This document shows positions 1 to 64,000 of a stretch of 64,000 nucleotides of DNA, piece after piece. Every line of letters starts with the position of its first letter. Within the stretch, counting starts at the first letter, position 1. Position numbers and translations under genes: made by a program. Under the pieces are notes generated by a model. It made no database searches. It saw nothing but the letters and a program-made list of their open reading frames with translations, and was not told the DNA's origin. The DNA is from an uncultured Desulfuromonas sp. (GTDB taxonomy: Bacteria; Desulfobacterota; Desulfuromonadia; Desulfuromonadales; Desulfuromonadaceae): positions 1,054,001-1,118,000 of the forward strand of contig NZ_OY787469.1 of assembly GCF_963678835.1 (NCBI RefSeq), written 5' to 3'.

Positions 1-1
1 C

Positions 2-127
2 GTTCATGAACAGATTTCCGTGACGCCGTTGGTCCGCTTCTCAACGCCTTTGAGTGACGAGGCCGACGATATAGCGGAAATTGATGATGAAATCTATACC
101 GGCATCTCGGTGCTGCTGTCGTTTTGA
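2..127 (+). CDS. C-terminal end of a probable outer-membrane beta-barrel protein (partial)
   Basis: An open frame enters from the left edge and stops with TGA at 125-127, giving 41 residues. The tail alternates hydrophobic and polar residues (YTGISVLLSF) and ends in phenylalanine, the usual signature of the last strand of a Gram-negative outer-membrane barrel. The start and most of the gene lie outside the window, so the family cannot be named. It reads in the same direction as the antiporter that follows 143 bases later. A short chance ORF is possible but less likely given the typical barrel ending. Confidence 0.55.
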   Translation, partial: VHEQISVTPLVRFSTPLSDEADDIAEIDDEIYTGISVLLSF

Positions 128-232
128 TTCGTTGATTGGCTTTTGTAAAGGCTTGTAGGGTTTGGTGTCCGGGGTTCGTTTCACCTTGGTGAGCTGGTCC
201 TGACATCGTACCAGACAGTGGAAATAACGCCT

Positions 233-249
233 ACCGCCTTCTCGGCGGT
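233..249 (+). promoter_or_regulatory. small GC hairpin in the leader of the antiporter gene
   Basis: ACCGCC (233-238) and GGCGGT (244-249) form a perfect 6-bp stem with a 5-base loop, seven bases before the ribosome binding site of the antiporter gene. No T-run follows, so it is not a terminator. It could affect mRNA stability or translation; that role is only inferred. Confidence 0.3.
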
Positions 250-270
250 TCAGATAGAAGGACATGTTTG

Positions 271-1764
271 ATGAGTGATACCACGGAAATTATTTCAGAA
301 GGATGTGAAGAACTTGACCGCACCTCGCTGCGGCGCATGATGATTGAATACACCGTGCTGGTGGTTTTTTTCGCCCTGATTGCCTGGCTGGTTCCTGATG
401 ATCCAAGTCAATTCGGCATTTTGTCGGCAATCCCGTCGGTGTTTTTGCTGGCCTTTATTTTTTATACCAAGCGGATTCTCGAAGGGTTGACCCTGGCTTC
501 GTTGCTCGGCTTCATCATGGCGTATAAGCTCGATTTTTTCAGCCACGTGAACGAGACCATGGTGAGCGTGCTTACCGATGGCGACACGCAATGGCTGTTT
601 ATTGTCTGCGGTTTGATGGGCAGTATTATTGCCCTGATCGAGCGCGGCGGCGGTGCGGCGGCATTTGGCGATTGGGTGGCTAAACGGGCCAAAACCCGTA
701 AAAGCACCCTGCTGTGGACCTGGTTTCTCGGGGTGGTGATCTTTATTGACGATTACCTCAACTCGCTGACTGTTGGCTCGTGCATGGCGCCGATCACCGA
801 CAAACACAACGTGTCACGCGAGCAGTTGGCCTATATCGTCGACTCCACGGCCGCGCCGGTGTGTGTGTTGATTCCGATCTCGACCTGGGCCGTCTATATC
901 GGCAGTCTGCTCGAACAATGTGGAGCCGCTGCCGAAGGGGAGGGCTTGAAGTATTTCATCCAGACCATTCCGTACAACTTTTATGGCTGGGTGGCTGCGT
1001 TGATTGTACCGTTGGTTATTCTCGGTGTGATTCCTCTGTTTGGTCCGATGAAGGCCGCTGAAAAGCGCGCCAAAGAGGAAGGGATTCTGGCACCTCCCGG
1101 TTCAGATAAAATTGATATCCACGCCGGAGAACATTTTGAAACGCCGCGCAATCCGAAAATTCTCAACTTTTTCCTGCCGATTCTGGTGCTGATCTGCTCA
1201 ACCATCTATTTTGATGTCGATATGCAGATGGGCGTGCTGAGCACCGTGGCCTTTATGTTCGTACTCTATATTCCGCAGGGGATTCTCGGTCCCGAGGCGT
1301 TCTTCGACGCGGTGGTTTCCGGGGTAAAAAACATGCTGTTCCCGCTGGTAATGGTGGTCCTGGCCTTTACCTTTGCCGACATTAACGAAAAAGTCGGTTT
1401 TTTGACCTACGTGATTGAGACCTCTAAGGCCATAATGACGCCGCAACTGTTGCCGTTGGTGGTCTTCATTGTTTTGGGCATCACCGAGTTCATCATGGGC
1501 CTGAGCTGGGGCATGTACGCCATTGCCATTCCCATTGTTGTTCCCTTGGCGCTGGCCATTGGTGCCGATCCGATTGTCGCTGTCGGTGCGGTGTGCTCCG
1601 CCGGGGTGTGGGGCAGCCATATCTGCTTCTATTCCGATGCGACGATTCTCAGTTCGGCCGCGTCCGGGTGTGATAATTATCGTCACGCCGTCACCCAGAT
1701 GCCTTATGGCTTTCTCGGCGCGGTAATTACGGGCATCGGCTTTCTGATCGTCGGCTTTCTTTAA
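271..1764 (+). CDS. NhaC-family Na+/H+ antiporter-type membrane transporter
   Basis: A polytopic inner-membrane protein of 497 residues with about a dozen hydrophobic segments. It contains the family-typical stretches GVVIFIDDYLNSLTVG and STAAPVCVLIPISTW near the middle and a WGMYAIAIPIVVPLA segment towards the C-terminus, placing it in the Na_H_antiporter family (NhaC type). Members exchange Na+ for H+ or move organic acids or amino acids against ions, so the substrate is not defined by sequence alone. ATG 271 has AGAAGGA eight bases upstream; a TTG at 268 is an alternative. The gene precedes an amino-acid catabolic regulator and operon, so a role in uptake or ion balance for that pathway is a reasonable inference. 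Confidence 0.85.
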   Translation: MSDTTEIISEGCEELDRTSLRRMMIEYTVLVVFFALIAWLVPDDPSQFGILSAIPSVFLLAFIFYTKRILEGLTLASLLGFIMAYKLDFFSHVNETMVSVLTDGDTQWLFIVCGLMGSIIALIERGGGAAAFGDWVAKRAKTRKSTLLWTWFLGVVIFIDDYLNSLTVGSCMAPITDKHNVSREQLAYIVDSTAAPVCVLIPISTWAVYIGSLLEQCGAAAEGEGLKYFIQTIPYNFYGWVAALIVPLVILGVIPLFGPMKAAEKRAKEEGILAPPGSDKIDIHAGEHFETPRNPKILNFFLPILVLICSTIYFDVDMQMGVLSTVAFMFVLYIPQGILGPEAFFDAVVSGVKNMLFPLVMVVLAFTFADINEKVGFLTYVIETSKAIMTPQLLPLVVFIVLGITEFIMGLSWGMYAIAIPIVVPLALAIGADPIVAVGAVCSAGVWGSHICFYSDATILSSAASGCDNYRHAVTQMPYGFLGAVITGIGFLIVGFL

Positions 1765-1830
1765 TCGGCTGATGAAAAACAGTCGGTTAAACCACTGCGT
1801 GCCGTTTTTTCTTCTGTGAGCGCGCAGCTG

Positions 1831-1876
1831 GCTCTCGTCCCGAGTCCGCAAGGGCTCGGGTACGGTGAGCTTTTTT
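1831..1876 (+). terminator. intrinsic terminator after the antiporter gene
   Basis: CCCGAG/CTCGGG forms the core stem, extended outward by a CTC/GAG and GC-rich pairing, and is followed directly by six T at 1871-1876. It lies 66 bases after the antiporter stop codon. Confidence 0.8.
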
Positions 1877-1976
1877 AGCGGCCTGTGATGATGTGCGCGC
1901 TACAACTCCATCTTGTTCCATGGCCGTCATGGTCTTCATCGCCGAGGCTGAAGATCGTCACCCTCGTTCAACCGTG

Positions 1977-2006
1977 ACCGGCCCGGTTCCGCGGGCTGGT
2001 TTTTTC
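1977..2006 (+). terminator. second intrinsic terminator, tandem to the first
   Basis: ACCGGCCCG and CGGGCTGGT pair around a short loop (one G-T pair) and are followed by a T-run at 2000-2005. The 100 bases between the two terminators hold no convincing gene. The arrangement is either a fail-safe pair or the end of a short untranslated transcript. Confidence 0.6.
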
Positions 2007-2039
2007 CTGATTCTGACAACAAAGGGGTTGGCAGAGCGT

Positions 2040-2069
2040 GTTGAGAATTGCGCACTGATCTGTAATTGC
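2040..2069 (+). promoter_or_regulatory. possible sigma-70 promoter of the sigma-54 activator gene
   Basis: TTGAGA at 2040-2045 is followed after 16-17 bases by TAATTG, a plausible -35/-10 pair about 80 bases before the start codon. The first of three TGCA blocks overlaps the -10 region, a position suited to autorepression. This is inference from sequence only. Confidence 0.35.
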
Positions 2070-2089
2070 ATTTTTAATGCAATTGTGCA
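2067..2089. promoter_or_regulatory. triple-TGCA operator candidate upstream of the activator gene
   Basis: TGCA occurs at 2067, 2078 and 2086, i.e. with spacings of 11 and 8. The first two blocks form the palindrome ATTGCAT-N5-ATGCAAT. The same arrangement with identical 11 and 8 spacing recurs at 3963, and a mirrored variant occurs at 11468. It is the candidate binding site of the activator encoded next to it. Confidence 0.5.
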
Positions 2090-2148
2090 TTAATGAACCG
2101 TTCGCTGTTTTATTTGTCATCTGAGCCCCTTTTAAAAGAGATTGTGCC

Positions 2149-3915
2149 ATGGAGCCGTTGCCTCAGTCTGAATTGCTCGCCAGCCATCGTGTCAGCCGTC
2201 AACACCATCTGGAAGCGTTTAACCGCACCCAGAGTAATGTCATGGGCGATGGGGTGCTTACGGTGGACCGCGACGGCAGAATTCAGCTCAGTGATCGGGT
2301 GATCCGGCAGATCTTCGATATTTATCCCGGCCACCACATTGCCGACAGCTTTCCCGAATTGTGGCGTGAAATTGGTCGGGTGATCCGCTTTGAAGTCGAC
2401 CTCTGTCAGTTGCCGGTGGATAAGGATGGTGAGTCGTTTCAGGTGAACGTGTCGCCGATTGTCCACGAACAGCAATTGCTTGGTGCCATTTGCGTGTTCG
2501 CCGATAAAAGTGACCTCGGCGTTATTTCCCGCAAGATGCGCGCCTATAAAGCGTTGTCCAGTGAGTTGTCCGAAATTGTCGACTCCTGTTTCGAAGGGTT
2601 GTGGATCTGCGATGGCAACGCCGATGTGATCCGGATTAATCCGGCCTCGGCTCGCATCAACAATGTGAATGCCGACGATGTGATTGGCCGCAATATGGTG
2701 GATCTGGTGCGTGAAGGGATCATTGATCGCTCGGCCACCCTCGAAGTCCTGGAAAAAAAAGAGACCGTCAACTTTCTACGTACGACCAATGAAGGGCGAC
2801 TGGTGCTTAATGCCGGGACGCCTATTTTTAGCGATGACGGATCGATCTCCAAAGTGGTGGTCAGTGAACGCGACATTACCGAGATTGATGAAATGCAGCG
2901 CCGCCTTGAAGAGCAGTCGGCCCTCAATTCCCATTTTCAGTCGCAACTGCTTGAACTGAAACAGGCGGAGATGGCTTCGACCACGATTATCGCCAAAAGC
3001 CCGTCCATGGTGCGGGCTTTGAATCAGGCCCTTAAGGTCAGTCAGGCCGACTCGTCGGTGCTGGTGCTCGGCGAGTCCGGTGTCGGCAAAGGGCTGTTCG
3101 CCGATCTGATCCATCAGCACTCACGACGCAGCGACAAACCGCTGATTAAAATCAACTGTGGGGCAATCCCGGAAACCCTGATTGAGTCCGAACTGTTCGG
3201 CCACGAAAAAGGGGCCTTTACCGGTGCGCAGACCGCCAAACCGGGCCATATTGAGATGGCCCATGGCGGTATCCTGTTTCTCGATGAAATTGCCGAGCTG
3301 CCTTTGGCCTCTCAGGTGAAGTTACTGCGTTTTCTTGAAGACGGTGAAGTGACGCGACTCGGCGCTACAAAATCGCGCATGGTGGATGTGCGTATTATTG
3401 CCGCGACCCATGCCAATCTTGAGCAGATGGTCGAAGACAAGCTGTTTCGCCTGGATCTTTATTACCGGCTTAATGTCATCCCGCTGCATATCCCGGCGTT
3501 GCGTGAACGGCGTGATTGTATCCTGCCGTTGCTTCAGCATTATATTGAACAGTTCAGCCGTAAGAACGGCATGAAAAAACGGTTGACCAATGCCGCCATG
3601 GAAACCCTGTTGTCCTATGACTGGCCGGGCAATGTCCGGCAGTTGATGAACATCTGCGAGCGCATGCTGGTGATGTCGGACGGTGAATTGATTGATATCC
3701 CGGATCTGCCGCAAAACCTGGTCAAAGCCGTGCCGCAGGAACCATTAAACGGCAAACGGCTGACGTTGCAACAAGCCATGGACAGCTATGAGCGGGCCAT
3801 CCTCATGGATGCCATGAAAGAGCACGGCAATCAGTACCGGGTGGCCTCGGCTCTGGGGGTCAACCAGTCAACAGTGGCGCGTAAGCTGCGTCGTCACGGA
3901 TTGCGCCCGAGATGA
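2149..3915 (+). CDS. sigma-54-dependent PAS-domain transcriptional activator with TyrR-type HTH
   Basis: A 588-residue enhancer-binding protein. Two PAS-like sensor domains occupy roughly residues 25-125 and 145-245, followed by a short coiled linker. The AAA+ domain has Walker A GESGVGKG near 308, the sigma-54 contact loop GAFTGA near 355 and Walker B GGILFLDE near 374. The C-terminal helix-turn-helix ([20 protein letters not shown]) from about residue 561 is of the TyrR/PhhR kind rather than Fis-like. There is no receiver domain, so it probably senses a small ligand through PAS. A good -24/-12 promoter stands before the next gene, and matching TGCA triplets flank its likely targets, so it is presumably the local activator of the glutamate dehydrogenase operon. 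The ATG follows AAAGAGAT with a modest spacing. Confidence 0.9.
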
Positions 3916-3962
3916 ATGGCGGTGCGCCTTTCCGATTGTCCTCCCGTGGATTTATCCTGTTT

Positions 3963-3985
3963 TGCATAGTTTATGCATTTTTGCA
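3963..3985. promoter_or_regulatory. triple-TGCA upstream activating site of the glutamate dehydrogenase operon
   Basis: TGCA at 3963, 3974 and 3982, with spacings 11 and 8 exactly as upstream of the activator gene. It lies about 145-165 bases before the -24 element at 4127, a normal distance for an enhancer-binding protein site. Confidence 0.55.
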
Positions 3986-4126
3986 TTGAAAAGAGGGCTC
4001 GCCCGTTGTCGGTGCTGTTGACCGAGGCGTGTCGGCCATGATTTTTTGTGTCCTTTTAGCCGAGAAAACCGTGTTTTTCTGTTTTGACCGTGAAAAATTC
4101 CCTCCAGGTGAAAATCTGTCAGTTGC

Positions 4127-4141
4127 TGGCACAGCTTATGC
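4127..4141 (+). promoter_or_regulatory. sigma-54 (-24/-12) promoter of the glutamate dehydrogenase operon
   Basis: TGGCAC, five bases, then ATGC(T) matches the consensus TGGCAC-N5-TTGC with one difference. GG and GC are at the required distance. Transcription would start near 4153, leaving a leader of about 100 bases before the ATG at 4254. A sigma-54 activator gene lies immediately upstream. Confidence 0.7.
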
Positions 4142-4253
4142 TCTTGAAGCCTGGTCATGATGTGATCCATATGGTTTTGCCGTGGGCTGTGTGCGCAGCC
4201 CACGACGTGGCGAGGTGATGATCTGACGGCGACGACAGTCGCGAGGGGGCGAG

Positions 4254-7200
4254 ATGACAGGAGCAAGCAACATCCGGTTGACGGAGGGGATGCAGGACCA
4301 GATGCAGAAAATGGTTCAGGTCGCAACCCACAAACAACAACACTTTGAAAAACACCTGCACTGGCTGCAGCGCACCATGCATCCGTATTTTTTCATTACC
4401 ATGAAAAACGATGCCGAAGTGGTGACCCAGCTCGCCTTTGCCCTGGATGACATTGCCCGCTGTCGGCGGATGGTGCTGGTCGATCGTGAGCATCGCCTGG
4501 TGGTCGCCTGTCTCAATCAGCCGGGCTCCTTGTACGAAACCGTCAGTCATATTCGCGACCGGGTCATCTCCTATGCGGATTTTTCCGAATCCCTGCAACC
4601 CTTGCCGGGCTGTCAGGAAACGCTTGAGGTCCAGACCTTTGAATTTGACTGCAAAAGTGCCCAGGCCATTGCCCATGCCAGCGCGGCAAAGACACCGGTA
4701 GCCATTAAAAACCGGGTGTTTGAGGCCTTAAAAGAGCATTATCCCCAGTTTGACCATCATCGCTGGCAAAAGCTGTTTGCCACCATCTGGCTTAATAATC
4801 GTCGCTATGTCCTCAACTCGCCACCGCGTCGGGTGGCGCAGCTGGTGTGGTTGTATCAGCAGTGCATTGACCACGATGGAATCTTTTTTGATGTGGAAGA
4901 GGCGGATTGCACTGAAGAGGGGATGCCCGGAAAAGGGGCGCGGCTGTTTTTCGGTGTCGGTAATCCCCCTCAAAAAGCTTTTTTGCCACAGGTTGTTGAG
5001 GTGTTTAATCGTTTTAATGTCATGATTGATCGGGCCTATTGTCTGACCATCAACAACGGTATTCACCCGTATTTTCTGTCAACGTTCTACGTGACCACAG
5101 ATCAGGGGATACCTCTTGAAAACGATTCGCCTTTGTTTCAGACCCTGCGCGAAGAGCTGTACAATACCCAGATTTTAAGTTCGCAGTGCGAGACTTACCG
5201 TCGTTTGGTGGCTCCGGGAATCATGTCGGGTGTTGATGCGTCACTGATCAGTGCGCTGGTCGGATTCTGTCACACCAACCTGGCCCATAACCATCCTGAC
5301 AGTTTCGACCTCGAAGGCATTGTACGGGCGTTTTACGCCCATCCGACCATTGCCTTGCAACTGATCGCCCTGTTTCGCTGCCGGTTTGATCCCGATGTGG
5401 AGAACCGTGATGAGTTCTACCACCTTGAACTGGACAGCACCCGAAACATGATCGACGAATACACGACCGGGCGGCGTTTTCTCGACGAGTTCAGACGGAC
5501 GATTTTTCACTGCGCATTGTTGTTTATCCGTCACACCCTGAAGACCAATTTCTACGTCAGGGAAAAACATGCTCTGGCGTTTCGCCTCGATCCGGCCTAT
5601 CTCGATGAACTCGGCGAGGCGTTCACTGCAGATCTTCCGGCGGAAAGACCGTTTCGCATCAGCTATTTCTACGGCCGGTTCGGCTGTGGATACCATATCG
5701 GTTTTTCAGATATTGCCCGAGGTGGCTGGCGCACCCTGATTACCCAGGGACGCGATGATTATGTCACTGCCGCCAATACCCTGTTTCGCGAAAACTATGT
5801 GTTGGCCCATACCCAGCACTTGAAAAATAAGGATATCTACGAAGGGGGCTCAAAACTGGTCGCCGTGCTCAATGCCGATGGTGAGAGCACGGAAGACGGA
5901 ATCCTGCCGTGTCTGTACAAGCTTCAGTTTGGTTTTGTCCATGCCTTTCTGGATCTGTTCGTGACCCGTGAAGATGGCCGTGCCGCCGACGCGCGGGTGG
6001 TCGATTACTACGGAGAAGAAGAACCGATTGAACTTGGCCCGGATGAAAATATGCATGACAGCATGGTCGAGTTGATCGCCCAAATGGCAACGCGACGCGG
6101 CTACGTGCTGGGCAGCGGCATCATGTCGAGTAAAAAAGTCGGCATCAACCATAAGGAATATGGCGTCACCTCCATTGGTGTGGTCAAGTTTGCCGAGATT
6201 GCCATGCGCTGCCAGGGCATTGATATCCACAACGATGCGTTCAGCGTCAAACTGACCGGTGGACCCAACGGCGATGTGGCCGGCAATGCCATGAAGCTGT
6301 TGCTGGAACGCTGCCCCCATGTGCGGATCACCACCATTGTCGATGGTGGCGGTGCCTTGTATGATCCGGCCGGAGCCGATCGGGACGCCCTTGGTGCGCT
6401 GCTGCTGGTTGATGATATCGACAGCTATGATGTCGAGGCGCTGCATCCGGGGGGCTTTGTGCTGCATCGCCACAATACCCGTCGCAACGGGTTGTGCGAG
6501 ATGTTCCTCAAGGTCAGCCGCGATGACAACGGCCTGTGCGAAGAATGGATTACCAATGACCAGTTCTACCGTGAATACAACCGGTTGATGGTCGCCTCAC
6601 GCAGTGATCTGTTTTTGCCCTGTGGCGGCCGTCCCGAAACTCTGGACGACAACACCTGGAGCCGTTTTTTCGACAGCGAGGGCCTGCCCAGTGCCGCCGT
6701 CATTGTTGAAGGGGCCAACTCCTTTATTACGCCGAACGCGAGACGAAAGCTCCAGGAAAAAGGGGTGGTGATCCTACGTGACGCCTCGGCCAATAAATGC
6801 GGCGTGATTTCATCGTCTTATGAAATCCTTGCCAATCTGATGTTGACGGATCGGGAGTTCCTGTTTCGCAAGGAGCGCTACGTTGAGGACGTGATTGCCC
6901 GCCTGAACCAGCGCGCCAGCGATGAAGCACAGCTGATCTTCAACCGCTATGAGCAGCTCGGTGGCGGCACCTTGTACACAGAAATATCCGATGGCATCAG
7001 CCGCGAGATCAATCAGGCGTATGCCCGGCTGTTCGAGTTTTTTGAGGACCATCCCGAGCACTGGCGCAAGCCGGAATATCATCGACTGCTGGTGCAGCAT
7101 CTGCCCGCGGTCATTGGTCAGACCGCGCGTTTTTGCAAACGGATCGCCAACCTTCCGGATAAGATCAAGTCGGCCATACTGGCTAGTGAAATTGCCTCCT

Positions 7201-7295
7201 CGCTGGTTTATCATGCCTGTGAGCAGGATGAATTCATGGAGCGGGTCCAGCGCCATGTCGAAAAGCTGGGACAGGGCGCGCCATCGTCTAAATAG
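4254..7295 (+). CDS. large NAD-specific glutamate dehydrogenase (115-kDa class), copy 1
   Basis: 1013 residues, the length of the 115-kDa class of NAD-linked glutamate dehydrogenases, between the 50-kDa hexameric and the 180-kDa enzymes. It deaminates glutamate oxidatively to 2-oxoglutarate and ammonia in the cytoplasm. The N-terminal third is regulatory-like; the catalytic part carries GFSDIARGGWRTL, NKDIYEGGSKLVAVL, KKVGINHKEYGVTS, the Rossmann-linked GGPNGDVAGNAM and VEGANSFITPNAR. GCGAGGGGG precedes ATG 4254. It is the first gene behind a sigma-54 promoter and is followed after 24 bases by a small DNA-binding protein gene. A paralogue of 1001 residues lies at 27591-30596 with the same motifs, so two separately controlled copies exist here. 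Confidence 0.92.
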   Translation: MTGASNIRLTEGMQDQMQKMVQVATHKQQHFEKHLHWLQRTMHPYFFITMKNDAEVVTQLAFALDDIARCRRMVLVDREHRLVVACLNQPGSLYETVSHIRDRVISYADFSESLQPLPGCQETLEVQTFEFDCKSAQAIAHASAAKTPVAIKNRVFEALKEHYPQFDHHRWQKLFATIWLNNRRYVLNSPPRRVAQLVWLYQQCIDHDGIFFDVEEADCTEEGMPGKGARLFFGVGNPPQKAFLPQVVEVFNRFNVMIDRAYCLTINNGIHPYFLSTFYVTTDQGIPLENDSPLFQTLREELYNTQILSSQCETYRRLVAPGIMSGVDASLISALVGFCHTNLAHNHPDSFDLEGIVRAFYAHPTIALQLIALFRCRFDPDVENRDEFYHLELDSTRNMIDEYTTGRRFLDEFRRTIFHCALLFIRHTLKTNFYVREKHALAFRLDPAYLDELGEAFTADLPAERPFRISYFYGRFGCGYHIGFSDIARGGWRTLITQGRDDYVTAANTLFRENYVLAHTQHLKNKDIYEGGSKLVAVLNADGESTEDGILPCLYKLQFGFVHAFLDLFVTREDGRAADARVVDYYGEEEPIELGPDENMHDSMVELIAQMATRRGYVLGSGIMSSKKVGINHKEYGVTSIGVVKFAEIAMRCQGIDIHNDAFSVKLTGGPNGDVAGNAMKLLLERCPHVRITTIVDGGGALYDPAGADRDALGALLLVDDIDSYDVEALHPGGFVLHRHNTRRNGLCEMFLKVSRDDNGLCEEWITNDQFYREYNRLMVASRSDLFLPCGGRPETLDDNTWSRFFDSEGLPSAAVIVEGANSFITPNARRKLQEKGVVILRDASANKCGVISSSYEILANLMLTDREFLFRKERYVEDVIARLNQRASDEAQLIFNRYEQLGGGTLYTEISDGISREINQAYARLFEFFEDHPEHWRKPEYHRLLVQHLPAVIGQTARFCKRIANLPDKIKSAILASEIASSLVYHACEQDEFMERVQRHVEKLGQGAPSSK

Positions 7296-7319
7296 TGATT
7301 ATTTTTCAGGAGTTCGATT

Positions 7320-7478
7320 GTGAAACATGCGGGTGAACATGTGATTTCATTTCGGGTCACCGCCGAAGAACGGGCCTATCTCCGCGCCCAGGCCCGGCAG
7401 GGCGGGGTCACGGTGTCGCGCTTGGTGCGTCAGCACCTGCGGCTGTTAAAAACAACGCAATCGGTCTGGGACGATTGA
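7320..7478 (+). CDS. small ribbon-helix-helix-like protein (52 aa)
   Basis: A 52-residue frame starting at GTG 7320 with CAGGAG six bases upstream. The core ISFRVTAEERAYLRAQAR-(QGG)-VTVSRLVRQHL fits the beta-strand plus two-helix pattern of ribbon-helix-helix (Arc/CopG/MobC-like) DNA-binding proteins. Its TGA shares the final A with the ATG of the GAPDH-like gene (TGATG), so translation of the two is probably coupled. It sits inside the glutamate dehydrogenase operon, 24 bases after that gene. It could be a local repressor or an antitoxin-like remnant; no toxin gene is adjacent. The codon pattern and tight junctions support a real gene, but the function is inferred from the fold pattern only. 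Confidence 0.65.
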   Translation: MKHAGEHVISFRVTAEERAYLRAQARQGGVTVSRLVRQHLRLLKTTQSVWDD

Positions 7479-8545
7479 TGCGCATGCGTGTTGCCATCAA
7501 TGGCTTTGGTCGCATCGGACGGCGTTTCTTGTGGGCAGCCCTTGAGCAGGACAGCTTTGATGTTGTGGCCATTAATGACCCGGCTGAAGCGGCAACCCTG
7601 GCCCATTTGCTCCGCTATGACTCCGTCCATGGCATGGCGCCCCATGACGTTGTGGTCGAGGGCGAGGCGCTGTATGTTGGTGGCCGCCGGATCACCCTCT
7701 GTCATGATCTTGACCCGCGACGCTTACCCTGGCGGGCTTTGAACATCGATCTGGTGGCCGAGTGCAGCGGGCGCATGACAACCCGAGAACACGCCGGGCA
7801 GCATTGCGAGGCCGGAGCGCGGCGGGTGGCCATCAGTGCCCCAGGGCAGGAGTTGGACGGGACCTTTTGTTATGGCATCAACCATCAGGACTATGACCCG
7901 CAATGCCATCGTCTGGTGTCCAATGCCTCGTGTACAACCAATTGCCTGGCGGCTGTCTGCCGGGTGGTTCTCGACAGTTGCGGGTTGCGTAGCGCCATGA
8001 TGAATACGGTGCATCCCTACACCAACGGTCAACCGTTGCTTGACAGCGCCCATGGCGACCTTCGGCGCAGCCGAGGCGGGGCCGGTGCCCTGATTCCAAC
8101 CACCACCGGAGCGACACGGGCCGTGGTTGAGGTGCTGCCGCAGCTCAAGGGCCGGATCAGTGGCATGTCGGTCCGCGTGCCGGTTGCCGATGTCTCGATT
8201 CTTGATCTGGTGGTGGAGATGGAGAAACCACTGTGTGTGCAACAGGCAAATGATGCGTTCCGTCAGGCCGCGGATGGCCCATTGCACGGCGTATTGGCGT
8301 GTAACGATCTGCCGCTGGTTTCACGCGATTATCTCGGGCATCCGGCCTCGGCGATTATTGATACCCTGTCCACCCAAGTGGTCGGTACGCGTCTGTTGCG
8401 GGTGATTGCCTGGTACGATAATGAAGCCGGTTATGCCCATCGCCTGGCTGATCTGGTTGGACATATGGCGCGTCGTGAGATGGCCTGTGGCCGGTCCAGT
8501 GTCAGCGCTACGGATTTTAGACAACAAGGAGTCTGTCATGGTTGA
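7478..8545 (+). CDS. glyceraldehyde-3-phosphate dehydrogenase family protein (type I)
   Basis: 355 residues. The NAD-binding start VAINGFGRIGRR, the catalytic cysteine motif SNASCTTNCLA and the histidine motif NTVHPYTNGQPLLD are intact, as is DLRRSRGGAGALIPTTTGA. The family makes 1,3-bisphosphoglycerate from glyceraldehyde-3-phosphate, or 4-phosphoerythronate from erythrose-4-phosphate (Epd). The IPT-TGA segment favours GAPDH proper. An operon placement between a DNA-binding protein and hemL, under a sigma-54 promoter, is unusual for a glycolytic gene, so this may be a second, specialised copy. It starts at ATG 7478, overlapping the preceding stop by one base, and its end overlaps hemL by eight bases. 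The C-terminal 30 residues are not typical of the family. Confidence 0.82.
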   Translation: MRMRVAINGFGRIGRRFLWAALEQDSFDVVAINDPAEAATLAHLLRYDSVHGMAPHDVVVEGEALYVGGRRITLCHDLDPRRLPWRALNIDLVAECSGRMTTREHAGQHCEAGARRVAISAPGQELDGTFCYGINHQDYDPQCHRLVSNASCTTNCLAAVCRVVLDSCGLRSAMMNTVHPYTNGQPLLDSAHGDLRRSRGGAGALIPTTTGATRAVVEVLPQLKGRISGMSVRVPVADVSILDLVVEMEKPLCVQQANDAFRQAADGPLHGVLACNDLPLVSRDYLGHPASAIIDTLSTQVVGTRLLRVIAWYDNEAGYAHRLADLVGHMARREMACGRSSVSATDFRQQGVCHG

Positions 8546-9842
8546 GCAATGCGCCCCGCGTGGTGCGTCTTCGGTCTTGTTTGAGCGGGCGCGTCGGGTG
8601 ATTCCCGGCGGCGTCAACAGCCCGGTGCGGGCCTATCAAAGCGTTGGCGGCGATCCGCTGTTTATTCAACGCGGCGAGGGCGCCTATGTGTTTGATGTCG
8701 AAGGGCGTCGCTATGTCGATTATGTCGCCTCATGGGGACCGATGATTGTCGGCCATTGCCATCCCAAAGTGGTGGAAGCCATCACCCGAGCCGCGCAACA
8801 GGGCACGTCGTTCGGTGCACCGACGGTCAGTGAAATCGAGCTGGCGGAAAAAATCCGACAGGCGTTTCCGATGATGGAACAGCTGCGCATGGTGTCCTCC
8901 GGCACTGAGGCGACCATGAGTGCCATTCGCCTGGCGCGGGCCGCCACAGGACGGCAGCGGATTATCAAATTTGAGGGCTGCTACCATGGTCATTCCGATG
9001 GTTTGCTGGTCCAGGCCGGAAGTGGTCTGGTTAAGACCGGGGTGCCGACCTCGCCCGGCGTGCCCGGTGCCGTCGCTGAACTGACGTTGACCGCACGCTA
9101 TAACGACCTCGACAGTGTCCGTCAGCTGATGGCGCAATGGGGTGCGGAGGTGGCCTGTATTATTGTCGAGCCGGTCGCCGGCAATATGGGCTGCGTGCCC
9201 CCTGTCGACGGCTTCTTGCAGGGGTTGCGACAAGTGTGCGATGACCACGGCAGTCTGCTGATCATGGATGAGGTGATGACCGGTTTTCGCGTCGCCCACG
9301 GTGGTGCTCAGCAGCGCTACGGCGTGACCGGTGATCTCGTCACCCTCGGCAAAATTATCGGCGGCGGTCTGCCGGTGGGAGCGTTTGGCGGTCGTGCAGA
9401 CCTGATGGCGCTTCTGGCACCCAACGGTCAGGTCTATCAGGCCGGAACCCTGTCCGGTAATCCGTTGGCCATGAGCGCCGGGATTGCGACGCTGAATCTG
9501 ATTGCCGAAGAGGGTTTTTATCGCCGCCTTGAAGAGAGCGCGGCCTATCTGGAGGCCGGTTTGCGCAGCGCTGTGGCCCAGTGCTCCGTGCCAACCTGCC
9601 TGCAACGGGTCGGTGCCATGTTCTGCCTTTATTTTTGTGAAGGCCCGGTCACGGATTTCACCACGGCCCGCCAGAGTAGCAGCGCGGATTTTGCCCGGTA
9701 TTTTCATGCCATGCTCACGCAAGGGATCTACCTTGGACCGGCCCCTCTGGAGAGTAGTTTCTTGGGCGCGGCACACAGCCGTGAAGATCTTGACCGGACG
9801 ATTGACGCCGCCCATCGTGCTTGCGCAGCGTTGAACGGATAA
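8538..9842 (+). CDS. hemL: glutamate-1-semialdehyde 2,1-aminomutase
   Basis: 434 residues, the usual length. It contains HemL-specific signatures SSGTEATMSAIRLARAATG, FEGCYHGHSDGLLVQAGSG and the PLP lysine in TLGKIIGGGLPVGAFGG. The enzyme converts glutamate-1-semialdehyde to 5-aminolevulinate in tetrapyrrole synthesis by the C5 route. ATG 8538 has AAGGAG nine bases upstream and lies inside the end of the GAPDH-like gene, an eight-base overlap. Finding it between GAPDH-like and succinate-semialdehyde dehydrogenase genes is odd, because hemL is normally housekeeping. A class III aminotransferase acting on GABA or putrescine would suit the operon better, but the motifs point clearly to the aminomutase. 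Confidence 0.85.
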   Translation: MVEQCAPRGASSVLFERARRVIPGGVNSPVRAYQSVGGDPLFIQRGEGAYVFDVEGRRYVDYVASWGPMIVGHCHPKVVEAITRAAQQGTSFGAPTVSEIELAEKIRQAFPMMEQLRMVSSGTEATMSAIRLARAATGRQRIIKFEGCYHGHSDGLLVQAGSGLVKTGVPTSPGVPGAVAELTLTARYNDLDSVRQLMAQWGAEVACIIVEPVAGNMGCVPPVDGFLQGLRQVCDDHGSLLIMDEVMTGFRVAHGGAQQRYGVTGDLVTLGKIIGGGLPVGAFGGRADLMALLAPNGQVYQAGTLSGNPLAMSAGIATLNLIAEEGFYRRLEESAAYLEAGLRSAVAQCSVPTCLQRVGAMFCLYFCEGPVTDFTTARQSSSADFARYFHAMLTQGIYLGPAPLESSFLGAAHSREDLDRTIDAAHRACAALNG

Positions 9843-9911
9843 AGTTTTTACCCGTGGAGCAAGTCTCCACGCGATTGTTCACATATCACCCCCGCTTTTC
9901 AGGAGGACACT

Positions 9912-11273
9912 ATGGCGTTGGAATCATTAAACCCGGCAACCGGCGAGTTGCTCGAAACTTTTAACGAAATGAGCAGTGAAGAGGTCCAGACGATTATCGA
10001 AGATGTGCATACCGCCTATCTCGACTGGCGTACCACATCATTTGCTCAGCGAAAAACCTTGATGCTTAAGGCCGCCGAGGTGTTAAGGCAGCGTGCGGAT
10101 ACCTTTGCCACCATGATGGCCCAGGAGATGGGCAAGCCGCTGGTTGAGGGGCGTGCTGAAGTTGAGAAATGCGCTGTTGTCTGTGAATATTATGCCAACG
10201 GTGCCGAGCAGATGCTGGCTCCTGAAGTGCTGGAGAGCGACGCTGGAAAGTCCTATGTTGCATTTCGTTCACAGGGGATTATCCTCGCGGTCATGCCGTG
10301 GAACTTTCCGTTCTGGCAGGTGTTTCGTTTTGCGGCTCCGGCGCTGATGGCGGGCAATGTCGGAGTGCTCAAGCATGCCTCCAATGTGCCGCGCTGCGCG
10401 TTGGCCATTGAGAAGGTTTTTGTCGATGCCGGGTTCCCGGCCGATGTCTTTCGCACACTGATGATCGGTTCGGCCAAGGTCAATGCTGTTATCGAACACC
10501 CCTACGTGGTGGCGACAACATTGACGGGAAGCGACATTGCCGGACGTAAGGTCGCTGAAAAATCCGGGGCCATGCTCAAGAAAACCGTTATGGAGCTGGG
10601 CGGCAGTGATCCGTTTATCGTGCTCGAAGATGCCGATCTCGATGATGCAGCGGCCATGGGGACCAAAGGGCGTTGTCTGAATTCCGGGCAGAGCTGCATC
10701 GCGGCCAAGCGCTTTATTGTCGTGGACGCTGTCTACGATGCCTTTGTTGAGAAGTTTACCGCACACATGGCGGCGTTGACCATGGGCGACCCCTGTGATG
10801 AGTCCACGCAGATTGGTCCTCAGGCGCGTGAAGATTTGATGATGGAACTGCACGGTCAGGTTCAGGCCAGTGTCGCTGCCGGTGCAAGTGTGTTGCTGGG
10901 CGGTGAACCTGCCGGAAAGGCCGCGTTTTACCCGCCGACGATTCTGGCCAACGTAGCAAAGGGTATGCCCGCCTACAGTGAAGAATTTTTTGGCCCGGTC
11001 GCCATTGTCATTCGTGTCAAGGACGCCGAGGAGGCCCTCTTTGTCGCCAATGACACCGAGTTCGGTCTCGGTGGCTCGGTCTGGACGCAGGATGTGGCCA
11101 AAGGCGAACAGCTCGCCGCTCAGGTGCGCGCCGGGGCTGTATTCGTCAATGGCATCGTCAAAAGTGATCCGCGTCTACCGTTTGGCGGCGTCGGCATCTC
11201 CGGTTTTGGCCGCGAACTGTCCCATTACGGTATTAAAGAGTTTGTCAATATCCAGACCGTGTGGATTAAGTAA
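9912..11273 (+). CDS. NAD(P)-dependent succinate-semialdehyde dehydrogenase (Sad/GabD-like)
   Basis: 453 residues of the aldehyde dehydrogenase superfamily, matching the shorter Sad (YneI) type. Catalytic glutamate in [10 protein letters not shown], catalytic cysteine in [12 protein letters not shown], substrate-entry end [14 protein letters not shown]. It would oxidise succinate semialdehyde to succinate, the last step of GABA breakdown. AGGAGG stands seven bases before ATG 9912. It is the last gene of the operon that begins with glutamate dehydrogenase, with a strong terminator 12 bases after its stop. The substrate assignment is from family resemblance; related short-chain aldehydes are possible. 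Confidence 0.8.
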
Positions 11274-11284
11274 GCGATCTCGCT

Positions 11285-11325
11285 GCTCCGGTCGAACCGC
11301 AGTTTGTTCGACCGGAGCTTTTTCT
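11285..11325 (+). terminator. strong intrinsic terminator closing the glutamate dehydrogenase operon
   Basis: A perfect 13-bp stem (GCTCCGGTCGAAC with GTTCGACCGGAGC) around an eight-base loop, followed by TTTTTCTTCT. Confidence 0.93.
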
Positions 11326-11467
11326 TCTCACAGACATAACCCGCTCATGGGTTGCGCTTTGACGCCCGAACTGTTCACGGCAATCAACATCCGTCACCTC
11401 ACGCTTCATGCCTTCCATCCCTTTTCTACATGTTCAAGTTTGCGCTGCCCGGATGAGCTTTGCGTGA

Positions 11468-11491
11468 TGCACTATTGCATTTTTTGATGCA
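11468..11491. promoter_or_regulatory. triple-TGCA site upstream of the aminobutyraldehyde dehydrogenase gene
   Basis: TGCA at 11468, 11476 and 11488 (spacings 8 and 12), a mirror image of the 11-plus-8 arrangement at 2067 and 3963 with one extra base. It lies about 110-130 bases before a possible -24/-12 element. Confidence 0.45.
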
Positions 11492-11598
11492 TATGAGAAT
11501 CGTAAGCTGGCCAGTTGTGTTTGGTTTGTCGGATTTTCATGCGTTGAAAAGGTTTATAAATCGACTGGTTAGCTGTTTATTGTGCGCAGGTCCGTAGT

Positions 11599-11613
11599 TG
11601 GTATGTTCCTTGT
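11599..11613 (+). promoter_or_regulatory. weak sigma-54-like promoter upstream of the aminobutyraldehyde dehydrogenase gene
   Basis: TGGTAT-GTTCC-TTGTA keeps the TGG and TTG at the correct spacing but has T for C in both the -24 and -12 elements. Weak alone, but supported by the TGCA triplet upstream. The start codon is about 90 bases further on. Confidence 0.35.
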
Positions 11614-11704
11614 AATAGGGGGTAAGGCAACAAAAAAGACAACGAGAGCTGTTGTTTTGAACGCTATGCGAAAGACATGACCATTACCGCAAAGGAGAAA
11701 ATGT

Positions 11705-13138
11705 ATGGCCCAAGGGATCTGGATTGACGGCGCGTGGAAAGCATCACAAGGTGGTGTGATTGAAGTGGAAAACCCGGCCACCGGCGAAATTGTCGGCGAA
11801 GTGGCCAATGCCACCCAACAGGATGTGGATGCTGCGGTTGCCTCTTCGAAAGAGGCGTTTTACGATGGGCGCTGGTCACGAAAAACCCCGGCACAGCGCG
11901 CAGCCGTGCTGTTTAAAATGGCCGATATTATTGAAGAACGTCAAGAGGAAATTGCCCGCATCGAATCCGAAGACACGGGTAAACCCTACCTCAACCTGAC
12001 CATGGTTGCCGATATTCCGTTCAGCGCCGATAATCTGCGTTTCTTTGCCGGCGCAGCGCGTGATACTGCGGGCAGCAAGGCCGGAGAATATGCCGAGGGC
12101 TATACGTCTATGTTGCGTTCCGAGCCGTGCGGTGTAAGTGCCGGGATCTGCCCCTGGAACTATCCGTTCATGATGGCGGCGTGGAAAATCGGCCCAGCGT
12201 TGGCCGCTGGATGTACCTCCATCATCAAACCCGCTTCCATCACCCCGCGTTCGACCTTGCTGATGGGTGAAATTGCCAAACAGGCCGGGTTGCCCGATGG
12301 CGTTCTCAACATTCTGACCGGTGGTATCGGCCGTGCCTTGACCGAACACTCGGATATCCGCATGGTGAGTCTGACCGGAGCAACGGAAACCGGTACCCAG
12401 ATCATGCGCGGGGCCGCGGACACGGTGAAGCGTGTTCATCTCGAACTCGGTGGCAAGGCGCCCCTGGTGGTGTTTGCTGATGCCGATGTTGATGTCGTTG
12501 CCGAAAAAACCGTAATCGGTGCCTTTTTCAACAGTGGCCAGGATTGCACGGGCGCCACGCGGATTTTGGTGGAGCGCCCGGCGCTGGAAAAAATGACGGA
12601 GGCCATTGTCGCCGCTACCAGAAACCTCAAGGTTGGCATGCCGTTTGACGATACCACTGAAATGGGCTCCTTGATTTCCAAAGGCCATCTGGAGTCGGTG
12701 GACGGTTTTGTTCAGCGTGCCATCGCCGATGGTGCCAAACTGCTCACCGGTGGTACGACATTGGACATCAACCCCGGCGGTTATTTTTATGCGCCTACCG
12801 TCCTGACCCAGGTCGCCCAGGATTCGGAGATTGTCCAGAAAGAGGTCTTTGGCCCGGTGATTACCATTCAGGCCTTCGATACAGAAGAACAAGCCCTCGC
12901 CATGAGCAACGACTGCGACTTTGGTCTGGCTTCTTCAGTCTTTACCCGCGATATCGGCCGTGCTCTGCGCGTTTCCAACCAGCTCGAATACGGCTGCGTG
13001 TGGGTGAATGATCATTTGCCCCTGACCTCGGAAATGCCCCATGGCGGCTTTAAACAATCTGGTTTCGGCAAGGACTTGTCCATCGAAGCCATTCACGACT
13101 ATCAGGTGAGCAAGCACGTGATGATTTCCCTCGACTGA
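11705..13138 (+). CDS. gamma-aminobutyraldehyde / betaine aldehyde dehydrogenase family enzyme
   Basis: 477 residues, aldehyde dehydrogenase superfamily. Catalytic glutamate in HLELGGKAPLVVF and cysteine in FFNSGQDCTGATRI. The C-terminal MPHGGFKQSGFGKDLS and DYQVSKHVM resemble PatD (YdcW), which oxidises 4-aminobutyraldehyde to GABA in putrescine breakdown; betaine aldehyde dehydrogenase is close kin. AAAGGAG lies shortly before ATG 11705. It has its own terminator and probably its own promoter with a TGCA triplet, suggesting co-control with the operon upstream. Together with Sad and glutamate dehydrogenase it would complete a route from aminobutyraldehyde to succinate, although no GABA transaminase other than HemL is visible. 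Confidence 0.8.
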   Translation: MAQGIWIDGAWKASQGGVIEVENPATGEIVGEVANATQQDVDAAVASSKEAFYDGRWSRKTPAQRAAVLFKMADIIEERQEEIARIESEDTGKPYLNLTMVADIPFSADNLRFFAGAARDTAGSKAGEYAEGYTSMLRSEPCGVSAGICPWNYPFMMAAWKIGPALAAGCTSIIKPASITPRSTLLMGEIAKQAGLPDGVLNILTGGIGRALTEHSDIRMVSLTGATETGTQIMRGAADTVKRVHLELGGKAPLVVFADADVDVVAEKTVIGAFFNSGQDCTGATRILVERPALEKMTEAIVAATRNLKVGMPFDDTTEMGSLISKGHLESVDGFVQRAIADGAKLLTGGTTLDINPGGYFYAPTVLTQVAQDSEIVQKEVFGPVITIQAFDTEEQALAMSNDCDFGLASSVFTRDIGRALRVSNQLEYGCVWVNDHLPLTSEMPHGGFKQSGFGKDLSIEAIHDYQVSKHVMISLD

Positions 13139-13198
13139 TAATTCTGGTCGAGTAGCGATGTTTGTCTGCTACTGAGACGGTTCTCTTCCCCTTGTTGT

Positions 13199-13227
13199 CC
13201 GGCTCCTGTTGGAGCCGGAATTTTTTT
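13199..13227 (+). terminator. intrinsic terminator of the aldehyde dehydrogenase gene
   Basis: CCGGCTCC-TGTT-GGAGCCGG, then AA and seven T. Perfect 8-bp stem with a tetraloop. Confidence 0.92.
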
Positions 13228-13717
13228 CTTTGGCCACAAAAAAATAGAGCCTCCGACTTGGCCGTGATACTGCTCGGCAACCATCCGAGAGACCTTGTCA
13301 TGGCGTCTCTCCCCATGGGGAATTTCAAGGAACCGGGTTCTTTCGTCCGTCCACTGTCACCATAAAGGGGAGGGAGTAGCGGCAGGCTTCAGCATCATGC
13401 TGCACAGGAGCTGTTCCGTCTGTCGACCGTTGGCGTAAAGACTGCTGACCGATCAAGGGGATAATCGTGTCGTCGCACGACGGACAGTTCAGGCCTCGAG
13501 TTAAACGCAATAGCCTCTCCTAAAATTTCACCTGCATGTAATTCCAGTTCGTAACTCGTCCAAACCATCAAATCGTTCCATCGCCCGACCTCCCCATCGC
13601 GAAACGGATTGTCTAAATGTGCTGGGTGCGCATAGCGTCCACAGCTTTTGCTGGTATTTGATTTTGGGCGTTTACGGAATAATTTTTTCGTACCTGTTGG
13701 CCAGTGGTTTTTTGAAT
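13228..13717. other. 490-base stretch without a supportable gene
   Basis: Between two terminators. Short open frames exist on the minus strand (for example one with a CPSC pair near 13480), but none has a ribosome binding site, recognisable domain or stable length. It may be a decayed gene; nothing firm can be assigned. Confidence 0.4.
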
Positions 13718-13718
13718 A

Positions 13719-13759
13719 AAAAAGCCCCAACCATCTGAATTAACAGTGATTGGGGCTTT
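13719..13759 (-). terminator. bidirectional terminator downstream of ssb
   Basis: AAAAGCCCCAA and TTGGGGCTTT pair around an 18-20 base loop. Read on the minus strand it ends in a T-run 27 bases after the ssb stop codon. Confidence 0.8.
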
Positions 13760-13785
13760 GTCCTACGATTTATAGGTTACTTGAC

Positions 13786-14343
13786 CTAAAACGGAATCTC
13801 ATCGTCCGGGTTGAACACCGGTTCTTCATACACCGGTGCCGGACGTTGTTGCGTACGCTGCTGTTGTGGCTGTGCTTGTGGCTGTGCTTGTGGCTGTGCT
13901 TGTGGCTGTGTGGCTGTGTTGCTGTAAGACTGTTGCGGCTGGCCGCCGTATTGTTGGCCGGAGGCATTGTCGTAGCCGCCTTGGCCACCGCTCTGATAGC
14001 CACCACCGCTGTTGTCATCAGCGCGACCGAGCATCTGCATCTGGTTGGCAATGATTTCCGTTGTGTAACGATCATTGCCGTCGCGGTCCTGCCATTTACG
14101 GGTTTGCAGTGATCCTTCAATGTAGATCTGCTTGCCCTTGTGCAGGTATTTGCCGCAAATCTCCGCCAGTTGCCGCCAGGCAACGATATTGTGCCATTCG
14201 GTTTTTGTCTGACGGTTACCGTCGCGGTCTTTATAGGTTTCGCTGGTTGCCAGTGAGAAGTTGACTACGGCAGCACCGGAGGGGGTGTAGCGCAGTTCAG
14301 GGTCTTTACCGAGATTACCGACCAGGATCACCTTGTTTACCAT
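13786..14343 (-). CDS. ssb: single-stranded DNA-binding protein
   Basis: 185 residues. The N-terminal OB fold (about residues 1-110) begins [20 protein letters not shown] and includes [21 protein letters not shown] glycine/glutamine/proline-rich linker follows, and the tail NPDDEIPF is the conserved acidic tip that recruits repair and replication partners. It binds single-stranded DNA as a tetramer. The linker contains a QPQA repeat encoded by a 12-base tandem repeat, a likely site of length variation. It stands alone, read away from the IS1380 element. Confidence 0.96.
13865..13910. repeat. 12-bp tandem repeat inside ssb
   Basis: TGTGGCTGTGCT is repeated about 3.8 times without mismatch. 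On the minus strand it encodes the QPQA repeats of the SSB linker. In-frame unit length means slippage would change linker length without frameshift. Confidence 0.85.
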
Positions 14344-14684
14344 AGATTTTGCTCCTCAAACATATTGATGTCAGATGACAAAAGTTATTGTCATTGAGAT
14401 GGAAAGACTGAAGGGCTTTCCTTTTCTTGAATAGCTGTTGTTATAACATGCGTTCGAAATTCCCTGAACCCCAATTTTGTTTAAACTGGCCGAAGCATAA
14501 AATTCTTAGCTCATCTTTTTATTCAAATTGCCACCAGAATTTGTCTATCAACACTTTTTGCGTGAGCTGATAGCCCTAAAATTGCCCACATCGCTTTCGG
14601 ACACACTCCATTTTGTCATCGAAAAGAGCATCTGTCGGAGCAAGTTTATTCGCGAATTGTTCTGGCCCTTGACCTTTTCATGAT

Positions 14685-14714
14685 GGGGATTCGCGGCTGA
14701 AGCCGCTCCTACAA
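14685..14714. repeat. REP-like palindromic sequence
   Basis: GGGGATTCGCGGCTGAAGCCGC followed by TCCTACAA contains the imperfect palindrome GCGGCTGAAGCCGC. It closely resembles the REP sequences common in Pseudomonas, which RAYT transposases are thought to spread. Only one copy was noticed in this window. Confidence 0.55.
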
Positions 14715-14838
14715 TGTATAATTTCAACTATGCCGACGTCCTAGCCCGAATTTCTCACCAATAAATAGAATAAGGCTGTATTTCGTGGCATAAATGTAGT
14801 GAGACCAATCACTTACATAGCGCGAAAGGAACAGCCTT

Positions 14839-16224
14839 ATGAAAACAGAGTGTAACACAGAGCAACTTGAGTTTCATAGCTTTGGTCGGCGTGAAATTAT
14901 TGGTCAATTCGATGGCATCAAGATCAGTTCCGATGGCGGTGGCATCCTTCTTCGAGAGGTCGAAAAACGCACCGGCATATTGCGTCGTTTGAGTCAATGC
15001 TTCACGGACTATCGCAATCCAGAGATGATTACCCACAGCCTCGAATCCTTGATTAGCCAGCGCATCATGGCGCTGGCATTAGGCTACGAAGACCTCAACG
15101 ACCATGATGTTTTGCGCCATGATGCCTTGCTCAGTGTTTTAAGTGGTAAGTCCAATGGAAAAATGGGAGCCGGGAAAAGCACTCTCAACCGTCTTGAACT
15201 GACACCTGCGACGGGCTCAAGTTCATCGCGCTACAAGAAGATTGTCGCCAATAGTGACGCTATGGACGAGCTTTTGATTGATTTCTTTCAGAAGTCATTC
15301 AGTGAAGTTCCAGAAGAGATTGTCTTGGATGTAGACGCTACAGATGATCTAATCCACGGTACTCAGCAGGGGCGTTTTTATCATGGCTATTATCGAAGCT
15401 ACTGCTATTTGCCGCTGTATATTTTTTGTGGGGAACAGCTGTTGTGCGCCCGCTTGCGTACGGCGGATCAGGATGGTGCCGCCGGAACAAAAGAAGAACT
15501 GGAACGCATTGTCCGACGCATTCGCCAATCATGGCCGGATGTTCGCATCGTTGTGCGTGGAGACAGTGGTTTTTGTCGCGACGAGATTATGACTTGGTGC
15601 GAGCACGAAGAAAACCGCGTGGACTATGTCTTGGGATTGGCGAAAAACTCTCGCTTGAAGACACTGATAGAAGAGGAGATGGAACAGGCGAAACAAGAGC
15701 ATGAGCAGACAGAAAAAGCCGCACGGGTATTCAAAGACTTTCACTACCAGACCCGCAATAGCTGGAGCCGGTCCAGGCGCGTTGTGGGCAAAGCGGAATA
15801 TTTGTCCAAGGGAGAAAATCCCCGCTTTGTCGTAACGACACTGAGCGAGGAAAAAGCGGATGCCCGCAGCTTGTATGAAGACATTTACTGCGCCCGCGGC
15901 GACATGGAAAATCGGATCAAGGAACAACAACTGGCCCTGTTTGCCGACCGGACGTCCTGTCATGAAATGCGTGCCAACCAATTGCGCCTGTATTTTTCCA
16001 GCTTTGCCTATGTTCTGTTACAAACTCTGCGGCGCATCGGATTAAAAGAAACGGAATTGGCCAAAGCACAGAGCGAAACAATCCGTCTGAAATTACTGAA
16101 GATTGGCACCCGGATCAAAATCAGCGTGCGCAAGATCTGGCTGTCATTTTCAGAAAGCTATCCCTATGCGGACTTGCTGCGCCAAGTTTTGGGGAATCTT
16201 CAAAAAATACCGATACGCTGTTAA
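14839..16224 (+). CDS. IS1380-family DDE transposase
   Basis: 461 residues and uninterrupted. The acidic triad is visible as DVDATDD near residue 155, RGDSGF near 240 and DMENRIKE near 355, the YREK-like region typical of IS1380/IS4-type enzymes. AAAGGA lies some ten bases before ATG 14839. It lies inside the element described above, so it is probably capable of transposition. Confidence 0.93.
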   Translation: MKTECNTEQLEFHSFGRREIIGQFDGIKISSDGGGILLREVEKRTGILRRLSQCFTDYRNPEMITHSLESLISQRIMALALGYEDLNDHDVLRHDALLSVLSGKSNGKMGAGKSTLNRLELTPATGSSSSRYKKIVANSDAMDELLIDFFQKSFSEVPEEIVLDVDATDDLIHGTQQGRFYHGYYRSYCYLPLYIFCGEQLLCARLRTADQDGAAGTKEELERIVRRIRQSWPDVRIVVRGDSGFCRDEIMTWCEHEENRVDYVLGLAKNSRLKTLIEEEMEQAKQEHEQTEKAARVFKDFHYQTRNSWSRSRRVVGKAEYLSKGENPRFVVTTLSEEKADARSLYEDIYCARGDMENRIKEQQLALFADRTSCHEMRANQLRLYFSSFAYVLLQTLRRIGLKETELAKAQSETIRLKLLKIGTRIKISVRKIWLSFSESYPYADLLRQVLGNLQKIPIRC

Positions 16225-16386
16225 GGCCAAGGGGAATAGTCAGACAAAATCAAGAGGAGAAAAAAACGAAACCTGGGAGAGGTGCGCCTTTTTTCATAAA
16301 CATATTGCTCAACGCCGACCCATTTGAGTCATTGATGGAGACTGCATTCCACAGGAAGAGCCAATTTGACTATTGGACAGAACAAT

Positions 16387-16414
16387 AGGCGTGATTTTCG
16401 CGAAAATCACGCCT
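16387..16414. terminator. perfect 28-bp palindrome near the right end of the IS1380 element
   Basis: AGGCGTGATTTTCG is immediately followed by its reverse complement. It lies between the transposase stop and the right inverted repeat. It may block read-through from outside; no T-run follows on the plus strand. Confidence 0.5.
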
Positions 16415-16444
16415 CAAAAAACAGTGGTGAGAAATTCGGGCTAG

Positions 16445-16572
16445 CAGGATGTTGAAAAGTTTCGTCTGGGGATTTTTCAACGACGCAAGCCGGAAATGTG
16501 ATTTCCGTCTTGCTCACAAAATCAAGTGCTTGAAAACATGTCCTTGATTTTGATCGCCCGTCCATCGGCTCT
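16445..16572 (+). repeat. MITE-like element, copy A (right end degenerate)
   Basis: Starts CAGGATGTTGAAAAG next to CTAG and carries the family core: AAGCCGGAAATG, GATTTCCGTCTTGC, AAAATCAAGTGCTTGAAAAC, TCGCCCGTCCAT. Beyond GGCTC the expected end is lost. The IS1380 element sits directly against its left edge. Confidence 0.75.
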
Positions 16573-16768
16573 AGCAGGCGACTGAGAGTAAAAGCAACCC
16601 TGCCGGAATTCTCAGATTTATCCTGAAATGATGATGTTTAAAGCGGTACCCTTTTCAGAGGGGAGTGATGGATTTTAGGCCTGCGGCGAATGGCTTTATG
16701 GTGGCAAAAAAACAACGGCCATTTTTTTGTCGGGCCATATGATTTTGTTTGCCGAATGAGAGAAGGGA
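16573..16768. other. gap before the AraC gene
   Basis: About 200 bases with no convincing gene. A loose hairpin with T- and A-runs near 16705-16735 might act as the terminator of the minus-strand AraC gene. Confidence 0.3.
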
Positions 16769-17566
16769 TTACTGGTACTGCGCTACATTATGAGCCTGTG
16801 CTGGAGTGTAAAGGGAAAACTCCTTGAACTCATTGATGAAATGGGCCTGATCGTAATAACCCGCTTCTAAGGCCAGATCCGCAAAGTTTAGATGATGTGC
16901 CTGTGAGCGAAGGTTGTTGAAACAGCGTTGAAAGCGGACGATGCGTAAAAAGAGTTTCGGTGCAATACCGACATGTTTTTTGAAACTGCTGTTGATGTAG
17001 CGTGTTGAATAGCCCGTTTCCTCTGCAAGTTCCTGAATACGGATATCTCCATTGCATTCATTGATTTTTTTCAAAATATAATTAACCAACGCCGGAGAAG
17101 AAAGTTGTTTTTCCATTTTGCAGTGGAACTGTTCAAACAGTTGCACTCTTTCTTCGAAGGAGCCCGCAGAGCAAATCTTTTCTGCCAGACCATCGGCTTT
17201 TTTCTGGACATCACTCAGGGTAATTTCTTTTTCGGTGAATTGATCCAACGGACAATTCAATAGCAGGTTCGCCTTTCCGGGATAAAAGCGTGCCCCGAAA
17301 TAGAGGTTGCCTTTTGCAAATTCAACCCTCTTGCCTTTCTTGACCGAGCCGCAGACCAAGGCCTGAGGCTTTGAGGAAGAGCAATGGAAGAGGATGTCAA
17401 TACTGCCGTCAGGAACAGCTACAACAGATTCTTTGGCATCGGGAGAGATGACAAAACTGTAATACTGGGCAAGCTGCTGCCGGGCTGAAGCCAGCCGTGA
17501 TTCGTAATTTTCTGTTGTCAGTTCGAAAAAAGGCTGTGCGGGTCGATAGTTTATCACATTGCTCAT
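16769..17566 (-). CDS. AraC-family transcriptional regulator
   Basis: 265 residues. The C-terminal third has two helix-turn-helix motifs, IQELAEETGYSTRYINSSFK and FADLALEAGYYDQAHFINEF, diagnostic of AraC/XylS. The N-terminal part resembles the effector domain of small AraC regulators that contain a VVAVPDGSIDILFH-type stretch. The ATG at 17566 was chosen because GGAGG lies just upstream; an ATG twelve bases earlier lacks such a site. It is divergent from the permease gene across a 450-base gap, and so is the likely regulator of that transport and catabolic cluster. Confidence 0.88.
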   Translation of the reverse strand: MSNVINYRPAQPFFELTTENYESRLASARQQLAQYYSFVISPDAKESVVAVPDGSIDILFHCSSSKPQALVCGSVKKGKRVEFAKGNLYFGARFYPGKANLLLNCPLDQFTEKEITLSDVQKKADGLAEKICSAGSFEERVQLFEQFHCKMEKQLSSPALVNYILKKINECNGDIRIQELAEETGYSTRYINSSFKKHVGIAPKLFLRIVRFQRCFNNLRSQAHHLNFADLALEAGYYDQAHFINEFKEFSLYTPAQAHNVAQYQ

Positions 17567-18017
17567 AGAGGCCTCCATCGTGCTCTTTGAACCCTGTAAA
17601 GCAATATTTGTACCCGTTTTTCAGCATGTTAGGCAACTGTCTGATTCTACAGGCATTCCGTGGAAGGCTGAACTCTCGCGACGCGTCGGTGATGGTCTGT
17701 TGTGCTTAGGATTTATTCGGCCTGTGATTATTTTTTGAACAAAAGAGATTGACGGCCGCAGCTCTTTTGAAGATTCTTCGTCTTAGCGCCAAAGACTGTT
17801 CCGTTTTTTCCAATACTCAGATTCCTATCCGTATTTCAATGTCAGGCAAAAATCGGGATTCAACGACCAGAGTCCCGCTTTTGAACCTAGGATAACGTTA
17901 GGTTCATTGCACAGAACAGACGAATGCTGCGTCAATGACCTGGACTGCAGTTGCTCCGCAAAGGTGCGGTAAGTCAAGCGATATAAATTGATCTTATTCA
18001 CCTTTGAGGAGCAGAGT
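17567..18017. promoter_or_regulatory. divergent intergenic region, AraC gene / permease operon
   Basis: 450 bases with no gene. It must carry promoters for both directions. A TGGACT-N4-TTGC sequence near 17942 resembles a -24/-12 promoter but is one base too short between elements. No operator could be assigned with confidence. Confidence 0.4.
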
Positions 18018-19523
18018 ATGGAACTTAAAAAGTATCTAGAAAACGGTGTCGTGGGTTTTCCTACGGCATTGGCCAGTACGGTTGGTCTGATTATGGCCAG
18101 TCCGGTTATCCTTACCGTAACCACCGGTTTCAGTCTTGGTGGTGCAACCTTTGTGATTGCTGTTCTTATCGCCCTGGTCATGTTGCTCTGTCAATCAATG
18201 ACCTTCTCTGAAGCTGCGGCCATATTGCCGACATCGGGTTCTGTTTACGATTATATCTCGTGCGGATTGGGGCGTTTCTTTGGCATTACCGGCACGATTA
18301 CCGCCTATGTTCTGGTGCACGCCTTTGCCGGAACCGCGGAAACGATCCTCAGTGGTATCATGGCCACTGTAAACTTCGACGCTCTCCACAGTACGCTGGA
18401 AGAGACCGGAACGGCCTGGATGGTCGGAGTCGGTCTGGTCATTATCTTTGCTCTGCTCAATATGATTGGGATTACCTGCTTCAGCAGGGCTGAAATCATT
18501 CTGACCTTCGGCATGTTTACGACTCTGCTTATATTTGGTCTGACTGGTTTATTTCAGGCTCCTCAGGTTGAACTCGACGGTTTCTTCGGAAGCTCTCAGG
18601 TCGGCACGGATCTGAACGCCGTACTGTCTTTTATTGGTATGGCCATGTTTATGTTTGTCGGGGCCGAGTTTGTCACGCCCTTAGCTCCTGAGTTAAAAAA
18701 TTCAGCGCGTAATATCCCTAAAGCCATGTTTGTTGGTTTGTCCGCCGTGTGTACCTGCATGCTTATTTATGGGACAGCACTGAGTCGGCAAGTCGTAAAC
18801 ATCGCTCTTGATCCAGAAGGAACGATTCACCTGCTGGAAACTCCCAATGCGATTCCGGTCTTTGCCGATCAGGTGATGGGGCCTTTCGGTAAGGTCTGGA
18901 TCGGAATCGGATTTCTGTTTGCCGGTGCCGCAACCATCAATACCCTGATGGCCGGGCTGCCACGGATTCTTTACGGAATGGCTGTTGATGGGGCCCTGCC
19001 GAAATGTTTTGCTTATCTCCACCCACGTTTTAAATCTCCTATTTTCGGTATCCTGTTTGCGGCTCTGATTCCGTGTGGTCACGCGTGGTATCTGAAGGGG
19101 GATCTCGATCAGATTCTGCATTTGATTCTGGCCGCAGTCTGTTCTTGGGGCGTGGCCTATTTGCTGGTGACCTTGTCGGTGGTCATGCTGCGCATCAGGC
19201 GACCGGATCTGCCGAGAGCTTACCGTTCCCCTTTGTTTCCGATTCCTCAGATTATCTCTTCTGTCGGTATTATTATCGCCATCTGGTATATCGCTCCTCC
19301 GGGAATGGATTCGATGGATGTCTATGTTCCCTTCGGCGCCATGCTCGGCTTGACTGCTTTGTACGCGCTGATTTGGACTGTGTTTGTCCAGAAGGTTAAT
19401 CCCTTCAAGCCGGTTTCTGTTGAGTTGTTGCTCGAAGAAGAATTCAGCAGAGCCGGCATCCATATTGTCGATTTGGAAGATACTGATGATCGCGATTTCG
19501 ATAATGCCTGTGAAGCTGCTTAA
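18018..19523 (+). CDS. APC-family amino acid/amine permease
   Basis: 501 residues with about 12 membrane segments. The N-terminal VVGFPTALASTVGLIMASPV and the FVGAEFVTPLAPELKNSARN segment after helix 6 are typical of amino-acid/polyamine/organocation carriers. ATG 18018 is preceded by GAGGAG at seven bases; upstream in-frame codons lack such a site. The C-terminal tail is acidic and overlaps the next gene. It probably imports the substrate degraded by the downstream cluster, an amino acid or amine whose identity is unknown. The divergent AraC gene is its likely regulator. Confidence 0.88.
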   Translation: MELKKYLENGVVGFPTALASTVGLIMASPVILTVTTGFSLGGATFVIAVLIALVMLLCQSMTFSEAAAILPTSGSVYDYISCGLGRFFGITGTITAYVLVHAFAGTAETILSGIMATVNFDALHSTLEETGTAWMVGVGLVIIFALLNMIGITCFSRAEIILTFGMFTTLLIFGLTGLFQAPQVELDGFFGSSQVGTDLNAVLSFIGMAMFMFVGAEFVTPLAPELKNSARNIPKAMFVGLSAVCTCMLIYGTALSRQVVNIALDPEGTIHLLETPNAIPVFADQVMGPFGKVWIGIGFLFAGAATINTLMAGLPRILYGMAVDGALPKCFAYLHPRFKSPIFGILFAALIPCGHAWYLKGDLDQILHLILAAVCSWGVAYLLVTLSVVMLRIRRPDLPRAYRSPLFPIPQIISSVGIIIAIWYIAPPGMDSMDVYVPFGAMLGLTALYALIWTVFVQKVNPFKPVSVELLLEEEFSRAGIHIVDLEDTDDRDFDNACEAA

Positions 19524-20109
19524 GACCTATTGGAATAAACAACCCTCCGGATACGTTGCAGGTTCGGTCCTGCAACGTATCGCCAAGGAGCTCGACGGAC
19601 GATTTAAAGTCGCTGGTCGCAACGGGAATTCCCTTCGTCTGATTGAAAAGGATGGTCGATTTTCCTGTTGTGTTGCGGAGCGGGTCGAAGCGCATTTTAT
19701 GATGCACATTGTGGCCACCCAATTGACCTTGGATATTCCGGCGCCGAAAAATCTCGACGTCATATTGAAGATCAACAATAGCGGCTGGTTTCGGAGAACC
19801 GGAATCCGTTGTCTGGCACCACGTCAAAAGCGAGAAGAATGGGCTGACTTATGCGCTGCTGTGGAGCAGGACAAAAATCTGCAGACAGCTCTGCATGCGC
19901 TGAATTTTCGTACCTGTCAGATTCGCGGGACTGAGAGCGGCTGGCAGGTTTTGATCGAACCCTTTGGTGGCAGTGAGGTCGTTAACCGACTGCCCTCATT
20001 TCGGCGCTATCTTCGCCTCGGGCACGAGCAAACCGATTCTCTGGTTCTTGGGCTGTTGAGTCTGAATCGAATTCTTTGTCAATTTAACGACAAAAGCCAG
20101 AACCGATAG
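19504..20109 (+). CDS. DUF3156-type protein coupled to the permease
   Basis: 201 residues starting at ATG 19504 (MPVKLLKTYW), overlapping the permease end by 20 bases. There is no signal peptide or membrane segment, so it should be cytoplasmic. The sequence is consistent with DUF3156, a family often found beside amino-acid permeases in proteobacteria; this assignment is from memory of the family and not certain. Overlap with the permease implies translational coupling and a joint role, perhaps in regulating transport or handling the substrate. No catalytic motif was recognised. Confidence 0.6.
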   Translation: MPVKLLKTYWNKQPSGYVAGSVLQRIAKELDGRFKVAGRNGNSLRLIEKDGRFSCCVAERVEAHFMMHIVATQLTLDIPAPKNLDVILKINNSGWFRRTGIRCLAPRQKREEWADLCAAVEQDKNLQTALHALNFRTCQIRGTESGWQVLIEPFGGSEVVNRLPSFRRYLRLGHEQTDSLVLGLLSLNRILCQFNDKSQNR

Positions 20110-20123
20110 CCGCATCAATCATA

Positions 20124-20168
20124 ACAGGTGCCGGCCGGACCATGGAGAGGTCGGCACCTGTTTTCCTT
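20124..20168 (+). terminator. intrinsic terminator after the DUF3156 gene
   Basis: CAGGTGCCG...CC pairs with GGTCGGCACCTG (20149-20160), followed by TTTTCCTTTC. Confidence 0.85.
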
Positions 20169-20311
20169 TCAGTTCGTGCCCTCTTGACCAATGAAGGTCA
20201 GAGCTATGGCTGAAGCAGAAACAAAATCTGTGATCAGTGTCGATCCGTTGTTTAACAGAGATGTTGCCAAAATGAACTCATGGTTATTTAAGCTACTTTT
20301 ATAAGGAGTAA

Positions 20312-21163
20312 ATGATGAAAAAACTGGTTGCAGGACTGAGTCTGGCACTGCTGTGTTTGTGCGCAACGAACGCCATGGCTGTTCTGGTTGATTTTTACGA
20401 CAATGCCCTGGCGCCGGATGGTGTTTATGGGTTGTTTTACGGAAATTACTATCATGCCGATGAGTTTACCGATAGTGATGGTGACAAGGCCGTCTCCGCT
20501 GATCTGACAGCGACGATTGCCATCGCCCGGATCGTTGGCTACAAAACCCTGGGTGGGTATCATTTTGCTTATCAGGCCATTCTTCCCTTTGGTGAAGTGA
20601 AAGAATCAAAATTGTTTGATGAAAGTTCGTCAGGTATTGGCGACTTAACCTTCGGGCCGGCGCTATTCCTCTATGCCGATGATCACAGTGGGACATATCT
20701 CTCCTATTGGTTCTACATCACAGCGCCAACAGGTGATTGGGATGACGATCGGGCGATCAACCTTGGGGGGCATCACTGGTATTTCCAGCATCAATTGGCG
20801 CTCACGACCGTGCTGGGAGATTTCGTCTATGACATGAATTTCAACTATTATCAGCACACCGAAGAGGATGACACCAAAACTGAAGCCCCGGATCGTTTTG
20901 AGCTCGAAGCCAGTCTCGGCTATCCCCTCACGGACAAGTTGATGATTGGTGTCAACGGCGGATTTTATCAAGATCTGGGCAAAGTCGAGGTCGCGGGGGT
21001 TAAACAGGCGGACAGTGCAGCCGAGCGTTGCCAATTTGGCCCCTCTGTCAGCTATGCCGTGACAGAGCGACTAGGTGTTAACCTGCGTTGGACCCACGAT
21101 GTTTATGCTGAAAATGACAGTAAGGGAGATGATGTCTGGTTGCGGCTGTCGTATGCCTTTTAG
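20312..21163 (+). CDS. outer-membrane beta-barrel protein, SphA/phenol-MetA-degradation-type
   Basis: 283 residues with a clear signal peptide (MKKLVAGLSLALLCLCATNA, cleavage after AMA). The mature part alternates short beta strands and ends WLRLSYAF with terminal Phe, as in outer-membrane barrels. Segments such as GIGDLTFGPALFLY and FVYDMNFNYYQHTEED resemble the transporter family found with catabolic gene clusters (Phenol_MetA_deg/SphA). AAGGAG precedes ATG 20312. It lies between the permease unit and the oxidoreductase operon, so it may admit the substrate across the outer membrane. Its TAG stop is immediately followed by MITE copy B. Confidence 0.78.
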   Translation: MMKKLVAGLSLALLCLCATNAMAVLVDFYDNALAPDGVYGLFYGNYYHADEFTDSDGDKAVSADLTATIAIARIVGYKTLGGYHFAYQAILPFGEVKESKLFDESSSGIGDLTFGPALFLYADDHSGTYLSYWFYITAPTGDWDDDRAINLGGHHWYFQHQLALTTVLGDFVYDMNFNYYQHTEEDDTKTEAPDRFELEASLGYPLTDKLMIGVNGGFYQDLGKVEVAGVKQADSAAERCQFGPSVSYAVTERLGVNLRWTHDVYAENDSKGDDVWLRLSYAF

Positions 21164-21314
21164 CCGGGGTTGAAAACGTCCCAGCCAGGGGCTTTTCAAC
21201 GGCGCACGCCGAAAATGCGATTTTCGTCTTGCGACCACAATCAAGGGCTTGAAAAACAGTCCTTGATTGTGGTCGCCCTTCCATGGGCTCCGCAGGCTGT
21301 TTTTCAGCAGACTG
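21164..21314 (+). repeat. MITE-like element, copy B (151 bp)
   Basis: CCGGGGTTGAAAACG at the left and TTTTTCAGCAGACTG at the right form degenerate terminal inverted repeats. Flanks are TTAG and TTCG, a target duplication with one change. The left TTAG contains the stop codon of the outer-membrane protein gene. The internal core matches the other copies (AAAATGCGATTTTCGTCTTGC, GGTCGCCC-TCCATGGGCTC). Confidence 0.8.
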
Positions 21315-21850
21315 TTCGTCTTTAATTTTTCATCAGGGTGCGGCCATTAAGGACGCACCCTGCACGTCACTCGTGCAGTAAAAAAATCCCTTTATTTCCG
21401 ATTTTTCCAATCTTAAATTTCAGTTGTAGCGTTAAATCAACCTTGTTCATACACGTTTTCCAGCAGTAGAAAAGTTCTGCTGAAAACGGCGTGACCCCGC
21501 TCGACGAAGAGCCGGTTCACTTTGCATCCCTTCTGCATCGTTATGCAGAAATCGACCCGCAATGGCGCGGCAAGAAACAAGCAGGATCAGTTCTTGTGCT
21601 TACACGCATGGCGGGAAACGTCTGAAAAAGACAGATACAACGCTTATCTGTCGTCAATCAAGTTCATCTGTTGTTTGACTCAAACCGATCTCTTCTTTTT
21701 TCACGATCCCCCCATGTGTACGTCTACACCTTAGACAATATTCCTGGACGTTAATTGTGCTCAGGGCATAAGAGCTGTCGGCAGCGAAAAACTTAACCAC
21801 AAAGCCTCTGGACAGGCTGCTAACAGTACTTTTCAGGAGACAGTTTGCTT
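21315..21850. other. 536-base leader region of the second catabolic operon
   Basis: No gene was found. It holds two adjoining hairpins (AGGGTGCG/CGCACCCT at 21335-21361 and CTGCACG/CGTGCAG at 21360-21378), an inverted repeat CGTTTTC-CAGCAG with CTGCTG-AAAACG at 21454-21487, and a TGCA triplet at 21523-21547. The promoter is probably here, but no standard -35/-10 or -24/-12 pair stood out. Confidence 0.5.
21523..21547. promoter_or_regulatory. possible fourth triple-TGCA site
   Basis: TGCA at 21523, 21534 and 21544, spacings 11 and 10. The first spacing equals that of the two best sites; the second does not. It lies about 300 bases before the first gene of the oxidoreductase operon, so membership in the same regulon is uncertain. 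Confidence 0.3.
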
Positions 21851-22249
21851 ATGAAACGGGTCAATTACTCATCGGGATCCCCTTTGGAAGAAATCGCCGG
21901 ATATTCGCGTATGGTCAAGATCGGCAATCAGGTCCATATCGGTGGTACCACAGCGGTTCAAAGAGACGGTTCTGTTTTTGGAACCACGGCTTACGATCAA
22001 TCCACGTATATCTTCACGCGCTTTATCGAACTGCTTGACCAAGCAGGAGCACGGGCTCAAGACGTCTACAAAGTCAAAGTATATGTCACCGATATGGCCC
22101 TGGCCAAGGAGGTCGCTGATGCCTATAGCGCGTTTTTCAAGGAAATTCGTCCTCTGTTTACCATGGTCGAAACCCCCAAACTCAATCGTCCAAGTCAGTT
22201 GGTTGAGATTGAGTTGGAAGCCATGATCGGCTGCGAATGTAACGCTTGA
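21851..22249 (+). CDS. Rid-family (YjgF/YER057c/UK114) protein lacking the usual catalytic arginine
   Basis: 132 residues; hallmark IGGTTAVQRDGSVFG and YKVKVYVTDM place it in the Rid family, whose RidA members hydrolyse reactive enamines/imines. Aligned by eye to E. coli RidA, the position of Arg105 is occupied by valine in LFTMVETPKLNRPSQLVEIE, so canonical deaminase activity is doubtful and it may belong to a Rid subgroup with another role. ATG 21851 lies ten bases after AGGAGA; a TTG at 21845 is an alternative. It is the first gene of the oxidoreductase operon. Imine products of the amine dehydrogenase encoded downstream are the natural suspects for its substrate. Confidence 0.8.
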   Translation: MKRVNYSSGSPLEEIAGYSRMVKIGNQVHIGGTTAVQRDGSVFGTTAYDQSTYIFTRFIELLDQAGARAQDVYKVKVYVTDMALAKEVADAYSAFFKEIRPLFTMVETPKLNRPSQLVEIELEAMIGCECNA

Positions 22250-22275
22250 TACGCATAAAGTAAGGAGAGATAACC

Positions 22276-23406
22276 ATGAGCCAAGTCGATTTTCTTTATT
22301 TGAGTGAGCAGGACATGATCAAAGCCGGTGTGACCGATATGCCGGGATGTGTCGATGCCATGGAGGAGATGTTCCGGTTGCTGAAAACCGGCGATTTTCG
22401 CATGGGTGGACCGGAAAGCAATTCTCATGGCGTTATGATGACTTTCCCGGAGAAGAGCTCTTTTCCCAATATGCCTGTTGACGGACCTGACAGGCGCTTC
22501 ATGGCGATGCCTGCCTATCTGGGAGGGCGTTTCGATATGGTCGGCATGAAATGGTACGGTTCCAACGTCGAGAACAAAAAGAAGAACCTGCCCCGTTCGG
22601 TGCTGATGCTGACTCTTAACTGCAAAGATACGGGTGTCCCGCTGGCTTACATGTCAGCCAATATTCTCAGTGCCTACCGGACTGGCGCGGTGCCGGGAGT
22701 CGGCATCCGTTATTTTGCCAGAACGGATGCCAAGGTCGTTGGCATTGTCGGTCCGGGTGTCATGAGTAAAACAGCACTCTCTTCGACTCTGGCCGTGCGC
22801 CCTGAAATCGAAAAGGTCAAGATCAATGGGCGCAGTAAGCATTCCATCGACAGCTTTATCGCCTATGTCAAGGAGAACCATCCCGGCATTCGCACCTTTG
22901 AAGTTGTCGACACGATCGAAGAGGCTGTACGTGGGGCTGATATTGTCCATATTGCCACCTCTTCACCAACCGGAGATGTCAACGAATATCCCTATGTCAA
23001 CGAGAAATGGATCAAACCGGGAGCCGTGATCTGTTGTCCGGCAGCGGCTCGTTTCGATGACGATTTTATCCTGAACAGAGCCCGTAATGTTGCTGACTAC
23101 CGCGGCCTTTATGAAGCCTGGGCCGAAGAAATGCCCTACCCGGCCTACCATATTATTCCGATCCCGGCGGTTCATTGCATGGACCTGATGGCTGATGGCC
23201 GGATGCAGCGCGATGACCTCATCGACCTCGGTGATATCCTGACCGGAGAAGTCCCGGCGCGCACCAGCGATGACGAAATTATTATTTACTCTGTTGGTGG
23301 CTTGCCCATTGAGGATGTGGCCTGGGGAACAGAAATTTATCGTAATGCCCTGGCCAAAGGAATTGGAACAAAGCTGAACCTGTGGGACACGCCATACCTG
23401 ACTTAA
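22276..23406 (+). CDS. ornithine cyclodeaminase / mu-crystallin family protein
   Basis: 376 residues, slightly longer than typical ornithine cyclodeaminase. The NAD-binding segment VVGIVGPGVMSKTALSS and the preceding SANILSAYRTGAVPGVG match the OCD/mu-crystallin fold. The aspartate region that carries out cyclodeamination in true OCD is replaced by CCPAAARFDDDF, so it is more likely a ketimine or imino-acid reductase, or a dehydrogenase of unknown substrate. AAGGAGAGAT precedes ATG 22276, 26 bases after the Rid gene. Its placement with a Rid protein and an amine dehydrogenase suggests all act on cyclic or linear imines. Confidence 0.82.
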   Translation: MSQVDFLYLSEQDMIKAGVTDMPGCVDAMEEMFRLLKTGDFRMGGPESNSHGVMMTFPEKSSFPNMPVDGPDRRFMAMPAYLGGRFDMVGMKWYGSNVENKKKNLPRSVLMLTLNCKDTGVPLAYMSANILSAYRTGAVPGVGIRYFARTDAKVVGIVGPGVMSKTALSSTLAVRPEIEKVKINGRSKHSIDSFIAYVKENHPGIRTFEVVDTIEEAVRGADIVHIATSSPTGDVNEYPYVNEKWIKPGAVICCPAAARFDDDFILNRARNVADYRGLYEAWAEEMPYPAYHIIPIPAVHCMDLMADGRMQRDDLIDLGDILTGEVPARTSDDEIIIYSVGGLPIEDVAWGTEIYRNALAKGIGTKLNLWDTPYLT

Positions 23407-23469
23407 TGTTAAGACGGAAGAACCGTTGGGGTAGGGTGGGCTTGTTCGGTTTATCGCAAGGAGTGTGAG

Positions 23470-23775
23470 ATGTTGAAAAGATTGCATGAAAACAGACCCG
23501 GAGTAGAACGTGTGACGATTACGTTCGAAGGTACGTCGTTAAAAGTCCCGGCAGGTGAAACTGTTGTCGCCGCAGTTATGGCCGCTGGGGCGGGCTATAA
23601 TCGAACCACGCCGATCAGCGGTGCGCATCGCACGGCCTACTGCCATATGGGTGTCTGCTTTGAATGTCTCATGGAGATTGACGGCGTTCCGAATCAGCAG
23701 GCCTGCACCATTCAGGTGCGTGATGGCATGGTGGTCAACCGACAACAGGGTGCGAAGGAACGAACCAATGGCTAA
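23470..23775 (+). CDS. small [2Fe-2S] subunit of a three-part amine/opine dehydrogenase (HcnA/LhpG-like)
   Basis: 101 residues with C58-x4-C63-x2-C66-x12-C79 (AYCHMGVCFECLMEIDG), the plant-type ferredoxin pattern of the small subunit found with HcnB/HcnC, opine oxidases and D-hydroxyproline dehydrogenases. It would carry electrons from the flavin subunits. CAAGGAG lies before ATG 23470. The end overlaps the start of the next gene by eight bases, indicating coupled expression of the complex. Confidence 0.85.
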   Translation: MLKRLHENRPGVERVTITFEGTSLKVPAGETVVAAVMAAGAGYNRTTPISGAHRTAYCHMGVCFECLMEIDGVPNQQACTIQVRDGMVVNRQQGAKERTNG

Positions 23776-25150
23776 GCACTACGACATGATTGTGATTGGT
23801 GCAGGGCCTGGTGGACTTGCCGCTGCGGTGACTGCAGATAAATTAGGACTCTCGACTCTTCTAGTTGATGAGCAGCCGGAACCGGGAGGGCAGATCTATC
23901 GGTCGATGGAGAGAAGCCTTCCCCAAAATGCTCATGTTCTTGGCAAGGACTATTTTGCCGGCAAGCCGCTTATTGAGTCATTTCGAGCCTCCAGTGCGAG
24001 CTATTTACCAAATACCAGCGTCTGGAATATCGACCATGCTTTCAATGTTGACGTGATATCCGAGGCGGGATCACAACGGGTGCGCGGGCAACAGCTCTTG
24101 TTTGCGGTAGGAGCCGTCGAGCGGCCAGTGCCGATTCCGAACTGGACCCTGCCGGGGGTGATGGGAGCCGCCGCTGCGGATATTCTGTTCAAGTCTTCAA
24201 ATATGGTCCCGCAAGGTCCGGTGATCCTGGCGGGAAGCGGTCCATTATTGTTACTGGCCGCCTGCCACCTGGTTGACAACGGGGTTGAAATTGCCGCCAT
24301 GGTCGAAACCGCCAGCCTTAAGGATTATTTCAAGGCAATGCCTTACCTGCCCGGTGCATTGCGGCGCAGCAGCTACCTGCTCAAAGGGTTACAGATGCGC
24401 CTGAAAGTACGTCGCGCCAGCGTACCATTGTACATCGGCTGTCGCGATCTGGGTGTGATCGGCACGGAGAAGGCCGAAGGGCTGCGTTTTACCTGCAGCG
24501 GCAAGTCATATGAAGTGTCTGCCGCAACGGTTTTACTGCATGAAGGGGTGGTCCCGAACCTGCGTCTCAGCCAGTTGCTCAACTGTGAGCATGAATGGTA
24601 CGAGCCGCAACACTACTGGCGGCCGGTACTGGATGGCTGGGGGCAAACCAGTGTGCCAGAGATTTCAATTGCCGGCGATTCCGGCGGTGTTGGCGGAGGA
24701 CTGCTGGCGGAAGCGGCTGGTCATCTTGCTGCGATCAATACCGCTTGCAAACTGCAGGTGATCACCGAAGCAAAGCGCGACCTTCTGGCGGCGCCCTACC
24801 AAAAAATCGTTCATCGAGAAAAGTTGATCCGTCCCTTTCTTGACCATGTTTTTCCACCAAACCCACAGGCGCTGGTGCCTCCTGATGACGCGACCCTTGT
24901 CTGTCGCTGTGAAGAATTGACCGCCGGTCAGATTCGTGAGGCGATTGCTCAGGGGGCACGCCATCCAGCCCAGATCAAAGGACAGACGAGATCCGGGATG
25001 GGGCCCTGCCAGGGACGTATGTGTGCAGCAACAATTGCTGAAATGATCGCAGCTAGCTGCTCTCTTGACATGCCCCAGGTTGGCACACTTCGGGTGAGAC
25101 CACCGTTGAAACCTTTGACCATCGAACAGATGGCACATCTGGAGTTATGA
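23768..25150 (+). CDS. FAD/NAD-dependent oxidoreductase with BFD-like [2Fe-2S] domain (HcnB/OoxA-like)
   Basis: 460 residues from ATG 23768. N-terminal dinucleotide motif IVIGAGPGGLAAAVTADKLG and DEQPEPGGQIYR; a second nucleotide site GPVILAGSGPLLLLAA; and a C-terminal BFD-type iron-sulphur domain with CRCEE near 378 and GMGPCQGRMC near 410-418. This architecture is that of the alpha subunit of hydrogen cyanide synthase, octopine/nopaline oxidase and hydroxyproline dehydrogenase. It overlaps the ferredoxin subunit gene by eight bases. It probably passes electrons from the substrate-oxidising subunit to the respiratory chain. The specific substrate cannot be read from the sequence. Confidence 0.87.
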   Translation: MAKHYDMIVIGAGPGGLAAAVTADKLGLSTLLVDEQPEPGGQIYRSMERSLPQNAHVLGKDYFAGKPLIESFRASSASYLPNTSVWNIDHAFNVDVISEAGSQRVRGQQLLFAVGAVERPVPIPNWTLPGVMGAAAADILFKSSNMVPQGPVILAGSGPLLLLAACHLVDNGVEIAAMVETASLKDYFKAMPYLPGALRRSSYLLKGLQMRLKVRRASVPLYIGCRDLGVIGTEKAEGLRFTCSGKSYEVSAATVLLHEGVVPNLRLSQLLNCEHEWYEPQHYWRPVLDGWGQTSVPEISIAGDSGGVGGGLLAEAAGHLAAINTACKLQVITEAKRDLLAAPYQKIVHREKLIRPFLDHVFPPNPQALVPPDDATLVCRCEELTAGQIREAIAQGARHPAQIKGQTRSGMGPCQGRMCAATIAEMIAASCSLDMPQVGTLRVRPPLKPLTIEQMAHLEL

Positions 25151-25199
25151 GGGCAAAAGTGAGGCGTGTGCCAATACTGTTGGCAGAAATCGAGGCAAT

Positions 25200-26327
25200 A
25201 TGAAGACAAATGCAGACGTAGTCATCATTGGAGGCGGAATTATCGGTTGTTCGACCGCCTACTATTTAGCGAAAAAAGGGAAAACAGTCATCGTTCTGGA
25301 GAAAGGAAGGGTGATTGGCTATGGCGGATCAAGCCGCAATGGTGGCGGGGTACGCCAGTCTGGTCGGGACAAAAGAGAACTGCCGCTGGCAATGTATGGT
25401 GTTCAAAACCTCTGGCCACATCTTTCCGAAGAGCTGGAAACGGATGTGGAATATTACCAGCAAGGGAATCTGCGGCTGGGAAAAACCGAAGAACATCTCA
25501 AGATTCTTAAGGGTCTTACTGCCACTGCCGTTTCTTTGGGACTTGATGTGAAAATGATCAACGGTGAAGAAGTCAGAGCGATCTGCCCGCACTTGTCCGA
25601 TGACGTGATCGGGGCCAGCTGGTGTCAGAGTGATGGCCATGCCAACCCCCTGCAGACAACAATGGCCTTTTATAACAAAGCTCGCCGGCTGGGAGTCTGT
25701 TTTCGTACCGGCCAGGATGTGCTTTCGATAAAAACAGTTGCGGGCCGGGCGAGAAAGGTCATCACCGGTAGTGGGGAGTTTGAAGCCGAAAAAATTATTC
25801 TGGCGGCAGGCTATGAAAGCCGAGCTATCTCACAGAGTCTGGGTGTTGATGTGCCCATGAAAGCTATTGCTTTGGACACCTTGATCACTGAAGCACAGCC
25901 CCCCATGTTTTATCAGATGCTTGGCACGGCGATGGCTGATTTTTACGGTCACCAAACCACGCATGGTTCCTTTGTTTTTGGTGGCGGGTCTCCACTTGAC
26001 TCCGGCAGTATTGTCGGCGTTGGAGACCATCCTCCGGTGGCTGCTACTGGAGCAACCTGTAAAGGGATTCTGGGTTATATCCCTGCCCTCAAGCATGCCA
26101 AGGTGGTTCGCAGCTGGGTTGGTTTTATTGACTGGTGTGAGGATAAAGTCCCCGTGATCAGTCCCGTCGAAGAGGTTCCGGGATTGATCCTGGCCTGCGG
26201 ATTCTCCGGCCACGGTTTCGGAATTGCTCCTTCCGTCGGTACGGTACTGTCACAGTTGGCTTGCGACGAAAAGCCCTCCATTGATATCAGCGAACTTGAC
26301 TATAAGCGCTTCTCTGACCGGGATTAG
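25200..26327 (+). CDS. DAO-fold FAD oxidoreductase, substrate-oxidising subunit (HcnC/OoxB-like)
   Basis: 375 residues. FAD motif VVIIGGGIIGCSTAYYLAKKG at the start, SSRNGGGVRQSG after it and the C-terminal GLILACGFSGHGFGIAPSVG typical of the D-amino-acid/sarcosine/glycine oxidase superfamily. It should oxidise a secondary amine or amino acid to the imine, working with the two iron-sulphur subunits encoded just upstream. At 375 residues it is nearer the opine oxidase and sarcosine oxidase beta subunits than the longer HcnC. CGAGGC precedes ATG 25200. Confidence 0.86.
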   Translation: MKTNADVVIIGGGIIGCSTAYYLAKKGKTVIVLEKGRVIGYGGSSRNGGGVRQSGRDKRELPLAMYGVQNLWPHLSEELETDVEYYQQGNLRLGKTEEHLKILKGLTATAVSLGLDVKMINGEEVRAICPHLSDDVIGASWCQSDGHANPLQTTMAFYNKARRLGVCFRTGQDVLSIKTVAGRARKVITGSGEFEAEKIILAAGYESRAISQSLGVDVPMKAIALDTLITEAQPPMFYQMLGTAMADFYGHQTTHGSFVFGGGSPLDSGSIVGVGDHPPVAATGATCKGILGYIPALKHAKVVRSWVGFIDWCEDKVPVISPVEEVPGLILACGFSGHGFGIAPSVGTVLSQLACDEKPSIDISELDYKRFSDRD

Positions 26328-26410
26328 CCTGGTTCTGAACATGATCCGCCCAGATATGATTTTCGAGGGCGGGGGATTTTCCCATTTCTTTTCTAGTGAA
26401 GGATAAAACG

Positions 26411-27553
26411 ATGAACTTTATTTTTGATATCCCGTCGACTCTGCTTTTCGGTGAAGGGGAGAGCCGTAATGCCGGAAGGCTGCTCAAGGAGATGGGGGCC
26501 CGCAAGGTCCTGCTGGTCTGCGATCAGGTTATGTCTTCTTTGGGCTTTGCCGAACGCATTCGAAACAGTTTTGTCGAAGCTGGTCTTGACTACGCGATCT
26601 TTTCAGAAGTTACTCCGAACCCGACCGACACTCTGGTCCATGCCGCAGCGGTCTTCGCTGCGGAGCATCAGGTCGATTCTTTGGTGGCTATTGGTGGCGG
26701 CAGTATTATCGACACCGCTAAAGCGATTAATATCCTGCTGACTAACGGTGGTGAAATTGCTGCTTATGAGGGGGTTCACAAAGTCACTAAGCCCACCTTG
26801 CCGCTGGTGATGATTCCGACCACCGCTGGAACCGGGAGTGAGGTAACGGCGGTCACCGTTGTCACCGATACAAAGCGGCACAAAAAGATGGTTATTGCCG
26901 GTCGCTTTGTCGGTGGGGCACTGGCCATTTGCGATCCATTGCTGACCGCAGACCTGCCTCCGGCCATCACTGCGGCAACCGGAATGGATGCTCTGACCCA
27001 CGCCATTGAGGCGTATATCTCGAAGCTGGCATCACCTGTTAGCGATAGCCACGCCCTCAAAGCAATTGATCTGATCAACACCAGTTTGGAAGAAGTGGGC
27101 TGTAACGGTAACAAAAAGGCCCGCAGTAACCTGATGCTCGGTAGTACGATGGCTGGTATGGCGTTTAATTCGGCCATGCTTGGTTTGGTCCATTCCCTGG
27201 CCCATCCATTAAGCGCTCATTACAACATCGCCCACGGTGTCGCCAATGCGGTCTTTCTGCCCCAAGTCATGCGTTATAACCTGGGCAGTTTCGATCATAA
27301 ACTTGACGATTTGGCTGAGGCTTTGGGGATTGACCGGCACCAACCCGATTTGGGCGAACAGGTTGTCCGCCGTCTGGAGACACTTTCGCGTGCTATCGGT
27401 ATCCCTAAATTCAAAGACCTGAATGTACCGGTAGCCGACTTTGCCATGTTGGCTGAGGAAGCCATGGTTGAAATAAGTACCATGTCCAATCCCAAGCAAG
27501 CAACGGTTGCTGATCTGGTACACATACTCGAATCAACATACGCTGAAGCCTGA
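26411..27553 (+). CDS. iron-containing (group III) alcohol dehydrogenase
   Basis: 380 residues. Shows GGGSIIDTAKAINILL, the PTTAGTGSEVT phosphate-binding stretch and the metal site region GMDALTHAIEAYIS followed by HSLAHPLSAHYNIAHG. Members reduce aldehydes or oxidise primary alcohols with NAD(P). AAGGA lies before ATG 26411; an upstream GTG at 26396 coincides with that site and is unlikely to be the start. It would dispose of an aldehyde fragment released by the amine dehydrogenase, or recycle NADH; this is inference from position. Confidence 0.88.
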   Translation: MNFIFDIPSTLLFGEGESRNAGRLLKEMGARKVLLVCDQVMSSLGFAERIRNSFVEAGLDYAIFSEVTPNPTDTLVHAAAVFAAEHQVDSLVAIGGGSIIDTAKAINILLTNGGEIAAYEGVHKVTKPTLPLVMIPTTAGTGSEVTAVTVVTDTKRHKKMVIAGRFVGGALAICDPLLTADLPPAITAATGMDALTHAIEAYISKLASPVSDSHALKAIDLINTSLEEVGCNGNKKARSNLMLGSTMAGMAFNSAMLGLVHSLAHPLSAHYNIAHGVANAVFLPQVMRYNLGSFDHKLDDLAEALGIDRHQPDLGEQVVRRLETLSRAIGIPKFKDLNVPVADFAMLAEEAMVEISTMSNPKQATVADLVHILESTYAEA

Positions 27554-27590
27554 TTCAACGTCTGAAAAAAGCTGAACCGAGGTAGGGATA

Positions 27591-30500
27591 ATGAGTTTTA
27601 CAGAGGAACGCGTCATGATGGAGCAGGTTGAGAAGGCCATTGCTAACAACCTCAAGACAGCCAAAAGCAACCTTGTCTGGCTGCGGGAGCAGATGCATCC
27701 CTATTTTTTTATAACCATGCGTCAGGAACCTGAGGCTATCGGTATTCTGGCGACGATTCTGGACAGTCTGAAAACAAACAAATACCGCATCTTGGCAGAT
27801 ACCGACAAAAAATTGATTCTGGCCAGTCTCAGCCGTCCCGGGACGCTCTATGAGTCATTGCGAAGCTTGCGGGAACGCGATATCTCTTTTGCCCATATCA
27901 CTCAGTCGTATGCTCCTATTCCAGGGGGCGATAAGATGTTGGAGATCCAACGCTTTGAGTTTGAGCGCAAATCAGATCAATGCGTTTGCGAGGGGCTTCA
28001 GCAGAATCTCGATATTCCTGCTGAAATCCGTGAGCCCATTCTGCAGGCTCTGAAACATAACTATCCTCACTTTGATTTTGATGATTTTGACGACTGTTTA
28101 AAGATGTTGTGGATCAACAAACAGGACTATGTTGAGCATTCTCCGGCCATACGGGTCGCACAGATCCTCTGGCTTTATCATCAGGGTAAGGAGAACGGTG
28201 GTATTCACCTGGATGTCGAAGAATCCGCCGGTCACGATACGGAGACAGAAACCCGTATCATGTTTGCTGTCAGTAATCCGCCCCAGCGCGATTTTCTCCA
28301 ACAGATCATGGAAGTCTTCAAGCGTATGGGGATCGGCATCAAACGTACTTATTGCCTGACCATCAGTAATGGTCGCCATCCGGTTTTTCTCGGAACTTTT
28401 TATGTGCGTAAAAGGGACGTTGATCTGACAGACAATCAAACGGAACAGTTTGTCGAGCTTCAGAAGGAGCTGTTCAATACCCAGTTGCTGCAGACCCGCT
28501 CACTAAGCTACCAGGAGTTTGTTACCCAGAACGTTATGAGCGGTGAAGATGCCTCCCTGGTGAACGCCTTTATCGCCTTCTGCCATACCAATCTGGCACA
28601 TAGCGCGGACCGTTACGATCTGGAGGGGGTTGAGCGCGCCTTTTACTCACACCCTGATCTTTGTTTGCAATTGGTCCAGCTGTTTCGGACCCGCTTTGAT
28701 CCGAACCTGACGGACCGCGAGGGTGTTTATCAAAAACAACTCGCTGATCTGGAATATGCCATAGAACATTACAACACTGGCCATAAGCGGGTTGATGCCT
28801 ACCGCAGGACGATTTTTTACTGTTGCCTGCTGTTTGTCCGCCATAGCTTGAAAACCAATTTCTTCGTCTTGAAAAAGCAGGCTCTGGCATTCCGCCTTGA
28901 TCCGGCTTATCTGGAAGAGCTGGCCATATGTTTTACGAACGATTTGCCTGTAGATCGTCCCTTCAGGGTGACGTTCTTCTTTGGACGTTACGGAGTCGGG
29001 TACCATATGGGGTTTTCTGATATCGCTCGCGGTGGCTGGCGGACCTTGATCACCCATGGCCGTGATGATTATGTTACCTGTGCGAATACGATCTTTAAAG
29101 AAGCCTATGTTCTTGCTCATACCCAGCATCTGAAAAATAAGGACATTTACGAAGGGGGCTCCAAACTGGTGGCCGTACTTGATGCTCTGCCGGTCAGCGA
29201 TCAGCAACTGGTCCAACAGCGTCTCTACAATCTGCAGTATGGATTTGCCAGTGCCTTTCTGGATATCTTCTGCAGTAACGAGGATGGCAGCATCAAGGAT
29301 TCCAGGGTCGTCGACTACTATGGGGAAGAGGAAGCCATCGAACTGGGACCGGACGAGAACATGCATGACATCATGATTGAGTCCCTTGCCCGCCTCGCGC
29401 AGAAACGCGGCTACATGCTCGGCATCGGGATCATGTCCGGGAAAAAGGTCGGCATTAATCATAAGGAGTTTGGGGTCACATCTGCCGGCGTGGTCAAGTT
29501 TGCCGAAGTAACCATGGAGCAGCTCGATATTAATTATCGTCAGGATGAATTCTTTGTGAAAATGACGGGGGGACCGGCTGGGGATGTCGCCGGTAATGCC
29601 ATGCGTCTTCTGTTGGATCATTGCCCGAACGTTCGAATTAATCTGATACTGGACGGAAGCGGTGCCTTTTACGATCCACAAGGGGCAGATCGAGACGAGA
29701 TTTCCAGAATTTTGCTGGCCAGGGATATCGAGGCTTATAACCCGGAAAAACTGCATCCTGGCGGCTATCTGATCTATCGAGGTCAACGGCGCAAGGAGGG
29801 ACTGAAAGAGCTGTACCGAAAAGTGGTTAAAACCGCTTTCGGTGTTGAAGAACAGTGGCTTTCCGCCGATGAATTTTACAGCGATTTCAACCGTCTGCCA
29901 TTTACAGTCAAGGCCGATCTGTTTATCCCGGGCGGGGGACGGCCGGAAACCATTGATGGTGAAAACTGGCGTCACTTTTTTATGGCAGATGGCTCTCCGT
30001 CGGCACGGGCCATTATTGAGGGCGCGAATTCATTCATCACCCCCGAAGCACGCATTGAACTGCAGCGGAAGGGGATTGTCGTTATGCGCGATTCCTCAGC
30101 CAACAAGTGCGGCGTGATCTCCTCGTCTTATGAGATTATTGCCAATCTTGTCATGAGTGAAGAAGAGTTTATCGAGCACAAACAGGCCTATGTCGCAGAT
30201 GTTCTGAATATTCTTGAACAGCGGGCCGAAGACGAAGTTAAGCTTATTTTTAAACGCTACCAGGAGGCTGGGGGGCATACGTTATATACCGAAATCAGTA
30301 ATGACATCAGCCATGAAATCAATCAGCAATATGCGACAATGTTTGAATATTTCAGAAAAAATCCCGACCTCTGTGCAGACCCTCTTTTCCAGCAGGCTAT
30401 TTTCAGCCATTTGCCGACGTTCCTAAAAGAAAATGCGACATATCGTGAACGGATTAAAGATCTTCCGATCAAGTATCGTTATGCGATTCTTGCCGTCGAG

Positions 30501-30596
30501 ATTGCAACGTCGATGGTTTACCATGCTGATATGGAAAGAGATGTCTTGTGGCTGCTGAAAGGACATTTGAGCCGACTTTATAATCGAGCCGCTTAA
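27591..30596 (+). CDS. large NAD-specific glutamate dehydrogenase (115-kDa class), copy 2
   Basis: 1001 residues (993 if ATG 27615, preceded by AGAGGA, is used). It is collinear with copy 1 (4254-7295) and has the same motifs, including GFSDIARGGWRTL, NKDIYEGGSKLVAVL, KKVGINHKEFGVTS, GGPAGDVAGNAM and IEGANSFITPEAR. It converts glutamate to 2-oxoglutarate and ammonia. It is the last gene of the oxidoreductase operon, 37 bases after the alcohol dehydrogenase gene. Its presence implies that the substrate pathway ends in glutamate, or that transamination through glutamate removes its nitrogen. Confidence 0.92.
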   Translation: MSFTEERVMMEQVEKAIANNLKTAKSNLVWLREQMHPYFFITMRQEPEAIGILATILDSLKTNKYRILADTDKKLILASLSRPGTLYESLRSLRERDISFAHITQSYAPIPGGDKMLEIQRFEFERKSDQCVCEGLQQNLDIPAEIREPILQALKHNYPHFDFDDFDDCLKMLWINKQDYVEHSPAIRVAQILWLYHQGKENGGIHLDVEESAGHDTETETRIMFAVSNPPQRDFLQQIMEVFKRMGIGIKRTYCLTISNGRHPVFLGTFYVRKRDVDLTDNQTEQFVELQKELFNTQLLQTRSLSYQEFVTQNVMSGEDASLVNAFIAFCHTNLAHSADRYDLEGVERAFYSHPDLCLQLVQLFRTRFDPNLTDREGVYQKQLADLEYAIEHYNTGHKRVDAYRRTIFYCCLLFVRHSLKTNFFVLKKQALAFRLDPAYLEELAICFTNDLPVDRPFRVTFFFGRYGVGYHMGFSDIARGGWRTLITHGRDDYVTCANTIFKEAYVLAHTQHLKNKDIYEGGSKLVAVLDALPVSDQQLVQQRLYNLQYGFASAFLDIFCSNEDGSIKDSRVVDYYGEEEAIELGPDENMHDIMIESLARLAQKRGYMLGIGIMSGKKVGINHKEFGVTSAGVVKFAEVTMEQLDINYRQDEFFVKMTGGPAGDVAGNAMRLLLDHCPNVRINLILDGSGAFYDPQGADRDEISRILLARDIEAYNPEKLHPGGYLIYRGQRRKEGLKELYRKVVKTAFGVEEQWLSADEFYSDFNRLPFTVKADLFIPGGGRPETIDGENWRHFFMADGSPSARAIIEGANSFITPEARIELQRKGIVVMRDSSANKCGVISSSYEIIANLVMSEEEFIEHKQAYVADVLNILEQRAEDEVKLIFKRYQEAGGHTLYTEISNDISHEINQQYATMFEYFRKNPDLCADPLFQQAIFSHLPTFLKENATYRERIKDLPIKYRYAILAVEIATSMVYHADMERDVLWLLKGHLSRLYNRAA

Positions 30597-30626
30597 AATA
30601 GTATTGTGCAATCTGTTTAGGGCAAT

Positions 30627-30677
30627 AAAGAGCCAGCCCTTGGTTCTATGAGGCCTGAACTCAGGAACGCTCTTTTT
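30627..30677 (+). terminator. probable terminator after the second catabolic operon
   Basis: AAAGAGC pairs with GCTCTTT at the base of a longer structure containing CCTGA/TCAGG, and the right arm runs into TTTTT. The loop is long, so the call is moderate. Confidence 0.5.
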
Positions 30678-30702
30678 AACGTTGAAAAGGGCAAAAGATA
30701 TT

Positions 30703-30813
30703 CAGGCCGTTGAAACGTCCCATTCAGGGACGTTTCAACGGCGCAAACCGAAAATGCGATTTCCGCCTTTCTTACAAAATCAAGCACTTGAAAACCTGTT
30801 GTTCAACAGTCTG
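30703..30813 (+). repeat. MITE-like element, copy C (111 bp, internally deleted)
   Basis: Starts CAGGCCGTTGAAACGTCC and ends GTTCAACAGTCTG. It keeps CGAAAATGCGATTTCCG and AAAATCAAGCACTTGAAAAC but lacks the roughly 40 bases with the GGACGGGCGA block. No clear target duplication is left. Confidence 0.7.
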
Positions 30814-31250
30814 AGATAGTGTCACCCGTTTTGAGAGCAGTGCTCAGTGACAATACCTTTTGGCATTCGACCGTCAATTGTTTCGTCAAGATCCCCTCTT
30901 TGGTAAAGAGGGTGGCTCGTGCTCTGACAACACGAAATCTTCGGGTCCGGCTTCGCCTCGCACCCTTCCCACTGCGTTGCAACATCTTGAAGTGGAGTGG
31001 CCACTTCGGCGATTTCGCGCCTTGTGTGAATGGCACGATGCAGTGCCATTCACTCGAATTTTTAGCATGGACAGAGCACTGGGTGTGTCGATTGAAGAAT
31101 CGTATACGTTTGACCAAATGACTTAAAGGCAATTTTAGCCGAACTGAGACCAGTATTTTATAACGACAAAGCATATCAGACTTCTGTGTACGGCGATGTT
31201 TTGCTGCCGTTCGGCAATTATGGTGTAAACTGTATCGGAATGGAACGCTT
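30814..31250. other. 437-base stretch without a supportable gene
   Basis: Several short frames overlap on both strands but none has a start site or recognisable product. It contains an 11-bp perfect inverted repeat, GTGAATGGCAC and GTGCCATTCAC, at 31026-31053 with a six-base loop, followed shortly by ATTTTT. Confidence 0.45.
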
Positions 31251-31324
31251 GGTCTTGGCGGTTTGCACGCCCTCGGAGTGATGAAGGGCTGAAAAGACCG
31301 ACTGGAGACGCCACTTAACTAAGT
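31251..31324 (+). ncRNA. candidate structured leader upstream of the chemoreceptor gene
   Basis: GGTCTT (31251-31256) and AAGACC (31294-31299) can close a stem around one or two smaller hairpins: GGCG/CGCC (31257-31271) and GCCCT/AGGGC (31269-31289), which overlap and could alternate. ACTTA-AC-TAAGT follows at about 31313-31324. It resembles a small multi-branched RNA about 100 bases before the gene. It does not match the cyclic-di-GMP riboswitch consensus as remembered. Speculative. Confidence 0.25.
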
Positions 31325-31400
31325 AGTGTTCTTTAATAAGTCTTGGTACAGGCTTTGCAGTAATATGGTCTCCATCATTTAATCTTTTGGGAGAAATCGT

Positions 31401-33626
31401 ATGCAGTTGAAATCAATTCAATTAAAAATTGCCTTGTTGACTGGCGTGTGTCTGTTGTTGTGCGCCGCGATTCTAGTCGGTTACAGCCTGACAGCAACAC
31501 ACAATACGCAGGCGTATGTTGATGAAAAAGTGTCCGGGCTGTTGGATGAAGATGCTCAAGTGCTCTTGGAAAATTCAGCCAAAATCGCTGCTTTTAGAAT
31601 ACAGCAGGAATTTGATGTGGCTTTGAATGCGGCACGCACCATGGCACAGAGTTTTGAAATGTCCAAGCAGGTTGATGATGCGGGCGTCCCGTTGTTGCAG
31701 CTTGACCGCACTGCGGTCAATGCTATTTTGCTCAATGTGCTCAAGCACAACGAAAACTTCAATGGGACCTATAGTTGCTGGGAGCCCAATGCCATTGATG
31801 GAAACGATGACGCCTTTCGTGTCAAGCGGGATGGTAATAATCCGCAAACCGGGCGATTTACGCCGTACTGGACCCGTGATGACCAAGGACGAATCGATGT
31901 TCAGCATCTGGTTGAGTACGATTCTGATGCCCTGCATCCCAATGGGGTTGCCAAGGGGGGGTGGTATCATGTCCCCCAGGCGACACATAATGAAAGTGTC
32001 TTAGGTCCACTGCCTTATATCGTCCAAGGGAAGAAGGTCTGGCTGGCGACATTGTCGGTGCCGATCCTTTACGATGGAAAGTTTTACGGCGTGGCCGGAA
32101 CCGACTATGTTCTCGATTTTGTCCAGAAGCTCAGTGTTGATGGTGACCGTAAACTGTTTGATGGCCAAGGGGAGATGGTCATTGTCAGCAATCAAGGGCT
32201 GATCATTGCTCACAGTGAACAGCCTCAGTGGATCGGGCAGAGTTTCGAGGTGTTTGACGACACTGCCGCCGCCGATCTGAAGGTCATCCAGCAGGGGCGT
32301 GCCTTTGTTGAGCAAAACGCTGAAACAGGTGAAATTAAAGCGATTGCCCCCATTCAATTGGGCAACACCGGTAAGCCGTGGGCGGTGATCATCCGCATCC
32401 ACTCCGATGTGGTGATGGCGGAAGCTCATGCGTTAAACAAGCAGCTGACGGAACTTGAAAGTCGGAATATCAACTGGCTGCTGATCATTGGTGGCGGTGT
32501 GACCGTCGTATCCATTGCGTTGTTGTGGTTTTTTGCCGCGAGCTTGTCCAAACCGGTGTTAAGCGGTGTCCGCCTGGCAGAGGAGATCGCTCAGGGGCGA
32601 TTCAACAGCCGACTGAAGATGACGAGTCAGGATGAAATCGGCCAATTGGGCCGGGCGCTGGACAGCATGGCCGACAGCCTGCAGGAAAAAGCCGGATTGG
32701 CCGAGGAAATTGCCCATGGCAATCTCGATGTCAATGTTCAACTGGCCTCGGAACAGGATCAGCTTGGCCTGGCATTGCAACACATGACCAACAGTTTGAA
32801 TGATTTGCTTGGTCAGGTGTCCATCAGTGTCGAACAGGTGGCAGCAGGAAGCTTTCAGGTGTCTGATTCCAGCCAGACCTTATCGCAGGGAGCGACAGAG
32901 CAGGCCAGTTCACTGGAACAGGTCACCAGTTCCATGCAACAGGTCGCATCTCAAACCGATCAGAATACCGAAAATGCCCGCGAGGCCAGTCGCTTGTCGG
33001 ATGAAGCTAAAAAGAGTGCTGGAAACGGTAATGGTCAGATGAAGGAGATGGTCGCGGCCATGGGCGATATCTATGAGTCGGGTCAGAATATCTCTAAAAT
33101 TATCAAGGTGATTGACGAGATTGCTTTTCAGACCAACCTGTTGGCCTTAAATGCCGCTGTTGAAGCGGCGCGTGCCGGCCAACACGGCAAAGGGTTTGCC
33201 GTTGTCGCCGAAGAGGTGCGCAATTTGGCGGCGCGCAGTGCCAAAGCGGCTGGTGAGACAGCTGAGTTGATCGAGGGGTCGGTATCGAAGACGCAAAAAG
33301 GCACCGAGATCGCCGAAAAAACCGCTGTAGCTCTCGATGAGATCATGACGGATGTCAATAAAGTCAGTGCCTTGGTTGGTGATATTGCCATTGCTGCTGA
33401 AGAGCAGGCGCAAGGGATCGGCCAGATCAACCTGGGGTTGGGACAGATCGATCAGGTGACTCAGCAAAATACGGCGACAGCGGAAGAAAGCGCCTCGGCT
33501 TCCGAAGAGCTCTCCGCACAGGCACAACAGCTCAAACAGATGTTGTCCCGTTTCACCCTGCGCACGGAGAAAACGCCGCGTGCCGGTCAGGCGGGGGATG
33601 GCATATTGAAGATCGGTATGGATTAA
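31401..33626 (+). CDS. methyl-accepting chemotaxis protein with dCache sensor
   Basis: 741 residues. An N-terminal membrane helix (about 8-30), a large periplasmic dCache-type domain to about 355 (with [15 protein letters not shown] and GTDYVLDFV), a second membrane helix (about 358-380), HAMP, and a long coiled cytoplasmic region with the conserved tip [20 protein letters not shown]. It signals ligand binding to CheA/CheW. GGGAGAAAT precedes the ATG. It stands as a single transcription unit with its own terminator. dCache domains of this kind frequently bind amino acids or carboxylates; the ligand here is unknown. Confidence 0.93.
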
Positions 33627-33654
33627 TTCCTGATTTTCCCGGTTAACTGCACAT

Positions 33655-33688
33655 AAAAGCGCCCCGGCATGTTTGTCGGGGCGCTTTT
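33655..33688 (+). terminator. intrinsic terminator of the chemoreceptor gene
   Basis: AAAAGCGCCCCGGCA and TGTCGGGGCGCTTTT form a long GC-rich stem ending in a T-run; it may work in both directions. Confidence 0.92.
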
Positions 33689-33776
33689 GTGTGCAGGCTG
33701 TTCAGTGGCGATAAAGCCATTGACTCGTTCTAACGACTGACCTAAACTGATGAGTCGGGTTGGTTCATGATTTTCC

Positions 33777-35546
33777 GTGAATAATCAATACCCTATCTTG
33801 TGCTCTATCAGGATGTCGAATCTTTCGCATCGCCAGAGCGATCCTCTATCTGCGGCGAGTGTTGTGACGCAAACCTCTCTTCACAATCCTGATCAACTGA
33901 CGGTGCTGCCTCTGGGTGGCCTCGGCGAAATCGGCCTCAATATGATGGCTCTGGAATATGCCGGCAACATCCTGTTGATCGATTGTGGCTTGATGTTCCC
34001 TGAGGCACATATGCTCGGCATTGATCTGGTGCTGCCTGATATCAGCTGTCTGGCAGAGCGTCTTGAGGATATCTGTGGCCTGGTAATTACCCATGGCCAT
34101 GAAGATCATATCGGGGCGATTCCGTTTCTCTACGAGCAGCTTGGCCGTCCGCCACTCTATGCAACGCGATTCACCCTGGCCTTGTTAAAAAAGAAACTCG
34201 AAGAGTTTGAGCTGAACCTTAATCAGGACATGACGCAGATTGCGCCGCGTGAAACGTTTGACGTGGGGCCATTTACTGTTGAGCCGTTTCGGGTGGCGCA
34301 TTCTGTCCCGGACGGTGTCGGTCTGGCGATTCGCTGTCCGGCTGGTTTGGTCGTCCACAGTGGCGATTTCAAACTGGATGCCACGCCTTTGGATGGCCAG
34401 ACCACCGATGTGGCGCGACTGGCCCAATACGGCGAAGAGGGTGTGCTGTTGTTGCTGGCGGATTCCACCAATGTGGAAACGCCCGGCTTTTCGGGGTCGG
34501 AACGCGATGTGGGGCCACGCTTTCGTGACATTATGGAACAGGCGTGCGGCCTGGTGTTCGTCGCCACCTTTTCTTCCAACATTCATCGGATCCAGCAGGC
34601 GATCGATGCCGCTCTGGCCTGTGGTCGTAAAGTGGCCTTGTTTGGTCGCAGCATGGTGAGCAACTGTGGCGTTGCCCGCATCTATGATGCTTTAAAAATC
34701 CCGGAATCGGAACTGGTTGATGTGCGCCAAATTGCTGATTACCCGCGTAATCAGGTGGCGGTGATCACCACCGGCAGTCAGGGCGAACCGCGCAGTGCTC
34801 TGGCGCGATTGGCCGCGGATGACCATCCGCAGTTTGCCATTGAGGAAAATGACTGCGTTATTTTGTCGTCGCGCTTTATCCCCGGTAATGAAAAAGCCAT
34901 TACGTCGGTAATCAACCAATTGTACCGTCTGGGGGCCGAAGTGCATTATCAACGCACCAGCGGCGTTCATGTGTCCGGCCACGCCAGCCGTGAAGAATTG
35001 AAACAACTGCTGGCCCTGGTCCGGCCTCAGAGTTTTATCCCCATTCATGGCGAATTTCGCCACCTGATCCAGCATGCCCGCTTGGCGCAGCAGATGGGGG
35101 TAGCGCAAGAGCACAGCCAGGTGATTGAAAACGGTCAGCCGGTGCTGGTCAGTTCTCATGGCCTGAAACTGTTGGAAGCGGTGGAAAGCGGCCGGGTGCT
35201 TGTTGATGGCAAAGGCGTTGGCGATGTCGGCATGATGGAGTTGCGTGATCGTCACCGTCTGGCTCGTCATGGCACGGTGATGGCGGTGCTGGCCGTGAGT
35301 CGTAGTAAAGGCACGCTGTTGCATGGACCGGAGCTTGTCAGCCGCGGTTGTCTGCCGGAGCCGGACAGTGACGCGTTGTTGGCCGAAGCTGCCGAAAAGG
35401 TGCGCGACATGCTGGCGGAACACCACCTGTCCTCTCTAACGGATTGGGATGATGTGCGCATCGAAATTCGTCAGACCCTGACGCGGTTTTTCAAGCGTCG
35501 TTTGCAGCGCCGACCGTTGGTGTTGCCGATTATCATACAACTATAA
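33777..35546 (+). CDS. rnj: ribonuclease J family metallo-beta-lactamase/beta-CASP nuclease
   Basis: 589 residues. The metallo-beta-lactamase motif THGHEDHIGAIPFL, LVVHSGDFKLD, the beta-CASP segments FGRSMVSNCG and HVSGHAS and IPIHGEFRHL are all present. RNase J enzymes process and degrade mRNA by endo- and 5'-exonuclease action. The GTG at 33777 gives the longest form; ATG 33813 is an alternative, and neither has a good ribosome binding site. Conserved sequence begins about residue 40 (LTVLPLGGLGEIG). The TAA stop is part of the ATAA target duplication of MITE copy D, so the 3' end abuts that element. Confidence 0.9.
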   Translation: MNNQYPILCSIRMSNLSHRQSDPLSAASVVTQTSLHNPDQLTVLPLGGLGEIGLNMMALEYAGNILLIDCGLMFPEAHMLGIDLVLPDISCLAERLEDICGLVITHGHEDHIGAIPFLYEQLGRPPLYATRFTLALLKKKLEEFELNLNQDMTQIAPRETFDVGPFTVEPFRVAHSVPDGVGLAIRCPAGLVVHSGDFKLDATPLDGQTTDVARLAQYGEEGVLLLLADSTNVETPGFSGSERDVGPRFRDIMEQACGLVFVATFSSNIHRIQQAIDAALACGRKVALFGRSMVSNCGVARIYDALKIPESELVDVRQIADYPRNQVAVITTGSQGEPRSALARLAADDHPQFAIEENDCVILSSRFIPGNEKAITSVINQLYRLGAEVHYQRTSGVHVSGHASREELKQLLALVRPQSFIPIHGEFRHLIQHARLAQQMGVAQEHSQVIENGQPVLVSSHGLKLLEAVESGRVLVDGKGVGDVGMMELRDRHRLARHGTVMAVLAVSRSKGTLLHGPELVSRGCLPEPDSDALLAEAAEKVRDMLAEHHLSSLTDWDDVRIEIRQTLTRFFKRRLQRRPLVLPIIIQL

Positions 35547-35697
35547 CAGGCTGTTGAAAAACGGACTGTGGGCCCATGGACGGGCGATAAAAATCAACAA
35601 CCGGTTTTCAAGTCCTTGATTTTATGAGCAAGATGGAGATCGCATTTTCGGCTTACGTCGTTGGGACATCCCCGGACGTGACTTTTTTAACATCCTG
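35547..35697 (-). repeat. MITE-like element, copy D (151 bp, ATAA target duplication)
   Basis: CAGGCTGTTGAAAAACGG at the left and TTTTTTAACATCCTG at the right are inverted repeats. The element is bounded by ATAA on both sides (35543-35546 and 35698-35701). The left ATAA includes the rnj stop codon. Opposite in orientation to copies A-C. Confidence 0.88.
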
Positions 35698-35752
35698 ATA
35701 ATCATTGTGCACCTCTTGTGAGGGCATGCATTTTAACGAGGTCGTTGGATTC

Positions 35753-36541
35753 ATGAACCTGATTCATGCACTATTGCTTGGCTTGCTGCAAGGGGCCACC
35801 GAATTTCTGCCGGTATCCTCTTCGGGCCATCTGGCCATCGCGCAGTATTTCATCAAGGGTTTTGAACAGCCGGGCGTGCTGTTTGACGTGGTGCTGCACT
35901 GCGGCACTCTGTGCGCGGTGCTGATCTATTTCTGGAAAGATGTCTGCTCGTTGCTGACGTCACCGTGGGCTCCGGGGAGCGACGGTGTTGTTCGTCGGCG
36001 CTTGCTGTGGCTGATTATCGCCGGATCCGTGCCAACCGCGATCATCGGTCTGACGTTCAAGGACGCCTTGACATCGGTGTTTCACAACATTCCGCTGGTC
36101 TGTGCCATGCTGTTGGTCACTGGAACCATCCTGTTTGCTGCGGAACGCTGGCGCCGTGGTGCGCGTAGTCAGGAGCAACTGACCCTGACCGATGCTCTGG
36201 TCACCGGACTGGTCCAGGGCTTTGCTATTTTGCCCGGCATCTCCCGTTCAGGATCGACCATTGCTGCCCTGCTGTTTCGCGGTGTTGATGGGGCGGTGGC
36301 GGCACGCTTTTCATTTTTGCTGTCGATGCCGGCTGTTGCCGGGGCGACGTTGATCTCACTCAAGGATCTGGACGGCTTGGCTGCCGGACAACTGCCCTTG
36401 TATCTGGCCGGGGGCGGCATGGCGTTCGTCAGTGGCCTGTTGTCGATCCATCTGTTGATGGCCGTGGTACGCAAGCGTCGCCTGGCGGCATTTGCCCTCT
36501 ATTGCTGGGGTGCCGGAGCGGTGTTTTTTATGTTATCGTAG
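35753..36541 (+). CDS. uppP: undecaprenyl-diphosphatase (bacitracin-resistance protein)
   Basis: 262 residues with about eight membrane helices. The two active-site signatures are present: GATEFLPVSSSGHLAIAQ near the N-terminus and LPGISRSGSTIAALL in the second half. It removes a phosphate from undecaprenyl pyrophosphate outside the membrane so that the lipid carrier can be re-used in wall and surface polysaccharide synthesis. ATG 35753 matches the family start; an in-frame ATG at 35726 with TGAGGG upstream would add nine residues. It is transcribed towards ftsK. Confidence 0.93.
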   Translation: MNLIHALLLGLLQGATEFLPVSSSGHLAIAQYFIKGFEQPGVLFDVVLHCGTLCAVLIYFWKDVCSLLTSPWAPGSDGVVRRRLLWLIIAGSVPTAIIGLTFKDALTSVFHNIPLVCAMLLVTGTILFAAERWRRGARSQEQLTLTDALVTGLVQGFAILPGISRSGSTIAALLFRGVDGAVAARFSFLLSMPAVAGATLISLKDLDGLAAGQLPLYLAGGGMAFVSGLLSIHLLMAVVRKRRLAAFALYCWGAGAVFFMLS

Positions 36542-36555
36542 GCCGTGGATAAAAC

Positions 36556-36576
36556 CGGACGCAAGTCCGTGTTTTT
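36556..36576 (+). terminator. small possible terminator after uppP
   Basis: CGGAC-GCAA-GTCCG tetraloop hairpin followed by TGTTTTT. The stem is short. Confidence 0.5.
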
Positions 36577-36651
36577 AAAGGTGTTGAAAACGCCTCGTTA
36601 AACCAGAAAAATCTCTGAACCCCGGTCTGGGCTAAAAGGATTCGAGCCGCT

Positions 36652-38955
36652 ATGGATGATGATCAACAAAGCAGTCGTCGTGAACATTTGAAAAAAGAGA
36701 TCTCCGCTCTGTTTTGGGCGGCGCTGGGTGCCTACCTGTGCATCTGCCTGCTCTCGTTTGATAACGGCGATCCGTCATTCAACAATAATCTCCATCCTGA
36801 GGTGATTCAGAATTTCGGTGGGCCCATCGGTGCCCATCTGGCTGACCTGTTCTATCAACTGTTTGGTCTGGCATCGCTGCTGTTGCCGCCCGCATGTTTC
36901 TTCTTTGCCTGGCGGTTATTTCGTTTTCGCGATCTGCATCCGCGCTGGTACAAGATTGGCGCGTTTCTGGCCATGGTGTTTGCCCTCGACGGCCTGATTG
37001 CGCTCAAAGTCGGAGAGGTCTCCCTCATGGGCCAGACCATTTCCGAGGCCGGGGGTGCCATTGGCCGCCTGTTGGTCGATATCCTCGCCGGAGCGCTTAA
37101 TATTGGCGGTGCGGCTCTGGTGCTGGTGGTGTTCTTTCTGGTGTCCACCATGCTGCTGACCCGTTTCTCCCTGGTGTTATTTCTCGAAGGTCTCAGCGCC
37201 CGGTTGGCGGCACGGCTGGAACGACGCCGTGAGCGGCGTGAGCAGAAAAAGGTCTCTTCCGGCAAGAAAAAAGCCGAAGGGCCGGTGATTGCTGCACCGA
37301 CGGGACCAATTACCAAAGCTCCCGCCACGGCCAAACCGGCTCGCAAGAAAAAAGCCCGCAAAGAGGTACCTGTCGAGCAGGAGTCGTTTGATTTCCTGGA
37401 GATCACCGGCAACTACCAACTGCCCTCGTTGTCGTTGCTCGATTACGAAGGCGAACCGACTCCGCCGGCAGACCGTGATGCGTTGATGGCTATGGCGCGT
37501 ATTCTCGAAGCCAAACTCAAGGACTTTAACGTTGATGGCGAGGTGGTGGAGGTCAAGCCCGGTCCGGTGGTGACCATGTTTGAGTTTTCTCCGGCTCCCG
37601 GCATCAAGGTCAACAAGATTGCCGGTTTGTCCGACGATCTGTCCATGGCGTTGCGTGCTACCTCCATCCGTATTGTCGCCCCGATCCCCGGTCGCGGTGT
37701 GGTGGGCATTGAAATCCCCAACAACAATCGTGAAACCGTCTATCTCAAGGACATCCTTGAGTCGGACCTGTTCCGCAAAAGCGGTGGTCGTCTGCCCATG
37801 GCGCTGGGCAAGGATATTTTTGGCCAGACCTGCGTCAGTGATCTGGCCAAAATGCCGCATCTGCTGGTGGCGGGTTCCACCGGCAGTGGTAAGTCGGTGT
37901 CGATCAACACCATGATCCTGTCACTGCTCTATCGCGCCAACCCGGAAGACGTGCGCATTATCATGGTCGATCCGAAGATGCTCGAACTGTCGATCTATGA
38001 AGGGATTCCCCATCTGCTATTGCCGGTGGTCACCGATCCGAAAAAAGCTTCGCTGGCTCTGGGCTGGGCGGTGCGTGAGATGGAGCGGCGTTATCGGCTG
38101 ATGGCTGATAAAGGTGTGCGCAATATCGACGGTTACAACAAGAAGATCGCCAAGGAAGAAAAAGACAAAGAACGGCTGGCACGTCTTGAAGCCGCCGCTG
38201 CGGCCAGTGAACTGTCCGGCGAGGAGATGCCGTTTGAAGACGAAGCGCAGGCCCCTCTCGATTTGCCGCCAGCCGCTGAAGAAGAATTGGATCACGGTCA
38301 TCTGCCCTATATTGTTGTCATTGTCGATGAGCTGGCCGACCTGATGCTGGTGGCCGGGCGTGAGATTGAAGAGCATATTGCCCGTCTCGCCCAGATGGCG
38401 CGGGCCGCCGGTATCCACCTGATTCTGGCCACTCAGCGTCCCAGCGTTGATGTTATTACCGGTCTGATTAAAGCGAACTTCCCGACACGCATCTCGTTCA
38501 AGGTCTTCTCGCGCATCGATTCCCGTACCATCCTCGATACCAGTGGCGCGGAAAACCTGCTCGGCATGGGTGATATGTTGTTCCTGCCACCGGGGACCAG
38601 TACCTTGCAACGCGTTCATGGTGCGTTTGTTTCCGAGCTGGAAGTGCAAAAAGTGGTCGACTTTCTCACCAAGCAAGGCAGTCCTGATTACGATACCACC
38701 ATCCTGACACCGCCGCCTTCTTCTGGAGGAGACAGTGATGAGGACCTCGAATACGATGAACGCTGGGACGAAGCCGTGGCCTTGGTGGCCCAGGCGCAAC
38801 AGGCGTCGATCTCCATGGTTCAGCGACGTTTGCGCATCGGCTACAACCGTGCGGCGCGGATCATTGAGAAGATGGAGCAGGAGGGGATTGTTGGTCCGTC
38901 GGACGGGACGAGTAAGGGGCGTGAGGTGTTGATTCAGTCTCATGATAACGACTGA
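36652..38955 (+). CDS. ftsK: DNA translocase FtsK/SpoIIIE
   Basis: 767 residues. Four N-terminal membrane helices (to about 180), a basic lysine-rich linker, then the motor domain with Walker A VAGSTGSGKSVSIN near 405 and Walker B YIVVIVDELADLMLVAGREI. The C-terminal winged-helix gamma domain (ISMVQRRLRIGYNRAARIIE) would read the KOPS polarity sequences. It pumps chromosome ends through the division septum. A charged insertion between Walker A and B (about residues 495-540, rich in Glu, Lys and Ala) is longer than in many homologues. Confidence 0.95.
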   Translation: MDDDQQSSRREHLKKEISALFWAALGAYLCICLLSFDNGDPSFNNNLHPEVIQNFGGPIGAHLADLFYQLFGLASLLLPPACFFFAWRLFRFRDLHPRWYKIGAFLAMVFALDGLIALKVGEVSLMGQTISEAGGAIGRLLVDILAGALNIGGAALVLVVFFLVSTMLLTRFSLVLFLEGLSARLAARLERRRERREQKKVSSGKKKAEGPVIAAPTGPITKAPATAKPARKKKARKEVPVEQESFDFLEITGNYQLPSLSLLDYEGEPTPPADRDALMAMARILEAKLKDFNVDGEVVEVKPGPVVTMFEFSPAPGIKVNKIAGLSDDLSMALRATSIRIVAPIPGRGVVGIEIPNNNRETVYLKDILESDLFRKSGGRLPMALGKDIFGQTCVSDLAKMPHLLVAGSTGSGKSVSINTMILSLLYRANPEDVRIIMVDPKMLELSIYEGIPHLLLPVVTDPKKASLALGWAVREMERRYRLMADKGVRNIDGYNKKIAKEEKDKERLARLEAAAAASELSGEEMPFEDEAQAPLDLPPAAEEELDHGHLPYIVVIVDELADLMLVAGREIEEHIARLAQMARAAGIHLILATQRPSVDVITGLIKANFPTRISFKVFSRIDSRTILDTSGAENLLGMGDMLFLPPGTSTLQRVHGAFVSELEVQKVVDFLTKQGSPDYDTTILTPPPSSGGDSDEDLEYDERWDEAVALVAQAQQASISMVQRRLRIGYNRAARIIEKMEQEGIVGPSDGTSKGREVLIQSHDND

Positions 38956-38967
38956 TTTCGATGGTGC

Positions 38968-39312
38968 GCGTTTAAGTCTTCGGGGCTTTCGCGCCCACAC
39001 GGCGGGTCCCTTTTGTGTCGACAAAAGAGGCGGAAAAACGACCCCCGACCATTACGCCCTTTGGGTTCCCTCTCTCTGTTCACTTACCCCACGATGTCGG
39101 CAAAACTCGCCCAGTCGGCATCAGTCCTCAAACGGTTTGCCGACACCCATCGCGGTGACGTTCACTCCGTTCGGCGCTGCTGAACGGGGGAGCTTGGTGG
39201 CAAAATCAGAAACAGTGGCGAGGGAGATGCCACGGAAGAGATAGAGAGCGGCACAGGTTTGTTCTCAACGTTTTATACCAGCGTTGATGCGTAGCAGGAT
39301 TCGTCGTTCTAA
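38968..39312. repeat. copy 0 of the 0.5-0.7 kb non-coding repeat, first part
   Basis: Matches in order the units of the array at 42118-43940: GGGGCTTTCGCGCCCACACG, TTTTGTGTCGACAAAAG, CGACCATTACGCCC, GATGTCGGCAAAACTCGCCC, GTTCGGCGCTGCTGAACG, TCAACGTTTTATACCA, GATTCGTCG. It is interrupted at 39313 by MITE copy E. The frames that can be translated across it are by-products of the repeat. Confidence 0.75.
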
Positions 39313-39464
39313 CAGGCTGTTGAAAAACAGCCTATGGAGCCCATGGACGGGCGACCAAAATCAAGGATATGTTTTCAAGTGCTAGATTTTGTAAGCAAGA
39401 CGGAAATCGCATTTTCGGCTTGCGTCGTTGAAAAGGCCCCGGATGGGACTTTTTCAATACCCTG
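39313..39464 (-). repeat. MITE-like element, copy E (152 bp, CTAA target duplication)
   Basis: CAGGCTGTTGAAAAACAG at the left and CTTTTTCAATACCCTG at the right; CTAA occurs at 39309-39312 and 39465-39468. The empty site CTAAAGGGCGGCGAGCC, preceded by GATTCGTCGAC, is preserved in three array copies at about 42410, 43005 and 43770, which fixes the borders of the element. Confidence 0.92.
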
Positions 39465-39625
39465 CTAAAGGGCGGCGAGCCGAATTCGTCATGTAAATGG
39501 GAAATCAACTCAGTGTCGGTGGGTTTGCGACCCCCCGGAGGGCCGGGTCAAAAAGCCGGTTTTGCATCCTTTTGTCGGCTTACAAAAGGATGGCGATTGC
39601 CGGGGCGCGTCCCGGCAGTTTTGAC
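39465..39625. repeat. copy 0 of the non-coding repeat, second part
   Basis: Resumes with AAAGGGCGGCGAGCCGAAT and continues with the TTTTGCATCCTTTTG and CCGGGGCGCGTCCCGGC blocks that end each array unit, in a more diverged form. Confidence 0.7.
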
Positions 39626-39690
39626 TTTGATCATCAGTAGAAGATTAAAAGCGTTTTCCCGTTTTTCTATATGGCTTGGTTGTCCTGTAC

Positions 39691-39719
39691 TTGACCAATC
39701 GCAAGTGCTATGAATATTC
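39691..39719 (+). promoter_or_regulatory. possible sigma-70 promoter of nfeD-qmcA
   Basis: TTGACC (39691-39696), 17 bases, then ATATTC (39714-39719), about 90 bases before ATG 39810. Confidence 0.4.
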
Positions 39720-39809
39720 TTTCATGTTGAAATTTGTTACGCTCCGCTGGCCGAGAGCTTGCTGTTCCCGGCGGATAAATCTTGTCTTGTGTAAGAAAGG
39801 AGCAACACC

Positions 39810-40274
39810 ATGGAAAGCTTGTTGACCCCGTGGCTGCTGTGGTTTGTCGCCGGCGTGGCCCTGGCCCTGTTTGAGCTGGCCGTGCCGGGTTTCATCCTGA
39901 TCTTTTTTGGTGTCGGCTGCCTGGTGGTGTCGGGTGTGCTTCTGGTCGTTGACCTCACCGTGACCGAGCAGGTGTGGCTGTTTGTCGCTGCCACCATCGT
40001 TAGTTTGTTGGCATTGCGTCGCTATGCCATGCGGGTGTTTGCCGGTTCTCAGGATGTGAATCCGGAAGATCAGCTGGTCGAACAGCCGCAGGGTACCGGT
40101 AAGGTGGTCGATCGGATTACCCCACAGACGCCGGGCCGCGTGGCGTATCGCGGTTCATTCTGGGATGCCGTGGCCACGGCAACGCTGGAGCCGGATGCTG
40201 TTGTTAAAGTGAATGGTTATGCAGAAAATTCCCGCACGGTTCTCAATGTGGAGCCTTTAGATTCTGCAGAATAA
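39810..40274 (+). CDS. NfeD-family membrane protein
   Basis: 154 residues: hydrophobic segments over roughly the first 75 residues and a C-terminal soluble domain with GRVAYRGSFWDAVA, the OB-fold part of NfeD proteins. AAAGGAG precedes ATG 39810. It is followed after 58 bases by a stomatin-like gene, the usual NfeD-QmcA/YbbK pairing. The pair is linked to membrane organisation and quality control; the exact role is not established. Confidence 0.88.
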   Translation: MESLLTPWLLWFVAGVALALFELAVPGFILIFFGVGCLVVSGVLLVVDLTVTEQVWLFVAATIVSLLALRRYAMRVFAGSQDVNPEDQLVEQPQGTGKVVDRITPQTPGRVAYRGSFWDAVATATLEPDAVVKVNGYAENSRTVLNVEPLDSAE

Positions 40275-40332
40275 TTGAACCCTGCCAACATCCTTACCGT
40301 CAATCTATTTGTGTTAACACAAGGAGCACTCT

Positions 40333-41256
40333 ATGAATCCGTCATTGGTTGCCGTCATTATCTTTGCTGTTTTGGTCATTGTCGTCCTGGTCAAAACAGC
40401 GGTTATTGTTCCGCAGAAACACGAATACATCATCGAACGGTTGGGGAAATACAGCCGTACCCTTGGTGCCGGTTTTCATATTCTGTTGCCGTTTATCGAC
40501 AAGGTCGCATACCGCTTCATGCTTAAGGAAGAGGTGGTCAATATTGCCAGCCAGACCTGTATCACCAAAGACAACGTCACTGTTGAAGTTGATGGTCTGA
40601 TCTATCTGCAGGTACAGGACAGCAAACTCGCGGCCTACGGTATCAACGATTACCGCATTGCCTCCGCGCAACTGGCTCAGACCACTCTGCGTTCCTGCAT
40701 TGGTCGCATCGATCTCGATAAAACCTTTGAAGAGCGTGAAAATATCAATGCTCAGGTGGTTCAAGCCATTGATGAAGCGGCCCAGAGTTGGGGGATCAAG
40801 TTGCTGCGTTACGAGGTGAGCGACATCGTGCCGCCGCAGTCGGTCAAGCAGGCCATGGAGGCGCAAATGACCGCTGAGCGGGCCAAGCGCGCCGAGATCG
40901 CCAAATCCGAAGGGGAGCGCCAATCAACCATTAACCGTGCTGAAGGGGAGCGTCAGGATGCTATCCTCAAGTCAGAGGGTGAAAAGCAGCGCATGATCAA
41001 CGAAGCCGAAGGTCGTGCGGCGCAGATTCGTGCCGTGGCCGAAGCGACGGCCCAGGGGTTGCATATGATCGCCGAGCAACTGAAAAGCCCTGGTGGTTTG
41101 GATGCCGCTAATCTGCGGGTTGCCGAGCAGTATGTGGCGGAATTCGGCAAGCTGGCCAAAGAGTCCAATACCCTGATCGTGCCAAGTTCGGCCAGCGATG
41201 TGTCCTCCATGGTCAGTCATGCTATGGCCACCCTCAATACGTTAAAAAAATCGTAA
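40333..41256 (+). CDS. qmcA: SPFH/stomatin-like protein QmcA
   Basis: 307 residues. One N-terminal membrane helix (about 5-22), then the SPFH domain starting VPQKHEYIIERLGKYSRTLG and a helical, charged region (MTAERAKRAEIAKSEGERQS) that would form a coiled coil in oligomers. It partners the NfeD protein encoded upstream. AAGGAG lies eight bases before the ATG. Family members assemble in rings on the membrane and affect protease access. Confidence 0.93.
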   Translation: MNPSLVAVIIFAVLVIVVLVKTAVIVPQKHEYIIERLGKYSRTLGAGFHILLPFIDKVAYRFMLKEEVVNIASQTCITKDNVTVEVDGLIYLQVQDSKLAAYGINDYRIASAQLAQTTLRSCIGRIDLDKTFEERENINAQVVQAIDEAAQSWGIKLLRYEVSDIVPPQSVKQAMEAQMTAERAKRAEIAKSEGERQSTINRAEGERQDAILKSEGEKQRMINEAEGRAAQIRAVAEATAQGLHMIAEQLKSPGGLDAANLRVAEQYVAEFGKLAKESNTLIVPSSASDVSSMVSHAMATLNTLKKS

Positions 41257-41265
41257 GGAAATCGC

Positions 41266-42066
41266 GTGATCTCGACTGAAACTCTGTGGCGGGATATCGA
41301 AGCCATCCGAGAACAGGCACCGCTGGTGCACAATATCACCAACTTTGTTGTCATGAACACCACGGCCAATGCGTTGCTGTCTCTGGGCGCGTCGCCGGTG
41401 ATGGCCCATGCCGCTGACGAGGTGGAGGAGATGGTTGGGCTGGCGTCAGCGCTGGTGGTCAATATTGGAACTTTGAGTCAGATGTGGGTCGACAGTATGG
41501 CCAAGGCGATTCCGGCGGCAGCGGCGCGCACCATCCCCATTGTGTTTGATCCGGTGGGGGCCGGTGCCACCCGTTTTCGTACCGAGAGTTGTTTGCGGTT
41601 GATGGGGCTGGCGCAGCCAACGGTGATTCGCGGCAATGCCTCAGAGATCATGGCCCTGGCCGGAGCCCAGGTGCAAACGCGTGGCGTGGACAGCGGTGCC
41701 GCTGTTGATGATGCCCAAGGGGCGGCCCGTCAATTGGCCCACCAGTGGCAGTGTGTGGTTGTGGTTAGTGGCGCCAGTGACCTGATCACCGACGGTGAAA
41801 CCCTGTGGTGGGTGGATAACGGCCATGCCATGATGCCGCGGGTGACCGGGCTTGGCTGCACCGCTTCGGCGTTGGTTGGGGCGTTTTGTGCGGTTAATGA
41901 TCAGCCGCTGACGGCAGCAGCGCATGCCATGAGTACGTTGGGAATATGTGGAGAGCTGGCTGCCGAGAGTAGTGCTGGGCCGGGTTCGCTGCAGGTGGCG
42001 GTGATTGATGCGTTGTATGGATTGACGCGTGAGGAGGTTGAAAGGCGGTTGCGGGTGAGAGGGTAA
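41266..42066 (+). CDS. thiM: hydroxyethylthiazole kinase
   Basis: 266 residues. LVHNITNFVVMNTTANALLS at the start and the nucleotide-binding GLGCTASALVGAF near the C-terminus are diagnostic of ThiM, which phosphorylates 4-methyl-5-hydroxyethylthiazole for thiamine salvage. It starts at GTG 41266 with AAGGA six bases upstream, only nine bases after qmcA, so it is probably co-transcribed with it. No other thi genes and no TPP riboswitch are near. Confidence 0.93.
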   Translation: MISTETLWRDIEAIREQAPLVHNITNFVVMNTTANALLSLGASPVMAHAADEVEEMVGLASALVVNIGTLSQMWVDSMAKAIPAAAARTIPIVFDPVGAGATRFRTESCLRLMGLAQPTVIRGNASEIMALAGAQVQTRGVDSGAAVDDAQGAARQLAHQWQCVVVVSGASDLITDGETLWWVDNGHAMMPRVTGLGCTASALVGAFCAVNDQPLTAAAHAMSTLGICGELAAESSAGPGSLQVAVIDALYGLTREEVERRLRVRG

Positions 42067-42117
42067 GAAGACTCTGGTGGCACGCGGGTTTTTGTGGTTC
42101 GTGGGGTGGTCAGGTTG

Positions 42118-43940
42118 CTTTGGCGAACTTCATCCGTTCGCGAAGGTGGTCCCCACGTGACGCGGGCTTCCGCGCCCGCACGTCGGGCCACATTTTGCGT
42201 CGACAAAAGTGGCGCAAAATCGACTCTCGACCATCTCAACGACGCTCTTTTCGTTCGGCGCTGCTGAACGAGAGAACTGAGGTGCAAAATAACACACGAC
42301 TGTAGGGCGGGCACCGTCCCGCCCGTTTGATTGGTGCCACACCAGAGATAGAGCGCGACATCATATTGTTATCAACGTTTTACGCCAATGGTGATGACGC
42401 GCACGATTCGTCGACCTAAAGGGCGGCGAGCCGAATCTGTGAAGCATCACGGAAACAGACGCATTGTCGGTTGATCTAGGTTCAGGAGGTGTTCAAGCTG
42501 GTTTTTGCATCCTTTTGAGCGGCCAGTCAAAAGTATGTCGGCTGCCGGGACGAAACCCGGCGGTCTTGACCTTGCTTTTGATCTTCAGTGGATCGCCTTT
42601 CGGAGCTGATCGCTCTGGCAAACTTCATCCGTTCGCGAAGGTGGTCCCCACGTGACGCGGGCTTCCGCGCCCACACGTCGGGCCACATTTTGCGTCGACA
42701 AAAGTGGCGCAAAATCGACTCTCGACCATTGCGCCCTGCGGGTTCCCTCACTGCATTCGCTTTCGCTGAGATGTCGGCAAAAACTCGGCCTGTTTGCAAC
42801 AGTCTTCAAACAGTTTGCCGACGACCATCTCAACGACGCTCTTTTTGTTCGGCGCTGCTGAACGAGAGAACTGAGGTGCAAAATAACACACGACTGTAGG
42901 GCGGGCACCGTCCCGCCCGCTTGATTGGTGCCACGCCAGAGATAGAGCGCGACATCATATTGTTATCAACGTTTTACGCCAATGGTGATGACGCGCACGA
43001 TTCGTCGACCTAAAGGGCGGCGAGCCGAATCTGTGAAGCATCACGGAAACAGACGCATTGTCGGTTGATCTAGGTTCAGGAGGTGTTCAAGCTGGTTTTT
43101 GCATCCTTTTGAGCGGCCAGTCAAAAGTATGTCGGCTGCCGGGACGAAACCCGGCGGTCTTGACTTTGACTTTGGCCTTGACCTTGACCTTCAGTGGTTC
43201 GTAATACGAAACGAATCGCACCGGCGAACATCATCCGTTTGCGAAGGTGGTACCCACGTGACGCGGGCTTCCGCGCCCGCACGTCGGGGCACTTTTGCGT
43301 CGACAAAAGTACCACAAAATCGACTCCCAAGGGGTTGTCATCAATCAGCCTTCACGGAGTTGTTGCGGATCTTTTTCACGTCAGCGGCGTTATCGGTCGT
43401 CGCCATAGAACGACTATAGCTCCTCCCTCTGCCTTGCTGACGCAAAAAATCTCACGCAACACCTCTCGTTCATCTGATCAATAACAACCCCATTGCGCCC
43501 TTACGGGTTCCCTCTCTGCGTTCACTAACACCGCGATGTCGGCAAAACTCGCCCAGTCGGCATCTGTCCTCAAACAGGTTGCCGACGACCATCGCGCTGA
43601 CCGTTCTCTTCGTTCGGCGCTGCTGAACGGGAGGGCTTGGCTGCTAAATGACACTCTGCCGCAAGGGCGGGCACCGTCCCGCCCGTTTGATCGGTGCCAC
43701 ACCAGTGGTAGAGCGCGACTTAAGATTGTTATCACCGTTTTACGCCAAAGATGATGCGTTGCATGATTCGTCAACCTAAAGGGCGGCGAGCCGGATCTGT
43801 GACGCGTAACGGAAACAGACGCATTGTCGGTTAATCCAGGTTCAGGAGGTGTTCAAGCTGGTTTTTGCATACTTTTGAGCGGCAAGTCAAAAGTATGTCG
43901 GCTGCCGGGACGAGACCCGGCGGTTTTGATCTTGGTTTTA
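42118..43940. repeat. non-coding tandem array of three long repeat units (about 0.5-0.7 kb each)
   Basis: Units begin near 42121, 42615 and 43221, each with the sequence around CATCCGTTCGCGAAGGTGG. Shared blocks in order: GCGGGCTTCCGCGCCC palindrome, TTTTGCGTCGACAAAAGT, TTCGGCGCTGCTGAACG, GGGCGGGCACCGTCCCGCCC, CAACGTTTTACGCCA, AAAGGGCGGCGAGCCG, GAGCGGC-AGTCAAAAGTATG and CCGGGACGA-ACCCGGCGG. Unit 1 lacks about 110 bases present in unit 2; unit 3 has a 161-base insertion. No unit contains a credible gene, and translated frames differ between units. A diverged copy lies behind ftsK. Confidence 0.88.
43331..43491. repeat. 161-bp insertion with terminal inverted repeats in the third array unit
   Basis: GGGGTTGTCATCAATCAG at the left and CTGATCAATAACAACCCC at the right are inverted copies (15 of 18 match). 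Unit 2 continues without it from GACTCTCGAC to CATTGCGCCC. No gene inside, and no clear target duplication. It is unrelated in sequence to the 151-bp family. Confidence 0.7.
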
Positions 43941-43952
43941 AGGTGTAGGAAT

Positions 43953-44003
43953 AAAAAGAAACAGCCCCTTGCGAGCTCAAAACGCAAGGGGCTGTTTCTT
44001 TTT
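43953..44003 (-). terminator. strong terminator downstream of sucD (bidirectional)
   Basis: A perfect 21-bp inverted repeat (arms 43953-43973 and 43983-44003; core CAGCCCCTTGCG with CGCAAGGGGCTG) with A-run and T-run edges, about 18 bases after the sucD stop. Confidence 0.93.
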
Positions 44004-44020
44004 ATCTTGTTGAGTGCCAA

Positions 44021-44899
44021 TCAGGCTTCGCGTCCCAACGCTTTAAGCATGGCCTGCCCCATACCGGTCGGACTGGTTGAAACCGTCACGCCGCATTCAG
44101 TCAGCGCGGCAATCTTGTCTTCCGCGCGTCCCTTGCCGCCGCTGATGATGGCCCCGGCATGCCCCATCCGTTTGCCCGGAGGGGCCGTCTGCCCGGCGAT
44201 AAACGCCGCCACCGGCTTGGTCATGTTCTCCTGCACCCATTGTGCGGCATCCTCTTCGGCGCTGCCGCCGATCTCACCGATCATCAGTACCCCTTCGGTC
44301 TCGGGGTCGTTGTTGAACATTTTTAGGACATCGATAAATTTCAGACCGATGATCGGGTCACCGCCGATGCCGACACAGGTGGATTGGCCGAGACCGACAT
44401 CGGTGAGTTGCTTAACCGCTTCGTAAGTCAGGGTGCCGCTACGTGACACCACGCCGATCTTGCCCGGTTTGTGAATGTAGCCCGGCATGATGCCGATTTT
44501 GCATTCTCCGGGGGTGATCAGGCCGGGGCAGTTGGGGCCGACCAGCTTGGTGGGGCTGTCCTCCACGACCTGACGGGCCATCACCATATCGCGTACCGGG
44601 ACCCCCTCGGTAATGCACACGACCAGATCGACTCCAGCTTCGCAGGCTTCGAGAATGGCATCGGCTGCTCCCGGTGGTGGGACAAAAATCATTGAAGCGT
44701 TACCGCCGGTGATGCGCACCGCTTCTTCCATGGTGTCGAATACCGGAATCCCTTCGACGTGGATGCCGCCTTTGCCCGGCGTCACCCCGGCAACGATGTT
44801 GGTGCCGTAATCGCGGCACTCACGGGTATGGAACATGCCGGTCTTGCCGGTCATGCCCTGGACAATTACTTTGGTGTCTTTATTGATCAAAATGGACAT
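44021..44899 (-). CDS. sucD: succinyl-CoA synthetase, alpha subunit
   Basis: 292 residues from ATG at 44899 with GGAGAA upstream. CoA-binding N-terminus [15 protein letters not shown], and the active-site histidine in [16 protein letters not shown]. With SucC it interconverts succinyl-CoA and succinate with ATP formation in the TCA cycle. It follows sucC by 65 bases in the same minus-strand unit. Confidence 0.96.
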
Positions 44900-44964
44900 G
44901 GTTGTTTTCTCCGTTGTCAGAGCCCTCGTTCTTCCATCCTTCCGCCTGTCTGGCAAAACGACGG

Positions 44965-46134
<1,170 letters not shown>

Positions 46135-46410
46135 GAACCCCCCATTGTCAGAAACGTTCTCTCCAACACGGCTTTGCGGGCGGTGTAACGCCCAATACCG
46201 TGCCGCTCTCTCCATCAACTCATCAAAACAGTCTTTACTATAACGCCAGATCCGGCTGATGCCAACCATCCCCGACGAATCAGGTCAATGTTCTCGTTCC
46301 ACGGGCAACAGTGTGTCAAAAACAGCGCTAATCCACACTTTTACATTGCAATAAAGTGCCCTTATCGGCGATACTGAAAAATTCGCGCTCGCTGATGGGC
46401 GCGGTTAACC
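46135..46410. promoter_or_regulatory. divergent intergenic region, sucC / DEAD-box helicase
   Basis: 276 bases with no gene; carries the promoters for both divergent units. No specific operator was recognised. Confidence 0.4.
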
Positions 46411-48192
46411 ATGAAAGCAACACAACGTATGACTGCATCTGACTTTTCCGCTTTAGGTATTTCCTCCCCTTTGCTTCAGGCTTTGACTGATCTCGGCTAT
46501 CAACAGCCGTCACCCATTCAGGAGCAGAGTATTCCAATTCTCAATGAGGGCCATAATCTCCTTGGTACCGCGCAAACCGGTACCGGGAAAACCGCCGCCT
46601 TTGGGCTGCCGCTGCTGGGGAGGATTGATTCCAGCAAAAAGCATCCTCAAATGCTGGTGCTGGCCCCGACCCGTGAGTTGGCTATTCAGGTTTCCGAGGC
46701 GTTGCAGAGTTTTGCCAAATATCTGCCTAAAATAAAAGTGTTGGCCGTTTATGGCGGACAGCCCATGTATCAGCAACTTAAAGCCCTGCACGATGGGGTT
46801 CAGGTGGTGGTCGGTACCCCCGGCCGGATTATGGACCACATGAACCGCAAGAGCCTGCACCTTGAACAGATCGATGCCGTGGTGCTTGATGAGGCCGATG
46901 AGATGTTGCGTATGGGGTTTATTGAGGATGTTGAAACCATCCTCGGGGCGACGCCGCCGCGCTGCCAGTGCGCACTGTTTTCCGCCACCATGCCACCGGC
47001 TATCCGCCGTGTAGCCGAACGGTATCTCGGTGATGCTCAGGAAGTGCAGATCGCCTCACGCACGTCCACCGTTGATCAGATTGAGCAGCGCTATCTGATG
47101 TTGCGCGCCAACCAGAAGTTTGATGTGTTGACGCGTCTGATTGAGGCTCAGGAGATTGACGGCACCATTGTGTTTGTTCGCACCAAGACCGCCACCACCG
47201 AACTGGCTGAACGGCTTGAAGCGCGCGGTTACAATGCTGCGCCCCTCAACGGCGACCTCAGTCAGCAGGTGCGTGAACGCACCATTGGTCGGTTGAAAAA
47301 CGGCAGTTTGGATATTGTCATTGCCACCGATGTGGCTGCCCGCGGCCTTGATGTTGAGCGGATCAGCCACGTGTTTAACTACGATATCCCCTTTGATACC
47401 GAAGCCTATATCCACCGCATTGGCCGTACTGGTCGCGCGGGACGTACCGGCACCGCCATTCTGTTTGTGACACCGCAGGAGCGCCGTCTGCTCAAGGGCA
47501 TTGAGCGTGCGACAAAACGCGATATTAAGCCGATTGACGTGCCGAGCAGTGATCAGATCGGCGCACGGCGCATTGCCACCTTCAAGAAGCAGATTCATGA
47601 CACCCTTGATCAGTACAGCTTGACGGATCTGCGTGAACTGCTGTCGACCATGGTGGAGGAGGAGGGTTTGGAGTTGCTTGATGTGGCGGCGGCTCTGGCC
47701 TATCGTCAGCAGATGCAGAAGACCCTGTTCCCCAAGCTGTCGACCATTCAACTGCCGTCTCTGGATGACCGCAAATCACGCCTGGCCGGTGAACGCAAAC
47801 CGCGCGACCGTGGCAACACCCCACCCATGTACCGTTATCGGATCAGCGTTGGACGGCGTCATAACATTACACCGCGCGATATTGTCGGGGCGTTCAGCAA
47901 TGAGGGGCGGGTGCAGATTGGTTTTATCGGTCGTATCAGTCTCTATAACGAGCACAGTACGGTTGAGTTGGCGCAAAGCTTGCCGGATAAAGTGATTGAA
48001 AAACTCAAAACCATTCAGCTGCGCCACCATGAGATCAAATTGCACAAGCTTGATGACAATAGCGCAAGTGATGAGAGGAAACCGGCCAAGAAGAAAGCTG
48101 TGGCTCGGCCGGAGCGGGGGCGAGCTGTCAAGACAGCGCCGCACAAACCCAAAAAAAATGCTAAAAAATTCGTTCCGAAGAAAAAACGATAG
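46411..48192 (+). CDS. deaD: DEAD-box RNA helicase, DeaD/CsdA-like
   Basis: 593 residues. Q motif GYQQPSPIQEQSIP, Walker A AQTGTGKT, DEAD box VVLDEADEMLRMGF, SAT motif and HRIGRTGRAGRTG are all present in about the first 370 residues. The C-terminal part (from about 485) contains a DbpA-type RNA-binding domain and a basic tail rich in Lys-Pro. Unwinds RNA in ribosome assembly or cold response. It is divergent from sucCD and ends at a terminator shared with a convergent gene. Confidence 0.92.
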   Translation: MKATQRMTASDFSALGISSPLLQALTDLGYQQPSPIQEQSIPILNEGHNLLGTAQTGTGKTAAFGLPLLGRIDSSKKHPQMLVLAPTRELAIQVSEALQSFAKYLPKIKVLAVYGGQPMYQQLKALHDGVQVVVGTPGRIMDHMNRKSLHLEQIDAVVLDEADEMLRMGFIEDVETILGATPPRCQCALFSATMPPAIRRVAERYLGDAQEVQIASRTSTVDQIEQRYLMLRANQKFDVLTRLIEAQEIDGTIVFVRTKTATTELAERLEARGYNAAPLNGDLSQQVRERTIGRLKNGSLDIVIATDVAARGLDVERISHVFNYDIPFDTEAYIHRIGRTGRAGRTGTAILFVTPQERRLLKGIERATKRDIKPIDVPSSDQIGARRIATFKKQIHDTLDQYSLTDLRELLSTMVEEEGLELLDVAAALAYRQQMQKTLFPKLSTIQLPSLDDRKSRLAGERKPRDRGNTPPMYRYRISVGRRHNITPRDIVGAFSNEGRVQIGFIGRISLYNEHSTVELAQSLPDKVIEKLKTIQLRHHEIKLHKLDDNSASDERKPAKKKAVARPERGRAVKTAPHKPKKNAKKFVPKKKR

Positions 48193-48216
48193 TCAAAATA
48201 GCACGCTTTGAATCGA

Positions 48217-48248
48217 AGGGCTGTTCTCATGGAGGGCAGCCTTTTTTT
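48217..48248 (+). terminator. terminator after the helicase gene
   Basis: GGGCTG...CAGCC hairpin with a 12-base loop followed by seven T, 25 bases after the stop codon. Confidence 0.75.
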
Positions 48249-48264
48249 GTTAAGAACCGTTTTG

Positions 48265-48741
48265 TTAATCAACCAGGGGTTGGGCCGGACAGACGAAGGA
48301 GATGCCCTGACCGGAACGGGCACCGATCATGACACTTTCCACTAAGGGGGCGTTGATGGCTTTTTCCGCCTGCCAGCGGACAATGAAATTGGCGCCGAAT
48401 CCACCCTGTTGGTTGTTTTCCTCGATGAAAACATGGTGGGAGGCCAATGGTCCCAACGTGATGGGGGTGGTCAGATAGCGGTGAACCAGGTGGCCGTCAT
48501 TGTTGTAAAAATCCAGAGTGGTTACCGTCAGGGGCTGGCGAGGGTCGGTATTGCGCACGCTGAGCATGACGGCCAATTGAAAGGGCTGGCCGTTTGGTCC
48601 GCTGTAAACGTGGGAGTAAACCGGAACGTAAAGGGTCTGTCCGTTCGACAGCTTTGCCGGATGCTCGGCAAAAGCCGGTGCGACGCTTAACAACAGGCTA
48701 ATCAGTACCAGGCCAAAAAATATTATCCGTTTGTGTCTCAT
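48265..48741 (-). CDS. exported DUF3124-family protein
   Basis: 158 residues from ATG 48741 (a GTG at 48750 would add three). A signal peptide (FFGLVLISLLLSVAPAFA) is followed by a short beta-rich domain with LYVPVYSHVYSG and VRNTDPRQPLTVTTLDFYN, matching DUF3124. The protein is probably periplasmic. Function unknown. It lies 147 bases downstream of rsgA on the same strand and converges with the helicase gene. Confidence 0.75.
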   Translation of the reverse strand: MRHKRIIFFGLVLISLLLSVAPAFAEHPAKLSNGQTLYVPVYSHVYSGPNGQPFQLAVMLSVRNTDPRQPLTVTTLDFYNNDGHLVHRYLTTPITLGPLASHHVFIEENNQQGGFGANFIVRWQAEKAINAPLVESVMIGARSGQGISFVCPAQPLVD

Positions 48742-48896
48742 CCACTCCACCGCTTGAATGTTGTCTTTGTCGAGCCTCTTCTAAGAAGGCTTGCGGAGCC
48801 CATGGGTGGGGGCTCACGCTTTTATCATAGCGGTTAATTGCCGGATGGAAACCTGAAAACGAAATCGCGAAGCAGAAAATTGACGATTTGCCCGGA

Positions 48897-49850
48897 TCAG
48901 CGACAGAATGGGTTTTTACGCCCCTCGTTACGTGCGGTTTCAAGCTGTTCCAACTCTTGCAGAGTGTTGAGGTAGAGCTGGTAGCGCTCCTCACTGAATG
49001 TTCCCTGATCCACGGCCTGCTTGATGCAGCAGCCGGGTTCCTGGCGGTGGCGGCAGTTGCGAAACCGGCACGACTGCTCTTCGAGAACGCTCATGACACC
49101 GGGAAACCAGTGGGCCAGATCTTCACTGCTGACATCCACGGGAGAAAAGTCGCGGAATCCGGGGGTGTCGACCAACTCACCGCCTGTGGGAAGCGCCAGC
49201 AGAGTGGAGACGCTGGTGGTGTGGCAGCCGTGCTCCTCTTCGTTGAGGGCGCCGGTTTCGAGTTCGATGCCGGGGCACAGGGCGTTGAGCAATGAGCTTT
49301 TGCCGCTGCCGGAGACGCCGACCAGAGCACTGCGCCCGGCCCCGGCGAGCTTATGGCGGAGGTGTTCCAGTCCGTCGCCCTGTTTGGCACTGACGCTCAG
49401 GCGCACCATGGCCGGGAAGTCACGCTGCAGTTGGCTGTCAAAGTCTGCGCTGCCGGGCAGGTCCTGTTTGTTGACAATCAGCACCGGCTCAATATCAGCG
49501 GCTCGGGCGGCGACCACAACACGTTCGATAAAGCCATCAGGTGTCTGCGGCCGAACGGCAACGACAATGCCGAGAAGATCCAGGTTGGCGGCCAGGGTGC
49601 GCACCTTGCCAAACGGGTCGCGACGGCGCAGGGCGTTACGACGTGCCAAAGAGGTGACCCGTTCGCCGATCACCATCACCCGGTCGCCGACCACGTGATC
49701 GGAGTTGCGTTTGACCTTAACCGGTTGCTCGTCTCCGTTGTCAAAACGGACCAGCACCGCTACGCCGTAATGACTGATGATCAGTCCCGGCTGACCGGTG
49801 TTGTGTTGGGGCTTTTGTTGTCGCCGTCCTGTTGCTTTGTTTCGTGCCAT
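48897..49850 (-). CDS. rsgA: ribosome small-subunit-dependent GTPase RsgA
   Basis: 317 residues from ATG at 49850. OB-fold N-terminus, circularly permuted GTPase with NKQDLPG (G4) before GVSGSGKSSLLNAL (G1) and DTPGFRDF (G3), and a C-terminal zinc motif in CRFRNCRHRQEPGCCIKQA. It helps mature the 30S subunit. The gene lies 13 bases after the ABC exporter pair, so it is likely co-transcribed with it. Confidence 0.93.
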   Translation of the reverse strand: MARNKATGRRQQKPQHNTGQPGLIISHYGVAVLVRFDNGDEQPVKVKRNSDHVVGDRVMVIGERVTSLARRNALRRRDPFGKVRTLAANLDLLGIVVAVRPQTPDGFIERVVVAARAADIEPVLIVNKQDLPGSADFDSQLQRDFPAMVRLSVSAKQGDGLEHLRHKLAGAGRSALVGVSGSGKSSLLNALCPGIELETGALNEEEHGCHTTSVSTLLALPTGGELVDTPGFRDFSPVDVSSEDLAHWFPGVMSVLEEQSCRFRNCRHRQEPGCCIKQAVDQGTFSEERYQLYLNTLQELEQLETARNEGRKNPFCR

Positions 49851-49863
49851 GGCTGTGGTTTTT

Positions 49864-51645
49864 TCATCCCTGTTGTCGTTGATCGTTTCTGCGTGCTTCG
49901 AGTTGTTGAATGCGCCACAGGTGAGCGTAGCGGCCGTCGGCAGCCAATAGTTGTTTGTGGGTGCCCTGTTCACAGACGTGCCCCTGATGGAGAACGACAA
50001 TGTGATCGGCTTCGGCGGCGAGTCGCAGGTGATGGACAATCATCAACGTGGTGCGCCCACCGGCCACGGTGCGCATTCCGGCATAGACTAGTTCTTCACT
50101 GTCACCGTCAAGGTGGCTGGTTGCCTCATCGAGAATGATCACCGGCGGATTAAGGATTTGCGCCCGTGCCAGACACAGCAGTTGCCGCTCGCCACTGGAC
50201 AGATTCTTGCCGTGTTCAACCAGAGTTCCCCCCAGTCCGCCGAGGCGTTCCACCACCCGTCCGGCTCCGGTGGCTTCGATTGCCTCGAGTAGAGCCGTGT
50301 CATCGAGTTTATTCTGCGGGTCGAGATTGTCACGTACTGTGCCGGAAAACAGAAATGGTTCTTGGGAGACCCAGCCGACCATGCGCCGCAGCACGGTTTT
50401 GTCCATGGTGGTGACATCGTGTCCGTTGAGACGGACCTGGCCCTGATCGGCCGCATAAAACCCCAACAATAGCTGAGTCAGGGTGCTTTTGCCACTGCCG
50501 GTCTCACCGACCAAGGCAACGCGCTTGCCCGGTTCCAGGGTGAAGTTGACCTGCTGCAACACCGGTTCGTCGCTCTGGTAGGCGAAACTGACCCTGTCAA
50601 ACTCAACACGACCATTTCCGGGAGCTTCGTTGACTGCGCCTTGTGGTTCATCCTGCTGATCGAGCAGGTCGAAAATCCGCTCCAGCGAGGCATTGCTGGT
50701 TTGCAGAATGGAAAATTTGGAGGCCAGATCGGTCAATGGCATAAAGAACTTGCGCGAATATTCAATAAACGCCACCAGGGTGCCGAAGGTTGCTGCCCCA
50801 TGGATCACTTCGCCGCCGCCTTTCCACAGGATGGCGGCCGCAGCCAGGCTGCCGAAGATGTGAACGCTGGCGTAGAACAGAGCCTCCAGGGTGACCCAAC
50901 TAAGGGCGCTGTGGCGGTAACTGTCCTGCAGGGTGTCGAATTCGTCATCACTGCGTTGTTGCTGGCTGAAGATCTGCACTTCGGCAATGCCGCTGGTGCG
51001 TTCGGAGATGAAGGCATTGAGGGTGGCCTGGCGGGCGCGTAATTGGCGCATCACCCGGCGCATGGGCCGCCGCAGGCTCACGATCACCGCGATCATCAGC
51101 GGCACCACGGCAAACGCCACCAACGACAGCGGCACGTTGATGGTCAGCATGATGATGAAGATCATCACCAGGGTGGCGACATCGCCGATGGCTGAGACAA
51201 TCCCCGAACCGAACAGATCGCCAATGTGTTCAATGTCGCTGGTCAGACGGGTAAGGATACGGCCTGATGGCTGCCAGTCGTACCATGAGCGCGGCAGCCG
51301 CATCAGTTTGGCAAAACTGATGCGGCGCAGGTCGGCCATGATGTATTGGCCGACCACCTGCACGCACCACGACTGACCAAATACCAGCAGACCTTCAACA
51401 CACAAGATGGCGATGAGGAAACCGGCAATAGGCAACAGCCCGGTCAGATCACCGGGCAGGATGTTGTCGTCAATGGCTTTTTTGATCAGCAATGGCGGCA
51501 CGATGCGCACCAGTGAGATAAACGGCAACAGTATCAGGCTGGTCACGGCCATGCGGCGGTAGGGGCGGATGAACGGCAGGAACCGTTTGAGGATGCGGCC
51601 GTCAAAATGGCGCCCTTTGATTTCATCACCGAGAACCTGTTTCAT
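49864..51645 (-). CDS. ABC exporter half-transporter, MdlB-like (active-site subunit)
   Basis: 593 residues: six-helix transmembrane domain (about 25-320) fused to an ATPase domain with Walker A VGETGSGKSTLTQ, signature LSSGERQLLCLARAQ and Walker B VIILDEATSHLD, which includes the catalytic glutamate. It overlaps the upstream half-transporter gene by four bases, so the two form a heterodimer of the MdlAB/YheHI type. Such exporters move lipids, peptides or drugs; the substrate is unknown. Confidence 0.9.
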   Translation of the reverse strand: MKQVLGDEIKGRHFDGRILKRFLPFIRPYRRMAVTSLILLPFISLVRIVPPLLIKKAIDDNILPGDLTGLLPIAGFLIAILCVEGLLVFGQSWCVQVVGQYIMADLRRISFAKLMRLPRSWYDWQPSGRILTRLTSDIEHIGDLFGSGIVSAIGDVATLVMIFIIMLTINVPLSLVAFAVVPLMIAVIVSLRRPMRRVMRQLRARQATLNAFISERTSGIAEVQIFSQQQRSDDEFDTLQDSYRHSALSWVTLEALFYASVHIFGSLAAAAILWKGGGEVIHGAATFGTLVAFIEYSRKFFMPLTDLASKFSILQTSNASLERIFDLLDQQDEPQGAVNEAPGNGRVEFDRVSFAYQSDEPVLQQVNFTLEPGKRVALVGETGSGKSTLTQLLLGFYAADQGQVRLNGHDVTTMDKTVLRRMVGWVSQEPFLFSGTVRDNLDPQNKLDDTALLEAIEATGAGRVVERLGGLGGTLVEHGKNLSSGERQLLCLARAQILNPPVIILDEATSHLDGDSEELVYAGMRTVAGGRTTLMIVHHLRLAAEADHIVVLHQGHVCEQGTHKQLLAADGRYAHLWRIQQLEARRNDQRQQG

Positions 51646-53387
51646 AGCCCCTCCATCTCGCGATGCAGTTGTTCCCGTTCGACCAGCCTGGCGTATTCAC
51701 CGCGCTGTTCCATCAACGACTCATGATCGCCTTGCTCACGGATGCGGCCCTGGTCGAGAACGATAATGTGGTCAGCCCCCTGGAGGATCGACACGCGGCT
51801 CGAGGCGAACAGCACGGTGCGGCCCTTGAGAGCGCCACGCACTTCATTCCACACCTTGCGGGCGGTTACGGTGTCAAGATGGCTGAACGGATCGTCCAGC
51901 AGCCACAACCCACGATTGCGCGCCAAGGCGCGGGCTACACCAACCCGCTGACGCTGGCCGCCGGACAGGGTCAGGCCGCCTTCTCCAATCGGGGTGTCGA
52001 AGCCGTTGCTGAACTGATTGATCTCCTCTTCCAGAGATACCTGCCGGGCGACCTGATGCAAGTCGTTGTCGGGTAAATCGGGGGCGGCAAAGCGGAAGTT
52101 GTCCGCCAGGGTGCCGCTGAACAATTTGCCCTCCTGAAGTACGGCGCACAGCCGTTGGCTGTGACGTTGTACGTCCACATCGTTCAGGTCAAGGTCATCG
52201 ATCCACACCTGACCCGCGACAACGGGATAACGTCCGGTCAACACATGAAGCAGGGTGCTTTTGCCGCTGGCCACGGAGCCGGTGATGCCGATGGTTGTTC
52301 CAGCAGGGATCTCTAAGGTCAGGTCATGGAGTACCGGTTTGTCGTCATGGTACCCGAATGTCAGTTTGTTGAGGTCGATCTGAGGGGGCTGATTTGCCTC
52401 GGCGGGAATCTCTTGCGGTTCGGGCAATCCGATCAGCGGCGCCGTCAAGTCGAGCAGCAGGCTGATGCGCTCCATACCCACGGCCGCGCGTTGGATCAGG
52501 GTGAGAATCCAGCCCAGCAGCATGGTTGGCATGGTCAATTGGACGAGATAGGCATTGAAGGCCACCAAGTCGCCCAGTTGCAGGGTGCCGGCAATCACCT
52601 GGCGACCGCCGAAATAGAGCACCATGAGAATGCCGAGAGGTGTCACTACGCTCATCACCGGACCCATCAGTGAGCGCATCCGCGCCATGCCGACAGATGC
52701 TTCGAGGTAATGGTCATTCAAATCGTCAAACTGACGACAGCGCACTTGCTGGAAACCGCTGCTGCGTAAACTGAGTTGGCCGCGCACCGATTCTTCCACC
52801 ATGTCGCTGATGTCGCCAAGACGTTCCTGTACCTGTCCGGAAAACAACAGCAGTCGGCGACTGATTCGTTTTACTGCCAGCAGCATGAGTGGAAATGGGG
52901 CCAGGGCGGCAATGGTCAAAGAGGGCGACATCCACACCATCAGGCTGATGGCAATGGTATAAATCACCACGGCATTGATCAGCGATACCAGGCCGAATCC
53001 GGCAACCATGCGCACATTGGTCAGATCGTTGGTGAAGCGCGAAATCAAGTCGCCAATGCGGTTGTCATTAAAAAATGGACCGGGCTGATACAGCAGGCGG
53101 TGAAACATGGCCTGGCGTAGATCAACCTCGACTTTGCGCCCGGTGTGAAGAAAATGGAGCCGAGAAATGACCCGGATGCCGCCGCCGAGCAAGGTGAGGA
53201 CAATCATGGTGGCGGCGTAAAACTGCACATCAGCCCAATTGCCCTGCTCAATGGCGGCGATGCCCCAGCGCAGCAGTTGCGGTGTCATCAGAATCAGACC
53301 ATTGGTGATGATGACCCAGAATAGGCCGATCAGCAGTGTGGTGCGATATGGGCGCAACCAGGGCCACAGCCGTTGCAGGGATTTCAT
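51642..53387 (-). CDS. ABC exporter half-transporter, MdlA-like (degenerate catalytic site)
   Basis: 581 residues, transmembrane domain plus ATPase. Walker A GSVASGKST and signature LSGGQRQRVGVARAL are intact, but the Walker B region reads GLWLLDDPFSHLD, with aspartate where the catalytic glutamate is expected. Its partner MdlB-like protein has the glutamate, so one of the two ATP sites would be weak, as known for asymmetric heterodimeric exporters. It precedes its partner with a four-base overlap. Confidence 0.9.
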   Translation of the reverse strand: MKSLQRLWPWLRPYRTTLLIGLFWVIITNGLILMTPQLLRWGIAAIEQGNWADVQFYAATMIVLTLLGGGIRVISRLHFLHTGRKVEVDLRQAMFHRLLYQPGPFFNDNRIGDLISRFTNDLTNVRMVAGFGLVSLINAVVIYTIAISLMVWMSPSLTIAALAPFPLMLLAVKRISRRLLLFSGQVQERLGDISDMVEESVRGQLSLRSSGFQQVRCRQFDDLNDHYLEASVGMARMRSLMGPVMSVVTPLGILMVLYFGGRQVIAGTLQLGDLVAFNAYLVQLTMPTMLLGWILTLIQRAAVGMERISLLLDLTAPLIGLPEPQEIPAEANQPPQIDLNKLTFGYHDDKPVLHDLTLEIPAGTTIGITGSVASGKSTLLHVLTGRYPVVAGQVWIDDLDLNDVDVQRHSQRLCAVLQEGKLFSGTLADNFRFAAPDLPDNDLHQVARQVSLEEEINQFSNGFDTPIGEGGLTLSGGQRQRVGVARALARNRGLWLLDDPFSHLDTVTARKVWNEVRGALKGRTVLFASSRVSILQGADHIIVLDQGRIREQGDHESLMEQRGEYARLVEREQLHREMEGL

Positions 53388-53490
53388 GGCTGAACCTTGG
53401 TTGTCGGGTGTTGGGGGAATCTTGAAAAATGCATCCGCCTATCTCACCCTATTTGGGCGCAACATGTCCAGTATTAAAATGGGGCGGAAA

Positions 53491-54135
53491 TTATTGTTGC
53501 AGCAAGCGTTCGCGCAGGGATTGTCGCGGTTGACGTTTTTCCGCGACCAGCAGATAGGGCGCTTTGTCGCTCAAAAAAGGGCGCATGGTGATGATGTGCC
53601 AGTAGCGCGGATGCAGCTGGGCGAGATCCGAGGTGATGGCGTCCGACTCCTTCCTGGCGCCGTCATGCCCGGTATAGACCACCAGAATCAGGCGACCACC
53701 GGGCTGCAATTCTTCCAGTGCCGCTTTGGTCATGATCCGCGAGCTGTCCGCCTGAGTAGTGATGCTGTGGTCGCCGCCGGGCAGATAACCCAGGTTGCCG
53801 AGAATGACTTTGGGCGGGCGGGGCAAAAATAGCGGCAGACGTTCATGGCTGGCGTTGATTAAAAATGTTCCGGGCGCTGCGATCTGTTGTGGTCGGCTGA
53901 TCCGGCTGGCTGTGATGCCGTTGTTCTCCAGGCGCTCAAGGGTGCTGTCAATAGCTTGCGTCTGAATGTCGAATGCCAGAACGCAGCCGGTGTGGTTGCT
54001 ATCGACACACTCGGCAAGGAACTGGCTGTCATGGCCGCGTCCGGCGGTTAGATCCACGGCCAGATCGCCGGCCTGGAGAATCTCCTGGGCAAAATGGTGG
54101 GACCATTGTGCCATGTCGGTTAATAGGTTTTTCAC
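53491..54135 (-). CDS. class I SAM-dependent methyltransferase, YtqB/MnmM-like
   Basis: 214 residues. SAM-binding motif AVDLTAGRGHDSQFLAE and LGYLPGGDHSITTQ, the latter characteristic of the YtqB family (once called rRNA methylase, more recently described as MnmM acting on the tRNA wobble uridine). It is the first gene of the minus-strand unit with the ABC exporter and rsgA. Extra C-terminal residues RQPRQSLRERLLQQ are basic. Family assignment is good; the exact substrate is inferred. Confidence 0.8.
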   Translation of the reverse strand: MKNLLTDMAQWSHHFAQEILQAGDLAVDLTAGRGHDSQFLAECVDSNHTGCVLAFDIQTQAIDSTLERLENNGITASRISRPQQIAAPGTFLINASHERLPLFLPRPPKVILGNLGYLPGGDHSITTQADSSRIMTKAALEELQPGGRLILVVYTGHDGARKESDAITSDLAQLHPRYWHIITMRPFLSDKAPYLLVAEKRQPRQSLRERLLQQ

Positions 54136-54261
54136 GATAGATCTTTGTCACTCACAATGAAGAGAAAATTTAAGTCTAATTTATTGAGAACGTCACGACA
54201 AGCTTCTCCTTGTGGGGGGGCTCATTTTTTAAGCTTCGTTCTCATTGATGGTACTATTTTT

Positions 54262-54800
54262 AATCTTTGAGAGGGGCTAATTCCCCGAAGCTTGCTCCGC
54301 TATCGCCAATATGAAATATTGGCGACATGAGTGAGTACATTCGGAAAATCATAATGTTTCTGAGCTTTTGTATCACTTGATTTTCCCGGAAAAATATCGC
54401 CGGGTCGTTTTCGACTCAAGAAGTCGATGCATGTCTCAAGGACGTTTGTCTTGAGATAGCCAAGAGATACGAAATACAGTTTATCGAAATTGGGACGGAC
54501 AATGACCCTGTTCACTTTTTGGTACAGTCAGTTCCAACATATATCCCCACGCAGGTGGTGCGAATTATCAAAAATCTAACTGCTCGCGAGATTTTCAAAC
54601 AAGTCCCATTGCTCAAGAAGCAACTATGGGGTGGCGAGTTCTGGACCAAAGGTTATTTTGTAAACACTGTTGGGCAAAAGGGCAATGAGCAAACAATTGC
54701 CAACTATGTTCGGTATCAGGGCCGCGATACGGAGTATAAACAGTTACAGAGCAGTTAGTGCTCTTCGATACCCCGTAGCTTGCTGCGGGGTAGTTCATTG
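54262..54800 (+). mobile_element. degenerate IS200/IS605-type insertion sequence
   Basis: A broken Y1-type transposase gene is flanked by hairpins: CGCCAATAT...ATATTGGCG (54304-54324) on the left and TACCCCGTAGCTTGCTGCGGGGTA-type (54769-54792) on the right. A degenerate partner of the right hairpin (CCCCGAAGCTTGCTCCG) lies at about 54284. Exact ends cannot be fixed. The element has cut off the 5' part of the surface protein gene that follows. Confidence 0.7.
54327..54758 (+). pseudogene. IS200-type TnpA transposase, inactivated
   Basis: Reading MSEYIRK, then after a frameshift HNVSELLYHLIFPEKYRRVV, then after a second shift VDACLKDVCLEIAKRYEIQF and onward to GGEFWTKGYFVNTVG and GNEQTIANYVRYQGRD. 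Besides two frameshifts, the HUH metal motif reads DPVHF instead of DHVHF, so one catalytic histidine is lost. The element cannot move on its own protein. Confidence 0.8.
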
Positions 54801-55405
54801 TTAACGCTGCATCGGGTTCGCCCGAAGTTGCAGGGGATAGTATAGAAGCCTGCGGTTTCTATATTAGCGGTGGAACGGATCTGGATATGGCTGGCTCCTC
54901 TGTGGACGTCTATGCTTTGGCTGCCGGAGCGCAATCTCAGGCTGCCGGAATCAGCTTGCATGGTTATACCACGGTAAACAGCCTGACTCTTGATCATACC
55001 CTGCTTGGGGTAAGCGCTGCCGCGATTGATGTCGGCGAGTCGATTGGCACTGCCTATGCTGCGGGTTTGATGGTGGATGGGACCGATACGGTTGCAGATG
55101 ATAGTTCTCTGACGAATGGTTCAATCATTTTTGCGAGAGCTTCTGCCCAAACGGGCGAGGCGATCTCTTATGGTGTGCTGGTCGGCAACTATGACGGGAC
55201 TCCGGAACTGACCCTGAACCTTGATGCGCAATCCGGCATCCTTGCCGATTGGGCGGTGTACACCGCAGATGGTGTCGTAACATTGAATACCAGCGGTGTG
55301 ATCGGTGGCCGTTTGCTGGTTACTGATCTGACCAGTAGCTCCAGTGGTGTTTTTATGGCGATGGTTGGCAGCGATGATAAAGCAGCAGTGAAGGGGGCGA
55401 TTTAA
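54794..55405 (+). pseudogene. 3' fragment of a surface or autotransporter-type protein gene
   Basis: The open frame runs straight from the right end of the IS200 remnant to TAA at 55403-55405, giving about 203 residues without a natural start; an internal ATG at 54887 has no ribosome site. The protein is rich in Gly, Ala, Ser, Thr and Asp with repeating short strands (GTDLDMAGSSVDVYALAAGA; NGSIIFARASAQ), suggesting a beta-helical passenger region. The N-terminal part has been lost. Identity of the parent protein is unknown. Confidence 0.55.
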
Positions 55406-55407
55406 CG

Positions 55408-56283
55408 ATGGGTAAACGACATGGAAAAGTGTTCCGGCTTTGCGTTGTTATTTTGGCGGTGTTGATGTCCGCTTGTGTATCGCAGCCGCATCAAATGACA
55501 CGAGCCACACTCCATGATCTCGTTATTCGACATGGTTGTCAGGATAGAGCGTTGGAGGCTGAAGGACTGCCCATGATAAGCGTTGTGCCGACAGATATTC
55601 ATCGCTCGGTCAATGTCTTAAGAGTCTATCTCGAAGGAGATGGCCTGGCCTGGCGTTCGCGCCGACATGTTTCTGATGATCCCACTCCAGTTTCTCCTGT
55701 GGCTTTGCAATTGATGCTGGCTGACCCGAATAAAGATCTTGCCTACTTAGGGCGGCCTTGCCAGTTTGTTCACAATGGTGCCTGTCGGGATACTCTTTGG
55801 ACCTCGGCGAGATTTTCCTAGCCGGTTGTATCTTCACTGTCTTCTGCTTTAAGCCAACTGAAGCAACAGTTTTCTGTGACGTCATTTCAGCTCGTCGGCT
55901 ATTCCGGAGGGGGAGCGCTCGCTCTTTTGCTGGCGGTTGAAAGAGATGATGTTGATTCTGTGGTCACCGTTGCGGGAAATCTGGAGACACGCAGATTTAC
56001 CGAATACCATCATGTGAGTCCATTGACTGAATCCCTGAATCCCGCTGATTATGTTGATGTTCTGTCGAATATTCCTCAAGTCCATTTTGTCGGTTCTGAA
56101 GATGAAATTATTACCGATGACATTTCGAATGCGTATGTCGCACTTTTTGACAATGAGTCTGTTCGTATGATTAAGGTGGCGGATGTTGGCCATCTTCGTG
56201 GATGGGTGGAACTTTGGCCTCAATTGTTGACACAGATAACAGCTGCTGAACTTGAATCGGTTGTTTGTTCCCGGAGGCGCTGA
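55408..56283 (+). pseudogene. alpha/beta-hydrolase-like lipoprotein interrupted by an in-frame TAG
   Basis: Two halves are in the same frame and separated only by TAG at 55819-55821. The first half has a lipoprotein signal (lipobox LMSAC) and LRVYLEGDGLAW, an oxyanion-type region, then CRDTLWTSARFS; after the stop the frame continues PVVSSLSSALSQLKQQF and VGYSGGGALALLLA, the nucleophile elbow G-x-S-x-G, and later DEIITDD and DVGHLRGW supply likely Asp and His. The whole is about 290 codons, a normal length for this lipoprotein family. Nonsense mutation is the simplest reading. Confidence 0.75.
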
Positions 56284-56470
56284 ACAGTTGCTCCAGATAG
56301 TCCGAGTCTTTACGGATGGTATAGACGTTTTTCAGAGTCAACACCTTCGATGTTCCGGTTGAGGATGGGGATGACCAGCAGCGTTTTTCCGGACTGCGCA
56401 TTTTCAGATTAACGGCCGCGGTGAGACCGGCTGGCGAACCGCCGATAATGCATCCACTCTGGCAATTTCT
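56270..56470 (-). pseudogene. fragment of a pyridine-nucleotide-disulphide-type flavoprotein gene
   Basis: The minus-strand frame contains CIIGGSPAGLTAAVNLKMRS, an FAD-binding start as in thioredoxin-reductase-like proteins, followed by a short disturbed stretch and VLTLKNVYTIRKDSDYLEQL. Sequence resemblance then ends. Length is far below any functional member. It overlaps the 3' end of the hydrolase pseudogene. Confidence 0.45.
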
Positions 56471-56524
56471 AGGGTAAGCATAAACAACACTCTCTTGGTA
56501 GTTGTCAGCAGAAAGAACATTCAT

Positions 56525-56712
56525 TGTCCTCTTTATGTGGATTACCCAATGTCGTCAGTACCAATCCTTGCTTTTCTGGTTAAGTCCCTGTGATCTCAGG
56601 CTATTTTTTGAAAATAATCCCTGTGTAGACACCGGCGGAGGCAGTTAAATCTAACCTGTTTGGCCAATGAACCGGCTTGCCAATCTTTTGTAGACGGGGT
56701 AAAGTTGCGCCC
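56525..56712. other. end of the decayed island
   Basis: About 190 bases with no gene seen, between the flavoprotein fragment and the next intact gene; it should hold the promoter of that gene. Confidence 0.35.
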
Positions 56713-58458
56713 ATGACTACGATAAATAACCACACTTCACAGAAACCGCCCGTTGTTACCTCGGAGTTGCTGGAAAAATACTCCTCGGCCATCACGCTGT
56801 CGGACATGGAAATTTTTATCTACCCCGATCTGCTTTACAGCCTGGTGCTGGCGAACATCATGTCGCCGGTGGTCTGGCAGTGGCGTGATGATCCATGGTT
56901 CGCCAAAATTGACACAATGAACCCTTACCGGCGCATTGTGCGCCTCAAGCAGTTCATCATGGACCATTACGACTTTAATCTCGATTTGGACACCTGGGGA
57001 TTGACCCATAAGGATACCGAGCTGGATCGTTTTAAGGATGTGATGGACCCGGAGATCATTGCCGAAAGTAATGCGTTGTTCGGTTATACCGGGGATCGCT
57101 ACTATTTTGATATGAACATCCGCAAGCATTTTGGTCTGGATAAGTACGACAGCGACATGATTCCGTACTGGAAGACGGAAACCGTCGAGGCCATGGATGC
57201 GTTCTGCTATCGCGATGGCTACCGGAACGGTGCCGGCGAATGTGTGTCGCTGTCCACTCTGTATGCGGCGGCATTGTTCGTCGTGTGTAAAATTCCGTTG
57301 GAAGATATCTTCCTCATGGCAACGCCGCTGCACTCGCAGAACTTTGTCGATGTCAAGGAAGGGCTGGTCACCAATAACCGTCGCATTGTTACCAAAAACA
57401 TGTGGTTCAACGGCACGGAATTGTCGGCCCGTGCCCAGCGCGCCCTGCGGAATGAACAGGTGACCATGGTGGCGCATTGCAGCGGTAATATTCATGTGGT
57501 TTATCCCGACGTAAGTATTGACCCTGAGGCCTATCAGCATTTCTCCGACAAGTTGGTGACCTATCTCAAGGTTGATCTTAATCAGGAAATTCTCTGTAAC
57601 TTTTTGCGCGAACACAGCTCGTTGCAGAAATGTTTTCAGATCAGCCAGATGCGTCACGGAAAAAAACGCTGGATTGCCGCAGAAAAGGTTTACAGCTATG
57701 AGCATGGCAGCTCGTTTAAAGCCAGCGATAATACCCGGGAAAAATTGCTCGACGAGATCGATTCCTATGATTATTCTCCAGAGCCGCTCGAAGGCCGGAT
57801 CGATTTGGAGCGCTTTGAAGCCTTTTTTAAAAAACACCCCAAGGTCAACCTCGACAAGCAGAAAATGCGCAGTGCGCTGGTGGCGGAGTTCAACTGCCCG
57901 CAACAAAGTGCCTGTGAATTGATTGACAAACTGCGCGAGTTTGTCGAAATAACTCCGCGGCTGCCGGAGTATGAAGAAAAGAGTGTCGTGGATGTGCCCC
58001 CCATTGTGCTAACTCAGGAGATGGACCGTCACCAGGTGATCGATGCCTTGACTGCGATTCGCCAACAGAATCCGGTGGTGGATCTGGGCTTTTATGCGCT
58101 ACGCGATATGCGCAGTTGTGACTGGGGTCCATTTGCCAAAGCGGCGATGGAGCGCAATCCGGTCGCCGTCGTGGCAACAGAAAATTTGAGTGATGACGCG
58201 GTGATTGAGCAATTGTCCGCCATGGAAAATGCCTCCATCTATTCCGAGGGACGCTTGGCCCAACCGGATGAAGTGTGGAATTTTCAGCGTGGCGATGGTG
58301 TGGAACGGGCGTTTTGCCTGGCCGATATCTGGCGAGCACGCTATGCCGACGACAAGATTGTCCTTGATGTTCAATCCGGTATCGCACGCTTGTCTTTTGG
58401 TGGTCGCCAGGTTGAGTGGTCGACAGCAAAAGGATTGGAGCACCATCTGGTCCTGTAA
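56713..58458 (+). CDS. protein of unknown function with a transglutaminase-like Cys-His-Asp core
   Basis: 581 residues from ATG 56713 (upstream in-frame TTG 56677 possible). No signal peptide. GAGECVSLSTLYAAALFVVC at about 174-193 puts Cys177 at the start of a helix, and ATPLHSQNFVDVKEG places His207 and Asp213 after it, the order and context of transglutaminase-like proteins. The remaining parts, including DYYFDMN-like aromatic stretches and a C-terminal region, were not recognised. It may cleave or cross-link proteins, or be a non-catalytic relative. It is the first intact gene after the decayed island and ends at a terminator. Confidence 0.75.
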   Translation: MTTINNHTSQKPPVVTSELLEKYSSAITLSDMEIFIYPDLLYSLVLANIMSPVVWQWRDDPWFAKIDTMNPYRRIVRLKQFIMDHYDFNLDLDTWGLTHKDTELDRFKDVMDPEIIAESNALFGYTGDRYYFDMNIRKHFGLDKYDSDMIPYWKTETVEAMDAFCYRDGYRNGAGECVSLSTLYAAALFVVCKIPLEDIFLMATPLHSQNFVDVKEGLVTNNRRIVTKNMWFNGTELSARAQRALRNEQVTMVAHCSGNIHVVYPDVSIDPEAYQHFSDKLVTYLKVDLNQEILCNFLREHSSLQKCFQISQMRHGKKRWIAAEKVYSYEHGSSFKASDNTREKLLDEIDSYDYSPEPLEGRIDLERFEAFFKKHPKVNLDKQKMRSALVAEFNCPQQSACELIDKLREFVEITPRLPEYEEKSVVDVPPIVLTQEMDRHQVIDALTAIRQQNPVVDLGFYALRDMRSCDWGPFAKAAMERNPVAVVATENLSDDAVIEQLSAMENASIYSEGRLAQPDEVWNFQRGDGVERAFCLADIWRARYADDKIVLDVQSGIARLSFGGRQVEWSTAKGLEHHLVL

Positions 58459-58488
58459 GTCACCACAGCAGGAGATTTTTTATACTTG

Positions 58489-58527
58489 AGCAGTTCGATC
58501 AGCTATGTTGACGGGCTGCTTTTTTTC
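58489..58527 (+). terminator. terminator after the transglutaminase-like gene
   Basis: AGCAGTTCG pairs with CGGGCTGCT (two G-T pairs) and is followed by seven T. Confidence 0.7.
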
Positions 58528-58642
58528 ATTTATGGTAGCCAAAGGTAAACCTTTCAGGTCATATTTAGGCCGCAGGTGTGATGACGGACACAATGGCGTG
58601 CCGCATAGAAGCGCTATTTTTTTCTTATCTTATCTCGATTAA

Positions 58643-59815
<1,173 letters not shown>

Positions 59816-59857
59816 GACCCTGGCGGGTCAGGATTCACGAATATAGGAGTTACCGTT

Positions 59858-60829
59858 ATGGGTAAAAATGATTTGATTGGCGGCTCTCTCTGGGAGCAGT
59901 ATTCACAAAAAGTATCCGACCGCATGAACAATCCGCGTTATTTCGGTGAGCTGACCGAAGAGGACGCCAAACGTCTCGGTGGTCGACTGGTGATTGCCAA
60001 CGAGGGTGCTGAGTCCTGTGGCGATACCGTACGGTTGTTTTGGGTTGTTGGTGACGAAGATGAAGTGATCAAAGCGGCGACCTTCAAATCATTCGGTTGT
60101 GGGACGGCGATCGCGTCCACCGATATGATGGCGGAGATGTGCATCGGCAAGACCGTTGAAGAAGCCACCAAGATTACCAATTTGGATGTTGAGATGGCGC
60201 TGCGTGACACCAAAGACCAGGCGGCGGTGCCGCCGCAGAAGATGCACTGTAGTGTTATGGCCTACGAGGTGATCAAGCAGGCTGCGGCCATTTATCGCAA
60301 TGTTGATGTCGAAACGTTGAAAGACAAGGATATTGTCTGCGAATGTGCCCGGGTGTCGCTGCAGATGGTTGAAGACGCCATTCGTATCAATGATCTGACC
60401 ACCATCGAGGAGATTGCCGATTACACCAAAGCAGGCGCCTTCTGTAAATCCTGTATTGAGCCGGGTGGCCATGAAAAGCGCGATATTTATCTGGTCGATA
60501 TTCTCGCCCGTGTGCGTGCCGAGATTGAGGCCGAGCGCAACCCGGAAGGTGCTAAGATGGATGATTTTGTTACCCTGTCGATCGTCAAGCAGATCAAGGA
60601 GATCGAGGCCGTCCTCGACCGTCATGTCCGCCCGGCCTTGGCTGGTGATGGCGGTGGTATTGAGCTTGACGATGTCCAGCCGGGTGAAAACGACGATCAG
60701 GTTTATGTTCATATTAAATACAAAGGGGCCTGTAAGGGCTGCGCCGGAAGTGTTGCCGGTACCCTTGGCTTTGTCCAGAAAATGCTTCAGGACAATCTCA
60801 GTGAAGCCATTCGCGTGGTTGTCGCCTGA
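59858..60829 (+). CDS. nifU: Fe-S cluster scaffold protein NifU
   Basis: 323 residues with the full three-domain layout: N-terminal IscU-like domain with Cys in GAESCGDTV, FKSFGCGTAIAST and KMHCSVMAYE; a middle BFD-like [2Fe-2S] domain with VCECARVS and AFCKSCIEPGG; and a C-terminal Nfu domain with CKGCAGSV. It receives sulphur from NifS and delivers clusters to apoproteins. AGGAG precedes ATG 59858. Confidence 0.96.
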   Translation: MGKNDLIGGSLWEQYSQKVSDRMNNPRYFGELTEEDAKRLGGRLVIANEGAESCGDTVRLFWVVGDEDEVIKAATFKSFGCGTAIASTDMMAEMCIGKTVEEATKITNLDVEMALRDTKDQAAVPPQKMHCSVMAYEVIKQAAAIYRNVDVETLKDKDIVCECARVSLQMVEDAIRINDLTTIEEIADYTKAGAFCKSCIEPGGHEKRDIYLVDILARVRAEIEAERNPEGAKMDDFVTLSIVKQIKEIEAVLDRHVRPALAGDGGGIELDDVQPGENDDQVYVHIKYKGACKGCAGSVAGTLGFVQKMLQDNLSEAIRVVVA

Positions 60830-60897
60830 GGCTGACCGGTTGTCCTCCCAGGTTTAAGGGGGACGGGCTGAAAACGCACTTTTGAAAAAGATTGAAA

Positions 60898-60924
60898 GGA
60901 GAGGGGAAGCCCTCTCCTTTTTTT
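60898..60924 (+). terminator. intrinsic terminator of nifSU
   Basis: GGAGAGGG-GAAG-CCCTCTCC followed by seven T. Confidence 0.94.
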
Positions 60925-61141
60925 GTGGGTGATTTGCCCACCTGCTGCTGAAACTGCCCCACATGAAACCTGAAACAACATTAGAATTTGATTCCGGCTG
61001 GGAAGATAATCTTATTTATTAAATAACGACAGATGGTTATCTGTAATTTTCCCTCTTATGGATATGCCCTTAAGCTTTGGCCCACCTTTTGCTAAACCCT
61101 GTTAACCATCTGATTGATGTGCGTTTGATGTAGAGGGTTGT

Positions 61142-61550
61142 ATGCGTGGGATTGTTATTTTATGTGTATTCCTGATGGGGACGGATACAGTCTGGGGGAT
61201 GGTGTCCGGGCCCTGTTCAAATTGTCATACCATGCACAACAGCCAAAAATGACTCGACGGTCTATGCCGATGGACCGTCGAGTCATTTGCTCTCTAAACG
61301 CTGCGTCGATTGTCACGGCAACTTCCACCACGCTATGAATGAGGATCAGGTTGGGGGCACCGGTGCCTGGATTCGCCACCCTTGCGATGTTGTCCTGCCG
61401 GACTGCGGTGATTATAAGGAATACACGGTTTATAATCCGTTGGTACCGGTGGCAAAAATAGCACTGACCGGTCAGAAAAACAGTTCTGAGGTGGTGCCGG
61501 GCTCAGATGTGGTGACCTGTATTTCCTGCCATCGCAGTAAGGATGGATAA
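61142..61550 (+). pseudogene. multihaem c-type cytochrome gene with a frameshift
   Basis: ATG 61142 opens a frame with a signal-like start (MRGIVILCVFLMGTDTVWG) and haem site CSNCH, ending at a TGA right after a run of five A near 61246-61250. Moving one base restores NDSTVYADGPSSHLLSKR, haem site CVDCH, a long linker and haem site CISCH before the stop at 61548-61550. The three CxxCH motifs on one strand mean this was one exported cytochrome of about 135 residues. A one-base indel in the A-run breaks it, unless it is a sequencing error. The C-terminus is also short after the last haem site. Confidence 0.7.
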
Positions 61551-61581
61551 GCACTATTTGCCGGATATGATGAAAAATTGA

Positions 61582-61608
61582 GGGAGAAGCCGAGCTTCTC
61601 CCTTTTTT
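61582..61608 (+). terminator. intrinsic terminator after the cytochrome relic
   Basis: GGGAGAAGC-CGA-GCTTCTCCC followed by six T. Confidence 0.92.
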
Positions 61609-61703
61609 GCGTCTTGCGCATCAGTTGACTTGGTTCAGGGGGCGTATTATCATGCTTAGGTTGTTGGTTGAATGCCTGATCATACGGAAAGGAATTGCTC
61701 TCA

Positions 61704-62219
61704 ATGGGCCTGTTGAAAATATATCATTATCCGGACGCGGTTTTAGCTGAAACGTCCGAGTCGATAACCGCTGTCGATGACGAAATTCGCCAGCTTGCCG
61801 CCGATATGGCGGAAACCATGTATGCCGCGCCCGGTGTTGGCTTGGCGGCACCCCAGGTTGGGATCCTCAAGCGCCTGATTGTTCTGGATTGTGGTGGCGA
61901 GGAGAACCCGGAGCTGATCAAAGCCGTTAATCCGGAAATTCTCGAGCGGGAGGGTGACTCTTGCGAAGAGGAGGGGTGTCTGTCTGTGCCCGGTTACTAC
62001 GCGGCAGTCAAGCGCAATTCCTGGGTCAAAGTGCGCTATGTGGATATGGACGGACAAACCGTTGAGCGTGAAGCGGACGGGTTGTTGGCCATCTGCTTTC
62101 AGCATGAAATCGACCATCTTGACGGCAAGTTGTTCGTCGATCGGTTGTCCTCTCTGAAAAAGGGGATGTTTCGTAAAAAATATCCGAAAATTCTCGAACA
62201 ACAGCAGGAGCAGCTGTGA
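61704..62219 (+). CDS. def: peptide deformylase
   Basis: 171 residues. The three motifs are present: GVGLAAPQVG, EGCLSVPG and QHEIDHLDG, giving one Cys and two His ligands for the catalytic Fe/Zn. It removes the formyl group from new proteins. ATG 61704 follows AAAGGA. The stop overlaps the fmt start, the classic def-fmt pairing. Confidence 0.96.
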   Translation: MGLLKIYHYPDAVLAETSESITAVDDEIRQLAADMAETMYAAPGVGLAAPQVGILKRLIVLDCGGEENPELIKAVNPEILEREGDSCEEEGCLSVPGYYAAVKRNSWVKVRYVDMDGQTVEREADGLLAICFQHEIDHLDGKLFVDRLSSLKKGMFRKKYPKILEQQQEQL

Positions 62220-63160
62220 TTAATATTCAAACCATTCGTGTCGTTTTTATGGGAACTCCCGATTTTGCCCTGGAGACGTTACACGGGCTGATTGAATCCG
62301 GGGTGCAGATGGTCGGTGTTTATACTCAGCCGGACCGTCCCAAGGGGCGGGGGAAAAAATTGGCCGCCCCGCCGGTCAAGGATCTGGCATTAGAGCACGA
62401 TATCCCGGTTTTTCAGCCGCAGAAACTGCGTGACGAAGAAGCAGTCAAACAGCTGCGCAGCCTGTCACCGGATCTGATCGTGGTTGTGGCCTACGGCCAG
62501 ATTCTTCCCCAGGCGGTTCTCGATATTCCCAAGTATGGCTGTATCAATGTCCATGCGTCGCTGTTGCCGCGCCACCGCGGGGCGGCACCGATCAATAAAG
62601 CCATTGTTGATGGCGATCCCACGACCGGGGTGACCACCATGATGATGGATGTCGGCCTCGATACTGGCGACATGTTGGTGAAAAAATCGTTATCGATTCA
62701 TCCCGATGAGACGGCCGGCCAGTTGCACGACCGGCTGGCCCCACTCGGGCGTGAGGCGATGGACGAGACCTTGGCTCGTCTGTGTGCCGGTACCCTGTCG
62801 CGTGAAAAGCAGGATGACAGCCTGAGTACTTATGCGTCGATGATGAAGAAAGAGGACGGATGTATCGATTGGCGCAAGGAGGCGCGGCAAATTCATAATC
62901 TGGTGCGCGGCCTTGATCCGTGGCCCGGAGCCTATACACTGCTTGACGGCCAGACCCTCAAACTGGCCAAAACGCGCTGTGTTGAGGGCCAAGGTGAACC
63001 GGGACAAGTCCTTGAAGCCTGCGGAGAAACGGTGATCGTGGCCTGCGGACAGGGGGCGCTGCAGTTGGGAGCGTTGCAGCTACCGGGCAAAAAGATGCTC
63101 AGTGCCGCTGATTTTCTGCGTGGACGTGGTCTGGAAAAAGGAAATGTTCTCGGCCGTTGA
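62216..63160 (+). CDS. fmt: methionyl-tRNA formyltransferase
   Basis: 314 residues, starting at GTG 62216 within the def stop (four-base overlap). VVFMGTPDFALETL, the formyl-THF site INVHASLLPRHRGAAPI and the catalytic motif region with TTGVTTMMMDVGLDTGDML identify it. Formylates initiator Met-tRNA; works in sequence with Def. Confidence 0.96.
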   Translation: MINIQTIRVVFMGTPDFALETLHGLIESGVQMVGVYTQPDRPKGRGKKLAAPPVKDLALEHDIPVFQPQKLRDEEAVKQLRSLSPDLIVVVAYGQILPQAVLDIPKYGCINVHASLLPRHRGAAPINKAIVDGDPTTGVTTMMMDVGLDTGDMLVKKSLSIHPDETAGQLHDRLAPLGREAMDETLARLCAGTLSREKQDDSLSTYASMMKKEDGCIDWRKEARQIHNLVRGLDPWPGAYTLLDGQTLKLAKTRCVEGQGEPGQVLEACGETVIVACGQGALQLGALQLPGKKMLSAADFLRGRGLEKGNVLGR

Positions 63161-63296
63161 TGGTATACGGTTATTTGCACAGTTCGCTTCTGGGGACATC
63201 TCTCTTGAAAAGCGCTTTGGGGATGGTTAGATTATCGCTCAAATGGGGCGATTGGCGCCGTACTTCTAACCGGACCTATCCAATAAAGAGGAAATA

Positions 63297-64000
63297 ATGC
63301 TGAACAATTTGAAGACCGTTGGCCTGATGGCCTTATTGACCATCATCCTGATGGTGATTGGTGGTGCAATTGGTGGCCGTGGCGGTGCCATTGTGGCACT
63401 TGTTCTGGCTGGTGTGATGAATATCGGCTCCTATTGGTTTTCCGATAAGATCGTCATCCGTATGTACAAAGGACAGGAAGTCAACAGCGGCATGCTTTAC
63501 GATGTCGTTCGTGAGCTGTGTGAGCGTAACAATCTGATTATGCCGCGCGTTTATATGATTCCGCAGGATACGCCTAACGCGTTTGCTACCGGACGTAATC
63601 CGCAACATGCTGTGGTGGCGGCCACTCAGGGAATTGTTTCCCTGCTCAGCCGTGAGGAATTGATGGGGGTGATGGCCCATGAACTCAGCCATGTCCGTCA
63701 TCGCGATATTCTCATTGGTTCTGTTGCCGCGACCATTGCCGGTGCGATCTCCTATCTGGCTCAGATGGGCCAGTGGGCCATGCTGTTCGGCATGGGTGGC
63801 AATGACGATGAAGACGGTGGTGGAAATATATTCGTTATGCTGATCACGATGATTTTTGCACCGATGGCGGCAATGCTGGTGCAGATGGCGGTGTCGCGAT
63901 CCCGTGAATATGCGGCGGACCGTGGCGGCGCTGAACTGTGTGGCAACCCGCATTACCTGGCCAGTGCCCTGCGTAAGCTGGAATTGGCCAACCAGCAGCG
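63297..64000 (+). CDS. htpX: zinc protease HtpX (3' end beyond the window)
   Basis: An open frame of 234 codons from ATG 63297, with AGAGGA just upstream, runs off the end of the window. Two N-terminal membrane helices, then zinc motif MAHELSHVRHRD near residue 124, further hydrophobic segments and SRSREYAADRGGAELCG, which supplies the third zinc ligand. HtpX degrades misfolded membrane proteins. It lies 137 bases after fmt on the same strand. Confidence 0.95.
   Translation, partial: MLNNLKTVGLMALLTIILMVIGGAIGGRGGAIVALVLAGVMNIGSYWFSDKIVIRMYKGQEVNSGMLYDVVRELCERNNLIMPRVYMIPQDTPNAFATGRNPQHAVVAATQGIVSLLSREELMGVMAHELSHVRHRDILIGSVAATIAGAISYLAQMGQWAMLFGMGGNDDEDGGGNIFVMLITMIFAPMAAMLVQMAVSRSREYAADRGGAELCGNPHYLASALRKLELANQQ

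Follow-up and report, generated by a model that had tools for sequence, protein, structure and literature searches.

A Desulfuromonas genomic island pairing a TynB-type protein with a three-subunit flavoprotein dehydrogenase: a candidate oxygen-independent route for aromatic monoamines

In the 64,000-nucleotide stretch of Desulfuromonas DNA analyzed here (the window), we identified a 16.5-kb genomic island, at about positions 14,365–30,875, whose insertion site is flanked by ssb and a chemoreceptor gene. We cautiously favor the interpretation that it encodes proteins that take up an aromatic monoamine of the tyramine or phenylethylamine class and deaminate it oxidatively without oxygen and, on our best reading, that a ferredoxin/BFD-flavoprotein/DAO dehydrogenase replaces in it the single DAO oxidase of aromatic monoamine catabolism. 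Bacterial tyramine oxidation in its best-known form relies on oxygen; PMC4640556 states that the copper oxidase TynA of Escherichia coli is not expressed anaerobically. If our interpretation is correct, an anaerobe has gained the means to use aromatic monoamines without oxygen in a single piece of foreign DNA, a function can be given both to the unexplained TynB-type OCD protein and to DUF3156, and OCD-Fer2-BFD-DAO constitutes a testable module that is shared with another class of the phylum, where several copies lie beside taurine genes.

Boundaries and gene content of the island

The island is missing from three congeners (G002, G007 and G008), in which ssb and RNase J are 2.8 kb apart, compared with 19.4 kb in the window genome; in a blastn comparison with G008, window position 14,364 joins directly to position 30,876. 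Local alignment of the island ends revealed imperfect terminal inverted repeats (14,364–14,398, plus strand; 30,843–30,878, minus strand) with a score of 41, while the maximum among 500 simple (single-base) shuffles of one end was 31, and the repeat core occurs twice in the window against an expectation of 0.00. Within the island, a nested insertion sequence with its own inverted ends (14,741–16,444, plus strand) carries a transposase gene (14,839–16,224; PF13701). The amine cluster appears to be foreign DNA that arrived as a single block, somewhat wider than the region outlined in the preliminary description.

Pfam and NCBIfam profile searches confirmed the families of all genes listed in that description, each of which is present in an intact frame. 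An AraC-type regulator (16,769–17,578, minus strand; HTH_18, DUF6597) is 32–35% identical to AraC proteins beside TynB clusters (L006, L012, L109) and in a K. variicola amine cluster (L106). All of the following genes lie on the plus strand: an APC-family amine permease (about 18,018–19,523; Pfam AA_permease_2), its DUF3156 partner (about 19,504–20,109; PF11354, 134 bits), an outer-membrane channel (20,312–21,163; Phenol_MetA_deg, PF13557, 153 bits), a Rid-family protein (21,845–22,249; Ribonuc_L-PSP, PF01042), an OCD_Mu_crystall protein (OCD; 22,276–23,406), a small [2Fe-2S] ferredoxin subunit with four cysteines (Fer2; 23,470–23,775; Fer2_4), a FAD/BFD [2Fe-2S] flavoprotein subunit (BFD; 23,768–25,150; Pyr_redox_2, Fer2_BFD, SO_alpha_A3), a DAO-type catalytic flavoprotein subunit (DAO; 25,200–26,327; PF01266), an iron-containing alcohol dehydrogenase (Fe-ADH; 26,414–27,553; PF00465) that reaches the cut-off of none of the 16 NCBIfam families listed, and a large NAD-type glutamate dehydrogenase (GDH; 27,591–30,596; PF00208, PF05088). 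Since the genes from Rid to GDH share one strand with intergenic gaps of −8 to 86 bp, they likely form one operon.

The three-subunit dehydrogenase and its OCD and Rid partners

The proposed combination of amine catabolism and a three-subunit dehydrogenase was borne out: the Fer2, BFD and DAO genes are adjacent, FAD folds are present, and the [2Fe-2S] cysteines are intact (Fer2 residues 58, 63, 66 and 79; BFD residues 379, 381, 414 and 419). Heterotetrameric sarcosine oxidase and the P. horikoshii enzyme 1y56 have the same DAO fold and the same BFD and A3 flavoprotein domains. However, the window flavoprotein, with 460 residues, covers only positions 166–596 of the 996-position sarcosine oxidase alpha model (SoxA, TIGR01372), which it matches with 81 bits (cut-off 1164).

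The cluster had also been called unassigned, a description that no longer fits. The OCD protein matches NF004848, 'tyramine oxidase subunit B', with 599.1 bits over residues 3–375 (curated cut-off 362), although we found no publication behind this name. Among the 33 members found on plasmids, 23 are 54–60% identical to it, and 15 of these 23 are annotated 'tyramine oxidase subunit B'. Where relatives with 55–60% identity were inspected, a DAO-type gene lies downstream in all 14 opened plasmid loci, with Rid between OCD and DAO in at least 13 of them; AraC and an APC permease are nearby in many opened plasmid loci. Such TynB-Rid-DAO clusters, of an aerobic type, occur in Acinetobacter, Shinella, Pantoea, Klebsiella and Rhodobacterales and, like the window, have OCD, Rid and DAO in one run. 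They differ in having a single DAO after OCD-Rid, whereas the window order is Rid-OCD-Fer2-BFD-DAO, with Fer2 and BFD between OCD and DAO; a Fer2 match is absent from all 16 opened plasmid OCD loci. Furthermore, their permeases, where matched, are just 22–26% identical to that of the window, which adds DUF3156, the outer-membrane protein, Fe-ADH and GDH. Close homologues having an assigned pathway and the same genes, which the preliminary description had named as evidence that would count against it, were found in part: OCD, Rid, DAO, AraC and APC are shared, while the three-subunit enzyme is a new addition to this known set. No mention of a TynB-type OCD paired with a Fer2/BFD/DAO dehydrogenase was found in the literature searched.

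Two reported peculiarities of these proteins proved real but not specific to the window. The Asp motif of the alanine dehydrogenase 1omo aligns opposite a gap in the OCD protein; this loss is common to the other TynB-type rows aligned, and a nearby acidic residue (Asp261 in the window) is kept in 13 of 13 TynB-type rows (11 D, 2 E). Similarly, the Rid protein, which is 53% identical to the Rid of L111, has no arginine at the position where 2dyy carries one, and neither does its best PDB relative, 3i7t.

Genomic context of the permease and of the dehydrogenase

The permease is 58–69% identical to 14 plasmid permeases, and those opened (8 of the 14) are APC-DUF3156 pairs with a monoamine or arylacetate marker nearby in every case. 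A FeaB-like aldehyde dehydrogenase (ALDH) was found in L105, L108, L110, L113, L114 and L115, although the matches in L105, L110 and L115 are just 44–45% identical and may be general ALDHs. Other markers are FeaR in L105 (where the permease was matched in two frames and is unannotated), hpaABC in L107, hpaR to hpaA in L114, a MoaF-domain protein in L106, and a 'monoamine regulon' regulator with atsBA in L108; the FeaB and MoaF queries were themselves taken from L108 and L106. The enterobacterial monoamine clusters (K. aerogenes, Salmonella, Pantoea, Erwinia) contain FeaB or Hpa genes, a PuuB-like DAO and, in the first three, a cupin. Like the window, they have APC (59–65% identical) followed by DUF3156; unlike it, they have no Fer2/BFD, the stretches opened contain no annotated OCD, and the DAO proteins of L107 and L108 are just 23–24% identical to the window DAO. 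An aminotransferase near the same permease type in L106, L110 and L115 is a point against the favored interpretation.

The complete dehydrogenase module has its counterparts elsewhere. Nine of ten OCD loci from another class of the phylum have the order OCD-Fer2-BFD-DAO, and at least five of these adjoin taurine genes. In Desulfofustis and kin (L062/L138, L010, L136–L143), these four genes are ordered as in the window and followed by a cupin, which takes the place of the window's Rid; Xsc, a Tpa-like aminotransferase and alanine dehydrogenase (Ald) adjoin them in L010, L137, L138, L139 and L140, and partly in L141. Because all same-order relatives long enough to judge, with the exception of L136, lie beside taurine genes, the module itself leaves the substrate unfixed, which also weighs against the aromatic monoamine interpretation.

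A proposed pathway and its alternatives

From the observed gene content, families, island boundaries and conserved linkage, we infer a substrate, an electron route and roles for OCD, Rid, Fe-ADH and GDH. The outer-membrane channel, together with APC and DUF3156, would import the amine. The dehydrogenase would take two electrons from it at the DAO flavin and pass them through FAD and two [2Fe-2S] centers to a respiratory acceptor rather than to oxygen. Rid and the TynB-type OCD may handle the imine or an amino-acid adduct, the arylacetaldehyde could be reduced by Fe-ADH or oxidized by an ALDH or aldehyde:ferredoxin oxidoreductase (AFOR) encoded elsewhere, and GDH would handle the nitrogen. A comparable amine dehydrogenase feeding an aldehyde pathway is the two-subunit taurine dehydrogenase TauXY, the TauX protein of which is Rid-like. 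The available part of PMC5320631 mentions cytochrome c coupling for TauXY and names neither Fer2/BFD nor OCD for it.

A different route, which we regard as unlikely, is an opine shunt, in which OCD would use NAD(P)H to couple an amine and a 2-oxo acid into an N-substituted amino acid. This product would be cleaved to an aldehyde and an amino acid by the DAO dehydrogenase, which is of the sarcosine/opine-oxidase type, and GDH (in the window) or Ald (in the sister clusters) would regenerate the 2-oxo acid and free ammonia. The best PDB sequence match of OCD is SbnB, both as a single sequence (1.5e-31) and as a seven-row profile (3.8e-72; five of the seven rows are from a lineage of OCD proteins with 23–25% identity), and SbnB structure titles name N-(1-amino-1-carboxyl-2-ethyl)-glutamic acid and 2-oxoglutarate. 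Lys92 and Arg135 of OCD are conserved in 17 of 17 aligned rows, while the Asp motif of alanine dehydrogenase and cyclodeaminase is lost. Moreover, the DAO fold is nearest to sarcosine oxidase beta and the L-proline dehydrogenase 1y56_B, enzymes that act on secondary amines, and an amino acid dehydrogenase adjoins the block in the window (GDH) and in five sister loci (Ald), and lies near the 42% identical OCD of L008. SbnB, an N-(1-amino-1-carboxyl-2-ethyl)-glutamate dehydrogenase of siderophore biosynthesis, is 26–30% identical to OCD, which scores 168.9 bits against the SbnB equivalog TIGR03944, far below its cut-off of 326.9.

A more speculative extension is that TynB-type OCD and DAO act together as an opine shunt of general use, in which OCD would reductively join a primary amine to the 2-oxo acid, with a DAO oxidase in aerobes or a Fer2/BFD/DAO dehydrogenase in anaerobes splitting the adduct and an amino acid dehydrogenase recycling the 2-oxo acid. 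The window would then serve aromatic monoamines without oxygen, and the Desulfofustis-type clusters would degrade adducts of taurine, for example tauropine, which is an opine of marine invertebrates, leading to the aminotransferase, Ald and Xsc.

It is improbable that an aliphatic or other amine, of the putrescine/GABA type, is degraded with the two upstream ALDHs. One of these (11,705–13,138, plus strand), just 3.6 kb from the AraC gene, exceeds the cut-off of the aminobutyraldehyde dehydrogenase model NF010000 (653 bits against 615), and the other (9,912–11,273) is nearest to succinate semialdehyde dehydrogenases, although below the cut-off. Yet both lie outside the island, NF010000 is a broad subfamily model, and the relatives of the permease and OCD indicate monoamines.

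The degradation of free opines or of proline or hydroxyproline derivatives, on which three-subunit enzymes of the Fer2/BFD/DAO build act, is quite improbable here. Although DAO finds its best sequence match in the PDB in 1y56_B, an entry titled L-proline dehydrogenase, the gene context is that of monoamine clusters. The D-proline dehydrogenase model of NCBIfam scored just 36 bits against a cut-off of 600, and the remaining equivalog models in the list likewise stay below theirs; models specific to opine oxidase or HcnABC are absent from the hits, which does not test those families. The initial suggestion of opines or cyclic amino acids as substrates is thus not favored by the window context, but an opine intermediate, or a taurine opine in the sister clusters, is possible.

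Finally, taurine or a derivative, the probable substrate of the sister clusters with their identical gene order, is highly improbable in the window: Xsc was not found in the genome (the two best matches are 26% and 28% identical), and OCD, BFD and DAO are 33–41% identical to the sister proteins (partial L144 aside; Fer2, 45–52%), compared with up to 60% between OCD and the tyramine-labeled type.

Aldehyde and arylacetate metabolism

Returning to the favored aromatic monoamine pathway, two observations on the aldehyde step count against it. There is no ALDH within the island, and the ALDH at 11,705–13,138, a possible partner only, is named for aminobutyraldehyde; because the aldehyde-oxidizing enzyme is not settled, calling the cluster complete was too strong. 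As no BamA above the cut-off was found in the genome, the aromatic ring is probably not degraded via the BamA route. The genome does encode two AFOR proteins and two PaaK-like ligases, both ligases adjoined by genes that, judged by eye, we take to be IorAB, and this gene complement makes arylacetate-level metabolism plausible.

Gene content and organization

Gene and family calls on the window showed that every gene named in the preliminary description, which had outlined an amine or amino acid catabolic cluster, is present and intact. An AraC regulator gene on the reverse strand precedes forward-strand genes for a permease, a DUF3156 protein, an outer-membrane channel, a Rid protein, an OCD/mu-crystallin protein (22276–23406), the three subunits of a dehydrogenase (Fer2, 23470–23775; FAD/BFD, 23768–25150; DAO, 25200–26327), an iron alcohol dehydrogenase (Fe-ADH) and a glutamate dehydrogenase (GDH). 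From Rid to GDH the intergenic gaps are, in order, 26, 63, -8, 49, 86 and 37 bp, and both Fer2 and BFD have four of four cysteines for a [2Fe-2S] centre. The main promoter may lie in the 681-bp gap 5' of Rid; pattern scans gave no excess of promoter-like sites (sigma-70-like promoters, 15 versus 13.6 expected, sd 3.3; sigma-54 sites, 34 versus 45) or of terminator-like sites (22 versus 16.0, sd 4.5), and positions 9000–36000 contained no Rfam match to a regulatory RNA.

The cluster lies on a genomic island

The distance between ssb and the RNase J gene is 2.8 kb in three genomes of the same genus (G002, G007 and G008), versus 19.4 kb in the window. Since blastn of G008 joins position 14364 to 30876, we conclude that about 16.5 kb (14,365–30,875) were inserted between ssb and a chemoreceptor gene. 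With G002 and G007, the edges fall within a few hundred bases of these positions. G008 also lacks approximately 160 bp (30,918–31,078) immediately beyond the island, next to the chemoreceptor gene. A further genome, G009, has 13.9 kb between ssb and RNase J and gave no blastn matches to the island. The island ends form imperfect inverted repeats, with an alignment score of 41 versus a best score of 31 among 500 single-base shuffles of one end, and in a scan of the window the repeat core, expected 0.00 times, occurs solely at both island ends. Nested within the left part is an insertion sequence having its own inverted ends. GC content is weak evidence for the island: values per kb are 45–54% inside it (57% in one kb) and mostly 52–60% in the neighbourhood, but low values also occur elsewhere (47.5% at 31–32 kb, 49% at 54–58 kb).

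The OCD gene was detected in one of the 58 genomes of the relative set, the window genome itself (E ≤ 1e-60), and in two of 395 genomes sampled from the phylum, window genome included (E ≤ 1e-80). The window encodes two glutamate dehydrogenases of about 1000 residues, one inside the island (27591–30596) and one outside it (4254–7295), which are 52% identical.

Upstream of ssb, positions 268–13138 encode an NhaC-type antiporter, a sigma-54 regulator nearest to PrdR (397 bits, cut-off 795), GDH, GAPDH, HemL and two aldehyde dehydrogenases, and are unmatched in blastn by the stretches upstream of ssb in G002 and G008. The aldehyde dehydrogenase at 11705 was rejected as a core gene of the genus: of 13 related genomes, seven gave matches within the E-value limit, all at ≤40% identity.

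The OCD protein and the permease both point to monoamines

The OCD protein belongs to NF004848, 'tyramine oxidase subunit B' (599 bits, cut-off 362), a family that, in a control set of 14 known genomes, is also matched in Corynebacterium glutamicum. The Asp motif of alanine dehydrogenase and cyclodeaminase has no aligned counterpart in the window protein, where it faces a gap. An acidic residue near it (Asp261) is kept in all 13 TynB-type rows; Lys92 and Arg135 are invariant across 17 rows, these 13 plus four of a distant OCD lineage.

A plasmid search for relatives gave 33 records, 16 of which were opened, 14 being of a type with 55–60% identity. A DAO homologue lies just downstream of OCD in all 14, and Rid is annotated between the two in 12; one unannotated record (L011) nevertheless has a Rid match, while L013, which has a disrupted OCD gene, showed no Rid. 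The remaining two loci (L008 and L019, approximately 40% identity) have neither DAO nor Rid, and Fer2 matches are lacking from all 16.

The window permease is 58–69% identical to permeases of 14 plasmid records. Eight of these loci were opened, their neighbourhoods being tested by tblastn, and each of the eight has one or more monoamine or arylacetate markers. A FeaB-like aldehyde dehydrogenase is near the permease in six (L105, 44%; L110, 45%; L113, 82%; L114, 62%; L115, 45%; and L108, the query itself). L105 also has FeaR (424.6 bits, cut-off 199), and its permease match is split over two frames. L107 carries hpaABC and L114 the genes from hpaR to hpaA; L106 encodes a MoaF-domain protein, and L108 has atsBA together with a 'monoamine regulon' regulator. 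L110 and L115 are the weakest, the 45% match and an aminotransferase being all that is known of them. Two separate lines of evidence, OCD family membership and the transporter pair, agree in pointing toward monoamines. Escherichia coli TynA, according to a passage of PMC4640556, acts on phenylethylamine and tyramine, is controlled by the AraC-type FeaR and lacks anaerobic expression.

Genome G198 groups a Rid (53% identity to that of the window), a permease (35%) and a GDH (53%) with a DUF3156 gene, so this set exists apart from the OCD module. There (L111, 3457–9895) the order is Rid, a gene we take by eye to be UspA, permease, GDH and DUF3156, with neither OCD nor the dehydrogenase.

A conserved module in two metabolic settings

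Genome G145, from another class of the phylum, has OCD, Fer2, BFD and DAO in the same order as the window (38, 47, 41 and 36% identity, respectively). In that class, NF004848 was found in nine of 257 genomes at E ≤ 1e-70 (seven over the cut-off), giving ten loci. Nine keep this order with a cupin adjoining DAO (in L142 it is incomplete and on the opposite strand, and in L143 it is truncated); the tenth (L144) is at a contig end, where gene order is not readable. Because the run recurs in the window and in these sister loci, we conclude that the TynB-type OCD with the three-subunit dehydrogenase is a conserved module in two metabolic settings. The titles and abstract openings surveyed contained no account of NF004848, of TynB with a three-subunit dehydrogenase, or of DUF3156 in amine uptake.

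Xsc, a Tpa-like aminotransferase and Ald occur together in five sister loci (L010, L137, L138, L139 and L140; L138 and L062 are one Desulfofustis contig). Part of Xsc is within the L141 stretch, the L136 stretch has none of the three, and those of L142, L143 and L144 are not long enough to decide. In L010, both Xsc (914 bits against 676) and Ald (496 against 392) exceed their model cut-offs; the aminotransferase, at 482 bits just below the NF005812 cut-off of 488, is named Tpa-like by its location. These loci (L010, L062, L137–L140) possibly degrade a taurine derivative, such as tauropine or N-methyltaurine. Sulfoacetaldehyde is reached by alternative routes, Tpa/Ald or TauXY, in an excerpt of PMC5320631, and rcc02113 of R. 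capsulatus, 'ornithine cyclodeaminase-1', is 129-fold induced on isethionate in one of PMC11423573, possibly a further link between OCD proteins and sulfonates.

A profile search of genome contigs with the BFD alignment gave at least 80 loci. In at least seven of the 80 matches listed, Fer2-BFD is preceded by an OCD gene (L062, L029, L032, L041, L069, L078 and L080), a lower bound because some loci end at contig ends. Apart from L062, these OCD proteins, encoded ahead of Fer2-BFD-DAO, are of a different lineage, 23–25% identical to that of the window; its hosts are methane-oxidisers, an Arenicellales bacterium, another gammaproteobacterium and Pleurocapsa, and in L029 the gene reads as a single frame with an N-terminal extension.

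A DAO tree grouped the window DAO with a single-DAO clade (support 99/91); as meeting long branches were flagged, it was not used as evidence. Matches below 60 bits were dropped, leaving no L107 or L108 row, the L010 DAO was missed in ORF picking, and ORFs above 520 aa were trimmed to the last 440 residues.

Proposed pathway and alternatives

The observed families, cofactor ligands, linkage and island are best read as a route for aromatic monoamines of the tyramine type without oxygen. The DAO subunit would dehydrogenate the amine, with FAD and the two [2Fe-2S] clusters carrying the electrons to a respiratory acceptor. The imine would be processed by Rid or OCD, and Fe-ADH and GDH would handle the aldehyde and the nitrogen.

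The likeness of the OCD protein to SbnB, together with an amino acid dehydrogenase beside the module (GDH in the window operon, Ald in the sister clusters), allows a bolder reading, an opine shunt. SbnB is the best PDB match by sequence, and its structures, by title, contain N-substituted glutamate and 2-oxoglutarate. By fold it does not stand out: VIA-align comparison of the OCD model (mean pLDDT 76) placed it level with alanine dehydrogenase and with pyrroline-2-carboxylate reductase. Against the shunt, no amino acid dehydrogenase is annotated next to the OCD-DAO run in the 13 annotated aerobic loci opened. A taurine pathway in the window genome was rejected, as Xsc is absent, and so was ring degradation via BamA, which has no match over the cut-off there.

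The window genome also encodes two AFOR proteins and a pair of PaaK-like ligases, which score 639 and 585 bits, below the cut-off of 646, and are adjoined by genes that, by eye, are presumably IorAB. Because these are present and BamA over its cut-off is not, arylacetates may be the end product or may enter as CoA esters.
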